Shown one piece after another: positions 1 through 64,000 of a stretch of DNA of 64,000 bases. Position 1 is the stretch's first letter, and every line of letters starts with the position of its first letter. Origin of the DNA: Sabellastarte sp. h YS-2021 (taxonomy: Eukaryota; Annelida; Polychaeta; Sabellida; Sabellidae). The stretch is from positions 93,594,537-93,658,536 of the forward strand of contig OZ024936.1 of NCBI GenBank assembly GCA_964017235.1, read 5' to 3'. The notes under the pieces were generated by a model, which saw nothing but the letters and a program-made list of their open reading frames with translations, made no database searches and was not told the origin of the DNA. The position numbers and the translations under genes were made by a program.

Positions 1-590
1 TTTCAGGATTCTCTCCAAGTTCAAACTACATAAATTGCATTGCATACAAACTAGTGCAGCTATGATTGCATTGGCTTCCTGTTGAACATTGCTCAATGTT
101 TAAAACAGCCTCAATTCTTGCAAGTTTCGTCACACTGGTTTTCATAAGTATTTCTCGCCATATCTTCCTTCTTACAGTGGTTCCTATAGTACAAGGCACA
201 GCCAGAGTGGTGGCAATGTCCTTGTTGTTCCAATGTTCTACCTTTCTGTGCTGTTCCAATGTCATAAAACTTTCTACTCAAAAGCTTGTCAAACAGCTCG
301 GATATTGCTTTGCTTTTGATGCTCCCAGTCTTAGGAATGCTGTTCCTGGTATAGTCCCATTTATAGCCTCTTTCAGAAGGCAGCTTAAAATCTACATGTA
401 CACTAAGGTATACCCAACTTAGTGTTACTTTTCAACTGACATTCTCTTTGGTGCTTGACCTCTTAACCTGTTCCTGGATACTGAAATTGGTTGACTGTCT
501 TAGTGCTGTTTCACCTTAGAGTCCCCTTTCATAAAGGGGAGATTAAGTACTATAAAAGTCCAATTAGAATTAGAATTAAAATCAAACACA
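1..590 (+). mobile_element. 3' end of a CR1/L2-like LINE, cut by the window edge
   Basis: A decayed reading frame at about 66-422 resembles the C-terminal tail of CR1/L2-type LINE polymerases: an HWLPV start, then a block ending in PSLRNAVPG and a final SFRRQLKIYMYTK, which match the usual HWLP...RLWNSLP...SFKxxLKTYLF pattern. It is followed by a 3' UTR-like stretch and a short tandem ATTAGAATTAGAATTA tail near 565-585, typical of how these LINEs end. The 5' part lies outside the window. Many substitutions indicate an old copy. Confidence 0.55.
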
Positions 591-1584
591 GTAGATAAGT
601 GTTTAAGTGTTTTTCTCTAACTTTATATCTCCTTTACACACAAATAATGCTTGTGATCACTTTCACTGTAACACCTGGATGACAGACCCCAGGTATACAT
701 GGGAAGTATATTGAGTTTGAACCACGGTAAACTTTTACTACTTGTGGACTAAATCTTCTGCATTGTTGTGGTCAGGTATTATAGTGATAGTGTAGTGGGA
801 AGGAAAGAATTATTGATTGATTCTTCTGTGTCTTGAACTCACAGCCTTCTGATTACACACAGAAATAAACACAAGTCTAGCTCTTTAACCAGCTGTACTA
901 AAGGGGAATCACGGAAGCCCAGGTATTAATAGAACTGATATACATGAGGATATTACAGGTATATGTAACTAGAAAGCACTCCTAGTATACAGACCTGAGC
1001 GAAGATAGCATGGTATCCCTTTATTATAATTTCATCGAAATACTGCTTTTTTATTTTAAATCTCATAAATGGATAACATTTACAATGCAATTGGAAATGG
1101 AAATATGAAGGACAGTTTTGAAGAGAAATTCTGAAGCATTTAAAACTCAGTAGAGATCGGATGTTTGTACATTTGTAATAAAAGTACGATCTGGAACTTA
1201 CCAAATTTAATTACTTTTTTCTGGTCAGGCAATAACTACATAAATATGTTCAGGGATCTGTTTTGGAATAATCATAAGCAAAGGTAACCACACAAAGAAA
1301 TGCACCCAAATTAACAGCTAGGGAAAAACTTTAGATTTCTCTGATAAATAAGCATTAAAACCATTACTGTAGGAACTAGGCTAGGTTTTTGTAGATAAAT
1401 TTCATGAGCAGATACTTTCACTGAATTCATCATGCTTATTTATTGATTGGATAGGTACTCGCTTTGTAATATCAATAGTATATAGGTGGGAGGTGGTTGT
1501 CGGAGCAAGGGGGATGAGTTATAAAAGATACAAGCAATAACAACTCTACATGAAGCTAGATTGCAACCTGTCATCTTGTTCACG
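591..1584. other. non-coding stretch, no feature recognised
   Basis: AT-rich sequence with no long frame, no recognisable repeat partner elsewhere in the window and no convincing exon. A minus-strand frame at 953-1204 has no family resemblance and was left out. Confidence 0.4.
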
Positions 1585-1719
1585 ATGAAAAGACCAGTCT
1601 CTAATAAACCAGTCAATAATGCTGATGGTGTTATTGTTAACATTGTTAACCTGGAACAAAGTAGTGACAATAATGATGAGAGTGCTGCAAATAATACAGG
1701 AGTAGGTGTATATGATAAG
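1585..1719 (+). CDS. possible first coding exon of a methyltransferase-like gene
   Basis: An ATG at 1585 opens 45 codons that run without a stop to a GT donor (AAG|GTATAT) at 1720. The peptide begins MKRPVSNKPV, has an acidic Asn/Ser-rich middle and ends NTGVGVYDK. A terminal (F/V)YD(K/R) just before the SAM-binding region is what METTL27/WBSCR27-type methyltransferases show before 'WAxxYD'. The exon ends in phase 0 and the exon at 8463 starts in phase 0 on the same strand, so the two could be spliced directly or through a small unseen exon. The link is inference; the frame itself is short and low in complexity. Confidence 0.35.
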
Positions 1720-2729
1720 GTATATAACTGTAAATATTTATTCTCTTTGTCCATTTTTTGTTAATGTAATGTAAATGTTAAGCATTTTTATGCCATGTTT
1801 CTTCACTTAGTAGGCAAGTGTTAATTTGCACAAGATTTCATACATAAAGGCTGAACTAGTTCAGTCATTCTAAAGTACTGTTTATATCTTCCTGACTGTG
1901 ACCCTGTGTGCCAAATTTGAAGTTCCTATAGGTTTGGAAGCAAAATCGGGATCTTCAGCAAGGTCGGGAATGATTTGAAATGTGATCAATAGGTTTTGCA
2001 AAAGTCAGTTAATTATAAAAAAACATCACGAGTTTTATGAAGATCATAATGCAATATTTTGAGTTGGAATTGGGGCTTTTGAAATTTGTTTTGACCTATC
2101 TATATAGAATGATTTAAATGATGGTTGCTATTGAGGTTTAATCCCATGATTGCTATGGACTTTTAGTGATGCCATAGTTGCTATGTGCTTTAGTGTATGG
2201 TTTGTTTGCCTCTCCAACATGAACTTCTGTTCACTATATTTGATGATGCTAATGGCCGTTTCAAAACTCTGGCCATTCCAAAATGGCCAAGAAAACTATC
2301 TGGCCATTGGAAAACCTTACTTGGCCAAGCCATTTCAAAACTTAACTGGTCAGGGTATAGTTGATTGATTTGTTTGGCAATTGAAAGTGATAATATGGCA
2401 TCATACATTATAAATTATTATAAATATTTGATGATTGAAAGTAACCAATTAAGTTTTGTTTGCTTGATTGACAACTGCTATGCTGATTGTCAACTACATT
2501 AAAGTCTGGTTTTAAATTTGAATAAAGTGACAATCTACAGAGGGAGTAAGCAGTTAATTAACAAATGCAACCAGTTAACAGACATAAATAATTGTTCTAA
2601 TATAACTCTTAATGCATTCTGGTTCCTCAACAATGTGAAGTATTGTGGGTTTTGCCACTTTTGGGCATTGAAAACACACAGAGGTGATAATGTGCGACTG
2701 GACTGTGACTGAGTCATCAAGCGTCTGGG
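1720..2729. other. non-coding; contains a TGGCCA-rich palindromic patch
   Basis: Mostly featureless intron-like sequence. At about 2255-2350 the hexamer TGGCCA or its close variants recurs about five times within 100 bp, giving several short foldbacks. No gene was recognised. Confidence 0.4.
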
Positions 2730-3500
2730 TTTGTTTGGACACACTGAGGTGTGTGCAATATTAATCCAATTAACTTTCAACATTAACTTTCTCTATTAGC
2801 TTTCTTGTTATTTCTTCTTGGGGATACAGGAGCCTCAAGTTCCATGTGAGTAACATTAGTACTGTTATAGTTAACTATTTTGTCATAGCATTTTGGTTAT
2901 TTTATGGATGAAGTACTTCAGGCGAACAATGATAATGATACATTGGACACACGGAAGTGTGTGTAATATTCCTAAAGTTAGAATTAACTTTCTTGTTATT
3001 TTATACATGAAGTACTTCAGGGGAGCAGTGAAATGATTTATTGGATACACTGAGGTGTGTGTAATATTACTACTATTAGAATTAACTTTCTTGTTATTGC
3101 TAATACTTCTTGCATAATCCCCAATCTTCTTTCAATCGTGTTTTATAATAATGATACTGTTATAATAAACTATCTGGTCTTAGCATTTTAGTATATCAGG
3201 CTAACAATGATAATGATATACTGGACACACTAATGTGCGTGTAATTAATATCCTGTCAGTTCTGTAATGTATAATACTGATGCTCTTGTAGGAAATATTA
3301 ATATAGCTATAATTAACTATATCTGGCCCAATCATATTTCATGTATTGGTATGATAACTACACTTAGTTTGGGTTACCGGCCCTAATAGTACTATATATT
3401 GATGCAATACTTGAGATAATGAGCAATGTTAAAGAAATACTTGAGATGATGCACACTGCAAAATGTTTTGGTGCATAGGTGTGTAATAATTATACTGTTA
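2730..3500. repeat. irregular tandem array of hairpin-bearing units
   Basis: Four to five diverged units of roughly 90-250 bp. Each carries a short hairpin (GGACACAC, four-base loop, GTGTGTGTAAT) near 2737, 2945, 3048 and 3219, usually followed by GAATTAACTTTCTTGTTATT. Two units also share TGAAGTACTTCAGG (about 2909 and 3007). It lies directly upstream of the LINE at 3966 in the same orientation, so it could be that element's 5' UTR, or an independent minisatellite. Confidence 0.5.
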
Positions 3501-3738
3501 TAATGGTTCAGTCACCCTTGTTTCTATTTCTTTAATATAATTCAACATAACATTAGTCATATCGTACAAGCTTCACGTGCCCTTTGTTTTAGGTCTAACA
3601 GTCAAACTATGTCTACAGTAATCAGAGTACCGCATTAATACACCAACTACAATAGAATTGAATTCCTTCAGTATTAACACACACCTGCAGGTTATGAGAA
3701 CAGTAGTATGCTTTTTGTATATTTTTCAAATGATTAGC

Positions 3739-3960
3739 AGGGGGTTCAGTGGTGTAGCGGTTAGAGTTCATGCCTCCAACCTCTGCGGCCGCTGGTTTGA
3801 ATCTTGGGGCGGGCGCTTCATGTTGGAAAGTTGGTAGTTACTTGCTGATGCCTGGTGGTTTACAGTGCAGTATGCACTGGTTTCCTCCACCTGTAAACTA
3901 CCTGTTGCAATATGACCCTGGCTGTTGAACGCAACATAAAACAACAAATAAAAATCTAAA
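3739..3960 (+). mobile_element. tRNA-derived SINE, nested in a LINE start
   Basis: About 220 bp SINE: tRNA-like head with an A box around 'GTGGTGTAGCGGTTAGAG' and a diverged B box 'GGTTTGAATC', the family body (GTTGGTAGTTACTTGC ... TTTACAGTGCAG), and a tail ending in ACATAAAAC followed by A-rich sequence. It is flanked by a 15 bp target-site duplication TTCAAATGAYTAGCA (3724-3738 and 3961-3975, one mismatch). The duplication contains the ATG of the endonuclease frame of the LINE that follows, so the SINE landed inside that LINE. Confidence 0.8.
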
Positions 3961-3965
3961 TTCAA

Positions 3966-6900
3966 ATGACTAGCAATGTAAACATTTGTTCAATAAATGT
4001 ACGTGGGCTCTCAGACAGGAAAAAAGGAAAAGATGGTTTTACTTGGATAAGGCAAAAAACATACTATTTACTGCTTACAAGATATACATGTTGGACCGTC
4101 AAATGAGACTTACTTTCAGCAGGACTGGGATATGGAGTATGTTTGAATACTGTTTCAAGTGAATCAAGAGGGGTTCCAATTTTGTTTAACCCAGACCTTG
4201 ATTATAAAATTATGCACACAATTAAAGATAAATCAGGAAATCAAGTTGTTTTAGGTCTGCAATTATTTGAATATATTATTACTTTTATTTTAATGTATGG
4301 CCCAAATAATTATATCCCAAATTTCTAAGAAAATTTAAAGGATAAAATAATGAAAACAAACCCATAATAATTTGTGATGATTGGAATTTAGTTTTAAACC
4401 ATAGTATGGATACAGTTGGTTATGCAAGGGAAAATAATATCCAGGTTAAAAAAGGTATTAGAACTTATTGAAATATTTGAACTAATTAATCCATGGAGGT
4501 GTACTTATACTGCTGCTAGAAAATACTCTTGGAAAAGTGCCAAAAACCATTTCGGTTGTCAAGATTAGATTTTTTATTGTTTCTGTGGACGTGTATGCCA
4601 AAATTTTAAACCAGAAATATAAACCAGGATATATGGACCATTCTTTAGTTTTTATAGAAATTGACTTTGGCAAACCTGTGAGAGGTAAGGGTTTTTGGAA
4701 ATTTATTTTCTCCCTTTTGCATGATAAAGAATATATGTTGATATCGTGACAAGAGAAATACATGAAACTATAAAAGAATTCTAGATGCAAATAGAAGTAA
4801 ATACTAATAATAGTCCTCAGTATTCCATTTCAGCACAAGATATATTTGAAACATTAAAATTAGGTATACGTGGAAGGACAATTTGTAAAATAAAGAAAAT
4901 CGGCAAAAACAAAAACTGTTGGAAGAAAAAATAGAACACCTTGAAAATAAAATAGTTAAAGGTGTACAAAGCTCAAAAACAGATACACATATTCAACAAA
5001 TAATGGATCAATTAGTCTATGAAAAAGAAAAATTACAACTGCTGAGGAATTAAAAACTTACAAGCAGAAATTATAAGAAGTAAAGCACAAATTTATGAAC
5101 AGAATGAGAAGCCAACAAAATATTTCTGTAACCTAGAGAAGAAAAACTATGAAATAAAGTTAATCAAGAAACTAAACATTGGGAATAAGATTATACTAGA
5201 TCAAAAGGAGATATTATGTGAGATACAACACTTCTATGAACAATTATATAGCTATAGAATAAAAGAAGATACTACAAGAACAGTTAAGAAACTTTCTGAA
5301 CTACCAAAATATATGAGCTTTGTATCAAAGCTCTAAAAAAACATATGTGAAGGTCCAATTTCAGAATATGAGGTTAAAACAACTTTGAAAGACATGAAAA
5401 ACCAAAAGTCACCTGGAACAGATGGGTTCCCAGCAGAGTTTTAAAATTTTTTTGGACTGACATTGGGGAGTTTTTAATAAATAGTTTTAATAAAGCTTTT
5501 AATAAAGGGCAACTCTCTCTTACAGAGAAACGGACAATAATTACTTTAATACCAAAAGGAAATAAACCTAGATAATTTTTTGATAATTGGCGTCCCTCTT
5601 GAATGTAGATTGTAAACTCCTGTCTGGAGTATTGGCCAAACGATTTAAAAACAGTTCTTCCAGAGATTATAAGCTCTGATCAAGAAGGCTTTTTAAAAGG
5701 CAGATATATTGGTGAAAACATTCAAACTGTCTATGACTTGATGGGCTTTCTTTCAAAACAAAGTAAAGCAAAATTGCTGCTGTTGATTGACTTTCAGAAA
5801 GCTTTTGATTGTCTTGAATGAAGATACATCATTCAAGTACTGAAATAATATAATTTTGTATCAGATTGTATCAGGTGGTTTGACATCCTATATGCAAATA
5901 CAAACAGCTGTGTTATAAATAATGTTTATCACAATCATGTCGACAAGGCGATCCTCTGAGGCTGTACCTATTTATTATCTGCATAGAACCGCTGGCAATG
6001 GCCATAAAAAACAGTAATATAAAAGGGATTACTTTTGGGGATATTGAACTTAAAATTGGGCAATATGCAGATGACACTTTTTTGCTATTAGATGGTTCTG
6101 AACATTTCTTAAGGGAAGTTACTGCCTTGTTAAAGGAATTTTATAAATGCTCTGGTCTTAAGATCAATGTAGAGAAAACACAGGTAGCTTGGTTAGGTTG
6201 TGACACACAAAAATCACAATATATTCTGACTTGAACCCATCATGGTTACCAGGTTCTGTCTATTGAGGATTGATTTTGATACCAGTTTAAAAATGACCAT
6301 AAAAATAACCTATGAAAAAAATTATCTCAGAAAAACTACTTTTGCATTACACTAAACTTGGAAAAATAACTGTACATACATTACTTAAATGATTTATTAA
6401 ATGAGTGGGGTGAAATATGCAGGTATGAAGAGATATGCAAAACTCTTGCAGTACCCCAGCTTGTATATTTTCTAACAGTACTACCATCACCTGGTGAATC
6501 CTTTTTCTTGGAATTAGATAAGCTTTTTAAAAATTTTATGTGGGGAGGAAGTACAAAAATAAAGTCCGCGCAAATGGACAAAAGATATTTCATGAGGTGG
6601 TTTGAAATTAACAAATGTAAGATTTCTGCATTACAGTCTAAAACTTTCCTGGATTAAAAGATGAGTTAGTACTGATGGTAGCTGGCAGTCACTTTTTATG
6701 CACATTTTTAATTTTGACAAATATAGGTTTTGGGAGTTAGATATACAATCAATTACTGAAATGAGTTTGGCCCAATATACAATTCCTTTCTGGAGAGATA
6801 TTATGCAAATCTGGAGAGACTTTAAAAATCTCCATTCAGACACTGACCCGAGAAGCTACCCACTATGGGGTTTTTTAAACAAGAATACAAATTTGTTGCA

Positions 6901-7725
6901 GCTACAAGGTACTTTTGCAAGGTGCAATATACATTATTTAAATGATTTATTAAATGAGTGGGGTGAAATATGCAGGTATGAAGAGATATGCACACTATTA
7001 AATAAAAGATTGAATTTTGTGGATTATTATAGCTTAAAACACAGTATACCAAGAAAGTGGAGATTAGGACTTAATGATAAACTCAACAAAAATAAAATGC
7101 AGCAGATAAATCTAGTAAAAATTGCAGAAAACATGTCGAGGGGTTTATCAAACATTTTTGGAAAATCTACAAGTGACAAAGCCACATAAACAAAAATGGG
7201 CATTGGCTTTGGGGGAGGATTTCAATGAGGGTATCTGGGAACACTTTCATTCAGTTAATTTTCAGAGTATAATTGATTCAAAATTGAGAAGTTTACAATA
7301 TAAACTATTAGACTGGGCAATTCCAACAAACAAGTATCTTTTTCAGCATAAATTTAAAAATTCAGATCTGTGTTACTTTTGTCATGAAACCACTGAAAGT
7401 CTTGAACACTTATTTTGGTTGTGCCCAAAGGTTAAAAAGTTTTGGGATGAGGTTAAGTGTCTGTTTAATCAAAGTCATCTGCCCGAAAATTTCATGACCC
7501 CTAAATCTGTTATGTTAGGATACAGAGGTAATAATGATAGAATTTTGAACCACATGTTTAACTTATTAAATATTGTATTTTTGCAACTAAATGCACAGAG
7601 GGAACACTAAATTTTGAACAGTTCAAAAGAAAAATTTTGTACACATATAATTTGGAAAAAAAATATTGCACAAAGAAGTTTAAATAAAAGTTTAGACCTG
7701 CACAACAGAAAAATGGCAGTTACTA
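3966..7725 (+). mobile_element. L1/Tx1-type LINE, near full-length ORF2 but decayed
   Basis: Pieces of one non-LTR retrotransposon ORF lie in order on the + strand. The apurinic endonuclease starts at 3966 (NICSINVRGLSDRKK; then an LQDIHVG-like block; later PGYMDHSLVF at about 4640). The reverse transcriptase follows (KSPGTDGFPAEF near 5410; LLLIDFQKAFD near 5780; QYADDTFLLLDGS at 6060-6100; GLKINVEKTQ near 6160). The C-terminal region has a CCHC-like CYFCHETTESLEHLFWLCP at 7372-7430 and continues to about 7725. The ORF is spread over at least five frames with several stops, so the copy is dead. The tyrosine-alanine-aspartate-aspartate core and the C-terminal zinc knuckle fit the L1/Tx1 group. 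The 3' UTR end could not be fixed and may reach about 8060. Confidence 0.8.
6375..6438 (+). repeat. 62-bp segment duplicated within the LINE
   Basis: About 62 bp around 'ATGATTTATTAAATGAGTGG' occur at 6375-6438 and again, in place in the C-terminal region, at 6928-6991, with only one or two differences. The first copy interrupts the LINE between its RT and C-terminal parts. Confidence 0.75.
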
Positions 7726-8462
7726 TATAATATTGTAGAGAATAATAGTACTTTTGACATGTGAACTTTACTACATTGCAACTTCTTTCACACAATTCCT
7801 GTAGCATTAGGTGAAAGTGTGGTGTTGGGTGGTGTGTCTTATTCCTATTCAGGTTGTGTTTTATGTCCAAGTTTTGCCCTTCCTCTTTATTTCTGTATAT
7901 GTTTATTACCTATTTATTTAGTTTCTTGTTTTTCATCTCCCCTTTCTGTTAAATACATATAATAGTAAATTAATTTCCTTTCTCCTGATGAAAAAGGTTC
8001 TTGTTCCCTCAACAGATGAAGTACCTGTGCATGTATGTTAATTTTATGAGTTATATTGTGTTACACAACAGTATATTTAATTATTGCAATGTTGTACTAT
8101 TATTTTTTTTCTTTTTTGTGCTGTAATTGGTAAAGTCTCTGTGAGATGGTTGCAACCTCTCCCATCTCTACAAGATGTCTCAAAAAGTATTTTGAATAGA
8201 GGGGATAAAACCTATTAAAAAGGATGTGGAGTTGATGTCTGCCTGTAACTGCATTTAAACCCACATCACCTGTGTTCCTGGGTAACTCACTAGGCCACAG
8301 TGGCATAACAAACACACAAAACCTCAAGGGTGATTTGCCCCGTTTACAACTTATTCATAAGTACTTCCTTCTAGCATTCAACCAAAAGAAGAAGCGGGCA
8401 ATATATTATCTCTGCAGTTTCCTGAGAGATTTTTTTTACTCACCTATTATGTTATGTATCAG
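7726..8462. other. LINE 3' UTR and intron-like sequence
   Basis: The first part (to about 8060) probably belongs to the 3' UTR of the preceding LINE. The rest is AT-rich with no recognised gene, up to the splice acceptor at 8461-8462. Confidence 0.35.
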
Positions 8463-8597
8463 GACAACATGGTCCCCGAAGATCCGGATGCTAAATTTCA
8501 CAGAGTGTCTCTGGCTGGGATCCCAGAGCTGTTAGAAAATAAAAGTTCATGCGAAATGCTTGATCCAGGAGCAGGAACAGGACACATTGGGCAAGAG
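8463..8597 (+). CDS. exon of a SAM-dependent methyltransferase-like gene
   Basis: A 135 bp open segment lies between an AG acceptor (ATGTATCAG|GAC) and a strong donor (GAG|GTAAGTG). In phase 0 it encodes 45 residues: DNMVPEDPDA at the start, then AGIPELLENK, and CEMLDPGAGTGHIGQE at the end. The LDPGAGTGHIGQE block reads as motif I of a class I methyltransferase (hydrophobic-D-x-G-x-G-T-G), close to LDVGAGTGLVGQE in METTL27/WBSCR27-like proteins. The codons use C and G at third positions more than the flanks. No further exon of this gene was found downstream, so the gene is either split by long introns or incomplete here. Confidence 0.55.
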
Positions 8598-8695
8598 GTA
8601 AGTGTGTTTCTGTAGCATAGATCCTTATGATAATTTTCACTTATTCACCATACTGAATTACAGACCTAGACCGTCCCCACTGTTCATTTGAACAC

Positions 8696-8777
8696 TAATG
8701 TTGCTAACCTAGGCCACTGTGTTCCCCATTCTGGGAAGATATTACGCCTACAAAGCAGTAGATCAGATTAGATTACA
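8696..8777 (+). mobile_element. short 3' tail of the CR1/L2-like LINE seen at 37290-40662
   Basis: Eighty bases match the extreme 3' end of the LINE at 40590-40662: both have a TTCCCC block, then GGAAGATATT, GCCTRCAAAGCA, and end in GATYAGATTAGATT. It is a heavily 5'-truncated insertion. Confidence 0.6.
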
Positions 8778-9864
8778 TACAAGGTACAGTAGCGTTGTGA
8801 GCTGAGTGGTCTGATTGTTATCTTCAGTTGTGAAGGTTGAAAGTCATTTCTAATACCTAAAATCTTTGACATAGTGGGCACAAGATTAGCCTCTTTGATT
8901 TACTTATAAGATTATACCGTGCAATCATTCATAATTTTAGTTTCACCTAATGTGGGAATACACCCCACTTTCTGAGTTCAATCAATATTCCCTCAATTTA
9001 AAACTTATCTTACCCAGTCTTTCCCTAATCTGCTTTCTCCATCAGAAATTTGCATCTTTATATGCTTCTGAGAATAATTCTTCAATGGTTAATCTCTTTG
9101 TATATTAGTATTCATAAAAATGAGGATACATTCAAAGAAATTTGTGCACATTGAAATTTAATATTATATAGTCAGAAATTCCTCCATACAATCATATGGC
9201 GCTGGTCTAAATACCTATTGAATTTAAGTACAAACCGACTTCAGAAGTTATGCTATAATTACATATTAAAATTATAGCATGTGGATTGGTTCTTTTACAA
9301 AAATGCTTACTAAGATTTAACAAATTACTTTGAAAATCATGCTAAATAATGTAATCTAAGAAAACATTTTCATCCAGAATACCCTATTCATATCTGGTAC
9401 TATAAAGGTATCTTTTTATTATCATATGAAGGTAATTAATAAACATTACCATTTTACCTTCCTTTGTATGATGAAAACTTATTTTTTAGTAAATATTATA
9501 TTTCTATTTGATATGTGCAAAATTCCAAAATGTTTGTTCATTTGTTTTTGATTCTACTTTTTAAAATCATCACAAATCACTAGTTTTTATATTTCATTTA
9601 AATAACCACAAATTATTTATTAATGTACAGGTCAAAATTTTGTATTAAATGCCCACAATTTACTTAGCATAAATTTTAAGCTCAGTCTAGATACTTCTAT
9701 TAGAGTGGTCCAAGAAGGGTGTAACAGATTTACCCCCTTGAACATACTTCATATTTCCATTTTTCAAAGTTTCTGAGGTTTTTTGACAAAACTGTATCAG
9801 GTCTTAAAACCATCACTACTGTCCTATCATAGGCCATTCAGCTACAAGGTAATGAGTTATGGGG
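8778..9864. other. AT-rich non-coding stretch
   Basis: No exon, repeat partner or RNA gene was recognised. Confidence 0.4.
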
Positions 9865-10055
9865 TCATGAGTGGCCTTGTGGTTAGCACAGTTGCCTTCT
9901 GATCTGTACAGGTAAGACTCCAAGTGGCAAATGCTGAGGGTGTGGTGCAATGTGACCCAGTATTTTGAATGGGACAAAAACTATTAACTTGCACCAATAA
10001 AACAGTCCTAGGAAGCACCCGAATGATACTTTTCACCTTTAGTAGTCTTAGATAA
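9865..10055 (+). mobile_element. old diverged SINE
   Basis: A tRNA-like A box (GTGGCCTTGTGGTTAGCACAG) near 9874 is followed about 80 bp on by GACCCAGTATTTTGAATGGGACAAAAAC, a worn version of the GACCCTGGCTGTTGAACGGGACGTAAAAC tail module used by SINEs elsewhere in the window. The B box is not clear and no target duplication was found. Confidence 0.4.
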
Positions 10056-11049
10056 AACCTCACATTAAAATGATTCAGGCTCCAGGGATCAACCAGCTTC
10101 TTTCATTTGGTAATACACAAACAACCAAAATAAAAGGCAAATATAACACTGAAAATGGTGTATGAAGGTGAGAAAACAGTATCAATGTACATTTTAACTG
10201 AATGATTTCCTCTTGAGGTGAAATTATGAAGTCGTGATGTATTGGTATTCGGTCGACCAACATTAAGCTTAGATGGTGGTACTCTGGTATGATATATTGG
10301 ACTTGGGAAGATATTCAATGATTGGGTACCCCAGGTATTTGGGTACCCGTTGATATCACTAATTTTTATTAAACCAAGATAAAGCCCCTCATGAAGTTAC
10401 TACTGCCAATCACTTTCCATTCTTTTCATACATATTCTGCTAGGAACCACATTTAGTCCTAGAATGCACCGAAATGATATTTTTTCTCTTTATTTAAGCA
10501 TAACAATAATTGTATTAGTGAATATTGTAGTCTAACTAAACAAGTGCTAAGCCTTGGAGTAGACATCCATTCACCTTGGTACAGCTATGCCCGTTGTGGG
10601 TGCAGCTTGTGGTAAAAATAGAAATGCTAGTTTCAGAGGGTCGGGGCTTGCTTCAATTTTCAGCCGGGAATCAAATTTAGTGGCCAGATTGAAACTACCA
10701 GAAGCAAGATAGGACATACATTTTGAGGATATTTATGGTTATTTGATACCAAAATTTGTATCTCATTGAATTGAACACAACAGTGTGAGAATTTTAAAGA
10801 AACACAACACTTTTACAGAAAAGGGAGTTATGATTTTTAAGGAATGGCTTCCTAATTTATTTACTCACAAGCTGCACCTGCATGGATGTGTACATTAATG
10901 CTTAGACTTATGCTCACACTTATTGTAAATGACTATTTGATCAGAGGCTGGAGATTGGGTGTTTTGGCTTGTTAAAATCTAAAGCTTGGCTCTGTCTACA
11001 GCTAGATCTGCCAGAGAAACCCAATGAAAATATACATCATTAATCGTTT
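10056..11049. other. non-coding, one weak THAP-like remnant
   Basis: Mostly featureless. From 10587 an ATG opens about 41 codons (VGAACGKNRNASF..., with C/H spacing loosely like a THAP finger); a stop is followed in frame by HFEDIYGYLIPKF. The resemblance is too weak to call a gene. Confidence 0.25.
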
Positions 11050-11255
11050 TAGGTGTGAGCTCTTGCGAGGCTTTTCTAGAGATCACTATTTTTTCAATTT
11101 TTTTTGTGGACTTTCATGAAATGTGGTGCAGTGTGATTAGTGCCTGCCTCTTGAGTGAAGTTCAGTGGCAATGGACTATGTTAGTACTGTGATGGATGAC
11201 CACTTTGGTGCACTACTCATTTCTCTGATGGCTTTGCGGCTTGCTCTAGTAGACA
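11050..11255 (+). repeat. dispersed repeat with 5S rRNA-like core, copy 1
   Basis: About 200 bp align with the reverse complement of 48127-48330: shared landmarks are GAGCTCT, TCTAGAGATCACT, GGACTTYCATGAA, GGCAATGG, TTAGTACTGxGATGG, TCTGATGGCTTTGC and CTAGTAGAC. The TTAGTACT...GGATG..TGACC core resembles the 3' internal-control region of 5S rRNA; this copy is worn. Confidence 0.6.
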
Positions 11256-11449
11256 CAAACCTCTTCTGGTTTTATTTTTGAAGTTTTGACAGCTGGGATT
11301 CATTATTACAATCACAATTTAAAACTGGTGAATTTAAGTTACTGCAAAAGTGGTGTATGGTTATAGAAAGGTAATTGGTGTTTTTGGAGGAATCAAAGTT
11401 ATCCCTGATTCCATATTCAGATATGGATTTGTTTGACCAAAAGCCAGGA

Positions 11450-11690
11450 TGCTCAGTGCTATACTAGGCAACACACACTTGCTTCCTACCTCTGAGGTCA
11501 GCATGACAAAGCCAGACCTCACCCTATGATGGAAAGTTGGTAGTTGTTTACTGATGTCCAAACGTTTACAGTGCAGAATCTGTACCATTTAGTATGCCCC
11601 CAAAACTGCCCATCTTGATATAACCTATACAATTGGCTAAAAGTGGATTTAAACCCAAATAAATAAAATAAATTGGCAAACACCTACATT
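11450..11690 (+). mobile_element. diverged tRNA-derived SINE
   Basis: Same body as the younger copies: CCTACCTCTGAGG, then GGAAAGTTGGTAGTTGTTTACTGATG, GTTTACAGTGCAGAA, and a tail with AAACCCAAATAAATAAA. The tRNA head is degraded and no target duplication is visible. Confidence 0.6.
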
Positions 11691-12204
11691 ACCACCTATA
11701 ATTCTGGTTACATTGAGTATAAAGGGTGATCAATTATGAGTGTGAGATCAATTTAAGATCATGAGAATGAAGCTTACTTCCCAGTGAGTATCAATCGAGT
11801 TTCCAAGTAAAACCCTGTAGACTACTACCAAAAGTGATTAATTTGTGTGCACAATACTGTTGGTTCATTTTTGATTTGTATAATCTTCAATGGGAGAGTC
11901 ATTAAAACTGTTCAGATTAGTATTTAGGTTATCCAAATCACTATATATTCAGAGATTAGTAAATATAATGAGACCCTTTCTAGTCCGATAAAATACCCTC
12001 ATTTAATATTCGAACAGTTCAAAATCGTTTATATGTTCCGGTTTAATGCATTTCAATTCTCAGCTAAAATTAAAAACTAGTTGGATGATTATATGTATCA
12101 AAATCCAAGCATGCAAAGTATCCCACAATTTGCACTGAGACAGATTAATGTTGCATGTATTGAAGTATCATGTGATAATAAGTCAGTATATTTATATGAA
12201 ACCC
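11691..12204. other. non-coding stretch
   Basis: AT-rich, no recognised feature. Confidence 0.4.
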
Positions 12205-12217
12205 AGATGGGGGACCC

Positions 12218-12438
12218 GGGGCCACGGTGGTAACACTCTCACCTCCCACCTCTGAGGCCGGGGTTTGATCCCCGTGATGGCCTTAAGTGGGAAAGCTGGT
12301 AGTTGCTTGCCGTTGGTCAGCAGTTTACAGTACACAACCCTAGTGAACTATATGTACTGGTTTCCTCTGCCCTTCCAACTAGCCGTCGTGATATGACCTG
12401 TACAGTGTTGAAAGCGACGTAAAACCCCAAATAAATAA
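12218..12438 (+). mobile_element. tRNA-derived SINE with target-site duplication
   Basis: Full-length copy of the main SINE family: GGGGCCACGGTGG head, B box GGGTTTGATCCCC, body GGGAAAGCTGGTAGTTGCTT, tail GAAAGCGACGTAAAACCCC plus AAATAAATAA. It is flanked by AGATGGGSGACCC (12205-12217 and 12439-12451, one mismatch). A short deletion shortens the A-box region. Confidence 0.85.
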
Positions 12439-12451
12439 AGATGGGCGACCC

Positions 12452-13394
12452 TTCCATTGTCTCAACTTTGCATTATTTTTGCACAATGGAGAGTTAAACT
12501 ACATTATTTTCTAACACTGGATTGTGGTTCAGTTCAATGGCCAGTCTGCCAAGAACAAAAGGGTATTTAGTATTGGCCAGTCATCCTCAGCACAATGCAT
12601 TCAATATTGAAATGTTTTCACAACTTCTTTCATATAAATTAGTTCAGTGGGTACATTTACAAACTCTTTTCAATTCTGAATGACATTCAGAGTTCATAGA
12701 AAAATACCTCATGGAAAAATGCTACCTTGAAAAAATACCTCCTGACAAATACAAGACAAGCAGTTTAATTTGTAAAGTTGGATATTTTTTCTTTCTCACT
12801 TTGAAAATCTAACCCGGCATACTATATTAAAAGGAGTGTTTTTAGTGCCTCAAAGTTTACTCAAGTAAAATGAGGAAAAAAGCAAAAATGCAGTTCTGAA
12901 ATGCATTACTGCTGGGTTTAAATTTGATTTAAATTTTCAATGTTTTTAAGTTCAAAACAAAGATTTTAATTTATCTTATTACAGTTTGTTATATACTTCT
13001 AAAATGATACATTGTTTGTGGTTGAAATGAATTTTGTTCATAATGTTGTGGAGTAATTTTCATAGGAGGTATTACTGAAGTACAAAATGTGGAGTAGGCA
13101 TTCTGTCTATGAGGCTTTTTCCAGGAGACAATCTTTCCAGGAGGCATTTTTCCTTGATTCCAAATTAACAGACAAAGAAGCACACAAAATAAAAATCTTG
13201 AGAAACCCAAAAACTTCAACACAAAATAAAACAAATAAGTAATTCTCCAGTTTCTAGTACTTTCAATGCCTGAAATACAAAAATAAATGCTTACTGTCTT
13301 AAAATAAGCACAGATTAATAAAGTAACATGAAACACTCACCATAACAAATTATCCACATCATTGTAAAATAAGCAGTCTATTTTTTTCTGGAAA
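12452..13394. other. non-coding stretch with one unassigned frame
   Basis: A minus-strand frame (12989-13336, 115 codons) has a hydrophobic middle but no family resemblance and no splice or promoter support, so it is not called as a gene. Nothing else was recognised. Confidence 0.35.
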
Positions 13395-13620
13395 GTGCTT
13401 TCTGTAAGTCGCAGATCCATATTTTATTGATTATCATCATCCATGGTTAAATTTTGTGGCAGTCAGATTATATTAAAGATTTTCAAGCTTTATGCAAAAT
13501 TATCTTTTCCCATAAAGGAAAACAAGTGGTACTCATAGTGAAACAATGTTGATTATGTATTGAGATAAAACACAACCATAGAACTAATTTAGTGAAAGCC
13601 CCATATTATATGCACACCAA
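13395..13620. repeat. diverged repeat, copy 1 of 2
   Basis: Aligns with 14255-14460: shared blocks include GTGCTTTSTGTAAGTC, a TAGxxx-AAACTTTG/TTAAATTTTG region, and TAGAACTAATTTRRTGAAAGCC near the end. Identity is low (roughly 65-70% by eye). With the palindromes that follow each copy (13697 and 14788), this suggests an old duplication of about 0.9-1.1 kb or two copies of one transposon. Confidence 0.5.
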
Positions 13621-13696
13621 AGGAAACATTGTAAAGATTGTCAATAGTTTTATCATTTGGTACAAGGTGTTGAATTAATAAATTGGTTTTAATTTA

Positions 13697-13833
13697 CAGG
13701 GTTTTATAATAGATAATTGTCTCGTGGAGATTCCATTATGTAAACTTAATGACCCTTCGGCCCTTTCAGGGCCTCAGGCCATTAAGTTTACATAATGGAG
13801 GGCCACTTGCCTATTATCTATATAATAGCCCTG
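13697..13833. mobile_element. 137-bp palindromic MITE
   Basis: Ends are inverted repeats CAGGG(T/C)T-TTATA-TAGATAAT; the inner arms CCATTATGTAAACTTAATG and CATTAAGTTTACATAATGG are a perfect inverted match. The whole unit can fold into one hairpin with a GC-rich loop containing GGCCC palindromes. Confidence 0.7.
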
Positions 13834-14254
13834 GGTAAGGTTTTGGTCCAACTTGGTTTTAATAACAGCTAACGAACAGCAATGTGGACTTTGTTCAACT
13901 GGTGGTTTTCCAGTGATAATACATGATAAATTATCACTGAATTAGATCCAATAATCAAGTATGTTATACCCCATCAATATACCTTCGGCCAATGTCAGCA
14001 TAACCATCTTTCTCAGGCTGGCGGGACCGTTGGCCCAACGGGCACCTTTATGGCCAGCAACATGAGTCCAATATTGGCAAGCCATTGGTAAGAATTGTAC
14101 TCATACTATATTTGTACTCACCAGTATGATTGCAACATAAAATTATGTAACCATTGCATAGAAAATGCAAATGACTGACAGGTTATGGACAGATTTGTAA
14201 TTAACATTTAAAATTTACATTACTGGACAACTGAATACCAAACATTAGTGCTTT

Positions 14255-14460
14255 GTGTAAGTCACACATCCTTATAGCCATTATCACTATCTATAGTTAG
14301 CCAAACTTTGATATAACGAAATCGTATTGACAATTTTAACATTTTTCCCAATATATTATCTAATAGTGATAGGGCAAAACAACATTCTTTGTATGTTAAA
14401 ATAAAAAATACCATGGAACTAATTTGATGAAAGCCTTGTATGCTATGTAGCAGAAATAAT
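14255..14460. repeat. diverged repeat, copy 2 of 2
   Basis: Partner of 13395-13620; see that entry. Confidence 0.5.
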
Positions 14461-14787
14461 CTTTCTTGTCTTTACATCTTGATATTTTATCACAATTTGA
14501 CCAATTATAATAATGATAAAATAATTGATCAGATTGTACCATGCCAGTACAACCCATAGTTGAAAAATTGAAATTTTAAAGAACACATAGCAAATAAAAG
14601 GAAGTACATTCACCATCTTTTCACAAAATGTGAAACTAAACCCATATTCTAAATCAGCCATGCAAGATATAAAATTAAACTAAATAAAGACCGTCAAAGA
14701 GGATAAATTTTGTTGACCTTGCATATATTTCATACTTTGAGCATTTAGTGAAATGTCTTAAATAATTTAATTAATTAAGTTTCAACT

Positions 14788-14918
14788 CCCATGATTTTAT
14801 AATAGGTAATAGGCTCATGGTGCTTCCAATATGTAAATATAATGGCTCTTTGCTTGGCCTCCTAGGCCATTGAATTTACATAGTGGTGCACTACGTGGCC
14901 ATTAGTTATACATGGTGG
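14788..14918. mobile_element. worn second copy of the 13697 palindromic MITE
   Basis: Shares ATGATTTTATAATAGGTAAT, the inner AATATGTAAATATAATGG arm and the matching CATTGAATTTACATAGTGG arm with the 13697-13833 palindrome, but with many substitutions. Confidence 0.55.
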
Positions 14919-15344
14919 AATGCATCATGGAATGACATTAAACATGGTAAAATAGACAGGGCCGTTGCTATTTTGGTAATACTGAATAACTTCATTTATT
15001 AAGAAAAACATTGAGTTGTAGACTTTTTTTGTTTGGAGCCAAACTGCTTGTCTACTGTAATAAAGATAGAATGAAACTTATTTAATATAAAAAGATAAAA
15101 AAAATTAGCAAGAGAACAACTCAGAGGAACGCCTTGATAATTGTCAGAATGTACATGCTGCCCCAAACTTAGAAAAGTTTCACATCCAGACACAAATTTA
15201 CATGGAAAAACCCTTGAATGCAACCCCAGTCTGAAGATATAAAACACTGCCAGACCATAGTGTAGAATTGTGCAGTATGCAAAGAATGGGGGTAGAAATA
15301 CTTCGCTTAACACAAAAGACAGGAGCATTTTTGTATCTTGTCTT
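14919..15344. other. non-coding stretch
   Basis: No recognised feature. Minus-strand frames at 14999-15328 have no family resemblance. Confidence 0.35.
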
Positions 15345-15541
15345 TTTCATACTCCACTCCAACCTGAATAGCACAGAGTATTTCATAGATTTTCAATATT
15401 AATACCTCAAGTAATAGCTGTGTTATCCCTTTATTACTGTATCAAATAGTAACCCCGTAATATTTATGCAAATATTAAAAATATTACTTTGGTTTGTCTC
15501 TAATTGACCAAAACCCTTGAATCAGTTTTGGACCTGTTTTG

Positions 15542-15580
15542 TCTGGCTGTTGAACGGGACGTAAAACCCCAACTTTGACC
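15542..15580 (+). mobile_element. 39-bp stub of a 5'-truncated SINE
   Basis: Only the tail module is present (CTGGCTGTTGAACGGGACG ... CCCCAACTTTGACC), yet it is flanked by a perfect 15 bp target duplication TTTGGACCTGTTTTG (15527-15541 and 15581-15595). It sits inside the left-arm repeat. Confidence 0.75.
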
Positions 15581-16219
15581 TTTGGACCTGTTTTGAAAAA
15601 AGGTAAACACTGAATGATTACTTCAACTATATGAAGTGTACCATATATGGCATATTATATGTGATCAGTAATCAAATAATGAACCTGTTTTACCAATTTA
15701 AAATGTGAAGTAGTGTCTCTGCATGTTTCTATTTTTAGAATTAATTTCTAGAAGTAATGATCAGTTCATGGGTTTAATTTTGGTATATAACACATCCAGT
15801 ATTTCATTTGTTTTCATGGTGATAGCTCAGATGTTATCCCTTTATCATTGTACCAGATATCATTTTCTAAATATTTGTAGAAATATTAAACACATTGTCT
15901 TTTTTGGTCTTTTATTGCTGAAAACTCTGTGGTCAGTGTATGGGTCTGTTGGAAAAACAATGTTGTGCTTGACTTTTTCAATATATGTAGAAGCGTGAAT
16001 CAATTTATGGGTCTAACTTGGGTGAATTTTTTACTTTGAACCTGAATAACACAAAGAGTATTTCATATATTTTCAATGTTAATACCTCAAATAATAGGTG
16101 TGTTATCCCATTATTACTGTGCCAAATATTAACTCCCTAATATTTATACAAATATTAAAAATATTACTTTTTCTGTCTCTAATTGACTAAAATTTTGTGT
16201 AGTGATGTGTCTTCAAGTA

Positions 16220-16633
16220 GAAGAAAGAATCAATTGTGATCCTATTTTTTGACACTTTTTGAACTTTAAACCTCTATATCTTGACTTTTGGTCAACAGAT
16301 TTGAATGTGTAATAGCTCATTAGATAGGTATGTATCTTAGCTATTATGTACTAAACTTTTATCCGAATCATTATGTTAAAAATATATGAAATTCATAATT
16401 TTATCCTGATAAGTAGTGCAATACCTGTGGATCAATTAATGAGCCTAATTTGCACTATGTGAACCTTGGCGGTGCTGTGTGAGTTTTTAATGGTAAAATC
16501 AAGTGGGGTGGGCTAAGATACATACCTATCTAATGAGCTATTACACGTTAAAATGTGTTGAGTAAAAGTAAAGATATGGAGGTTTTAAGTTTAAAAAGTG
16601 TCAAAATATAGGATCATAATTGATTCTTTCTTC
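16220..16633. mobile_element. 414-bp Tc1/mariner-type MITE with long inverted ends
   Basis: About 120 bp terminal inverted repeats (GAAGAAAGAATCAATT...; roughly 88% alike) enclose a short centre. It is flanked by TA (16218-16219, 16634-16635). The other arm of the surrounding inverted repeat carries the uninterrupted site CAAGTACTTC (reverse strand of about 18951-18960), so a TA duplication on insertion can be read directly. No transposase is encoded. Confidence 0.8.
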
Positions 16634-16684
16634 TACTTCATTTATAAAAACTTTTTGTGTGTTTGATGTATAATAACAAATGTA

Positions 16685-16918
16685 TTTATTTATTTATTTG
16701 GGGCTTTACGTCGCTTTCAACACTGTACAGGTCATATCACGACGGGTAGTTGGAAGGGCAGAGGAAGCCAGTACATACAGTTTGCTAGGGTTGTGTACTG
16801 TAAACTGCTGACCAACGGCAAGCAACTACCAGCTTTCCCACTTAAGGCCATCATGGGGATCGAACCCCGGCCTCAGAGGTGGGAGGCGAGAGTGTTACCA
16901 CTCTGCCACCGTGGCCCC
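16685..16918 (-). mobile_element. full-length tRNA-derived SINE with target-site duplication
   Basis: On the - strand: GGGGCCACGGTGGCAGAGTGG head (A box), GGGTTCGATCCCC B box, tail AAAGCGACGTAAAGCCCC and (AAAT)n. Flanks TAATAACAAATGTA at 16671-16684 and 16919-16932 are identical. The matching arm at 18905-18925 lacks the SINE and shows one copy of this site. Confidence 0.88.
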
Positions 16919-17366
16919 TAATAACAAATGTAAACACATATTTATGTTTGGGGTGTTTTATTACAACATTTTCATTTTTCTGTTCATCACTCTTAATAAA
17001 TATTTAACAGTCTGGGGAAATAGCATTGGACAACATTACATAAAAACTTGCATTGTAAACTATACTAAGGTGCAAGACAAATGACAACTAAGAGCGATAA
17101 AATGTGTGCATAGTATCAAAATATCAATATCAAATCATTAATTGGTAAACTAAAAGTACCAAAGCTTTAAAATTTATTAATTGAAGCATTGATGTCAATG
17201 GAATTAACATAATTGGGTAGAATTACCTTTGACCAGAGCACTTGGAGAGTGCATACCTGTGCAAATGCATGTAATAATAAGTAAATAGATAAATCCATGT
17301 TATTTTTGTGTATTCAGATGATAATCCAGATCACTCGGAAAATTTAATGGGATCCAAGTTGGACAC

Positions 17367-18134
17367 ATCCCAGTAAACATTAGAAACGTTTAAATGGTTT
17401 AAATGTTTACAAAACATTTTAAAAACCTAATTAAACCCTATCTTATGGTTTTCTAAACGTTTCCAAGTAAACATTTAAATTGTAATGTTTAAAAAACATT
17501 TTATAAACATTCTCTAGACAAACTTTTTTACTGAAAACGTCTATTAAATGTTTATAAAATAACTCAAGAAGCTAGGTTTGACTTGAAACATTTTTAAAAC
17601 ATTTAAATAATAGCTGAAGAAATGAAGGTTTTGCTGGAAATGTTTTTCAAACATTTATCATGAAATGGTTGATAAACAGTACACATAAAATGTTTAAACA
17701 ACATTGCTTGTTAAAAATGTTTACAAAACATTCTATCAAAAACGTTTTTAAACCTATATTTTTAAACCTTCAAACATGTCTAAACAAAGATGGTGGTGAG
17801 CAATAATAGGGGACTTTAGAGAAATTTCTCAAAAAGTGCCCCACATGCAATTCCTAAAAGTAAGAATTGAATGGGGGCACAATTTCTAAGCCACTATTCT
17901 TACAATTTTAGACATAAAAATAACATTTTCAATAGTGAGCAACCATACAAAGACATTGAATTTGACCTCTTTTATAACGTTTTTCTAACATTTATCATTA
18001 AATGTTTAATAAACGGTATGTTTAAAATTTTTAAAAACATTCTATTACAAATGGTTTTTGTACCAATCATTTTTTAACCTTTGCCAAACGTTTCCTAACA
18101 AACGTTTGAAAAACCCCAAAATGTTTACTGGGAT
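17367..18134. mobile_element. 768-bp non-autonomous transposon built of AAACGTTT/AAACATTT motifs
   Basis: Perfect 15 bp inverted ends ATCCCAGTAAACATT ... AATGTTTACTGGGAT. The interior is saturated with short AAACRTTT/AAATGTTT palindromic motifs over about 17380-17780 and 17960-18125, separated by a plainer centre. No transposase frame. A clear target duplication was not identified. Confidence 0.75.
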
Positions 18135-18230
18135 CTTCTGATTTCTTTTCAGGAAGATCCTACTAGTAGTATTTACAATATCATGCTAATGCACAAGCAG
18201 ACAAAGAGACAAGCAGACAGTTATAAAAAT

Positions 18231-18363
18231 ATTTATTTGGGTTTTTACGTCGCTTTCAACATTGTGCAGGTCATATCACAACGGGTAGTTGGAAAGGAAG
18301 AGGAAACCAGTACATACAGCTGGTTAAGGTTCTGTACTGTAAACTGCTGGCCAAGGGCCCACA
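18231..18363 (-). mobile_element. 5'-truncated tRNA-derived SINE
   Basis: Contains only the 3' two-thirds of the family on the - strand; the tRNA head is missing. Flanked by TTATAAAAAT (18221-18230 and 18364-18373), so the truncation happened at insertion. Confidence 0.75.
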
Positions 18364-18390
18364 TTATAAAAATGATACCTCCTTGGCTAA

Positions 18391-18631
18391 AGAGGGGCCA
18401 CGGTGGCAGAGTGGTAACACTCTCGCCTCCCACCTCTGAGGCCGGGGTTCGATCCCTGTCACGGCCTGAAGTGGGAAAGCTGGTAGTTGCTTGCCACTGG
18501 TCGGCAGTTTACAGTACAGAACCCTAACGAACTGTATGTACTGGTTTCCTCTGCCCTTCCAACTACCCGTCGTGATATGACCTGTACAGTGTTGAAAGCG
18601 ACGTAAAACCCCAAATAAATAAATAAATAAA
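18391..18631 (+). mobile_element. full-length, young tRNA-derived SINE
   Basis: The best-preserved copy. A box in GTGGCAGAGTGGTAACACTC, B box GGGTTCGATCCC, body GGGAAAGCTGGTAGTTGCTT, CCTGTACAGTGTTGAAAGCG, tail ACGTAAAACCCC plus (AAAT)5. Target duplication TCCTTGGCTAA at 18380-18390 and 18632-18642. The head and internal promoter look able to recruit RNA polymerase III. Confidence 0.88.
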
Positions 18632-18810
18632 TCCTTGGCTAAGGTAATAATCAGTTGCAGCAATCTATGTATCATTGTCATGAGAGAAATATGTTACTGT
18701 AGAAAACATTTTGACATAGTCAAGGTCAAAGGTCAGACTAAGGTCGCAGTATGACATGTCACATCTATAACCCCTAGCCTATACCCCTACCAAGTATCAT
18801 CAAGGTTCTT

Positions 18811-19285
18811 TATGTAATGTTGTCCAGACTGCTACATTTTTTTAAGAGTGATGAAAAGAAAATGAAAATGTTGTAATAAAACACCCCAAACATAAATATG
18901 TGTTTACATTTGTTATTACCCATCGAACACACAAAAGTTTTTATAATTGAAGTACTTGAAGACACATCACTACACAAAATACTTGGCCAAAATAGGCTCA
19001 CAATTTGGTCAGTATAATTATGTTACAGTCTATATATAGTGAACTTGAAACAGATTCAGTCAAGTGTGACAAGGGCTTTGGTCAATTAGAGACAGAAAAA
19101 GTAATATTTTTAATATTTTCATAAATATTAAGCAATTAATATTTGGCACTGTAATAAAGGGATAACACACCTATTATTTGAGGTATTAACATTGAAAATA
19201 CATGAAATACTCTTTGTGTTATTCAGGTTCAAAGTAAAAAATTCACCAAAATTAGACCATTAACCTATTCACGCTTCTATCAACA
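18811..19285. repeat. right arm of the large inverted repeat
   Basis: Reverse complement of 15997-17050 without the MITE (16220-16633) and the SINE (16685-16918); 18976-19071 has no close match in the left arm. It serves as the empty-site copy for both insertions. Confidence 0.65.
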
Positions 19286-19464
19286 CATTTGTGTGAGCTT
19301 AGTTTTTATTGCACTCCCAACCTAAGTGTTTTTGCTTATTTACTGTTTTCTTCAATAGTCTGGAAAAAATTTATTCTATAAAACTACAAAAAGAATCAGA
19401 AAATGCTATAATGGCCCAGATAAACATTTTATTATTGATTAAACAGTGTTTAATAATTGTGCAG

Positions 19465-19552
19465 GAATATTTGTTAGCATCAACAACTTCTGTAAAAGAA
19501 AATGGAAGGATTAGAATAGAAAATAATGATGTAAAACAGGATCAAAATAAAG
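19465..19552 (+). CDS. SLC23 gene, N-terminal cytoplasmic exon
   Basis: Between acceptor TTGTGCAG and donor AAAG|GTATGT. Encodes a charged, hydrophilic tail (EYLLASTTSV...NNDVKQDQNK) and ends in phase 1, which matches the next exon (shared Gly codon). Alternatively the exon begins further upstream with an in-frame ATG at 19309 or 19411, in which case it is the first coding exon. Confidence 0.55.
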
Positions 19553-22500
19553 GTATGTGAAATAACTCATTATTAATGTAAAACAAAAACTGTGATATGT
19601 TAGAATTGCCATCCCACACCTACCACTGTGACATTTTGCAAAGAAAATTGAAGCTGATAAAATTTATTCCCTCCTTACCTGACCAATTTTATCTTAGTCC
19701 AGGTAAATACATATAAAACAACATATAAAATAGACTATATTTTAGTGAAATAACATATTAGATGGTTTAATAAAAACAAACTGAACTGAGAAGAGCACCC
19801 CTTGCAAGGTTTATATTAAAATTCAGCAACTCAAAAATACCAAAACCTAGCATGGATTTTATTCAGGAAACGTTCTTATTTTGTGCTTGATATCATAAAC
19901 AAAACCTGCTGACAATATAGGGCATCAGGGGCCGGTTTCACGAAGCCTCATTAAGATAAAGGTCACCTTAAATTGAAGGATTTGTTTGAATTTCTCCCCC
20001 CCCCCCCTCAGTTTCACAAAGCCTCCTTCTTTAAAAGAGACCTTGAAAACTTCCTTCAATTTCAAGGAAGCTAAGGACCTACCATAAATTTAAGAAAGTG
20101 TCCTTCAAGGAATGTTTAATAACTTTAACGCATTTTTACCCCCTCCTTAAGTTTCAAGGAAGACCTTTGGAAAGGAGAGATAAATGAAGCTTTGTGAAAC
20201 TGAATTTTAAGGTGGCCTTTCCAAAGGAATAAAAATGACCTTCCTTTACTAAAGGACGTCCCTTCCAAAGGAGGCTTGCGTGAAACCAGCCCCAGAACTT
20301 TGATAACAATGTAAATGTAATGTTTGTCAATAACCAGTTGATATGTACAAATAACCCAAACAGGCACTGGAGAAGAGAACATAAGTCTACTGGATATAGA
20401 ACAGAAGGATGTTGCTAACAAGTCTGTGTCACAAAGTGAAATGATATATGGCATTACAGATGTCCCACAGATATTCACAAGTCTACTGCTAGGTCTACAG
20501 GTAAATATAACTGGTTTTATAAAGTTCCCTCTTTTGTTGTCACGGGTGTAGATAATCATAATATCTAAAATTTTATTCTGATTTTATAATTGCATAAAGC
20601 ATTTTTTTCTGGTTCTGATTAAGCTGTATTCTTTTCTGTGGTATATTTTAACATTTTCTTTTAAAAAAGCAACATATGGAAAAACAGGTTCTGTTCTTGA
20701 ATATTTGTTAGCCTCACTCACCAAAGGGGATATTGGGGTCCTATTTTCTATAAAGGTTAAGTCCACTTGGAGTTCCGTGTTCTTCAAAGCAGAGTTGTTT
20801 TTGGCAATATCCGCATGCATAACTCAAAAATTATTCATCAGATGTTGACTTTTCAGCACTACCTGTTGTCGAGGCTTTGTACATTCTCAGACAGCGTTTG
20901 TTTATTAATGAAAGAATTTGGCTGAGATTAAGACATACTTTATCATTTATACTATGGTTTTATAAAGGTAAAAATAACTCAACTTATTTCTGGAAATCTT
21001 TATATTTATTGCATTCAGTTGTAAGATTGTATCAACATTTTTACAGGATATATATTCTGGAGAGTCCTTGCTTCCCCATTTAAAGCTTCTTTTAAGTGGG
21101 GTAGTAGAGATTTGCATGTGCAAACAAGGTATATTCTCCCAACAGGAGTGTTAATACTTGTATATCCAAGAACAAACTGCAACTACAGGTCGTACAGTGG
21201 GTTTATATGCATGCAAGGTACAATGCAAGTAAATGGGAAGAACCTACAAAGCTAGCAAGGGGAAGGCACATGCCCAAGAGAAATAGATGCATTTGTAGCC
21301 AAGCTTGAAGCATGCAAAGAATAATGTGCATGCCAATTTTATTGCAGGATCTCCGTGACCTTCAAATTCTGTTATAAAATTTCATGAGTACCTTAAGTAT
21401 CCCTTGCAAATTAGCCCATTTTCTCTGTACAATAAGATGTAAGAGAGGCTTCAATTTACATATGACTAAGCCAAAGTTAAATTTAAATTCATATGTGCCA
21501 ACTAGGCAGTCATTATGAATATGATTTTACATGTGCTTAAATAAATCTTATGCATATATTTTGGTACAACCTTAATGTCACGGTTTCAGTCTAAAGTAGT
21601 GTAATATTACATTTACATTAATGCAAAGTAAATGATAATGTCATAGTTATTTATTCATTTTTATTTATACAACAGTTAACATAAATGCTCTGTAGCTGGG
21701 GTGGTATTTACTAACATTTTTAGTCTTAGTCCTATCTTATACACAATTATCAGTCATCAATATCTAACGATATTATAAATCAATTATCAAATTTAGTTAC
21801 TAATTTACAAGTATATTGATTCTACATGAAGATTTAAGAGCTAAAATTGTGCTTACTGTAATAAAAATAAAACCAGGCATATGATTAAAATGATAAACTT
21901 CTAAAGTTAGGACTAAGACTAAGATAGGAATGTTAGTGAATACCGCCCCAGGTGTCTTACTATATTCCCAAGGGGTTGAGGCTGTTAAAATTTTCAAAAA
22001 TGTTTATTTTAGGGCATTGCAAAAAATTATAATAAATTATGATAAGGCAATTTGATTCTGGGAATTTAGTGTTTGATAAAATGTTGATGGCCTTCGTGCA
22101 TTCTTCCACTGATAGAGTCTGATGACATAACAACTTAACATAACATTAAATTCTCAAATTGTGGTGATGAAGAGACTTTCATGTTTTGTTGTGTCAAAGT
22201 GATTTGTGATATTCTGAAAACAAATTGTGTAATTTTTCGTCACTCTTATCATTAAAATTGGCCCAAAAATTCCATAGGCAAATTTAAATCCTGTAGCATT
22301 GCTATAAGGTATCCTATTTTTAATATGTATATTTCTTCTACCTTACTGATAGCACTTTGTGTTATTCTGTATGTTACTGTGTATCAAGTGAAGCTATACA
22401 TTTGCAATAGCATCTCTCCATCCACAGTATCTTTTTGGTGTCCAGCTGTCATCATTTTGTTTCACAGGAGGTACAGCATTTGTTTCACTTTTTGTGGCAT

Positions 22501-25500
22501 GTAATACTGATTAAAATAGACGGATAGATTTATTTTATTATAGTGACATGTGATGTTTTTACAGTGTGATAAGATAATAATTCGACATTTTGACTTTTTT
22601 TTTACCCAGCCCTACATGGGCTTATATGTCACTTTAAACACAAGTTGATAGTTAAGGTCACAGGTTCAGTCACATATAACAAATTACAAATTAATTGATA
22701 TTTTGAAACTGAAAAATTAGTGTGATAACAATATTCTTCACGTTTAAGCCATGCTTTAACTAAGTAAATAGACAATGCCTTCTGATGATCATTTTTTATG
22801 TAGATAAATATTTCCAGTTCATTGAAAGTTGAAAACATGTTACATTTGTTTGTAATTTCTGTATAAAGTTCCTGTCTAATTTCATTGTAGGCAGGACAGA
22901 CACACACAAAAATGAAATTCATTCTCAACCAAATTCTCTGAATAAATGACACATAGTTGTTCTTCATGACCTAGATACCATATGTGTATTACTGTTAATG
23001 TCAATCACAGGATTTAATCATCCAGTTTCAATATATGTACTGCAGTCCCCAAGAACCACACAATGAGGTTATATTATTTATTTACTAATCTATATACTAC
23101 CATTGACTTTCCAATACATACAGTTATACATAACAATACATTGGGGATACCAACATTAATTTACAGTCCAAGATTACAGCAAGGTATCCCAGATTACATA
23201 AGCACCTTTTTAAGATTTTAGTACACCAATATGATAAAGTTAAGATATACATAAGAATTTACTATCATCAACCCAAAGTATAAACTTATCACATAACATA
23301 CACTATACAACAATGAATGACATGTAAAAGATGTATGTAAATTTATTCACGTCAACATTACTTTACATTAGATTACTAAGGCTTTCCAATTACTGAACTT
23401 GGAAGAAAGTAATGATGAATTACTAAATTTTTGAATCCCAAGGCCAAAGAATGAGAGCAAGTAATTTTGAAAAAGTAATTACCCATGTTACTAAGTAAAC
23501 TTTTAGATAAATGAACTTGTATATGTCAAAGTATAATGTATAATACTGAATACATACAAAGTAGAATAAATTCTATTATGTAAAAGATATGGCTAAGAAC
23601 CCTTAAGAACACTAAAGACACATGAATAACATACTAAAATAAGTAAAACAGATTATAAGTTAAACAACACATTATCCGCACATTATACAGTATAGCACCA
23701 AACCATAATAAAAGAAATAAAAACTAGCCATTAAACAAGTTAAAAAGCTACTTCAATAACCATTACCAGCAGAAATTGCATCAAATCAGTTACGATGACA
23801 CATCAGAAGGCAATTACTTACTACCAATTGCAACCAGAAAACCTAAGCGAAGTTCCCACACTACATCAGGCAAATTAAATCTTCAGCACAATAAAATTAA
23901 CCACTATCAATTGCAACAGAAGCCAATTGCAGACTTTACATGATCAAACACTTGCAACTCATCAGCAATTGCAATAAAGAAGCTATTACAACATTTACCA
24001 CTACCAATTGCAACAGAAACCAATTACAGACTTCACATGAGCAGACAATTACATATCATCAGCAATTGCAATGAACAAAGCCAGGAGAGGAGCACTTCAC
24101 TGTTTATCAGCTTCTGGCTGACCAATCCAAACCGCAGCATACCAGAAGGAGACAGGAGCTGCCACTGCCTCCTCAGCTCTCCTGGCATGACTTGCTCAAT
24201 CTAAGGCCCAGGATTTGCATTTTTTGGAACCTCACCATCATATCACCAAACAATCTGAAACTACAAAGAAACCTTTAAGATTTTGCCTAATTAAGGGAGG
24301 GAGGGTGGGAAAACATGTCTGTCATTCCCAAAACTGAAATTTGAACTGAAGGGGTTCCCTTGTCAGAATGTAGCTATTATGAATTGACCAATGGTCTTAC
24401 AGTGACCATAGCAACGTAGCAAACCTTTAACCAAGCTACCTAGCCAGAGCTAAGGCTCCATTCTACAGAAAAGTAGCCAGGGCGGCTCAGTGGACTGAAC
24501 CCCACAACACTATGGTGTAGTGGAGCACAGTCCCCAAGAACCACACAATGAGGTTATATTATTTATTTACTAATCTATATACTACCATTGACTTTCCAAT
24601 ACATACAGTTATACATAACAATACATTGGGGATACCAACATTAATTTACAGTCCAAGATTACAGCAAGGTATCCCAGATTACATAAGCACCTTTTTAAGA
24701 TTTTAGTACACCAATATGATAAAGTTAAGATATACATAAGAATTTACTATCATCAACCCAAAGTATAAACTTATCACATAACATACACTATACAACAATG
24801 AATGACATGTAAAAGATGTATGTAAATTTATTCACGTCAACATTACTTTACATTAGATTACTAAGGCTTTCCAATTACTGAACTTGGAAGAAAGTAATGA
24901 TGAATTACTAAATTTTTGAATCCCAAGGCCAAAGAATGAGAGCAAGTAATTTTGAAAAAGTAATTACCCATGTTACTAAGTAAACTTTTAGATAAATGAA
25001 CTTGTATATGTCAAAGTATAATGTATAATACTGAATACATACAAAGTAGAATAAATTCTATTATGTAAAAGATATGGCTAAGAACCCTTAAGAACACTAA
25101 AGACACATGAATAACATACTAAAATAAGTAAAACAGATAAGTTAAACAACACATTATCCGCACATTATACAGTATAGCACCAAACCATAATAAAAGAAAT
25201 AAAAACTAGCCATTAAACAAGTTAAAAAGCTACTTCAATAACCATTACCAGCAGAAATTGCATCAAATCAGTTACGATGACACATCAGAAGGCAATTACT
25301 TACTACCAATTGCAACCAGAAAACCTAAGCGAAGTTCCCACACTACATCAGGCAAATTAAATCTTCAGCACAATAAAATTAACCACTATCAATTGCAACA
25401 GAAGCCAATTGCAGACTTTACATGATCAAACACTTGCAACTCATCAGCAATTGCAATAAAGAAGCTATTACAACATTTACCACTACCAATTGCAACAGAA

Positions 25501-28500
25501 ACCAATTACAGACTTCACATGAGCAGACAATTACATATCATCAGCAATTGCAATGAACAAAGCCAGGAGAGGAGCACTTCACTGTTTATCAGCTTCTGGC
25601 TGACCAATCCAAACCGCAGCATACCAGAAGGAGACAGGAGCTGCCACTGCCTCCTCAGCTCTCCTGGCATGACTTGCTCAATCTAAGGCCCAGGATTTGC
25701 ATTTTTTGGAACCTCACCATCATATCACCAAACAATCTGAAACTACAAAGAAACCTTTAAGATTTTGCCTAATTAAGGGAGGGAGGGTGGGAAAACATGT
25801 CTGTCATTCCCAAAACTGAAATTTGAACTGAAGGGGTTCCCTTGTCAGAATGTAGCTATTATGAATTGACCAATGGTCTTACAGTGACCATAGCAACGTA
25901 GCAAACCTTTAACCAAGCTACCTAGCCAGAGCTAAGGCTCCATTCTACAGAAAAGTAGCCAGGGCGGCTCAGTGGACTGAACCCCACAACACTATGGTGT
26001 AGTGGAGCACAGTCCCCAAGAACCACACAATGAGGTTATATTATTTATTTACTAATCTATATACTACCATTGACTTTCCAATACATACAGTTATACATAA
26101 CAATACATTGGGGATACCAACATTAATTTACAGTCCAAGATTACAGCAAGGTATCCCAGATTACATAAGCACCTTTTTAAGATTTTAGTACACCAATATG
26201 ATAAAGTTAAGATATACATAAGAATTTACTATCATCAACCCAAAGTATAAACTTATCACATAACATACACTATACAACAATGAATGACATGTAAAAGATG
26301 TATGTAAATTTATTCACGTCAACATTACTTTACATTAGATTACTAAGGCTTTCCAATTACTGAACTTGGAAGAAAGTAATGATGAATTACTAAATTTTTG
26401 AATCCCAAGGCCAAAGAATGAGAGCAAGTAATTTTGAAAAAGTAATTACCCATGTTACTAAGTAAACTTTTAGATAAATGAACTTGTATATGTCAAAGTA
26501 TAATGTATAATACTGAATACATACAAAGTAGAATAAATTCTATTATGTAAAAGATATGGCTAAGAACCCCAAACCCCACTATGTAGAAGTAGAGGAAGAG
26601 AGTGTAGACTGAAAAGCAAGAGCAACTGCCGATGAGGTACTGGAATCTTGAATGAGGTACCTCCAGACACTGTCTGAGGTCCAGGTACCATGGGATTTAA
26701 TATCCTGTAACCTGACATGTTTATTAAAGACATAAGAAGCTCCAGACCTACGAAAGCTATGAAAGGTTAAGGAGGAGGAACCCAGACCTAATTTTTTGAG
26801 GACTAATTTAAAGTGATATCTAACTTTTGAATCAGTTAAGACAGACCATTTACTATGATTTTTTATTTGGAACAAAGGGGAGTTGTTCCCGGAGGGAATC
26901 AGAGATAGAAGCACTCTTAAAGCCATGATGGGACAAAGAGGTGAATGCTGTAAAAAAGGTAAGTCAATGATTTTGACTCTATCACGAGTTTGAATGGTTT
27001 TTGACCATTTTATGATGATCTTACCTGAGGACTTACCTAAAATAACATCCCCTCTGGCCAAGTGGCGAGAGGGATCAAATTGGGTACTGGCATGTGGAAC
27101 TATATTAGATAAACGTAAGAAACTGTAAAAAGCAAGCAAATATATAGCTTTAAAAATTTGTCCCATATACATTGAATCACAGACTTGAGTAATTTTTTGT
27201 AATAACGAAATATCAATTATGGAAGGCATGGAAACAGAAATGGGTCTGTTCATCTGAACAGATTTGATGAATAATTTAATTTTTGGAGAATCAAACATTG
27301 CCAGGGGAAGGCCATAAAGGCCAAACATGGCTTTCACAGCGGATACATGATTGGCCACTGATGAATAGGATGCTCCATTTCCTGTTAGAAATTCCATGAA
27401 GGCCAAAATGACTTCAGAAGTAACTTGCTGAAATGCAATATTTAAAAACACACAAAACCCTACAAATAAGGAAAACATTGAGTCATAATTTCTTTGGGTG
27501 TTGGGTCTGAAGCCAGATTTTGCTCTGTGGAAGGCCCTGGAGCTAAGGGAAGCTGCAACAGGATGAAGACCTGAAAGTAAATCATATGGTCCAGTCAATA
27601 CGCAACATGTCAAGATGTACAGGAACCCATTGAGGGCTTGCTATGTACTGTTTTAATTTTACCATATTGTCAGTAACGGTGGGCCATCTTGACAGTAAGT
27701 CTGCTACTGTGTTCTGAATACCTGGGAGGTGAATTACTGTTACTTCTATATCAAAGACTGAGGCTAGCATCTGTATGTTCCTAGCGTATGCTGCTAGGAC
27801 CGGATCTCTGGTCCTACCAGTCTTTAACACAGTAACCACTGCTTGGTTATCACATTCGAATCTGACCCTTCGACCAGCCCAATACTTGGCCCAAATTCTA
27901 AGTGCAAGATAAACATTTAGCATTTCTAATTGAACTATGCCAAGATTGTCCATGCCTAGTGGTATTTGCAAACTATATACACAGTTATTCCATCTACCCC
28001 CTAGCCCTTGTAGAGAGGCATCCACTTGTACAATGCCTTGTAGCAATTGATGATTATACAGACACACGCCATTGAAATGAGGTAAAAAATTTTTGAACCA
28101 AGTTAAGTCTTTGTAAAACTCTTCATTTAGTTCAACAATATCTGCATTTTTTGCATTTCTGAGATTTTGTAGCATCCTGTTAAGAAAAGATCTCGAACTT
28201 TTTACACATTTTGTGATATGCATAAGTGAACCTAACAATGACTGAAGGTCCCGCTTTCGAACCCGACTTCTGTTTTCCCATGCAGTACACATGTGCATAA
28301 TTTTTTGTAATTTTTCTGGTGGTACAGCAATGGTGCCTTGTACTGTATCTATTTGGACGCCAAGGCAAGTGACTAACGTACTTGGAGGGACCAATTTCTT
28401 CTTGCTGATAGTGAGGCCTAATTCTTGGAGGAGATCACACAAGTATTGAAAGCTATCATAAACAGTACTGGGCAGTCCAAAACCAATCAGATCATCTATA

Positions 28501-31500
28501 TAATTTATGATATCATAATTTTGTTTGTTCATAATGAATCTAACTGCATCGCTGGTTCTCTGAAAAATTTTACTTCCATGTTTGAATCCGAAGGGCAGGC
28601 AAGAATCAAAGTAAAACCCATCCCAATTTAGACCCAATTTTTGATAATCTGAAGGATCCATTTTTATATGCCTGAAGGCACGACTTATATCCACCTTGTA
28701 TAGGAGACAACCCCGTCCAAGTCTTGTGATCTGACTAGTAATATCATCAATAGAGGGAAAAGTTAACATAAATTTAGTACCCATGTAATGGTCAGAATCC
28801 ACAAAATCATTCACTGAATTCCCCTTGGGCCAACTTAGGTCCACTATGACCCGTCTGTTCTCGGAATCTGGCTTTTCCCTGGTGAGAAAGGGACTACAAT
28901 GCAAATTTTTAAAAGGTTTTTCAGTAAAAGGGCCATGCATTGCATTAAAACTTCTTTCTTCCTGTAAATAAGTGTCTACATGGGAAGGGAACAGGGTGGC
29001 CGACTTATGATTTGACCAATCACAAGTTAAGTCAGCATTTGGTTGAACATCTAGCGGAAATCCAAATTTTATATACTGAACTAACTGCCAGTCCCAATAG
29101 TTCTGCAAATGTTTTTCCCAGGCCTGTGAATTCAATTGACTTTCCAATAATAAGCGTTCTTTTTGAAAGTTATACACACCAGAAGCACTTATTTGACGAT
29201 GGGCCTCAATGGGGGACTGTATTTTCCCATTTTCTTCCCAATTTTTAACTCCCACCAGGGGACTGAGAGGTATAAAGCCAAAAAGGAATTTATTTTGAGC
29301 TTTCCAGTTCTGAAAGTCTGGGACAGAAGCCGCTTCTCGCAATTGTTCTTGTTTAGCAAGTTTGCAATCCCATAATGGGACTTTTTCACAAAAATCTGGG
29401 ATATATTGGTCTACAACTGGGGACGGTATCTCCCGACTACTGCACGGTTCCGTGTCAACATTGGTGGCATTTTTAGTGACTACACCGTTATTTGCAGCAG
29501 GAAAACTGTGGGAATGATCCGGTTCACAGTGTTTATTTGTTCCTGTGTCATTTAACATGTCAACAACCACTCCATTATTAACTGCAATATCATGAACTGC
29601 GACAGACTTACCTTCAGATTCTGAAATAAAATTTATTTTCTCATCTGTATGTTTACCAAGTACTGAAGTGGAATTAACACGTACTTTCCGCGACTTTTCC
29701 ACCTTGTTTTCCACATGACTGTGTATACTGTCACTCGAATCAATGTGAGAATCAATATCAGTGTCAAGGGCGTCAAATTGGTTTTTTACAGGAACACTAT
29801 AACACCTATCTTGAACAACATGACACAATTGTTTGGGTGAACTATTCGTTTTAGCCCTACTAATATTAGCAACACTATTTACACCATCACTTGTACCTGT
29901 TTGTGATACATTTCTGCGAATATTTTTATTTGCCTGACGTTTATTTACAAATCTAAATTTGCTGTTATATATAACTCTAGTAGTAACAATTTTTTCATCA
30001 CAATTTTTTGGCACTGCACTATTGCAGTGCCCTACTCGTTTTTTGGCTTTTTTTCTGATTTTTTACAGTCTTTTGCTGCATGGAAACCTTGACAATGTGT
30101 ACATACATGTCTATACTTCCTACCCGCACTGATATGGTCTTTTGCATGGCTGCAAGTGCCAATTTGGAAAAATTTACAAATAAACCCCAACTCTTTGAAA
30201 TTTTTTTGTGATTTATTGTTTGTCCCATTAGTACTGGAAGAGGTGATATTTTTTTGAGCATGAGCTCTACGGACCCTGTCCAACCCTTGTGTGTCCTTCC
30301 ATGTCAGTTTGCCATCTTCCATGCGGCACAATGCCACAGCATGGGCAGCTTTGGCGGATGCCCAAGAAAAATCTTGGGCATCCTCCATTAAGTCAGCTAA
30401 ATATTCAAGCATACTATTTTTAACCTCCATATCCGATTCATCTTGGGCAATACGAGCAAACCCCGACACCCATTGAAACACATTTAATTGATCATAAGAA
30501 GGCCTAGATCTTGTAGAACCTGACAGAACTTGATTTTGTGGCCATGGAATTTTAAATTTAACTGTAACTTCATCATTGACAGATCTTTGAGATTTAAATT
30601 TACCTTGTAAGTCTCTATCATTGATCTTTTTCAGCTCATCCATCCTTTCTTTCACCTTCTTTTGCAGCTTGGGATCTTCTTTAATGAATTTCTTGGATGG
30701 CATCACCATTTCTGCATCCGAGGAGTCGTCATCACTGCTGGAAGATTGAGGTACTGCAGGTACTTTCTTCTTGAGATGTTTGGCTTTACTGTGATGTTCA
30801 TCAGGAGTGAAGGCATCCTGCAACTTCTTCTCAGTAGATGACAGCCTCTTCTCCATAGAATTCATTTGAGAACTTAAATTTTTCATTTCCTTTAACAATA
30901 AAGCGTTCGTATCACTAGTACCAACACTGGAAGTACTCGCAGTAGGTTCCACACTGTCAATACTCGAGTTGCTAGTGTCCAGGTCGCTGTGGCCCTTGGG
31001 CGGACCGACCACCACTGTACATTTTTGTCCAACTGGTCGCTGATGTTTTGTGTCACATTTATGGCAATGGAAGTACTTTTGCCTCCCCATTTCAATTTTT
31101 TATAATGAATAGGTTTAAGTCAATGTTAATACTCTGAAAACATAAAGAAGCACCTCGTGCTTAGACTTTGTCAGACAAAGTTAGACCTATCGCTTATAAT
31201 CTCGACGGTTAAAAAAGGCATAAAGCACAAGAAAGCATAGGTTAGACCGTCCCTCAGTATTATAAGCAACAAGCATAAGGTTGTCTATCAAAGTCGCCAG
31301 GTAGAACAGCAAGAGTAATGATTAAAACAGTTCAAATAAAAACAATAAAATCCATGTTGGAGTTCAAGTTTTTAACACAACATAAAACATGTCTGTCATT
31401 CCCAAAACTGAAATTTGAACTGAAGGGGTTCCCTTGTCAGAATGTAGCTATTATGAATTGACCAATGGTCTTACAGTGACCATAGCAACGTAGCAAACCT

Positions 31501-34500
31501 TTAACCAAGCTACCTAGCCAGAGCTAAGGCTCCATTCTACAGAAAAGTAGCCAGGGCGGCTCAGTGGACTGAACCCCACAACACTATGGTGTAGTGGAGC
31601 ATAATATGATGACATTCTTACACACACATATATATATATATAAATTCTTTCACGCCTTTTTCAAACAATTTTTGTTTTATAATTTTATTATATTTCAGCA
31701 CTTCCTTGCAATGTTTTTTTCAAATCTTGGAATATCTGTTATCATAAGCACTGCTTTATGTATGGCTGAAGACCCGGTTGTCAGAATAGAAATTTTTGGT
31801 GTGATATTCTTTACCAGTGGTCTCTGTTCTATAATCCAGGTTTTACTTGGAGTGAGGTAAAGTAATTCTTTTTGTGCATTTATAATTGATCAACTTCCCA
31901 GTTGACATATATGAAAAAATATATCACAAATACAACGTAAATATTAGGTTTTTTTTAATGCCAAGATATGTATATGCTACAGTGAATATGGGTATTCTTT
32001 GAAGTCTTCAAGGAATATACAGATGCCCTGTTTTTTGATAACCAAGATATACATATATTCCCTTTATAAAACAGGTTAAGAATACAAATTTTCAAGGTCT
32101 CAGATCAATAAAATGAGGTAATAAATGTATGTAAAGGCTTTATGTGGTTTTCGTTACAGTAAAAACGAAAAAAATATAAAACTTTTATTAATTATGTATT
32201 ATTACCCATTGCAATAGGAAAACGCACAAATACCCAATAAATCATTACAGCTTACCTAAAGATAGTCACATTATTTATCTACATCAGGTTCAGCTCAACA
32301 GTAGAAGTCTTGATTTTGCTGCAGCTTCAATGTTTTGAAACTTTGTAGATGTTAGTTTTTTTAAAATTACAATGCATTCTGAGTAACCATGTCAGGATAA
32401 TTACTGCAAACATTTAAGTTCATTTAAAATATATATATATATATAATTTTCAGGATAATGGATTGTTTTACATTTCAATAAGTCTCTTTTTAAAGTTTCT
32501 GATTCAGATAATTACTTTTGCATGACATTTAAAAAAAAAGATAAGTTGTCTAATATGGAACACAGGAATTTTCATGGAAGGACTAGGATCTTTTGTGGCT
32601 GGAGTAATAGGTAATGGAGTTGGAACCACATCATACAGTCAAAATGTTGGATTAGTTAGTCTGACAAAGGTAATATTGATTTACACATACATATCAGTTT
32701 TGTTGATGTTATTGTTGTATGTTTGTTTTTCTCTTGCAAATACATTTATATATTTTTTTCTCTTTCTAGAACCATTAAACAATTAGGAAGCAAACCCTTA
32801 TTTTAATTCACTAACGCACAAGAAATTATGGACTACATGATAGACACATATATGGAATATATATACATCAAATCTGATTTCTGTCTCCTACAATTTTCTT
32901 TGCATTTGTATGGGTATTATGAGACCATAAATTGCAGCTATACGCTAAAATAGGTCAGAATTGTGTGCAAGTTTTGAAATTTATTTCTTTGAGCTAGCAT
33001 CCACACTATTTATTTGGAATATTTAGATGTACCGCATGATTGTTCAAAAATATCATTGTTCCGACAAAATTTTGTACTTCAATAAATTTCCCAAGATGAA
33101 AATAGTTTGATTTGTGCTTTGAATATCACATAGCAATCTCAGGTCAAACAGAGATGAAGAATAAAAGTGTACAAATGTACCATATTATTTTCAATTGTAA
33201 AATATTTTGCTGTTTTGGGGATTAAGTTTCAACTTATTTAGTGATAGGCAAGAACTTGTTTAATCTTTCAACACCTCAGTCACATTTTATAGGTGAGATA
33301 TATGTAGAACTCTGTACCACCAGCAAATAAGTAAACGTCATCATGAACTTACTGAAGCTAAAAATAGTGTGGGACATAAGACTGGATATTTGCCTAAATA
33401 GAAATAGAATTTGACTCAGTGCTGTGAATTTCTCATTTTATTTTTAGAGGATTACTGAGGGAACCAAAGGCCAGTTGGCCTCCAAATACCTAAATATTAG
33501 TGCTTAGTTTTTTCATTTTCATTTATGTACACACCTGTTTGTCAATGGTTTATTATTTCAAAGGAACATGTCCACAAATATAAGACCATATGCATCACAC
33601 AACTGCTTGCATTTTTATTGTAACAGAATAACTGATTATTATAGTTCTCATATATTAATGCTAGCTGCTACAATTAGTTAGCTATTCATGTTTTATAAAA
33701 ATTTTAAAATTTAATTACATTGAGCATCACATGTAAAGTTATTAAAATATCATAGCTACAAACATGTCCACATGTATATAAAGGCAGTGTTATATCATTT
33801 TAGAACTTTTCCTACACAAGTGTGTGGAATATCATAACCAGTTTTCAAACTGTAATAAAATAATTAAAACACAAGGCTCCTAATGCCGAGGACAACTTCA
33901 CATTAATTATCGAGCATCTTTTATACACATCTCATAATGCTTGTCATTTAGTTTTGAATTTATATGTTATAAATGAAGGCAGGTGAATTCTTCAAAGTGC
34001 TAATATATCTTTATGAGAATTGAATTGTTATGTTAAAATCTTCAACTATACGTTGAATCCATTTACCATCAAATCATCCAATCACTGCTCATCATAGCAT
34101 GATTTGACCTTAGCCAGATGAAACCAATGTAGAATAAATATATATACATATTAACATAACTTTTTTTTCATCAGTAATTGAAAATATCAAACCTCTGATA
34201 TATTTCCCAGGTAGCAAGCAGAGCTGTTTCATTTTATGCTGCAGGGATAATGATTTGTGTGGCAATATTCAACAAATTTGGAGTAGTATTTGTGACAATT
34301 CCCTTGCCTGTTATTGGAGCTGCATTTTTCCTTTTGTTTGGTCTGTACTTAATTTAATGGAAGATTTATTACCTCTGCCAAGGAGGTTACATTTTTGCCT
34401 GGATTTGTTTGTGGGTTTTTGAGTGTGTGAGTCTGTTTGTGCATTTGTTTATGAACAAGATAACTCAAAATTTATGGATGGATTTTGATGAAATTTTCAG

Positions 34501-36850
34501 GATAAAAGGAAGAAATGATTCAATTTTGGGAGTGATCTGGATCACTATCTGGACCTTTTGGATCCATGAAATGTAATTTTAAGGATAGATAACTCAAAAA
34601 GGTATGGACGGATTTTGATGAAATTTTAAGGATATGTGCTCCCTTGGCGGAGGTCTGCGCTCTCCGAGTGCTCTTGTTTCTATTGTGTTCAAAACGAACA
34701 TAATGTTACTCTATGATATTGTTAAATTAGAGATGTATTAAATTAGAAATGTAATGTAAGAGTATGTTAATTGTTTTATTTTCACACAGGAATGGTTATT
34801 GCTATTGGACTATCAAATCTTCAATTTGTCGATTTGAATTCTTCAAGAAATCAGTTTGTTCTTGCTATTTCTTTGTTCATGGGTATAACAGTAGCTGAGT
34901 GGACACAGATGCATCAAGACAACATAAAAACAGGTAGGTACTATAGGCTTTACTATACAGTTTTCATTTTAAAATGTGTAAACAAAATACATGAACATTA
35001 AATACTTTTTCAGGAATACCCACTACAAAGTTACATAATAGTTACATACATGAATATATGAAGAATAACTTACTTTAACAGTTTTATAATATATTTATTG
35101 TATTACATTAATTTATAATTTACATTTAACCATAATTTTGTCACAATATATGAACTTTTTATGTTGTTCTTCAATTTTATAATTACACCAACAAGTTGTT
35201 TATTTTCATTCTTGTATTTCTTTACATCTCAGCTAATAGATAAATGTTTATTAAAAACTGTAAATGAAGATGATAGTGTACTTTGAGCGTGATGCAAATA
35301 AATAAATAAATACATTTATTATCCAGAAAAACAATTAATTTGGACTAATTATATGACCATATCTGACCAATTAATGTATCAATAACATAAACGGCAGCAA
35401 ACAATGACATGAATTTATGGTTTTTAAACATTTTCTTATAAATACAAGGCCTAAAACGTGATATTTTTAACTAACTACATGTGTTATGAAGACATACTTT
35501 TAATGCAATACAATGTGAGGCAAATAATGAGATAAAACTAATGAACCAAAAATTGGTTAATATTTTCAATGTTACATCCTTTTTGTGGCTACAATGCTCA
35601 TACAGAAATAAATTATAATTCATAAATTGCTTGTATTTATACTTTGTTTTTATTTTCTGTAGGGATAGGAATGATAGATGACTTACTCATTATTTTACTC
35701 AGTACAAGCATGTTTGTGGGAGGTGTTATAGCTCTTTTATTTGACAACACTTTGCCAGGTACAGATATATTTTCTTTAAATATAGATCCTTGCAAATTCT
35801 GTTTTCAAAAAAAAGTTTGTTAAATAACTGTACTTTCTTTTGCATTCTATTATAGGAATATATCACTCAAAAACCGTCCAAATGCAGAATTTTAGCACGG
35901 GTGGCGTTCTCAACGCACGAAGGTGAAGCCTGAGTGCTTTGACAGTGCCACCCGTGCTAAAATTCTGCGTTTGGACGGTTTTTGAGTGATATATTCCTAT
36001 TCTAACATGACTGTTTAAAATAAAATACCTAAAACACTTGTAAGATTAACAAAAATTATCGAAGTGACCACAATAGGGCGCCGCCATGTTGGCTGTTCCA
36101 TCAATTGAACAGGGATGCTTTTTTTTCTCCTAAAATATAATATAATAAATTTTTTCTGTTTATTTTCTTTTACATTTGAAAGAATTGTTATTTTAAAAGA
36201 AATGATCCTTTTTACAAACATTTTACACAGTAACTAATGTAAATAACAAAACCGGAAACATTTCCTTCTGTTTATTTGAAATGCATCCGGAAGATGATGC
36301 AACAGCCTTCATGTTGATTCAGAATTTTCGACGGTTGAGGAATCGCTCTCGACCAATCAGAATGATGGACACATCCATGTCATGTTAAAATCTTAATTTT
36401 GCTATTTCTAATTCAGAAACTGCTAAGTTACTTCTTGAGATTTTTCTTTGAAAACATACAATTACCTCTGTGAGCAATGTCTCTATAGTCTAACTTTGAA
36501 GCTTTAACTGGTGAGAAAAAAATTGAAACATTGTTCTTACAGGTTTATCAAATACTTTATTTGTGTATCTTATCAAAAAGTATGAATAAAGTGTGAACTC
36601 TAGACTAGTCACAAACTTTCAGATTTACATGTTCTTCATGTGACATTCTATTTATTTAGGCTGCAAGAGCAACTATGCAAAATCTGGGAGTCAGGAAATG
36701 AATGCAGAGTCAACAGCTTCAGAAGCTAAATATAGTGATTTCATGAAGGTGTATGACCTGCCTGTGTGGACAAGAAGAGTGTCCAAGTTAAAGATTTTTA
36801 AATGTTTACCTATATGTCCTGTCCATGAAAAGAATAAAGACAGACTATAA
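19465..36850 (+). CDS. SLC23-family nucleobase/ascorbate transporter gene (NCS2), core exons not found
   Basis: Multi-exon gene for a plasma-membrane permease of the NCS2/SLC23 family, which moves nucleobases or ascorbate, often with sodium. Exons seen: 19465-19552, 20364-20500, 31699-31856, 32566-32669, 34211-34340, 34790-34933, 35663-35758 and 36660-36850 (stop TAA 36848-36850). Diagnostic pieces are the TM1 'LLGLQH' motif across the second and third exons, the family signature QNVGLVSLTK, and the well-conserved GLSNLQFVDLNSSRN. Phases match at every junction except 31856/32566 (two bases left over, two supplied). There, about 235 residues between 'GVR' and 'GIFMEGL', covering mid-protein helices, have no exon in the 709 bp available. 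So the gene is deleted, mis-assembled or a pseudogene; the rest is clean. The start codon is not certain. Whether it carries ascorbate or nucleobases cannot be told. Confidence 0.85.
19926..20295. mobile_element. 370-bp palindromic MITE, CWGGGGC-ended, in the SLC23 intron
   Basis: Inverted ends CAGGGGCCGGTTTCACGAAGCCTC... and ...GAGGCTTGCGTGAAACCAGCCCCAG. The interior repeats short foldbacks (CCTTCAAGG, CTTTAAGG, TTCAATTTCAAGG) and a run of 13 C. It lies wholly in the intron between exons 19465-19552 and 20364-20500. No transposase. Confidence 0.75.
20364..20500 (+). CDS. SLC23 gene, exon into transmembrane helix 1
   Basis: Acceptor ACCCAAACAG, donor CAG|GTAAAT. Forty-five full codons end with IYGITDVPQIFTSLLLGLQ, matching the IxDVPPWYxxxLLGLQ entry to TM1 in SLC23 proteins. 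Enters after two bases of a split Gly codon and leaves in phase 0. Confidence 0.85.
20501..21695. other. intron sequence, nothing recognised
   Basis: First part of the 11.2 kb SLC23 intron. Small frames at 20584-20820 and 20877-21083 have no family resemblance. Confidence 0.45.
21696..21951. mobile_element. 256-bp MITE, CTGGGGYGGTATTYACTAA ends, in the SLC23 intron
   Basis: Inverted ends CTGGGGTGGTATTTACTAAC ... and the reverse of GTTAGTGAATACCGCCCCAG. Inner arms share repeated TAGTCTTAGTCC. Similar end logic to the MITEs at 19926 and 41197. No coding capacity. Confidence 0.75.
21952..22628. other. intron sequence, nothing recognised
   Basis: AT-rich, no repeat partner in the window. Confidence 0.4.
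22629..22967 (-). mobile_element. fragment of a LINE C-terminus
   Basis: An open minus-strand frame of about 112 codons contains CPAYNEIRQELYTEI and, about 45 residues on, LVKAWLKREE. This is the CPxYxxIRxxLF ... (A/C)(F/W)xxRE pattern at the zinc-knuckle end of LINE polymerases. The remainder of the element is not in the window; the frame ends close to the Ngaro-like element at 23043. Confidence 0.45.
23043..24527 (-). repeat. terminal unit 1 (1485 bp) of the Ngaro-like element
   Basis: On the + strand it starts CAGTCCCCAAGAACC and ends GTAGTGGAGCA. It contains B (23043-23602), a 707-bp centre C and A (24310-24527). C carries six CAATTGCA(A/G) motifs at 23825, 23908, 23924, 23966, 24005 and 24063. 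Differs from unit 2 mainly by 3 bp (GATTATAAG against GATAAG). Confidence 0.9.
24528..26009 (-). repeat. terminal unit 2 (1482 bp) of the Ngaro-like element
   Basis: Head-to-tail neighbour of unit 1 with the same B-C-A order (+ strand) and A at 25792-26009. The junctions between units read TGGAGCA|CAGTCCCC. Confidence 0.9.
26010..26569 (-). repeat. B1 segment (560 bp) next to the recombinase gene
   Basis: Matches 23043-23602 and 24528-25084 up to the point where the coding part of the element begins. With the adjacent A it forms the internal B1-A2 junction typical of split direct repeats. Confidence 0.88.
26579..27613 (-). CDS. tyrosine recombinase of the Ngaro-like element
   Basis: A 344-codon open frame. 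The C-terminal two-thirds have the lambda-integrase-type fold signature: an Arg in SFLRLSNI, HSFRRSG (HxxR), then HGTW and a Tyr in WRYLIQ, so the R-H-R-H-Y set is present. The N-terminal part (FRPNTQRNYDSMFSLFVGFC) is the SAM-like core-binding domain. In this family the enzyme joins a circular DNA copy to the target without a target duplication. The frame overlaps the end of the RT-RNase H gene by 32 bp. Confidence 0.88.
   Translation of the reverse strand: MTCCVLTGPYDLLSGLHPVAASLSSRAFHRAKSGFRPNTQRNYDSMFSLFVGFCVFLNIAFQQVTSEVILAFMEFLTGNGASYSSVANHVSAVKAMFGLYGLPLAMFDSPKIKLFIKSVQMNRPISVSMPSIIDISLLQKITQVCDSMYMGQIFKAIYLLAFYSFLRLSNIVPHASTQFDPSRHLARGDVILGKSSGKIIIKWSKTIQTRDRVKIIDLPFLQHSPLCPIMALRVLLSLIPSGNNSPLFQIKNHSKWSVLTDSKVRYHFKLVLKKLGLGSSSLTFHSFRRSGASYVFNKHVRLQDIKSHGTWTSDSVWRYLIQDSSTSSAVALAFQSTLSSSTST
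27582..30014 (-). CDS. reverse transcriptase-RNase H of the Ngaro-like element
   Basis: An 810-codon open frame. The first 210 residues are a low-complexity Ser/Asn/Val-rich leader. The reverse transcriptase occupies about residues 370-600 (REKPDSENRRVIVDLSWP, LYKVDISRAFRHI, INYIDDLIGFG). RNase H follows at about 655-790 (QVDASLQGLGG, LEMLNVYLALRIW, FECDNQAVV, HLPGIQNTVADLLSRW), keeping the D-E-D-D residues. There is no methyltransferase or hydrolase domain after RNase H, which fits Ngaro/PAT better than DIRS proper. Confidence 0.88.
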   Translation of the reverse strand: MPKNCDEKIVTTRVIYNSKFRFVNKRQANKNIRRNVSQTGTSDGVNSVANISRAKTNSSPKQLCHVVQDRCYSVPVKNQFDALDTDIDSHIDSSDSIHSHVENKVEKSRKVRVNSTSVLGKHTDEKINFISESEGKSVAVHDIAVNNGVVVDMLNDTGTNKHCEPDHSHSFPAANNGVVTKNATNVDTEPCSSREIPSPVVDQYIPDFCEKVPLWDCKLAKQEQLREAASVPDFQNWKAQNKFLFGFIPLSPLVGVKNWEENGKIQSPIEAHRQISASGVYNFQKERLLLESQLNSQAWEKHLQNYWDWQLVQYIKFGFPLDVQPNADLTCDWSNHKSATLFPSHVDTYLQEERSFNAMHGPFTEKPFKNLHCSPFLTREKPDSENRRVIVDLSWPKGNSVNDFVDSDHYMGTKFMLTFPSIDDITSQITRLGRGCLLYKVDISRAFRHIKMDPSDYQKLGLNWDGFYFDSCLPFGFKHGSKIFQRTSDAVRFIMNKQNYDIINYIDDLIGFGLPSTVYDSFQYLCDLLQELGLTISKKKLVPPSTLVTCLGVQIDTVQGTIAVPPEKLQKIMHMCTAWENRSRVRKRDLQSLLGSLMHITKCVKSSRSFLNRMLQNLRNAKNADIVELNEEFYKDLTWFKNFLPHFNGVCLYNHQLLQGIVQVDASLQGLGGRWNNCVYSLQIPLGMDNLGIVQLEMLNVYLALRIWAKYWAGRRVRFECDNQAVVTVLKTGRTRDPVLAAYARNIQMLASVFDIEVTVIHLPGIQNTVADLLSRWPTVTDNMVKLKQYIASPQWVPVHLDMLRIDWTI
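30032..31090 (-). CDS. gag-like protein of the Ngaro-like element
   Basis: A 352-codon open frame just upstream of the RT gene (17 bp apart). An N-terminal CxxC knuckle (FHCHKCDTKHQRPVG) is followed by a Ser/Lys-rich coiled region, a conserved core (FKSQRSVNDEVTVKFKIPWP, VFQWVSGFARIAQ, WKDTQGLDRVRRAHAQK) and a C-terminal Cys/His cluster (CKFFQIGTCSHAKDH, HVCTHCQGFHAAKDC). It probably packages the RNA. It aligns along its length with the gag at 53550. Confidence 0.85.
   Translation of the reverse strand: MGRQKYFHCHKCDTKHQRPVGQKCTVVVGPPKGHSDLDTSNSSIDSVEPTASTSSVGTSDTNALLLKEMKNLSSQMNSMEKRLSSTEKKLQDAFTPDEHHSKAKHLKKKVPAVPQSSSSDDDSSDAEMVMPSKKFIKEDPKLQKKVKERMDELKKINDRDLQGKFKSQRSVNDEVTVKFKIPWPQNQVLSGSTRSRPSYDQLNVFQWVSGFARIAQDESDMEVKNSMLEYLADLMEDAQDFSWASAKAAHAVALCRMEDGKLTWKDTQGLDRVRRAHAQKNITSSSTNGTNNKSQKNFKELGFICKFFQIGTCSHAKDHISAGRKYRHVCTHCQGFHAAKDCKKSEKKPKNE
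31091..31383 (-). other. leader of the Ngaro-like element with strong hairpins
   Basis: Between A1 and gag. ACTTTGTC-A-GACAAAGT (31165-31181) is a perfect hairpin. GCTTATAAT (31192-31200) pairs with ATTATAAGC (31259-31267), and between them GACGGT pairs with ACCGTC, giving a nested stem. Function unknown. Confidence 0.6.
31384..31601 (-). repeat. A1 terminal repeat (218 bp) of the Ngaro-like element
   Basis: Matches 24310-24527 and 25792-26009 without visible difference. Outer edge TGGAGCA|TAATATG; the opposite outer edge is TACTG|CAGTCCCC at 23043. The flanks show no duplication. Confidence 0.9.
31699..31856 (+). CDS. SLC23 gene, TM1-TM2 exon
   Basis: Acceptor TATATTTCAG, donor GAG|GTAAAG. 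Encodes HFLAMFFSNLGISVIIS...SIIQVLLGV plus two bases. The first residue completes the TM1 'QH' motif with the preceding exon. FFTSGLCSIIQVLLGVR corresponds to FxxVGITTLLQTxxGxR in vertebrate SVCTs. Leaves in phase 2. Confidence 0.88.
31857..32565. other. short intron where core exons are expected but absent
   Basis: Seven hundred AT-rich bases with no frame resembling the 'LPxxQGxxFAFL ... ESIGDYYACA' core of the family. Includes a (TA)n microsatellite near 32430. Confidence 0.6.
32566..32669 (+). CDS. SLC23 gene, NCS2 signature exon
   Basis: Acceptor GAACACAG, donor AAAG|GTAATA. Encodes IFMEGLGSFVAGVIG, then GTTSYSQNVGLVSLTK. QNVGLVSLTK fits the family signature [QEP]-N-x-G-x(4)-T-[RKG], with Q where the vertebrate ascorbate carriers have P. 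Needs one base from the previous exon to complete a Gly codon. Confidence 0.9.
32670..34210. other. SLC23 intron
   Basis: AT-rich intron, no repeat or gene recognised. Confidence 0.5.
34211..34340 (+). CDS. SLC23 gene, exon with two membrane helices
   Basis: Acceptor TATTTCCCAG, donor TTTG|GTCTGT. Encodes VASRAVSFYAAGIMI, FNKFGVVFVTIPLPVIGAA and FFLLF, matching KVGSRRVxxxxAxxMxxLGxxGKFxAxFxxxPxPxxG in the family. Leaves in phase 1. Confidence 0.9.
34364..34680. mobile_element. repeat element right behind a splice donor
   Basis: Ends with inverted ACCTCTGCCAAGG (34371-34383) and CCTTGGCGGAGGT (34642-34654). The interior has two direct copies of a 45 bp block containing GGATTTTGATGAAATTTT (34459-34503, 34587-34632). 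The sequence looks like a dispersed family known from several marine invertebrate genomes, though I cannot name it. It begins about 25 bp after the donor at 34341. Confidence 0.55.
34790..34933 (+). CDS. SLC23 gene, GLSNLQFVDLNSSRN exon
   Basis: Acceptor TTCACACAG, donor ACAG|GTAGGT. Encodes MVIAIGLSNLQFVDLNSSRN, then QFVLAISLFMGITVAEW and a hydrophilic loop. This is the best conserved block of the gene against SVCT1/2. Phase 1 to phase 1. Confidence 0.92.
34934..35662. other. SLC23 intron
   Basis: AT-rich; no feature recognised. Confidence 0.5.
35663..35758 (+). CDS. SLC23 gene, last-helices exon
   Basis: Acceptor TTTCTGTAG, donor CCAG|GTACAG. Encodes IGMIDDLLIILLSTSMFVGG and VIALLFDNTLPG, matching the VLLTTxMFVGGxxAFxLDNTxPG end of SLC23 proteins. 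Confidence 0.92.
35853..35999. mobile_element. 147-bp hairpin element in the SLC23 intron
   Basis: Two 53 bp arms, TAGGAATATATCACTC... to ...TTTTAGCACGGGTGGC and its reverse complement (35853-35905, 35947-35999), differ at a single base and surround a 41 bp loop. The intron RNA would form a very stable stem. Probably a MITE; family not recognised. Confidence 0.75.
36000..36659. other. SLC23 intron
   Basis: No exon. A GC-richer patch at about 36060-36120 (GGGCGCCGCCATG) and one near 36290-36360 stand out from the AT-rich background but match nothing recognised. Confidence 0.4.
36660..36850 (+). CDS. SLC23 gene, terminal exon (cytoplasmic C-terminus)
   Basis: Acceptor TTTATTTAG, then 63 codons to TAA at 36848-36850. 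Encodes a hydrophilic tail with KVYDLPVWTRRVSKLKIFKCLPICP, resembling the YxLPFxxxxIxxxxxxxYxPxxP ending of SVCTs. The 3' UTR probably continues to an AATAAA near 37250, past a SINE. Confidence 0.85.
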
Positions 36851-37024
36851 ACATAAAAATAATATGAATATGTTCCTAATGGGTGAAGTTATTTAATCAA
36901 TAACCAAATTATTTAATTAATTAATTGTTCGTGATTGTGAAGGAATATACAAAAAAGTACTGTGGCATTTTACATCAATATCAGATCTGTATATCAATAT
37001 TATTATATCAATATATGTATGTGT

Positions 37025-37131
37025 TTATTTTGTTTATTTGGGGTTTAACGTCGCTTTCAACACTGTACAGGTCATATCACGACGGGTAGTTGGAAGGGCA
37101 GAGGAAACCAGTACATAGAGTTCGCTAGGGT
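37025..37131 (-). mobile_element. 5'-truncated SINE in the SLC23 3' flank
   Basis: 107 bp of the SINE 3' half on the - strand, flanked by a perfect 15 bp duplication AATATATGTATGTGT (37010-37024 and 37132-37146). Confidence 0.85.
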
Positions 37132-37289
37132 AATATATGTATGTGTGGCGTGTCTCCGTTAGGGAAGTACTGTTTTTGAAAATTGGTTACCATTATTCCA
37201 AAAATTCATTATACTCACTCTACGTCTGCCTCAGTGCTATTGTTGAAAGAATAAATAAAATTACCTCTTTAAACTCCCCCTTTTGATAT

Positions 37290-40200
37290 AATTGTTTGAT
37301 AATTACATATGCAAACTGTCCATTTTATCATTTCATCCCCTTTTATCGCTCACATTTCCCCATTATTGGGACCATCACTCTCACAATTCACACTCACTAA
37401 CCACTCTAATCCCCATATTTTATGGCCAGTTTCTAACTTTCAACCCCACCAAGATCTCAAATATGATATTCCTATGTTTTTTACTGGCAATCCAACCAGT
37501 CACTGCTGCATATCAGCACCACAGTAACTCAGGCATTCAGTGTCCTGATGTTGTCAGTTTCTACCCCTTCAAACCCCCCAACACCACTTTTTGTCTACAT
37601 TTTATCATCAAATCCTCAATGTCAATTCCATCATCCCTACCACCTTTCCGTCTTTTCATCCTACTCCTGCTTGCTGGTGACATAAACCCAAACCCAAGAC
37701 CACTCAGGTGTCCAAAGGTCACCTATGGAAATATTAGGTCAATACCCAACAAATATTCTGCCATTGCAAAATTTATTTCTGATAATGACACTGATCTCTT
37801 CTCCATGTCCAAGACTTGGATTAGATTTGACAAGTGCAAATCTTTCCCAAATCACCCCACCAGGCTGCAATCTCTATCAACAGCCATGAGAGGTCTGTTG
37901 TGGTGGAGGATAGGGCTTTTTCATCAAACATGGCTTGGATCCTTCGTTGTTCAAACAAAGACCTGCACTACCTTTAAAAATTTCATCATCAAGATATCCC
38001 TTCACAAAGACTCCTTCTACTTTCTGAATATACATAGACCACCGTCCTCCAGTACCACATCCTTTTTTGAACAGTTTTAGTCACTTCTGGAGGATATTCA
38101 TCACACCACAGAAAGTCTGGTAATCTGGTAACTTCAATTTTCACCTTGCAACAGCATGTTCAAATTCAAAAACCTTTCATTCATTCATTGATTCATTTGA
38201 TTGAATTCAGAAAGTTAACTTCCCAACTCACATTCATGGACATACACTTGACCTAGTTTTAACCAAATTCAACAATGACAATATTTCCAATGTCCATACC
38301 ACTTTCCAACCATTTTTCAATGGTCTAAATCTCTCAACCCCCATATCCCAAACTAATGCTACTGTTACCTTTCATAAATACCATAAATTGATACAGGGAA
38401 ATTAAAAACACATCTTCTCAATTCTGAACTACTTAATAATCCATCCAAGGAAGACGGCACTCTCAATGAACAATATCACACAACTTTGTCTACCCTTATC
38501 GACAAACATGCACCACCACATACCAAACATACCAAGGCGTAGTGCATCCCAGGATGGGTTAACGAAACGGTAAATGCGGCAAAAGAGACCAAGCATTTGT
38601 TTGAATGTATTTGGCCCCGAAATAAATCTACCTTCAATAGATCTCAATACATGCAAAAAGTCCACCAGTACAATGAAATCTGCATGCAGGCTACATCTGA
38701 ATTCCTTAAAGCAAAAATTAGGACACTTACCTTGTTCAAGAGAGGCATTGATTATTGAAGTGATGGGGTTGATGAGCATATCCAGATATTCAAGAAAAGT
38801 GGGCCAAGGGTCAAGGGAACATGATTTAGTTGGAGAGTCTTTTATGATTTTGGTAACTTGATCTTCAGCTACAGTAGAGAAAAAGGCAAACATGGGTGGA
38901 GGAGAGTATGGGGTGATGTGTTGGAAATTCAGTTAAATAGAGAAAGTCGATTGTATTTTGTCAATTTTTTCTGTAAAGAACTCCACAAATCTGTCAGCCA
39001 AAAGCTGAGGGGGATTTATCGATGGGAGGATCTTTGCTGGGATTCTATGTAACACATCACCCAGGACTCGCCATAATTTTTGTGGATTGTGGTAATTGTC
39101 CCGAATTTTTGCTTTAATGTGTCACATACCTGTTTTTAAGCAGACCCATGTAACCCTAATCCTCAAAAATCATACTTAGACAAAGTAGTTTTCAAAAATT
39201 ACAGGCCTGTCTCCAATGTAAACTTTATTTCAAAGGTGCTTGAAAGGGTAGTAGCAGCCCTGCTACAAATTCACCTTGATGAAGCTGGCCTGATGACTGC
39301 CTTCCTTTGGGCTTATAGACAACACCATTTTACGGAAAGTGCCCTGCTTAATATTCACAATGATATTCTTCTCAGTATGGACAAAGGGTCAGTTACAGCC
39401 CTTACCCTTCTAGATCTCTCCTCCCAGTTCGATACCATTGACCACACCATTCTCCTGGACAGACTTAATGGTTACTATGGAATCAGTGAACTGACACTTG
39501 GCTGGTTCAAATCATACCTGTTGGGAAGTAGGCAGCACACTCTCACATCCTGTTGGCCTCCAGTATGGGGTCCCCCAGGGCTCTGTCCTTGGTCCAATTA
39601 TTTTTTCTCTCAACACTAACCCAATCAGCTCAATCATTCACTCTCAGAGTAGTATTAAGTACCATTTCTACGCCAATGACACCCAATTATATATTGCACT
39701 CTCTCCAGCAAATTTCTCTCACTCTATACAAAAACTAAAGAATTGCATAAACAACATTCAAAATTTCATGTTCACAAATAAATTAAAACTCAACCCTGAC
39801 AAAACCGAGTTCATTTTGATAGGTTCAAAAAACAACCATAAACAACTTCTTCCTGACTTTTCAGTCAATATTCTTGGTAATCAGGTCTCACCAGCACAAA
39901 GTGTCAAGAACTTCAGAGTGGTGTTTGATTCCAATTTCACCTTCTGTGATCATGTGTCACAGGTCATAAAATGCACTATAGTTCATGCGAGAGATCTCTA
40001 CATAATTCGCCCCCTTCTAGCCCTTAAAACGTCAGTTCTTCAAGCAAATGCTTTGGTGATCAGCAAATTGGACTACTGCAATTCCCTGTTCTTAAGACTC
40101 ACTGATTTTGAGTTAAGGAGATTACAGCTAGTGCAAAACTCACTCTGAAGGGTTGTCACCCATTCCTCAAAATTTTCTTACATCACCTCTCAACGGAAAA

Positions 40201-40662
40201 ACTCCATTGGCTTCCAGTCAGGTACAGGGTACAATTCAGAATAGGCCTTATTACATACAAAATCCTCAACCAAGGTCAACCTGTTTACCTAAGAGAATTA
40301 ATTCATCCCTACACTTCTTCCAGAAATACTAGGCGTAGCACCCCTATGCTCAAGTTCCTTCATACCCCCACTTTTGACTGTAGAGTTCATAAATCAATTA
40401 AATACTTCTCTAATTCTTTTAGTCACTACACCCCAGTTCTTTGGAACTCTTTTCCCTTACAAATAACAAACAGTCCCTCTGTCCAAAACCCAACTTAGTC
40501 TCCTTCCCTCTCGGTCTCAGCTACAACTCTGAAATACTGACCTTGAATGCCCTCGACTCTCCTTATTAAAAATGATTTTTGTTAACTAACGCACTGATTT
40601 CCCCTTAGTGTGGAAGATATTGTGCCTGCAAAGCAATTGATTAGATTAGATTGTTAATAAGT
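37290..40662 (+). mobile_element. CR1/L2-type LINE, decayed, with an internal inversion
   Basis: In order on the + strand: a hydrophobic leader ending in LLLLAGDINPNPRP (37656-37700), the usual pre-endonuclease motif of CR1/L2-group LINEs; endonuclease start TYGNIRSIPNKYSAI at 37720; reverse transcriptase from about 39180 (YRPVSNVNFISKVLER, FYANDTQLYIAL at 39670, KLKLNPDKTEFILIG at 39780); and the C-terminal region (KLDYCNSLFLRL, LHWLPVRYR) to about 40480. A 3' UTR ends in GATTAGATTAGATT. Frames are broken at least six times, the active-site Asp pair reads YAND, and one segment is inverted. Dead copy. Confidence 0.8.
38719..39120 (-). repeat. inverted 400-bp segment of the LINE
   Basis: On the - strand this segment reads as the expected LINE sequence between the endonuclease and RT cores (AKIRDNYHNPQKLWRVLGD, then EDQVTKIIKDSPTKSCSLDP, TSIINASLEQGKCP). 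The + strand LINE stops before it (SEFLKAKI) and resumes after it (acctgttttt...). TTAAAGCAAAAATT at 38706-38719 is repeated inverted at 39104-39117. Confidence 0.8.
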
Positions 40663-41196
40663 CTTGATTACATGTCTTGTGTTATATTCCCAACAAACAG
40701 TCTGATTAGTTTATTTTTATTAATCTAAAGTGCATATAAAAATGAATATAGCATACTTTGGTTACAATTCATCAACATAGCTTTGCACAAGTTATGCATT
40801 AAATTTTAACAGAATTTAAAATTATTAGCAATTTTTAAAACAACAATAATAATAAACAAATAAGTCAAAGAAGGGATATTCAAGCTTTCAGACTATTATT
40901 TGTTTTAAATTTCCTCTTCTTTTGTTGAAAATATTTATATATTTGAATTGCTTTCATTAAGATGTTCTGCTCATTTCAGGTGGTCAAAAAGTGTACATTT
41001 GTTAGGATTAAACTATAGACAAGTATTTCTCAGGTAATTGATAATGCCAAAGAATTATAAATTAATTCAAAATCACTTCCTTAATTACTCATATTTTTCT
41101 CTTGTAAATATCAACAAAATAAATAGAATTTATAATGATCACTCAAAGTTCAAGCTTTATGTTGCCCTTCAATACTCCGGTCAAAAATAAGAACAC
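40663..41196. other. non-coding stretch
   Basis: AT-rich; no feature recognised. Confidence 0.4.
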
Positions 41197-41918
41197 CTGG
41201 GGCCGGTTTCATGAAAAGTCTCAAATTGAGCCAGACTCAAGGCTGAGTCAGGGTCTCAAATCTGAGACTTTTGTCTCGGCTGAGTTCTTGGCTCAAATGG
41301 ATTTCACAAAGGGTGGATCAGCTGAGACCAGTCTCAAGTTATGGTCTCAACTTTTTAATCTCATTTCATATATTTAGTGGGCTTATTTTTAGTTTAAAAA
41401 GTTATATTTCATGATTATTATCATTTGAAATATCTTTAATACTCATAATACAAAGAAATTATATGCTAATTTATTATTCTAAGTGATCCATAAGATTGAG
41501 ACTCAACTGAGGTTGAGTCTGGCTTTGAGTCCACCCTTGAGGTCTGTCACTTGATAATAGCCTATAAAGCATGTCAAATCTATTGACTTTTGTTATTAGT
41601 AAATATTGAATATGTGGCTGTAATTACAAAATAAAATGAAAATAGAAGATTTCAAGATTTATCAATTTCATTTTGGAACAAATTGTATCGCTTTATGTAT
41701 GTGTTTTTTGGCATCAAAGCTTGGACTCAAATTTGAGACACCTCCTTCATGGGCTCAAATTTGAGTCTGTGACTGAGCCAGGTCTCAAGTTGAGCTTGTT
41801 TGTGAAATGCATTGAGTCTGAGTTCACAGACTCAGCAAAATATTTCCAAAATTTAAGACAAAGTCTCAACTTTTGAGTCTGATTCAAGGCTTAAGTCTGT
41901 TCATGAAATCGGCCCCTG
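41197..41918. mobile_element. 722-bp MITE with CWGGGGCCG ends and TGAGTCT arrays
   Basis: Inverted ends CTGGGGCCGGTTTCATGAA ... and the reverse of TTCATGAAATCGGCCCCTG. Both subterminal regions (41215-41345 and 41715-41900) are packed with TTGAGTCT/AGACTCAA and TCTCAA motifs in both orientations; the centre is plain AT-rich DNA. No transposase frame. Confidence 0.75.
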
Positions 41919-42339
41919 TTTTCTGATCTTCCCCTATACTAATATTTCATTCTTTGATCTCGCCTTTACACTCCCAAATTAGAATTTCCCTCTTTTGTAT
42001 TACTAAACTCCCTCTTATATTATATTACAACTCTTCTTTCATTCGACAATATTCTCTTACATCATACTTTGGTAATATGGTTCTCAAAGTAAAAACAACA
42101 GTACATTCTAACTAACTGTCATGGCAAACCTTTTGGATATCAATTTAATTTATTTTTATTTATTTATTTATAACAATTGTGCTCTTGGCACATAGATATA
42201 TTTACATATACATACAGATATAAATACATGCATAAAAACAGATAAACGAATAAATGACAACAAATTTTAAAATATAAAAATTTTTAACAGTTGATAATAG
42301 TACATATTTTGCATGTAAGAAGTCAAACAGTAATATGAC
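41919..42339. other. non-coding stretch
   Basis: AT-rich with a TTTATTTATTTATTTAT run near 42150; no feature recognised. Confidence 0.4.
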
Positions 42340-42355
42340 CCTTTCAAACTTTTGT

Positions 42356-42457
42356 CACCTCTGTGGGTTCGAGTCCCACAAGTGGCAATTCTGAGGACCT
42401 GTCCCAATATGACCCTGGCTGTTGAACGGGACGTAAAACCCCAACTTTGACCTTTGA
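42356..42457 (+). mobile_element. short SINE, TTTGACC-tailed subtype
   Basis: B box GGGTTCGAGTCCCA, then GACCCTGGCTGTTGAACGGG, ACGTAAAACCCCAAC and a TTTGACC tail. Flanked by a perfect 16 bp duplication CCTTTCAAACTTTTGT (42340-42355, 42458-42473). The A-box half is missing. Confidence 0.8.
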
Positions 42458-42473
42458 CCTTTCAAACTTTTGT

Positions 42474-43199
42474 ATGCAACTCATGAAGTACTGCAGTGTT
42501 TTTTTCAGTCTTTTTCATGATTTTTGGAAGAATTTATACTATAAAAGATGATGACTTAATGTGAAAAAATTGTTTATATGTATTTATTTTCAGAATCTTT
42601 AGCAACAAAGTGTTAAAGGAGGTTTTTGGTCCTAGGAGGGGATAAATGACAGTCTTTTTTGTGATGTTATAATGTACAATGTTGTGAAGCTCTAATTGGC
42701 AAAAATATTAAACAGTGTGTCCTACATGTCACAGGCTGTATTGAAACCCCAAATGTGAGAGTTTCCTAAGTCAAAGTCCTAATTAAAAACATTAATGTAC
42801 ATTTTTAACTGCCTGTAGTCAGAGTATTCTATTAGCACTAAACCTAAACTCAGATACTTATCTCATCCCTGGATGTACAAAAATGATACTTTCTGATTTT
42901 CATGGGTTTTTTTTAAATAAGAGGTGCCAAAAATTTTAATGATAAATTTTTTTCATGGTCAAATAAATAATCCATTTGTTTTAGGGATTATGGATATATA
43001 TGATTAGTTGATTTTAAAACTTTCTTGGGAAAGAATTTGTAACAGTCTTGAACCAAAAGATAGAGTAATGGCCCAGTGAGGGGCCTGCCAGGGTAGTTAC
43101 TTGCAACGTTAATCTTGTTTCTACCTTTGGAGGCGACAGCCTCAGTGCCACTCTTGGCCTGTGGTCATCCAAATAGAAATCAGGACAATTGCCACACTG
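42474..43199. other. non-coding stretch
   Basis: No feature recognised. Confidence 0.4.
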
Positions 43200-43395
43200 G
43201 CTTCAGTTTGTTTATTTACTTGGCTTTTGACGTCATTTTCATCACCTTAAAGGTCATATCCCCACTGCTAGCTTTATGGGCAGAGAAAACTAGTACATAC
43301 AGCTGCACAAGGTTCAGTACTATATACTGCCGATCATAAGAAACTATCAACTTTCCCACATAAGCCCCGGCTTCAGCTTGAATCTGGGATCACAT
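43200..43395 (-). mobile_element. old tRNA-derived SINE
   Basis: Minus-strand copy with the family body (TTTCTCTGCCC, AGTATATAGTACTGAAC) and a degraded head; many substitutions; no clear target duplication. Confidence 0.6.
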
Positions 43396-43506
43396 TCAAA
43401 CTGGACGCTATTGCGAATACATTGAAAAATGAAAATAACTTTATTTTTTGTTGGATATTATACGTAACAAAATATTCCATCTGAGAAGAAGAAGTTACCT
43501 AAGAAT

Positions 43507-43580
43507 CAGTAGAACCTCGATTATCCGGCCTTCTATTATCCGAATCTCCGGATTAACTGAACCGAAATTGTGTCTCCCTA
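43507..43580 (+). mobile_element. pogo/Tigger-like terminal sequence
   Basis: CAGTAGAACCTCGATTATCCGG followed by more TTATCCGAA/TCCGGATTAA steps is the classic end of pogo/Tigger (Tc1/mariner) elements. The opposite end was not found, so the copy is truncated or the far end is too worn. Confidence 0.45.
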
Positions 43581-45221
43581 CTGGCAGTACATATAATGCA
43601 GCGTGTAGCAAGAGTGATAATACAGGATTTTATACAGTCTCGGAAGCAATCAATTGTAGTGCTTTATAGAACGTACCATTCATAGTAACGCCCAACTTTT
43701 TTATCTTTATCACCACTGTTACAATAGGGGAGGGATTAATTCAATTACATGACCCCACTACACAACTTCTTTGATAATGAGCCAATCAATGAAAGGCTTG
43801 TTCGATTGGGTTTCGTAATTTATAATCTCCCGGAGTATGTCTATTCACAGACTGACAATGTGTATAAAAGAAAAGATGTCAACAATGCATTACCAACCAA
43901 ACACATGTATCACTGAAGGCGTGTTTGCTTGGGTTTAACAATAAATAATCTGACCAGCCCAAATGTTCAACGTCAGATTCCAAGGCATTTTAGTGCATTT
44001 CCACATTTTTAGAATGGCTCCAGACCAAAAATTACACCACTCTACCTCTGCAAGCTAGATTCTTTAAAGACAAAGCTCTTGTGCACAGAAACAAATCACC
44101 TCAACAGAAATCTATAGAACACTTCTTTGCTATTTAATCTAAATGTATGTTTTGAATGTTTATATATTTTATATTTATATATGTTTTATATTTGCTCAAT
44201 ACAATATGCCCTTTTTTGGATAATCTCTTTCTCTTTAAAACATATATATCCTATATGAAGAGAGGATTATTAATCAACGTCATCCATTGATTATTAAAGC
44301 TTCAGTATCTCCAAATACTCCCAGAAGGCTGAGTGTCTTCTATATTCATCAAATGGTCGGTCATATATCTCGTTCAAATAACATAAGTCTGATTGGATGT
44401 GACTTTGGATATGTTTCTAAAAGTTTCAAATCTTCTGTTATATTTTGAATACCATTGAAGGTATTACATGGGTGAGTATAATCAAATTAACAGGGTTTGT
44501 GGCATTAGGAGTTGTTAGATAACCCAAGACTTGTACCGGAGTTTGCAGTCTCTTGAAGACAAAGCTCATATTATGGTTATTCACCATAGAAAATTTACAA
44601 TTCTGCTTTGATTGAGCAGAATACATGCTGGTCTGATGGCATCATTTATTTTTTTGAACAAAGTATTTAAAGAACATTTATTTACCCTTTTTGAACAAAG
44701 TGCAAAGCACTTGGAGGGGCGAGGGTAGGCAACCCCCCATCAAATGCTGTACAATGTTTTATGTTGTACACAGTATGGACAATCCTGAATTTACCATTAA
44801 ATCAGAGTCAAATTTTTTAATATTTTAACATCTTTGTGCAACTGAAAGTTAATAGTTACTCTGGTTATTGGAAGCAGTTTTCCCCTCAAGTATATCATTC
44901 TAACACTTGACTCTTTTGGTTACACAAACATTGCTACACAGTGTGACAAATTTTATGTTCTTTAATTTGTTTACCTGATAAGACAGTGAAAATAGATTCA
45001 TTTGATATTCATCAACTTCCCAAGAGACAGGTAGTCCTCTTTCATCAGCAATTTTCGCACCTGAATAATTGAAAGAAAAGAATATACAAAGAATTCATTT
45101 TCAATGGGTGAAAGTCGGGTTAATAAAGTTGAGACTCTGGCTCATACAATACAAACAGATGCACAGACTGAAAAGTCACATGCAATAGTTAGTGATTAAG
45201 GTGACAAATCCTGTGGGCCTC
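43581..45221. other. non-coding, possibly pogo-derived
   Basis: May include decayed body of the pogo-like element. Short frames around 44030-44130 and 44438-44626 could not be assigned. No intact gene seen. Confidence 0.3.
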
Positions 45222-45232
45222 ATGTAGCTCAT

Positions 45233-45466
45233 GCAGAGCCACGGTGGCAGAGTGGTAACACTCTCGCCTCCCACCCCTGAAGACAGGGTTCAGTTCCCGG
45301 CACGGCCTCAAGTGGGAAAGCTGGTAGTTGCTTGCCGTTGGTCGGCAGTTTACAGTACAGAACTCTGACGAACTGTATGTACTGGTTTCCTCTGCCCTTC
45401 CAACTACCCATCGTGATATGACCTGTACAGTGTTTAAAATGACGTAAAAACCCAAATAAATGAATA
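45233..45466 (+). mobile_element. full-length tRNA-derived SINE with target-site duplication
   Basis: GCCACGGTGGCAGAGTGG head, B box GGGTTCAGTTCCC, body and a short AAATAAATG tail. Flanked by ATGTAGCTCAT (45222-45232, 45467-45477). It sits at the edge of a Ngaro-like relic. Confidence 0.85.
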
Positions 45467-45477
45467 ATGTAGCTCAT

Positions 45478-47780
45478 ATACAATATCCTGATATGCTCAA
45501 GGGTTTGCGATTCATTGAGTGTTGTATCTCAATCCCAAGTAGCCAAGTACAAATGGCTGAAATGCCAAATGTCAAAAATGTGAAGAGTTTTGAATAATAC
45601 ACAATTCTATCAAAATCTAATGGGAATCCATACTGAATTAGATCCAGTAGTTGTTGATCCCAATAATATTTCAAATAGTGTCTCCAGGCCCCAACATTTA
45701 ACTGCGTATTTACAAGAATTCACAAACTAAGAAAATTAGGAACCCGACTCTGTCTTGTGAGTTTATGTGCTGTGATTATATCCGGAAACGTTTCCCAATA
45801 TGTGGGATAGCCAGTATACAATCTGATAGGAGACAATGGAACGCATCCAAATTTGACCCCATTCTGCTGTTTACAAGGCTCATATGCAGGACAATCTAAT
45901 TGTATGCTGGTATTTCCTATCTACATATCACATGAATTGTAATTGCATTCAGCATTGCATTCGTGAGTTCGGAAGTAGACACAACAACCCCAGCCTCCAC
46001 AGTACAACAGTCTGCTGCATTACAGTCTCTGGGAGCATCAGGACCTCCCCCCAGCAACAGTGTATCTAAAAATCTGGATTCTGTTACTGAGAGGAAGCTT
46101 CTGCAAGCTATCAGTATAAGGGGAGGATTTTTTGTGTGAAAGTGCAGATTCTGACCTTTTACAGCCATTGTTACTGTGAACCACTTTACTGTTGCCAGAA
46201 TTTTGCAAGATAACAGATCCTGAAATTTTAAAACCATTCTAAGTGTCATTCTGAGTTTTTGAAATCATTCTGGCTATCAACCACTATTCTGGAACCCAAG
46301 TCTTGCTTATGACCACTGCATAGTATGTCACGTTTGAGAGAAATACCATTAGCCTCTTTCTGAGATCCAATATTACCTTTGTTGTGTTTCGAAGCTGTGT
46401 TGTTTAAAATCGCAGCATAAGATCTGTGATCTCGCTTGTAACAAAAAGCTAAGGCTCTGTCAAATGCTTTCTTGATATCTTTACTATTTTGACATTTAAG
46501 TTTTTGAAATGCTTTTTGATCATAATTTTTGCTATAAACTATCCTTGAAGAATGGACATGCCATCTAGATGGCATGCCCATTGTTACTCATTTTTTGTTT
46601 TGGATTTTCTGCAGTCCATCTGTGAGTGGGGATAGGCCTTTCCTCCAGCCGAAAAACAAGTTGAACTCCTTTGGTACATGTGAATTATTTTGCAAACATG
46701 TAGTCTTGTTAAAATAAATACAAGGCAGCACTTTACCAGCATTTTGTGACTTATCTTGACCTTTTTGACCTTGATTTGTATTTGAGGCAACATGTCTCTG
46801 AGAGTGAGCACGACAGATCCGGTCAATTTTGTCAAAGTCTGATCAACCAACAACTTCCCCTTCCTCCATCCGACAGAACAGCAGTGCATGACTGGCTTTT
46901 GCTGCAGATCATGAGAAATCCTGAGCATCATGTAACAAATGGATCAAATAATCCAACATGTGATCACGAATTTTTATGTCAGTTTGATCTTTCATGGTCT
47001 GGCAAAACCCAGCCATCCACTGAACTGGGGACAATTGGTCATAAGTGACCTTTTCTTTTTAGTACCCGTCAAAGCAAACTCATGGGGCCATTTGACTCTA
47101 GTGTTGACGTATACGTCAACAGCTCCACCCCTCTGCGACTTAATTTTGTCATTACCTTGACTCAGATTTTCAGACAGCTGCTTTAGCCTTTCTTGTACTT
47201 GGTGCTGAATATGTTCATCATTTCTGATTTCCCCGGGGGCGGGAATGGTAGGATGTGTGGGGTTAGCAATGCCACCCAAACCCTGGAACACCAGCCTGCC
47301 ATGTGAGCCCATTTTTGAGCTTTTGTCTTTCCCACATTTTTTATTTTAGTTTTATCCGAAGAACATTTTTAATTTGGTGTTATTCTGCTCAATGTTATTC
47401 AAACGCTCCCCTAACTGTGTCAATTGCTTCAAAATTTTTCTATTAATCTTATCCTGATCAGAACCTACCCCTTTTGAAATGTCACCGGCTGACTGACCCA
47501 GCTGATCAAATTTTCCAGAATCCGGAATTTATAGAATGGGGCTAGAATAAGAATCAGAATTTTTGAAAATCTCACTCAAATTTGAATCAGAATCACTGGT
47601 ACTATTAGACTGAAATGTAACTTGCCCGGGATCTGTATGGCTGTTTCCTAATGCCTGTGTGATAAATTCACCATCACCCACCACCTGTAGTTCCATTGGT
47701 ATAAGAATCTCTTGAGCTCCTGTAGACCACAAGTTGTATCTATCCATTGTCATAATATGAAAGCTTAAAAAGTTGCACAA
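45478..47780 (-). mobile_element. Ngaro-like retroelement relic, broken
   Basis: On the - strand, pieces of a gag-like gene (core around 46990-47320, C-terminal part around 46600-46930) are followed by the start and middle of the RT-RNase H leader (46580 down to 45480), ending near WDQQLLDLIQYGFPLDF. Each piece has a counterpart in the same order in the element at 26579-31090. The polymerase core and recombinase are not present. Old copy with more than five breaks; no terminal repeats recognised. Confidence 0.7.
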
Positions 47781-48119
47781 CATTGAAAAACTAAAAGTTG
47801 CCTAACGTTAAAAAAATCAACAACAAAAAACACATTTGTACTTAAAAATACAAGTGTAAAAGCATGTGCATTGGTAGAGATAATAAATTTTGTTGTGTTC
47901 TCTTTGCCAGACAAAGTCAAAGTGACACAGGAATTTGATGCTGCAAGGTCAATGAACCAAATCAAATTGTCCATTACATCGAATGCCCACTTGTAATCAA
48001 TACATAACCAATGATAGAATATATGCTGGCCATAAGGTGGACCAGAGGAATGAAAACCTGGACACCTGGGTGTCCAGTTATACATTTAATAGAGCTTACA
48101 AAAAATTACCTTAATAGTA
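47781..48119. other. non-coding stretch
   Basis: No feature recognised; may be flank or leader of the adjoining relic. Confidence 0.3.
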
Positions 48120-48126
48120 AGCAGAG

Positions 48127-48330
48127 CCGAAATGGGTTCAGTCTACTAGCGAGAGTTGCAAAGCCATCAGAAACACGAGTAGTACACTAAAGCGGTCACC
48201 CATCCCAGTACTAATGAAGCCCATTGCCACTTTTGTAAAAGACAGATACTCATCAGGCTACACCACAATTCATGGAAGTCCAGAGACAAATAAAAGTGAT
48301 CTCTAGAAGTGCTAACCTGAGAGCTCGTGC
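48127..48330 (-). repeat. dispersed repeat with 5S rRNA-like core, copy 2
   Basis: On the - strand it contains TTAGTACTGGGATGGGTGAC followed by CGC, almost the box C region and following bases of animal 5S rRNA (TTAGTACTTGGATGGGTGAC in molluscs). The remaining 180 bp match 11050-11255, not 5S rRNA. May be a SINE3-like element or chance capture. Confidence 0.55.
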
Positions 48331-48889
48331 TTAAAAAGGATCTCACCAAGTGTTATCCATATACCAGTTCTGGGACTTGGTGGATTGTCTTTTTGACGGG
48401 CAGGTACCCGGGGATGCTCCCAGATTTGAAATTATATGTGTTTTTAGAAGAATTTTCAAAATTAAATTAAAATTTAATCACACAAGTGACGGGATCCAAC
48501 CATTTGCTTCATTCCTTCTTCTGCCATTTTTTTAAAATTTGACTTATGACACAGTAATCCAGCATATATATATATATTGTTGCATTGCTCTCAATATTCC
48601 TTGACTGTGCATTCAAAACACAAGAAATTGGAAATTAATTTTTAAAAAGAGAGGAGACATGACTTTTTTTCCCTAGCATTCAAACAGCAGTCTGCGAAAT
48701 GGAGAGTGAGGAGAAGATTGATTGAAACCTGTGCAAAGGCAAACAATCATAGTTGAGGTTGGAAGGAGATGCGGTTTAATTGTAACATATATATTATATT
48801 TTATAAAAGTGGAGTAGTTTGGTGCTCATTTGTAAACCTCGATTCTGTCTTCCATTAAGACCGATGCATTATATCAAAGGTGTACCGAT

Positions 48890-49210
48890 TACAAGATCTT
48901 CCCATGGATTTTATCATGTAATTCCTTCTGGTAAATTAGGTTGTAGACTACAGTTGAAGGTCGAACTGTTTAATTATTATATAAATGAAAAAATAGAGAC
49001 TTCTTCCCACGGATTTTAACATGTATTGTCCCCTCTGGTTAATCAGTTTGTAACTCTATAGTTGAAGGTCAAGAGAGTAGTGAACGAAGAAATGAAGACA
49101 GGGCTAGGTGATCGATTTGATAGAAATTTGATTGAGATTATCGCAAAAGCATTCATTTATGTCTCGACTGGTTATTTAGTGTGTAGATCTATGAGGTCAA
49201 TAGATACCTA
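48890..49210. repeat. three diverged tandem units of about 110-125 bp
   Basis: Repeated order of CTTCCCAYGGATTTTAWCATGTA, a CYTCTGGTWAAT step, TTGTARACT and GTTGAAGGTC at about 48898 and 49001, with a weaker third unit at about 49140. Unknown origin. Confidence 0.5.
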
Positions 49211-49329
49211 CAATATTATCCAGATCTAAGACATTGATTTGATTGAGAGGATTGAGATTTGATTGAGATTTAGTGCAAAACCAATCAGAAGACTGACATA
49301 GGGCTAGCATATAACTACTACTGTTGGTC

Positions 49330-49457
49330 AAAGTTCTGTACTGTAAACTGCCGACCATTGGTAAGCAACTACCAACTCTATCACATAAGGTCTGGGGTTT
49401 GAACTACTAACCTCAGAGGTAGAAGTGAGTGTGTTACCACTGTGTCACCGTGGGCCC
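49330..49457 (-). mobile_element. head half of a tRNA-derived SINE
   Basis: Minus strand; the 5' (tRNA) half with a worn B box (GGGGTTTGAACTAC) and GTTGGTAGTTGCTTACC; the tail half is absent. Confidence 0.6.
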
Positions 49458-50614
49458 CTTGTTTCCTTTTTTGTAGGACTTAGTGTTTTTTGCCTATTTT
49501 CATTACATTTTATGCTTAATTGATAAAACACCCCTGTATAGCTATGAACCAAACAAAACATTCCTCCAAATATTAATATTGTCATATTTTATTCACTGCA
49601 TGTGCATAGTTTATATTTTAACATGGCACATATTTTGTCTATGATCACTTCTGATAAACTACTCCCACTGTGGGCCTAGTTGGTAACACACTCACCTAGA
49701 AACACTCAGATTACCTCTTAAATAGTGGTCCTCTGTCCTCTGCAGGTTAAAGAACCTCAAGGACATTGATAAATGGTCATCATTGAGCCTATGCTTTCCG
49801 TTAGGTGAATGTCAGAAATTTGAGAGTTGGATTGTACCTGTACAGTTGGATGGGCTTTGAGTCCTGTAGTGCATGGAGATATTGTGCTGAGTATAAATAC
49901 AAACAGTACAATAAAGGTAACATCTGAGAACTCTGATACAGTTTACATTGGTTACCACTTATGTTGTGTATCAATTTTGATACCCAACACAACCCATTTA
50001 ATTGATGGCCAGTTATGAGCCATAATCGTAACAACGAGGCAAAATATAACACTAAAACAAGGAATACCTCCGAAATTAATGACAGTCATAATGATCCGAT
50101 GACAATGGCATTAAGCATGGTCTCTTTGGTGGACTTTAAATGCTAAAAACACTGAAAGGTTGGATGTGTGGGCTCCATGGATGATCTTGCTGACACAAAA
50201 ATGCCAGCCTGTACATTAATATAAACCACACAAGACTTGATGTTTTCACAAAATAATCAAGCAGGGCAAACATTTTTTTCTGCAGTTGTATTAAAGTATG
50301 TATATATTGTGCATTCTCCAGCTAAAAAAATGCAGGATATCAGAATCTTGATACCCTTGACCCGAGTTCAGACATGTTAGTAGAAGCCAGTAAAAACATC
50401 TTTACCAGAACTTCTTTGAAGTTTTCCTCGGGGAGGAACTGCAAAGACCAAATGGTTTGTGCTTTTGAACATATGCATTGCATTTGCTCATGCTTTCATT
50501 GACTTTTTGTACAAAATGTAAAAATGAAAACAAAAATCAATTGTTTAATTTATTGTATGACCATATTTCAGTAAGATCCTTTTTTTCATTTCATTAACAG
50601 ATGATTATGATTTG
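49458..50614. other. non-coding stretch
   Basis: No gene, repeat partner or RNA gene recognised. Confidence 0.4.
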
Positions 50615-50628
50615 TTGATTTCTCTTGG

Positions 50629-50836
50629 TTTGTTTATTGTTTATTTGGGGTTTTACATCGCTTTCAACACTGTACAGGTCATATCACAACGGGTATTTGG
50701 AAGGGCAGAGGAAACCAGTACATACAGTTCGCTAGGGTTCTGTACTGTAAACTGCCGACGAACGGTAAGCAACTACCAGCTTTCCCACTTGAGGTGGGAG
50801 GCGAGAGTGTTACCACTCTTTCACCGTGGCCCCCCT
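50629..50836 (-). mobile_element. SINE lacking its B-box region, with target-site duplication
   Basis: Minus strand. Head, body and tail are present but the segment with the B box (between CCACCTC and AAGTGGGAAAG) is deleted. Flanked by TTGATTTCTCTTGG (50615-50628 and 50837-50850). Confidence 0.82.
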
Positions 50837-50850
50837 TTGATTTCTCTTGG

Positions 50851-51425
50851 AGTATTCATTAAAGGCCACACTGATGAAAAGTGTTTCAAAGATCTGATTC
50901 GTATAACCAAGCTAGCTAAGTTTCTACTATGTAATTTCCAATTTTCTCTCATGAATTATTTAGTTATTTAGTAATAATCAAACCATTCTTAATTATCCAA
51001 ATTTATTTTCCTACAACAATGGAATCTATCAGATTTGCATGATGATAGATGAAATACTGGGTTTGCTAGTTGTATTTAATGACATCCATTGATATGTTTT
51101 TTTATTGAATAATATTATTTTCAAATCAAATAAGAGTGGACAAACTTGTTTTAACTGTTAGTTAGGCAGATAGGGCTGTGTTCAATGCTCTGATCTGATA
51201 TTCACTCCCAAATCTTAATAATATCCAACATACAACAGGTCCTTTCTCTAGATTCACAAACTATATCCAGTTCACTCCAATACGAGTTCACCACAAACTG
51301 TGTATGCCAAGCAGTTGACAATTATTTGTTACAAATATAACTTAGTCTGTAATATAGCAATTTCAAAGACATCTGTCCATTTAGTACATCAATATAACAC
51401 TGACTGTGATCATTCTTTTCCACCC
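50851..51425. other. non-coding stretch
   Basis: No feature recognised. Confidence 0.4.
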
Positions 51426-51524
51426 TTTATATATAGCTAGAGATGATAAAAGGTTCTAGAAAGAACTTTAAACACAATAGATTTCCAGGGAAAAAAAACA
51501 AAAACACAGAAGGTTCTAGAAGAT
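51426..51524 (-). promoter_or_regulatory. heat-shock-element/TATA-like cluster
   Basis: CTATATATAAAG (reverse of 51427-51438) lies about 12 bp from TTCTAGAA (51453-51460). A second site, GAAGGTTCTAGAA (about 51509-51521), is a perfect three-unit GAAnnTTCnnGAA. Spacing resembles a heat-shock promoter read on the - strand, but no gene lies below it. Confidence 0.3.
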
Positions 51525-51539
51525 TAGTGATACAGATAA

Positions 51540-51968
51540 TCATATCTGAACTGGATCTTCATTTTCATACTTCTTTCCTACTTCAGGAGAAGACTTAGTG
51601 GAACCAGTGGATCTATTCTTGTTAAAAGCGCACTTGTGAGTCAGTGTATTACCATCAGCATAAGCTGCTGCTTTTTGAAATTTCTCTATTTTCTGTTCAT
51701 CCAAATAGGTTTAAATGTCATCAAAAACAAACGTTTTGAACTCTTCATTCAAAATAACATGCCTACGTTTTTTGAAAACCCGTACCAATTTTTCTAGGAT
51801 TACACCATGCATTAAAGAATACATATTTCTCATGAGCTCCTGGCACCAACTCATATGCTTTAAAATAGTGTTTTTCACACAGCTATTGTTCACACATTTA
51901 GAAATTGGCAAATCCGCATATGCCTCGTTCCCTTCAGAGCACTTTGCAGCTACGTTGGCAAGATCCAA
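51540..51968 (-). pseudogene. unidentified protein remnant
   Basis: A minus-strand frame from 51968 encodes MDLANVAAKCSEGNEAYADL, a Cys/Met-rich middle (SWCQELMRNMYSLMHG) and RHVILNEEFKTFVFDDI. A TAA follows, after which the same frame goes on sensibly (TYLDEQKIEKFQKAAAYADG, then NRSTGSTKSSPEVGKK) to about 51545. The continued composition suggests one stop in a once longer protein. AAGGTTCTAGAAGAT flanks the segment at 51510-51524 and 51977-51991, which could be insertion duplications or regulatory repeats. Family not recognised; a decayed host exon or a transposon-borne gene are both possible. Confidence 0.4.
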
Positions 51969-51991
51969 ACTGAGATAAGGTTCTAGAAGAT

Positions 51992-53080
51992 ATTTTTCCC
52001 AAACCTATAGGTTACTCTAGTAGAGTACAAGAAAGATCAAGACTAACTAGACCCATTTGATAGAATATAGAGAAAACTAATAATCCAATGTCCTTATTCC
52101 CCATTTACACTACAGGTGGTATACCCCATGTTAGTAAGCATTAGGTGAAATGCCCCTGCCCTTCAACTAGCATCTGACACTTGTATGTGAACTTGTGACA
52201 AAGTGGCGAACCTTCAGATACCTTCAGCATCCTATGGAAATTGTAAACTGTTTCAGTCACTGAATTTGGAACCATAAGCATGACCAGAAGAAGTTTTCAT
52301 ATGGTTACTGGAAGTGTGGTCCGTGGTTTATATATAAGATGGAGCTAAATGGAGGTTGTCTCTCACCAACACACCTTTGTACCACTCTCGACCTACTGCC
52401 ATCCTGCCATCCCTGATGGTTACACCCTGTGTCCAATCAGTGGCTGTGTGTATCATACCTGATGGATACACCGAATCTCAGAAGACATGAAGCACCATAG
52501 GAGATGGTTCTGCCCCGGCGTAAAACTTCTAGCCACAGGGTATACTGCCTGTAGTGCGAATGGGGCATTTTTTGTTTAAACAACTCTGTACTAACATGCA
52601 AACAGGCAGCACAGTACCCTTGTATGTAAGAGTAAAGAGGAAAATAAGTGCAAAACTGAGCAACAGCAGGAAAATCTACTGGTCCAGTATGTTCTAGATA
52701 TTGTAAATGGGGGTGGGGGGGTGGGGGGGGTAAAGACGCCACATATTTCATTGCTCCAGTTCCTAGTTAAAAGTTACTTCTTGTTTGTCCTGGTTAATGT
52801 TAATTGGGTGACCTTTGACCTTTAAATTAAATATTTTCCCGCTAAAACCTTACTTTCCTCACTCTTGAGAGGGAAGTCGAACTGCAAGGACGCCATTTTA
52901 ATTACTTTGTGTAACACATGCTAAAATTTTTCATGTGTTGGTTGTAAAGTGATTTCTCAGAAGTATTTTATAAGTTTATTTTAAATTTATTTTAGTATAT
53001 TGTATCAGGCGTCCTGTAGTGTATATAATATGGTATTATACTGTTTCTGTTTTAACATGTCGTGACGGGTGAGTTGAACT
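51992..53080. other. non-coding, with a G-run
   Basis: 52709-52730 is G5-T-G7-T-G8, able in principle to form a G-quadruplex. A TATATATAAG core-promoter-like patch occurs near 52333. No gene recognised. The last 200 bp may belong to the retroelement that follows. Confidence 0.4.
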
Positions 53081-53084
53081 CTGT

Positions 53085-53549
53085 GATACTTTATCTTGCA
53101 TACTACCAGGCCCTGTGTTATATGAAATCTCTGTTTGCTTTTCATGCGGCTTTGTTGATATGCTTAAGGTGTTTAATACAGTATAGACGTTGATACTATT
53201 CCACTGTCAAATCTGTGATATTTTGTCTTGCATACTGCTGGGCTCTGCGTGTAAAAAATCTGTGTTTGTTTTACGTGGGTTTGTTGATATGCCTCAGGTA
53301 CTTAATACAATATAAACATTAATACTATTTTCCTGTCAACTCTGTGTTACTTTGTCTTGCATACTACTGGGCCCTGTGTTATATGAAAACTTTGTTTGTT
53401 TTCATGCGGGTTTGTTGATATGCCTAGGTATTTAATACAGTATAAACATTAATACTATTTTCCTGTCAACTCTGTGTTACTTTGTCTTGCATACTACCGG
53501 GCCCTGTGTTATATGAAAACTTTGTTTGTTTTCATGCGGGTTTGACAGT
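53085..53549 (+). repeat. four tandem ~130-bp leader repeats before gag
   Basis: Units begin at CTTGCATACT in 53095, 53227, 53356 and 53486 (spacing 132, 129, 130). Each carries GGSCYCTGTGT and TTTGTTTGTTTTCATGCGGG. The later units are the more alike, and the last runs into the gag start. Variable-number leader repeats of this kind may act as promoter elements. Confidence 0.75.
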
Positions 53550-54551
53550 ATGCCTAAATTATTTCACTGCTCTAAATGTGGGGAGGAACACAGGAGGCCT
53601 GTGGGTAGCAAATGTCAACTGTATGTAGAAAGTACTGCAAGTACTTCCGCTACTCTTAGGGATGACAATGTGGATGACAGAACTAATTCGCAAATTCTCA
53701 GTGCACTTAATGCTGTTAGTTGTAGGCTGTCGGCTATTGAGCAACGGATAGACAGAACCGAGGAACAACTTCAGGGTCATGTGAAGACTGGTTCCGACAT
53801 AGCCGGTTCCCTGAACGTGAGCAGCACACCCTTACAGGATGTGGGAGAGGAAAGTGACGCTGGGGACGACATCGTCATCCCATCTACAAAGTTTCTTAAA
53901 ACCTCCAAGAGTATACAAGATGCAGTAGACATCAGGCTCCAAGAACTGGCCAAGCTAAACGAGCAAGGTAAGTTCAAGTCACAGAGAGGCAATAATGATC
54001 AGGTCATAGTAAAACAGCAAATACCCTGGCCTCAGAATTATATTCTGGCAGGTACTTCCAAATCGAGAGTCACGTATGATAGTTTATCCAGTTTTCAATG
54101 GATGGCGGGTTTTAGTGCTATAATTAGAGAGGAAAAAAATGTAAAAATCAAAAATGCCATGCTTGAGTACATGACGGATATCATGGAAGATGCCCAAGAT
54201 TTTGGCTGGGCTACGGCTAAAGGGGCTCATGCCCTTATCCTCTGTCGCATGGAGGAAGGTAAAGTTGATTGGTTGAGCTCGGAAAAACTGGATCGCTTGA
54301 GAAGAGCACATGCTCAAAAAATTGTGACAAGTACGGGAGGTAACTCACATCCCACAAAAAATAAAGTCGAGGCTCAAGGGGTACCTTGTAAGTTTTACCA
54401 ATCCATGAAATGTAGTCACAAAAATGACCATACCACAAATGGCCAGTTATATAAGCACATTTGTACTCATTGCTTTAGTTTAGGCAAAAAATTTGCACAC
54501 CCATTGAAGGACTGTAGAAATAAGCGTCAACAGGACGCAAAAAACGAATAG
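53550..54551 (+). CDS. gag-like protein of the second Ngaro-like element
   Basis: Start chosen at 53550 (MPKLFHCSKCGEEHRRPVGS), because it lines up with the start of the gag at 31090; the eight codons upstream belong to the leader repeat. Shares the N-terminal CxxC knuckle, GKFKSQRGNNDQVIVKQQIP, SSFQWMAGF, LDRLRRAHAQK and the C-terminal Cys/His cluster (CKFYQSMKCSHKNDH). Confidence 0.8.
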   Translation: MPKLFHCSKCGEEHRRPVGSKCQLYVESTASTSATLRDDNVDDRTNSQILSALNAVSCRLSAIEQRIDRTEEQLQGHVKTGSDIAGSLNVSSTPLQDVGEESDAGDDIVIPSTKFLKTSKSIQDAVDIRLQELAKLNEQGKFKSQRGNNDQVIVKQQIPWPQNYILAGTSKSRVTYDSLSSFQWMAGFSAIIREEKNVKIKNAMLEYMTDIMEDAQDFGWATAKGAHALILCRMEEGKVDWLSSEKLDRLRRAHAQKIVTSTGGNSHPTKNKVEAQGVPCKFYQSMKCSHKNDHTTNGQLYKHICTHCFSLGKKFAHPLKDCRNKRQQDAKNE

Positions 54552-54624
54552 GGCACTGCAAAACTGCAGTGCCCATTTCGAAAGTTGGATCAAAAATAAT
54601 GCAAATACTACTGTAACAGATAAA

Positions 54625-56910
54625 GTGGTAAGACACAGGTTCAAAACCAGAGTGGTTTACAATGCTAGTATTAACGTCAGTGAAAGTACTAACTGGAAGT
54701 TGGACTTATACAAAGCCAACAATATGTCTTATGCTCAAGTGCTGAAAATAGCTGTAAAGCGCAAATCTGCAGAGACTAAAACAGATAATAGCATAAATGT
54801 TAAAGTCAGAGATACTACTGAAAAACACAAAAATGTAGTAGGTAGTCACCTGTACAACTCAGTCAAAAAAGCACCTAATTGGTGTAATCCCAGTCAGAAG
54901 GTTAATAAGGTCAAGGTCAGATACACAAAAGGTCAGTCAAAGGTAAACCACCAAAATACTGTTAAAAATGAGATTCAGTGTACAAATAGGTTTGCCCTTT
55001 TGTCAGTCAACGGCGTCGTGTCTGATATCAATTCTGCTATGGAAAAAAATGTAATGGGCATAAATACAACTGTTGGCAGGGCCCAGGAAAGTAAAGCAAG
55101 TGTTAGTACAGGCCCTCAGAAACCTTGTAAAGCGTCAAACAATGACGCCTTCACTCAAAGCTCACTAGACATGCCCTTAAGCAAAGAAAGCTATCCAGAT
55201 AGCAGTAGCAAATATGACCTACCCCTTAGACTAAAAAATAGGTCCATTACCTACAAACAGGTCTTGCCATCATGTCCAACCCTTCAGTTATGGGATGTTC
55301 AAAACAAGTTTAAGTTTGGCTTCATCCCTTTAGGAAGCCAGCTTATGCCAGATCATTTGAATCCAATTGAGGTTGATGCAAACCCACTAGCGTTGCATAA
55401 TTGCATGGTTGAATCTAAAGAATATAATTTCATGCAAAATCAGATCAATTTAAAGTCCCAGTTGAATCCAGACATATGGGATCAATATCTCCATGACTAT
55501 TGGGATAAGCAATTACCCTTACTTATAAGGTTTGGCTTCCCCTTGGATTATAACAGGGACGGTTCTTTGAGAAGTCAGGAAACCAATCATGCTTCGGCTA
55601 TAGAATTCCCACAGGACATCCAAGCATACTTAGATGAGGAAGGTCAACATAAAGCAATATTGGGACCGTTTAAGGACAAGCCCATTAAAAACTTGCACAT
55701 ATCCCCTATGATGACTAGGGAAAAGCCCAATGCTACCCACCGTCGGGTCATTATAGATTTGAGCTTCCCACAAGGTCAATCTGTTAACGCGGGTATCCCC
55801 AGGGATCAATATTTGGGTACCCCTTTTATTTTAAAGCTCCCTACAGTCGACACAATTACTGAACAGATTAAAGTCTTAGGCAGGGGTTGCAAGCTTTACA
55901 AAGTCGACATCAGTCGAGCTTTTCGACATGTTAAGTTAGATCCCAAAGAATATGATCTCTTGGGATTACGTCATAACCGTTATTACGTCGATACGTGCCT
56001 GCCCTTCAGGTATAGGAACGGAAGTGCGTTATTTCAGTGCCTAAGTGACGCTGTGCGTCATATCATGTGCCAACGTCATTATGACGTAATAAATTATATT
56101 GATGATATTCTTGGGATCGGTTTACCTAGTCAGATTGACGCCTCTTTTGACGCTTTGCGTCAATTATTGCAAGACCTCGGTTTACAAGTCTCTGAGAAAA
56201 AACTGGAAAGTCCCACAACCTGCTTGAATTGTTTAGGCATAGTAGTTAACACAGAGACTTTTACCATGTCCATACCCCCTGTAAAGTTAAAAGAAATTTG
56301 GGAAAAGTGCTGCCAGTGGCAGAAAAAACGTTATTGCAATAAAAAACAATTGCAATCTCTTTTAGGTAGCCTTCTATATGTTAGTAAATGTGTCAGATCA
56401 TCCAGATTCTTTCTTAATAGATTACTGGATGTTTTAAGGTCTATGGAAGACAAAGAGCAGAAAAAAATTACTATGGAAGCTAAAAGGGACATCAATTGGT
56501 TTGTAAAGTTCATATCCATATATAATGGAGTTACATTTTTTGACCAAAAACCCATTGCCCATTCCATTGAATTAGATGCTAGTTTGCAGGGGATGGGAGC
56601 ATGGTGGGGCTCTGAAGTTTACACTCTTACAATTCCCCTAGGTTACATGAATCTACAGATAGTGCATCTGGAAATGCTCAATATTTTAGCTGCTCTTAGG
56701 GTGTGGCACAAGCCTTGGAGAAATAGTAAAATTGCCATAGCATGTGATAATTTAGCTGCAGTACAGGTCTTAAATTCTGGTAAGACCAAAGACCTAACTT
56801 TAGCTGCCATAGCTCGCAATATACAATTTCAAATTGCAATAATGAATGTAGAGTTAAAAGTCAGGCATATTCCAGGTAAGGTCAATGTGATAGCTGACCT
56901 TTTGTCCTGA
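54625..56910 (+). CDS. RT-RNase H of the second Ngaro-like element
   Basis: A long frame with a variable leader, then the reverse transcriptase (MTREKPNATHRRVIIDLSFP, KLYKVDISRAFRHV, VINYIDDILGIG) and RNase H (ELDASLQGMGAWWG, HLEMLNILAALRVW, CDNLAAVQVL, HIPGKVNVIADLLS). Codon choice around 55900-56200 is richer in CGT/GTC than in the intronic copy, which supports a separate history. Confidence 0.8.
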   Translation: MVRHRFKTRVVYNASINVSESTNWKLDLYKANNMSYAQVLKIAVKRKSAETKTDNSINVKVRDTTEKHKNVVGSHLYNSVKKAPNWCNPSQKVNKVKVRYTKGQSKVNHQNTVKNEIQCTNRFALLSVNGVVSDINSAMEKNVMGINTTVGRAQESKASVSTGPQKPCKASNNDAFTQSSLDMPLSKESYPDSSSKYDLPLRLKNRSITYKQVLPSCPTLQLWDVQNKFKFGFIPLGSQLMPDHLNPIEVDANPLALHNCMVESKEYNFMQNQINLKSQLNPDIWDQYLHDYWDKQLPLLIRFGFPLDYNRDGSLRSQETNHASAIEFPQDIQAYLDEEGQHKAILGPFKDKPIKNLHISPMMTREKPNATHRRVIIDLSFPQGQSVNAGIPRDQYLGTPFILKLPTVDTITEQIKVLGRGCKLYKVDISRAFRHVKLDPKEYDLLGLRHNRYYVDTCLPFRYRNGSALFQCLSDAVRHIMCQRHYDVINYIDDILGIGLPSQIDASFDALRQLLQDLGLQVSEKKLESPTTCLNCLGIVVNTETFTMSIPPVKLKEIWEKCCQWQKKRYCNKKQLQSLLGSLLYVSKCVRSSRFFLNRLLDVLRSMEDKEQKKITMEAKRDINWFVKFISIYNGVTFFDQKPIAHSIELDASLQGMGAWWGSEVYTLTIPLGYMNLQIVHLEMLNILAALRVWHKPWRNSKIAIACDNLAAVQVLNSGKTKDLTLAAIARNIQFQIAIMNVELKVRHIPGKVNVIADLLS

Positions 56911-57025
56911 TGGAACACTCGAACTAATCCCAATGCTACCCTAAGTCAATTATTGCCTTCACACAAATGGGTACCTATAAATGACAGTCACATCATGATA
57001 GATTGGTCCATATAATTACCTTATT

Positions 57026-57905
57026 TTGGTAGGCCATCACCCCTCTATGAAAAAACTGATACAACTGGGTATACAGAAGACCTCCATGGCCTTCAGACCA
57101 TCAACAGACAGAAATTATACCAGTATGTTTAGATTATTTTTAGCTTTTACAATATTCATGAAACTCAACGTCTTCCAACTCACACCCCTTATTATTCTTG
57201 CATACCTACAGTTTCTGGAAAGTAACAATACATCCAGTTCATCCATGTCCAACCATCTATCGGCTATAAAAGCAAAACTGTCACTGTTGGGTGTTTCAAT
57301 TCAGCCATTTCAGGACCCTAGAATAAAGTATTTCCAAAAAGCTATGGTACTTCATAGACCATTCAAGGTACAGCTGAAAAAAGTTATAGATATAGATACC
57401 CTACACCTCATAATTCGAACCTGTGACTCCACTTACATGGGTCAAGTGTTTAAAGCAGTCTATACCTTGGCTTTCTTCTCCTTTTTAAGATTGTCAAATC
57501 TGGTGCCTCACAATGCCCAGGCTTTCTCGCCTCTGTATCATTTAGCAAGAGGGGATATAATTATGGCTGCTCCAGGTATGCATGTAGTTATTAAGTGGTC
57601 TAAAACTATTCAGGCAAGAAATATGGTAAAGATTTTAAAAATTCCAAACTTGGGTGCAAACCCCATATGCCCTGTAACTGCTATAAAAAATGTTCTTTCA
57701 ATAACACCTGGATCAAAAAATGACCCATTGTTTCAATATAAAACCCTCAAAGGTTGGGCCCCTCTTACTGATACACAGGTCAGGCGTCATTTTCACCTGA
57801 TCCTGAAAAAATTGAATCTCCATCAGTCCAACCTTACCTTTCACGCCTTCCGGCGTTCAGGTGCCACCTACGCCTTCAACTCAAATGTGGCATTGCAGGA
57901 CGTAT
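57026..57905 (+). CDS. part of the tyrosine recombinase of the second Ngaro-like element
   Basis: Aligns with the recombinase at 26579-27613 (FRPSTDRNYTSMFRLFLAF, TLAFFSFLRLSNLVPH, TFHAFRRSGATYAF). Part of a broken element; no active protein is claimed. Confidence 0.75.
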
Positions 57906-58125
57906 CTAATTGTGACCAACATTTCTGTTTAAATCACACCTACAAGTGTCCAATATCTTTCATTATTGGTCAGTTGTTTCACTCAGTGAATATAACCATA
58001 AATGGAAGCCATTTTTACACATTTCTAAGGACACCCTTATACTTTTTGTTCAAATAAAATGACCATAAACCCCAAAATACATACCAGAAATATAGAAATG
58101 AAGAATAATAATGTTAAACAACATC
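57906..58125. other. unassigned segment between two elements
   Basis: Lies between the recombinase part and the putative end of the Kolobok-like element. No match to either in the window. Confidence 0.4.
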
Positions 58126-58439
58126 TTAAAGGGTGACTATCCCCAAAAAATTACTATATGTTTTTTTTCTTGCATTCACTTTGTTTAATGCATTTATGTA
58201 CATTGCCTGTAGTTAGGATTCCCAAAACACAACAAACACTTTGTAAAATGACTTTTATAACATGCCTGTCAAGGCAGCACATACTCCTCACTCGGCATTC
58301 TTATCAGTGAGCCAGTGCACTGACGTCATGATTGCCCCAGCATGGTTTCAGCTTATCTCAGTGTCTGCATACAAAGTGGGGTACACACATCTTTTCTGGA
58401 TTTATTATTCCTCTTGTTTTTGTAAATATAACATTCAAT

Positions 58440-61400
58440 ATGGTACACTGTGTTGCTTTTGGCTGTCACAATAAAAGTGACAGAAGAAAGCCTGGGCAAA
58501 GGATAAGTTTTTTTAGTTTTCCCAAAGATAAGTCTATGAGAAACAGCTGGATAATTTTGATGAAAAGAAATAATTATACATGGAAACCTACACATAAGCT
58601 TTGTTCAGATCACTTCACCACTGATCAATATAAAGTTAACCCAGAATGGATGGCTAAACATGGATACTAGAATGCTTTATTAAAATTGAAATTGGATGCT
58701 TTACCAAAGTTTACATTCTCAGACTCCAAAGAAAATACACCAGAAAAAAGTAGAGGTGCCTTCATGAAGAGGAGGAAAAAAGAGGTAAATACAATCAATT
58801 GTTTCATCAATTCTATTAAACTGGGGGATAATAAGTTTTTTTTCAGTAATTATCATATAATATTCCCCTGAGAATGTATAAATTCTTCTATTGTTGTAAA
58901 ATATAGCAAGTCAGATGTTCTTATTTTTAATAAATAAATTAAATAATAGCCCTGATTTGGATATCATGCTTTTTCATATCTCTGAAGTATTTAGGACCAA
59001 ACAATACAGACTTCTTAGTAACTCCATTTTTTTGGTCTTTTAGACATTAGAGGAAGCACTTTCTAGTCATTCAGCTGGAACTAAAACACGTGAGAATGCA
59101 GAAGATAGTCATGTTATTGAGATAGACCATGAGGATCAAGACAGTGAAGAGCCACTAAGTAACTGCAATAGTGTGGAGAAACAAGCTGCTTGTGAAAGTA
59201 TTCTCAGGTCTATCCAAGTAAAGCCAGAGGTCAGATCCAAAGGTAAGATCAATATTTATTGTATTCATCAGGATTTTATCTTTTAAAGGCTGTGGTGTCT
59301 TTGTTATTATTTGCTTGCACTGTATAAAAACAAGATCCTATGCTTGCATATGAGACACAGTAACAACTGTCATCACACATATTACTTTAAATCAGCATCT
59401 GTCACTCGGCTTTGTTTTATGTAAGGTGTATCATAGATACATATTTTATACTTAATTTGTTGTGGTGACATTATGTAGCATATTAGACAGATTTCAACAC
59501 TATTCAGGTATCCAAGCCAATAATGCAAAATATATGCCAGCTGCCAAATCAAACCACAGCCAGTGGACACTGCTGTACAAACAGATGAGAGTGCACTGAA
59601 AGATTCATGTATGCATAGACAGTGCCCAGATAAAGGAAAAGAGGAGCAAATGGACTGGGGCAGCTTTGAAATTGATGGCAATATGGATGATGAGCTGGAC
59701 TATACACCCAATCAGGAATACAAATATTTAGTGGCTCATTATTGTCTGGTTCAACTCTTTACTCAGTGTAGGAAACTTCAATGTCAATGCTTCACAGACC
59801 CTATACTAAGAACACGAGGAACAATGGTCACTGTTACAATAGAATGCACAGATGGTCACATCTATTCTTGGTCAAGTCAACCAAATGATGAAACCCTACC
59901 TTGGGGCAATCTTTCTGTGGCTGCTGCTGTGCTATATTCAGGAAGCAGCTATAAGAAAATGGCCACATTTTTCAGTCACATGAAAGTGCCTTTCATAAGT
60001 AGCAGTACTTTCTACAAAATACAGCAGTCATATCTGATACCAGTAGTGATTGTGTACTGGAAAGGCTGGCAAGATGTATACCTGGAGATGTTGGAGGGGA
60101 AAGAACTCAGAATTGCTGGGGATGGTTGCTGTGATTCTCCAGGACACTGTGCAAAATACTGTTCATATTCAATAATGGATGTCAAAAACAACAAAATCTA
60201 GGATACACAAATTGTACAGGTACATAGAGCCTTTTCATTACATTTAGTTTTGCTGCCTGTGAAATGTACTATGTCCTAACTTTGCTTATAGAATATATAA
60301 AGTGTATCATTATCTCTGTTGCTGATGGAATATTAAATCTACACCTTTAAATTATGACTAACATTATTACTCATCCTTTATTTCATAAGTTGAATATATC
60401 TGTCATCACTGAGCTTTACATACATGTAATATGTTTTTCAGTCAAATGAAGTATCAAGCCCTTTTCATATGGAGCTTGAAGGACTCAAAAGAAGCTTGGC
60501 AACTGTCAACTCTAGAGGAATAAACATTTCAACATTCATCACAGATAGACATGTACAAATAAAGAAGTACATGCGAGAAGAACACCCAGACAGAACTCAC
60601 AACTTTGATGTGTGGCATGTTGCAAAAGGTAATTGGTATGGGTATATTCTAAAAAAGACCTAATATTTTATACACACATTCATGTAAATTCATAAAATTA
60701 ATATGCAACACATGTTTGCTGGACTGAATTCAATTTAAAGGGTTAAGATTCAGTTGTTAGTTCCTTATCAGTTATTATTAACATTAAGGGGTAATGGATT
60801 CTTAGCAAAGTGCAGTGCCTCCCTGTTTCTTATCTTATGACAAGAGACTATATATCACCCTATATTAATTTAGGAACAGAAAAGAGACTGTTAGCTGTGG
60901 CCCAAAGAACAAATGGTGCTGAGATTAAACCATGGCTCTCCAGCATAAAAAATCACATGTACTGGAATGCAGCAAGTAGTGGAGATAATGGACCACTGAA
61001 AAGAGCCAAGTGGCTCTCTGTCCTTAACCACATTGCCAATCAACACACTGGCCATGGCAACATTTTTCCTGAATGTTGTCATGGTGAACTTGAAGAAGAC
61101 AGAACTTGGATATGCAAAAGTACATGCTCTATATTGTGACCACTTGAGCTATTTTGAATGCAAATTTTAATAAATTGTTTTAAACTTCAAAGTTTGGTGT
61201 TACTTTGACATTTTCACTATTTAAGCATATATTTTTTTCCTTCAATCTTAACTTTAATGTAATTATAAAATCATGCAACATACATGATGTTTACCATTTA
61301 ACAGATTCGGTGGCCTACCAGTTACTGGAACCAATAGTCAACAGCAACTTCCTGTTAAAAGATATTGAGAAATTGTCACCAATTCACCAAACTTATGGTC

Positions 61401-62656
61401 TTGAGGTCTTCCACCAAGTGATTCTTTCTTTTGCAACCAAAACCCTTCATTATTTATACTGGAGCATGACAGCAAGGTAATTTCCAGCATTTATACAAAG
61501 CTTAATCAGCAGAAATGTCTTACAACTTTGATTATTAACATTTAATTATTTTATTATTGTAACATTCATGTATACATTTTAGAGGACAAAATGATACCTT
61601 GTTTCAAGTTTGACAAAATGAGTTCAAATTACTGTATATATTTGGGTTATATTGTCACTTTTAACACATTGTATAGGCCATGTCACGACGGGTAGCTGGA
61701 AGGGCAGGGGAAACCAGTACATACAGCTGGTCAAGGTTCTGTACTGTAAACTGCTGACCAGCAGCAAGCATCTAGCAGCTTTCCCAATGAGGTCGAGCCG
61801 GGAACAGAGGTGGGAGACAAGAGTGTTAAAACTCTGTCACCGTTGCCACCATTCAAATTACTGTAAAACAATGTCTTTCCAAACCAAATATGCCTGTAAA
61901 CGGAAGGGGTGCAACTTGCTAATTTATGAGTTACAATAATGCTTTTTTAATATGTTTAAATATGTCATGGCTTTCTATTGCATTGAAATTAATGTTCATA
62001 ACTTGTTATATTGCAGGACCTACTTGGCAGCAATACATTACAATTCACGAAAATTCACAAGCTTGCACCAAGGAAGGTGAGGCAAGATTTACGCCCGTGT
62101 ATCCAAAAAAAATCGAGGGGAGAGAGTAGTCATAAAAGCAGTGAAAGAACAGCCAACTTACAGTAAGTGTTAGAAAAAATAAGATAAAAAATAAACTTTA
62201 TTGTCAAAAGCATGTATTTCAAAACAATGACAGTGATACTACACACAATCAATCTGGTTATTGCCACAGTTTTTGTTATTATTCATTATCTCAGCTGAGA
62301 AATGATAATTTTACATAACGAAAGTTTGTATAATACTTCTTATAAACTTCAGATGTACTGTATCATATTTCCTTTTCTCCAAGATTAGTTAGAATTGAGA
62401 TAAAATATATTCTTTGGTAAATAAGCTGACAATGGGATCCTAACATCTTTATTTTCATTTGGTTTCAAACTACGTGACAGATTTGATGGAGGCTTTGACT
62501 CAAAGACGAAAAAACTTTAGTAGTTACCATTTATCACATGTAGATGCCAGAAATCTTGTGATCAACACACCACCAGCATTGACAACAGATCATGTGCATG
62601 CCAATAAAGACTATTTGATAGAGCATCACATGACAAGGTTTTCAAAAAACAAGTGA
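58440..62656 (+). pseudogene. THAP-domain DDE transposase gene, decayed
   Basis: Exons with GT-AG borders: 58440-58784 (THAP zinc finger: C-x4-C in HCVAFGC, Trp in NSWIILMK, KLCSDHF, then ALPKF like the AVPTIF box); 59044-59242 (acidic linker); 59508-60219 (AVQTDES, CxxC-type linker, catalytic AGDGCCDSPGHCAKYCSYS); 60442-60628 (ITDRHVQIKKYM, DVWHVAKG); 60874-61119 (IKNHMYWNAASSG, NIFPECCHG); 61305-61476 (LLKDIEKLSPIHQ, YGLEVFHQ); 62017-62162 (ACTKEGEARF); about 62465-62656 (end). D, D and E candidates are the DSPGH, TDRH and LEVFH residues. Lesions: TAG in exon 1 (58668) and near 60199, frame changes near 59550 and within 62040-62130. The layout fits Kolobok transposases; P-element-like THAP proteins are the alternative. 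Confidence 0.7.
61637..61851 (-). mobile_element. tRNA-derived SINE in a transposase intron
   Basis: Minus strand, near full length, worn B box. Flanked by TTCAAATTACTGTA (61623-61636, 61852-61865). It lies between transposase exons 6 and 7. Confidence 0.85.
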
Positions 62657-62952
62657 AAATTTATCATGGGTAAAACAGTCTTTGACCTAGACTTGGAGTC
62701 TGTCAGCCTATGTGCAACCAATATCCAGTCTTATTAATGGAATCTCAATTGTCATTCATATATATGCAACAGTTAGTGGTGAAACTAATTGTTAATTTTG
62801 AGATATAGTTTCCTTACCTAAAATCTAGTTGACATCCTGTTAGCTATTTCATTGATGTATTAAAATGTATATAATGTAAATTGTAAAATTAAAATTGTTC
62901 CCTTTCATTTTATCTCTGTTTTTATTTGTCACTGACTTCCATCTTGAGCTTT

Positions 62953-63290
62953 TATGGTCTGGCATAGCGAAACCCACAGTATTCTTTTGCTGGGTATTTT
63001 TGTCTTATAGCAGTCACACAGCAGGATGGAATAACCTTTCGTTCGTACTTTCTTAGTCTGCCATACACACCGTGTAAAATTTCTGTAGGCAATGAAACAG
63101 TATGCTTCATGTGGAGGTTTTGATTTATCCACAGGTGAAATGTCTTTAACATAGGCACAAAGTGATGTCTGTACAACAAATCGATTCAGGCAGTTACCCT
63201 GAAATCCTTCATGCTCAGAGAAACATTTGAATTCACCCTCAGAAACATCAAGGAGCTGGTCATTCTCCTTACAACAAACACATTCTCAAA
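62953..63290 (-). pseudogene. P2X7 C-terminal 'ballast'-like zinc-binding domain fragment
   Basis: Minus-strand frame ECVCCKEND, then KCFSEHEGFQGNCLNRFVVQ, AYVKDISPVDK, AYCFIAYRNFTRCVW, and after a one-base frame change KVIPSCCVTAIRQKYPAKEY, CGFRYARP. This follows the P2X7 ballast pattern CVCC...C.T.H.GF...CLN..VL..A...Y......R..AYR.F.RW.W......R..IPSCVV..IR..FP...Y.GF. In vertebrates this domain sits on the cytoplasmic tail of the P2X7 channel and binds zinc and nucleotide; in invertebrates it occurs in many unrelated proteins. It ends about 300 bp from the transposase 3' end, tail to tail. The first Cys-rich third of the domain is missing or on another exon. Confidence 0.65.
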
Positions 63291-63361
63291 CACAATTTAC
63301 TTATTAAGCAGATAGGGACTTAAGTTAACTCATAACAAAACAAATTGTGCAGGCCCATTTA

Positions 63362-64000
63362 GAATAGAATAGAATAGAATAGAAACATTTATATAGCGCA
63401 AAATTGATGCAACATCCTCTAATGCGCTTGAAATCAAAAAGGGAAAGTCGAGGGACGTTCGAGGTCATGATCCAAGGTTAGCGCCCGCCAGGTAGATGTA
63501 CTATGGTGGAGGATATGCTAATCTAAACAAGTAGGTCTTTAGCTGGCTACGGAAACCTGTTATTGTTTGTTGTGATCGTACTGATTGTGGGAGTCTGTTC
63601 CATTCTATGGGGGAAGCCACTGCAAAACCTCTCCTACCGATGGCCTTTTTGTGAGAGGCTGAGGAAAGAGAAAGACGATTTCCACGTGTTAGACAACTGG
63701 TTTTGATCAAGGATGATAGGTATGTGGGTTGAGAGAAATTTATAGCCTTGAAAGTAATTAGATTGTACTTAAACAATATACGGTAAGTGATAGGAAGCCA
63801 GTGTAGTTTTTGAAGAAAAGGAGTGACATGGCTAGTTCTATCAAGTCTAAAAACAATTCTACAAAGGGCATTTTGTATCTTTTGGAGTTTAGCAACATTG
63901 TACTTACTGATGCCATAAAGTAGGGAATTGCAGTAGTCAAGTCGACTACTGATCATTGAGTTTGCAAGCAAGGCTGCAGTTTCCATACTGAGGTATTTAC
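63362..64000 (-). mobile_element. 3' end of a CR1/L2-like LINE, cut by the window edge
   Basis: Minus-strand frame 63501-63986 encodes the LINE C-terminus: SRLDYCNSLLYGISKYNV, LQKIQNALCRIVF, LQKLHWLPITYRI, GRRGFAVASPIEWNRLP and a final FRSQLKTYLF. The 3' UTR includes GCGCTATATAAATG and ends in a (TTCTA)n tail (63362-63384 on the + strand reads AGAATAGAATAGAAT...). The frame is open, so this copy is younger than the ones at 1-590 and 37290-40662. Confidence 0.8.

Follow-up and report, generated by a model that had tools for sequence, protein, structure and literature searches.

The window, a stretch of 64,000 nucleotides (G000:C14:93594537-93658536, in a genome of 647 contigs and 1.79 Gb that was searched throughout), carries a whole Ngaro-like element whose non-coding tail is present twice. 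On the minus strand of 23043-31601 the element reads A1-gag-RT/RNaseH-YR-B1-(A2-C-B2)-(A2'-C'-B2'), where YR is the tyrosine recombinase ORF (Table 1). The tandem is a real and recent duplication of the standard tail of its family. We estimate, at a probability of roughly 70%, that the tail was duplicated head to tail by unequal homologous exchange, or a replication slip of like effect, involving the direct repeats B1 and B2. Copies elsewhere in the genome carry zero, one or two tail units, and their numbers and structures provide much of the evidence discussed below.

Table 1. Parts of the Ngaro-like element, in window coordinates.
Feature	Position	Strand	Basis or remark
A1, 5' terminal repeat, 218 bp, starts TGCTCCAC	31384..31601	-	identical to both A2 copies
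ORF1, 352 aa, called gag-like from its position; by eye, its tail resembles a zinc knuckle	30032..31090	-	ORF
ORF2, 810 aa, reverse transcriptase + RNase H	27582..30014	-	RVT_1 2.7e-9, RVT_3 7.5e-5
ORF3, 344 aa, tyrosine recombinase	26579..27613	-	Phage_int_SAM_5 7.8e-7, above cut-off
B1, 560 bp, ends GGGGACTG	26010..26569	-	repeat comparison
Tail unit 1 (A2-C-B2), 1482 bp	24528..26009	-	A2 25792-26009, C 25088-25791, B2 24528-25087
Tail unit 2 (A2'-C'-B2'), 1485 bp	23043..24527	-	A2' 24310-24527, C' 23603-24309, B2' 23043-23602
B1-A2 junction (TTCTTGGGGACTG joined to TGCTCCACT), putative recombinase site	26009..26010	-	site role inferred
Second, extra B-A junction made by the tandem	24527..24528	-	junction pattern search

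A sequence-only reading made before this analysis had proposed a split-repeat element of Ngaro type. The repeat order, the reverse transcriptase and RNase H domains and the YR ORF support that proposal, and the element is classed as Ngaro-like by its layout and predicted domains. The defining features of Ngaro are set out in PMC4157794 and PMC9210276, and PMC3783388 gives the order A-pol-B-A-B. The likeness extends to the order of gag-like ORF, RT/RNaseH and YR, the split direct repeats, the internal repeats downstream of YR and the lack of target duplication in complete copies. No methyltransferase family was found in the three ORFs at E <= 0.01, which sets the element apart from DIRS and PAT. 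It differs from Ngaro-like elements in the long spacer C (~0.4-1.1 kb) between A2 and B2, and in a tail unit of which 2 elements have two and 18 have none. ORF1 matched no Pfam family above its cut-off, and an NCBIfam search with ORF1 and ORF2 gave 0 matches. Besides Phage_int_SAM_5, a SAM-like N-terminal domain, ORF3 matched, below their cut-offs, Phage_integrase, the catalytic-domain model (0.015), and XerA_Arch (1.7e-5); compared with solved structures it gave 0 matches at E 1. No target duplication was found in the flanks of the window element, the element had 0 matches to Rfam at E 0.1, the tRNA scan returned 0, and a neighbouring exon-like piece had 0 matches to Pfam.

Read on the plus strand, the region 23043-26569 has the order B(560)-C(707)-A(218)-B(560)-C(704)-A(218)-B(560), with start-to-start spacings of 1485 and 1482. 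All three B copies are identical (560/560), as are all three A copies (218/218) when the one at the far end of the element is included, and repeats this long and exact exceed chance. The sole difference between the two tail units is one 3-bp indel in C; unit 1 lacks these 3 bp, which unit 2 and the six other family copies found all have. The earlier description of two near-identical A-C-B units of about 1.48 kb, lying head to tail after B1 and recently duplicated, is borne out by these comparisons. Two variants in C are common to both window units and occur in none of those six copies (0/6), so both units most likely descend from one unit. Two different parents for the two units, among the copies sampled, are ruled out by the same private variants.

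Duplication of a single unit by the assembler would be an artefact with the same appearance. All the evidence comes from assembled sequence, and a search for a second haplotype of the window locus found none (24 of 24 candidates scored, the sole full match being the window itself). However, the units differ by 3 bp in the window and by 1 bp in a second tandem, on C8, and these are two independent cases in different subfamilies; we regard an assembly artefact as very improbable.

A genome search with 23043-26569 yielded six other copies of the window family, 97-100% identical over the tail (40 of 146 candidates scored), each with one plain A2-C-B2 tail. The body is full in four of these; L011 is cut within the body, and L014, cut within B1, consists of part of B1 followed by A2-C-B2. 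C sits between A2 and B2 in all six, at 94.8-99.2% identity over C, and its 5' part directly follows A2 in 14 sister-subfamily loci (L015-L028). These sister subfamilies are 75-80% identical in the body and have the same order, with a C of variable length that shares a 5' stretch of ~230 bp. A2-C-B2 is the standard tail of the window family and its sister subfamilies. The sequence-only reading held that C (707 bp) never adjoins the genes and might be foreign. C does not follow A1 in the five window-family copies with A1 available (the window, L009, L010, L012 and L013). Nor is C peculiar to the window copy: it is the normal spacer between A2 and B2. C as an intruder is ruled out by its presence in the one-unit copies examined and by its first 230 bp, which are somewhat more conserved between subfamilies (79-83%) than the coding body. 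Flank duplication was found in 0 of 5 complete window-family copies; the truncated copy L014 has a 31-bp flank duplication, against the rule of no target duplication.

The shared stretch of C contains a core with 89 of its 128 positions invariant across 13 aligned rows. A search with the shared stretch returned 39 of 39 scored candidates, most of them in or beside these elements, and five short matches (55-98 bp) fell at places without a listed A or B end. The RNA fold of the core was no better than that of shuffled sequences (z -0.52). A role of the core as a cis signal, in replication or in transcription, can only be guessed at.

The number of tail units per copy was determined by searching for the element termini, and the census counts rest on these pattern searches; the similarity searches scored 40 of 146 and 40 of 147 candidates. 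The pattern for the 3' end of B gave 106 matches, of which 100 were listed (control 0 forward, 3 reverse), that for the 5' start of A gave 74 (control 0), and that for the B-A junction, with up to 3 mismatches, gave 28 genome-wide (control 0). End and junction matches were strung into 84 groups, among which the single ends (26 B, 7 A), 4 B-A, 3 B-B and A-A groups were only partly examined; groups outside the classes counted here consist of single ends or partial copies. Eighteen copies have no tail unit, 16 have one and 2 have two; 2 further loci are solo A-C-B units. The one-unit elements comprise 12 exact A-genes-B-A-C-B copies and 4 that are imperfect, damaged or interrupted: C7:35844642 and C14:88128078 (loci L019 and L020; in the latter position, the 15 kb between A1 and A2 were read by patterns alone), C4:8031264, with an insertion in A2, and C1:37253247, which is damaged and has added DNA. 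The two-unit elements, A-genes-B-A-C-B-A-C-B, are the window copy and C8:111076076-111084335, a member of a sister subfamily. Fifteen zero-unit copies are compact, A-genes-B with 5.4-5.8 kb between the ends. All of these stop at the B terminus, and the 560-620 bp of other DNA beyond it match neither A nor C; zero-unit copies were picked by the B-end pattern, and their clean ends are partly selection. The other three (C5:35748024, C5:24073635 and C6:24043601) are longer, with other DNA inside, and show no A or C match in the ~660-700 bp after B. Two candidates for further structures were rejected. C3:61572016, considered as a third tandem, has B and A separated by 1.25 kb of DNA that matches none of A, C and B, and in C5:35748024, a long-spaced A-B pair considered as a gene-body dimer, the 2-kb middle piece matches no element part.

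Both solo A-C-B units (C2:156119562 and C3:174189424) are intact, have clean ends and belong to sister subfamilies; their flank duplications are 0 and 1 bp. The window's family itself yielded none. A mobile non-autonomous A-C-B family would be expected to have left solo copies at numerous independent sites, and two do not make such a family. The sequence-only reading had named, as evidence that would count against it, a family whose other copies are all plain and that has no free unit. The copies found of the window family show just this; the sister subfamilies, which do contain free units, do not.

These classes are those that recombination between direct repeats would produce. Exchange between sister chromatids or homologues would take place across B1 and B2, ~1.5 kb apart; if B2 of one copy paired with B1 of the other, one two-unit product and one zero-unit product would result. 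Intrachromatid recombination between B1 and B2 would give the zero-unit form only, and recombination between A1 and A2 would give a solo A-C-B. A single process could therefore yield every class seen. B (~0.5-0.65 kb, ends 1.2-1.8 kb apart) is longer than A (218-222 bp) and its copies are closer together than those of A (~5.6 kb apart), so that loss through B should be the commoner event, and the 18 zero-unit copies against 2 solo units lie in the predicted direction. Unequal exchange between B1 and B2 best explains gain of units and, as its mirror image, their loss. We infer that host homologous recombination would be the agent. One of the two origins suggested from the sequence was that unequal exchange between B copies had amplified the terminal unit, and this gains support from the shared variants and the product classes. 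The crossover point in the window is unreadable because all three B copies are identical.

The two units of the C8 element differ by 1 base, and both of its A2 copies share a base that is absent from A1 and from the A copies of three relatives. Its B1 has two private bases absent from the middle and last B, while a one-base insertion in the last B is missing from the middle B. The middle B pattern fits what a B2-to-B1 hybrid would give, and could also have come about by a later 1-bp insertion in B2. In the published model of replication, A1 is rebuilt from the internal A copy at each round. If so, the base shared by the A2 copies would postdate insertion and predate the duplication, and the duplication would have occurred in place; the C8 pattern points to the element's own unit having been duplicated after insertion. 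In the window family A1 equals A2 in 4 of 5 elements and B1 equals B2 in 5 of 6, in agreement with the rebuilding of A1. At its outer ends the C8 element agrees with a precise empty site. Among the seven places where the host repeat was listed at 95-98%, four further copies match the joined flanks at 59-60 of 60 left-hand bases and 196-198 of 200 right-hand bases. The junction shows neither duplication nor loss, and one base 3 bp away differs from all four empty-site copies.

A unit could also have been added or dropped before integration, if reverse transcription switched template between B1 and B2. This route gives the same products as exchange, and in the window, where A1=A2=A2' and B1=B2=B2', the duplication may date back as far as the insertion. 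Against this, the derived base of the C8 A2 and A2' copies is absent from A1, and the six other copies found of the young window family include no zero-unit form (0/6). We consider this route unlikely.

The second origin suggested from the sequence was a non-autonomous A-C-B circle joined by the tyrosine recombinase into the B1-A2 junction, with cassette-like gain and loss at B-A sites. The strong conservation of B-A junctions between subfamilies is in keeping with this, as is the existence of two clean-ended solo units. However, a recombinase acting freely on B-A junctions should leave permuted copies and joined gene bodies, and among the 18 elements with at least one unit, judged by terminus patterns, there were 0 permuted A-C-B-A-genes-B copies and 0 with a second gene body joined at a B-A site. 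The window's own family has yielded no solo unit, and the private variants common to both window units mean that a circle would need a source of the same lineage. With C an ordinary spacer and solo units so few, the circle proposal lacks support and appears improbable. A bolder form would make every B-A junction a live recombinase site, with the A-C-B cassette excised as a circle and reinserted in tandem or lost; unit number would then set replication competence, and zero-unit copies, being without A2, B2 and the conserved core of C, would be sterile. To this scheme we attach little likelihood.

A tree of 35 rows, from up to 1950 bp ending at B1, included 15 zero-unit, 18 one-unit and 2 two-unit copies; the 3 interrupted zero-unit copies were left out of this and of a second, cleaned tree. 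The zero-unit label required 11 changes on the 35-row tree, compared with a shuffled mean of 11.6, so these copies do not form a single lineage. Zero-unit copies sit on longer end branches (median 0.0155 vs 0.0042, one-sided p 0.009), a gap that partly reflects older subfamilies rich in zero-unit copies. The cleaned tree, with 30 rows after removal of L011, L032, L036, L022 and L025, gave 8 changes and p 0.003; L022 and L025 are long-branched one-unit rows whose removal favours the loss reading, so the full-set p of 0.009 is the fairer. The branch of L011 in the full tree is inflated by non-element flank. Within the five mixed subfamilies the gap varies: the branches of L043 and L033 are shorter than those of their one-unit sisters, and those of L038 and L040 are similar. 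The nearest relative of each of the zero-unit copies L043, L040, L029 and L033 is a one- or two-unit copy, at 98.1-99.6%. Among the nearest relatives listed, pairs above 99% always include a unit-bearing member and no zero-unit pair reaches 99%. The scatter on the tree and the longer tips fit recurrent loss through B1 and B2, with little spread of the zero-unit form; the zero-unit pairs L030/L031 (98.3%) and L038/L039 (96.5%) leave some room for such spread. No pair of alleles with and without the unit was seen at zero-unit sites.

Related structures have been described in other groups. In trypanosomes, according to PMC6681497, SIRE corresponds to the VIPER repeats A2 and B2, between which lies an exclusive internal stretch of ~30 bp, and so amounts to a solo A-C-B unit; the stretch is far shorter than C, and solo units here are few (2), with none found in the window family. 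The same paper mentions whole TATE copies in tandem, and complex TATE repeat patterns that may be assembly errors or copies inserted inside copies. For Cafeteria burkhardae, passages of PMC8547959 report isolated solo AB repeats of Ngaro elements, suggest recombination between 5' and 3' repeats and liken them to solo LTRs; these passages mention neither zero-unit nor two-unit copies. A literature search on tandem tail units, with subscription journals mostly outside its reach, found no report of them.

Solo LTRs, and tandem LTR-retrotransposons that share an LTR, arise by exchange between direct repeats, unequal or within an element, which adds or removes segments. The elements described here differ from tandem LTR elements in that only the non-coding A-C-B tail is repeated, not a whole coding element. 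The census of copies with zero, one and two units is more useful than the window copy itself. The lack of permuted copies needs explaining: in a full circle the sequence around B1-A2 and that around B2-A1 would match throughout the A and B repeats, yet it is apparently always the closing junction B2-A1, and not the internal B1-A2, through which integration takes place. In the model of how these elements replicate, their ends are restored from the B1-A2 region as template, so copies without it should be unable to move again. Zero-unit copies are about as numerous as one-unit copies, and repeat recombination may be a major route by which these elements die, comparable to the formation of solo LTRs.

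Within C, the spacer between the A2 and B2 repeats of the element's tail, a core was found in which 89 of 128 positions are invariant across 13 rows, drawn from subfamilies whose bodies share 75-80% identity. The core gave 0 matches to Rfam, and its predicted RNA fold showed nothing unusual.

The element lies between two pieces that, by eye, resemble exons of an SLC23-type transporter gene. A Pfam search with one of these pieces found no match; elsewhere on this contig, at a distance of about 0.24 Mb, there are related matches of 80-82% identity. Next to the element there are also several nested repeats, both inverted and direct, with arms of up to 240 nt that are 94% complementary. Elsewhere in the window, a 130-bp unit is tandemly arrayed in 3.6 copies.

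In an element with a single A2-C-B2 tail on contig C4, approximately 6 kb of other DNA separates the first 17 bp of A2 from the rest, and about 3 bp occur twice at this break. The copy L014, a member of the window family, is 5'-truncated and runs from a partial B1 into A2-C-B2. Its host sequence, judged by eye, looks like the gag stretch of a different element. The truncated copy is flanked on both sides by an exact 31-bp duplication, which is not expected for insertion by a recombinase.

Locations of the features described
Feature	Sequence	Positions	Strand
Nested repeats	window	15372-19263	
Exon-like piece	window	20440-20500	
C core	window	25565-25692	minus
Exon-like piece	window	31699-31857	
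Tandem array	window	53077-53555	
Element with split A2	G000:C4	8036919-8044135	
Truncated copy	L014 (G000:C14:93745500-93754500)	5673-7469
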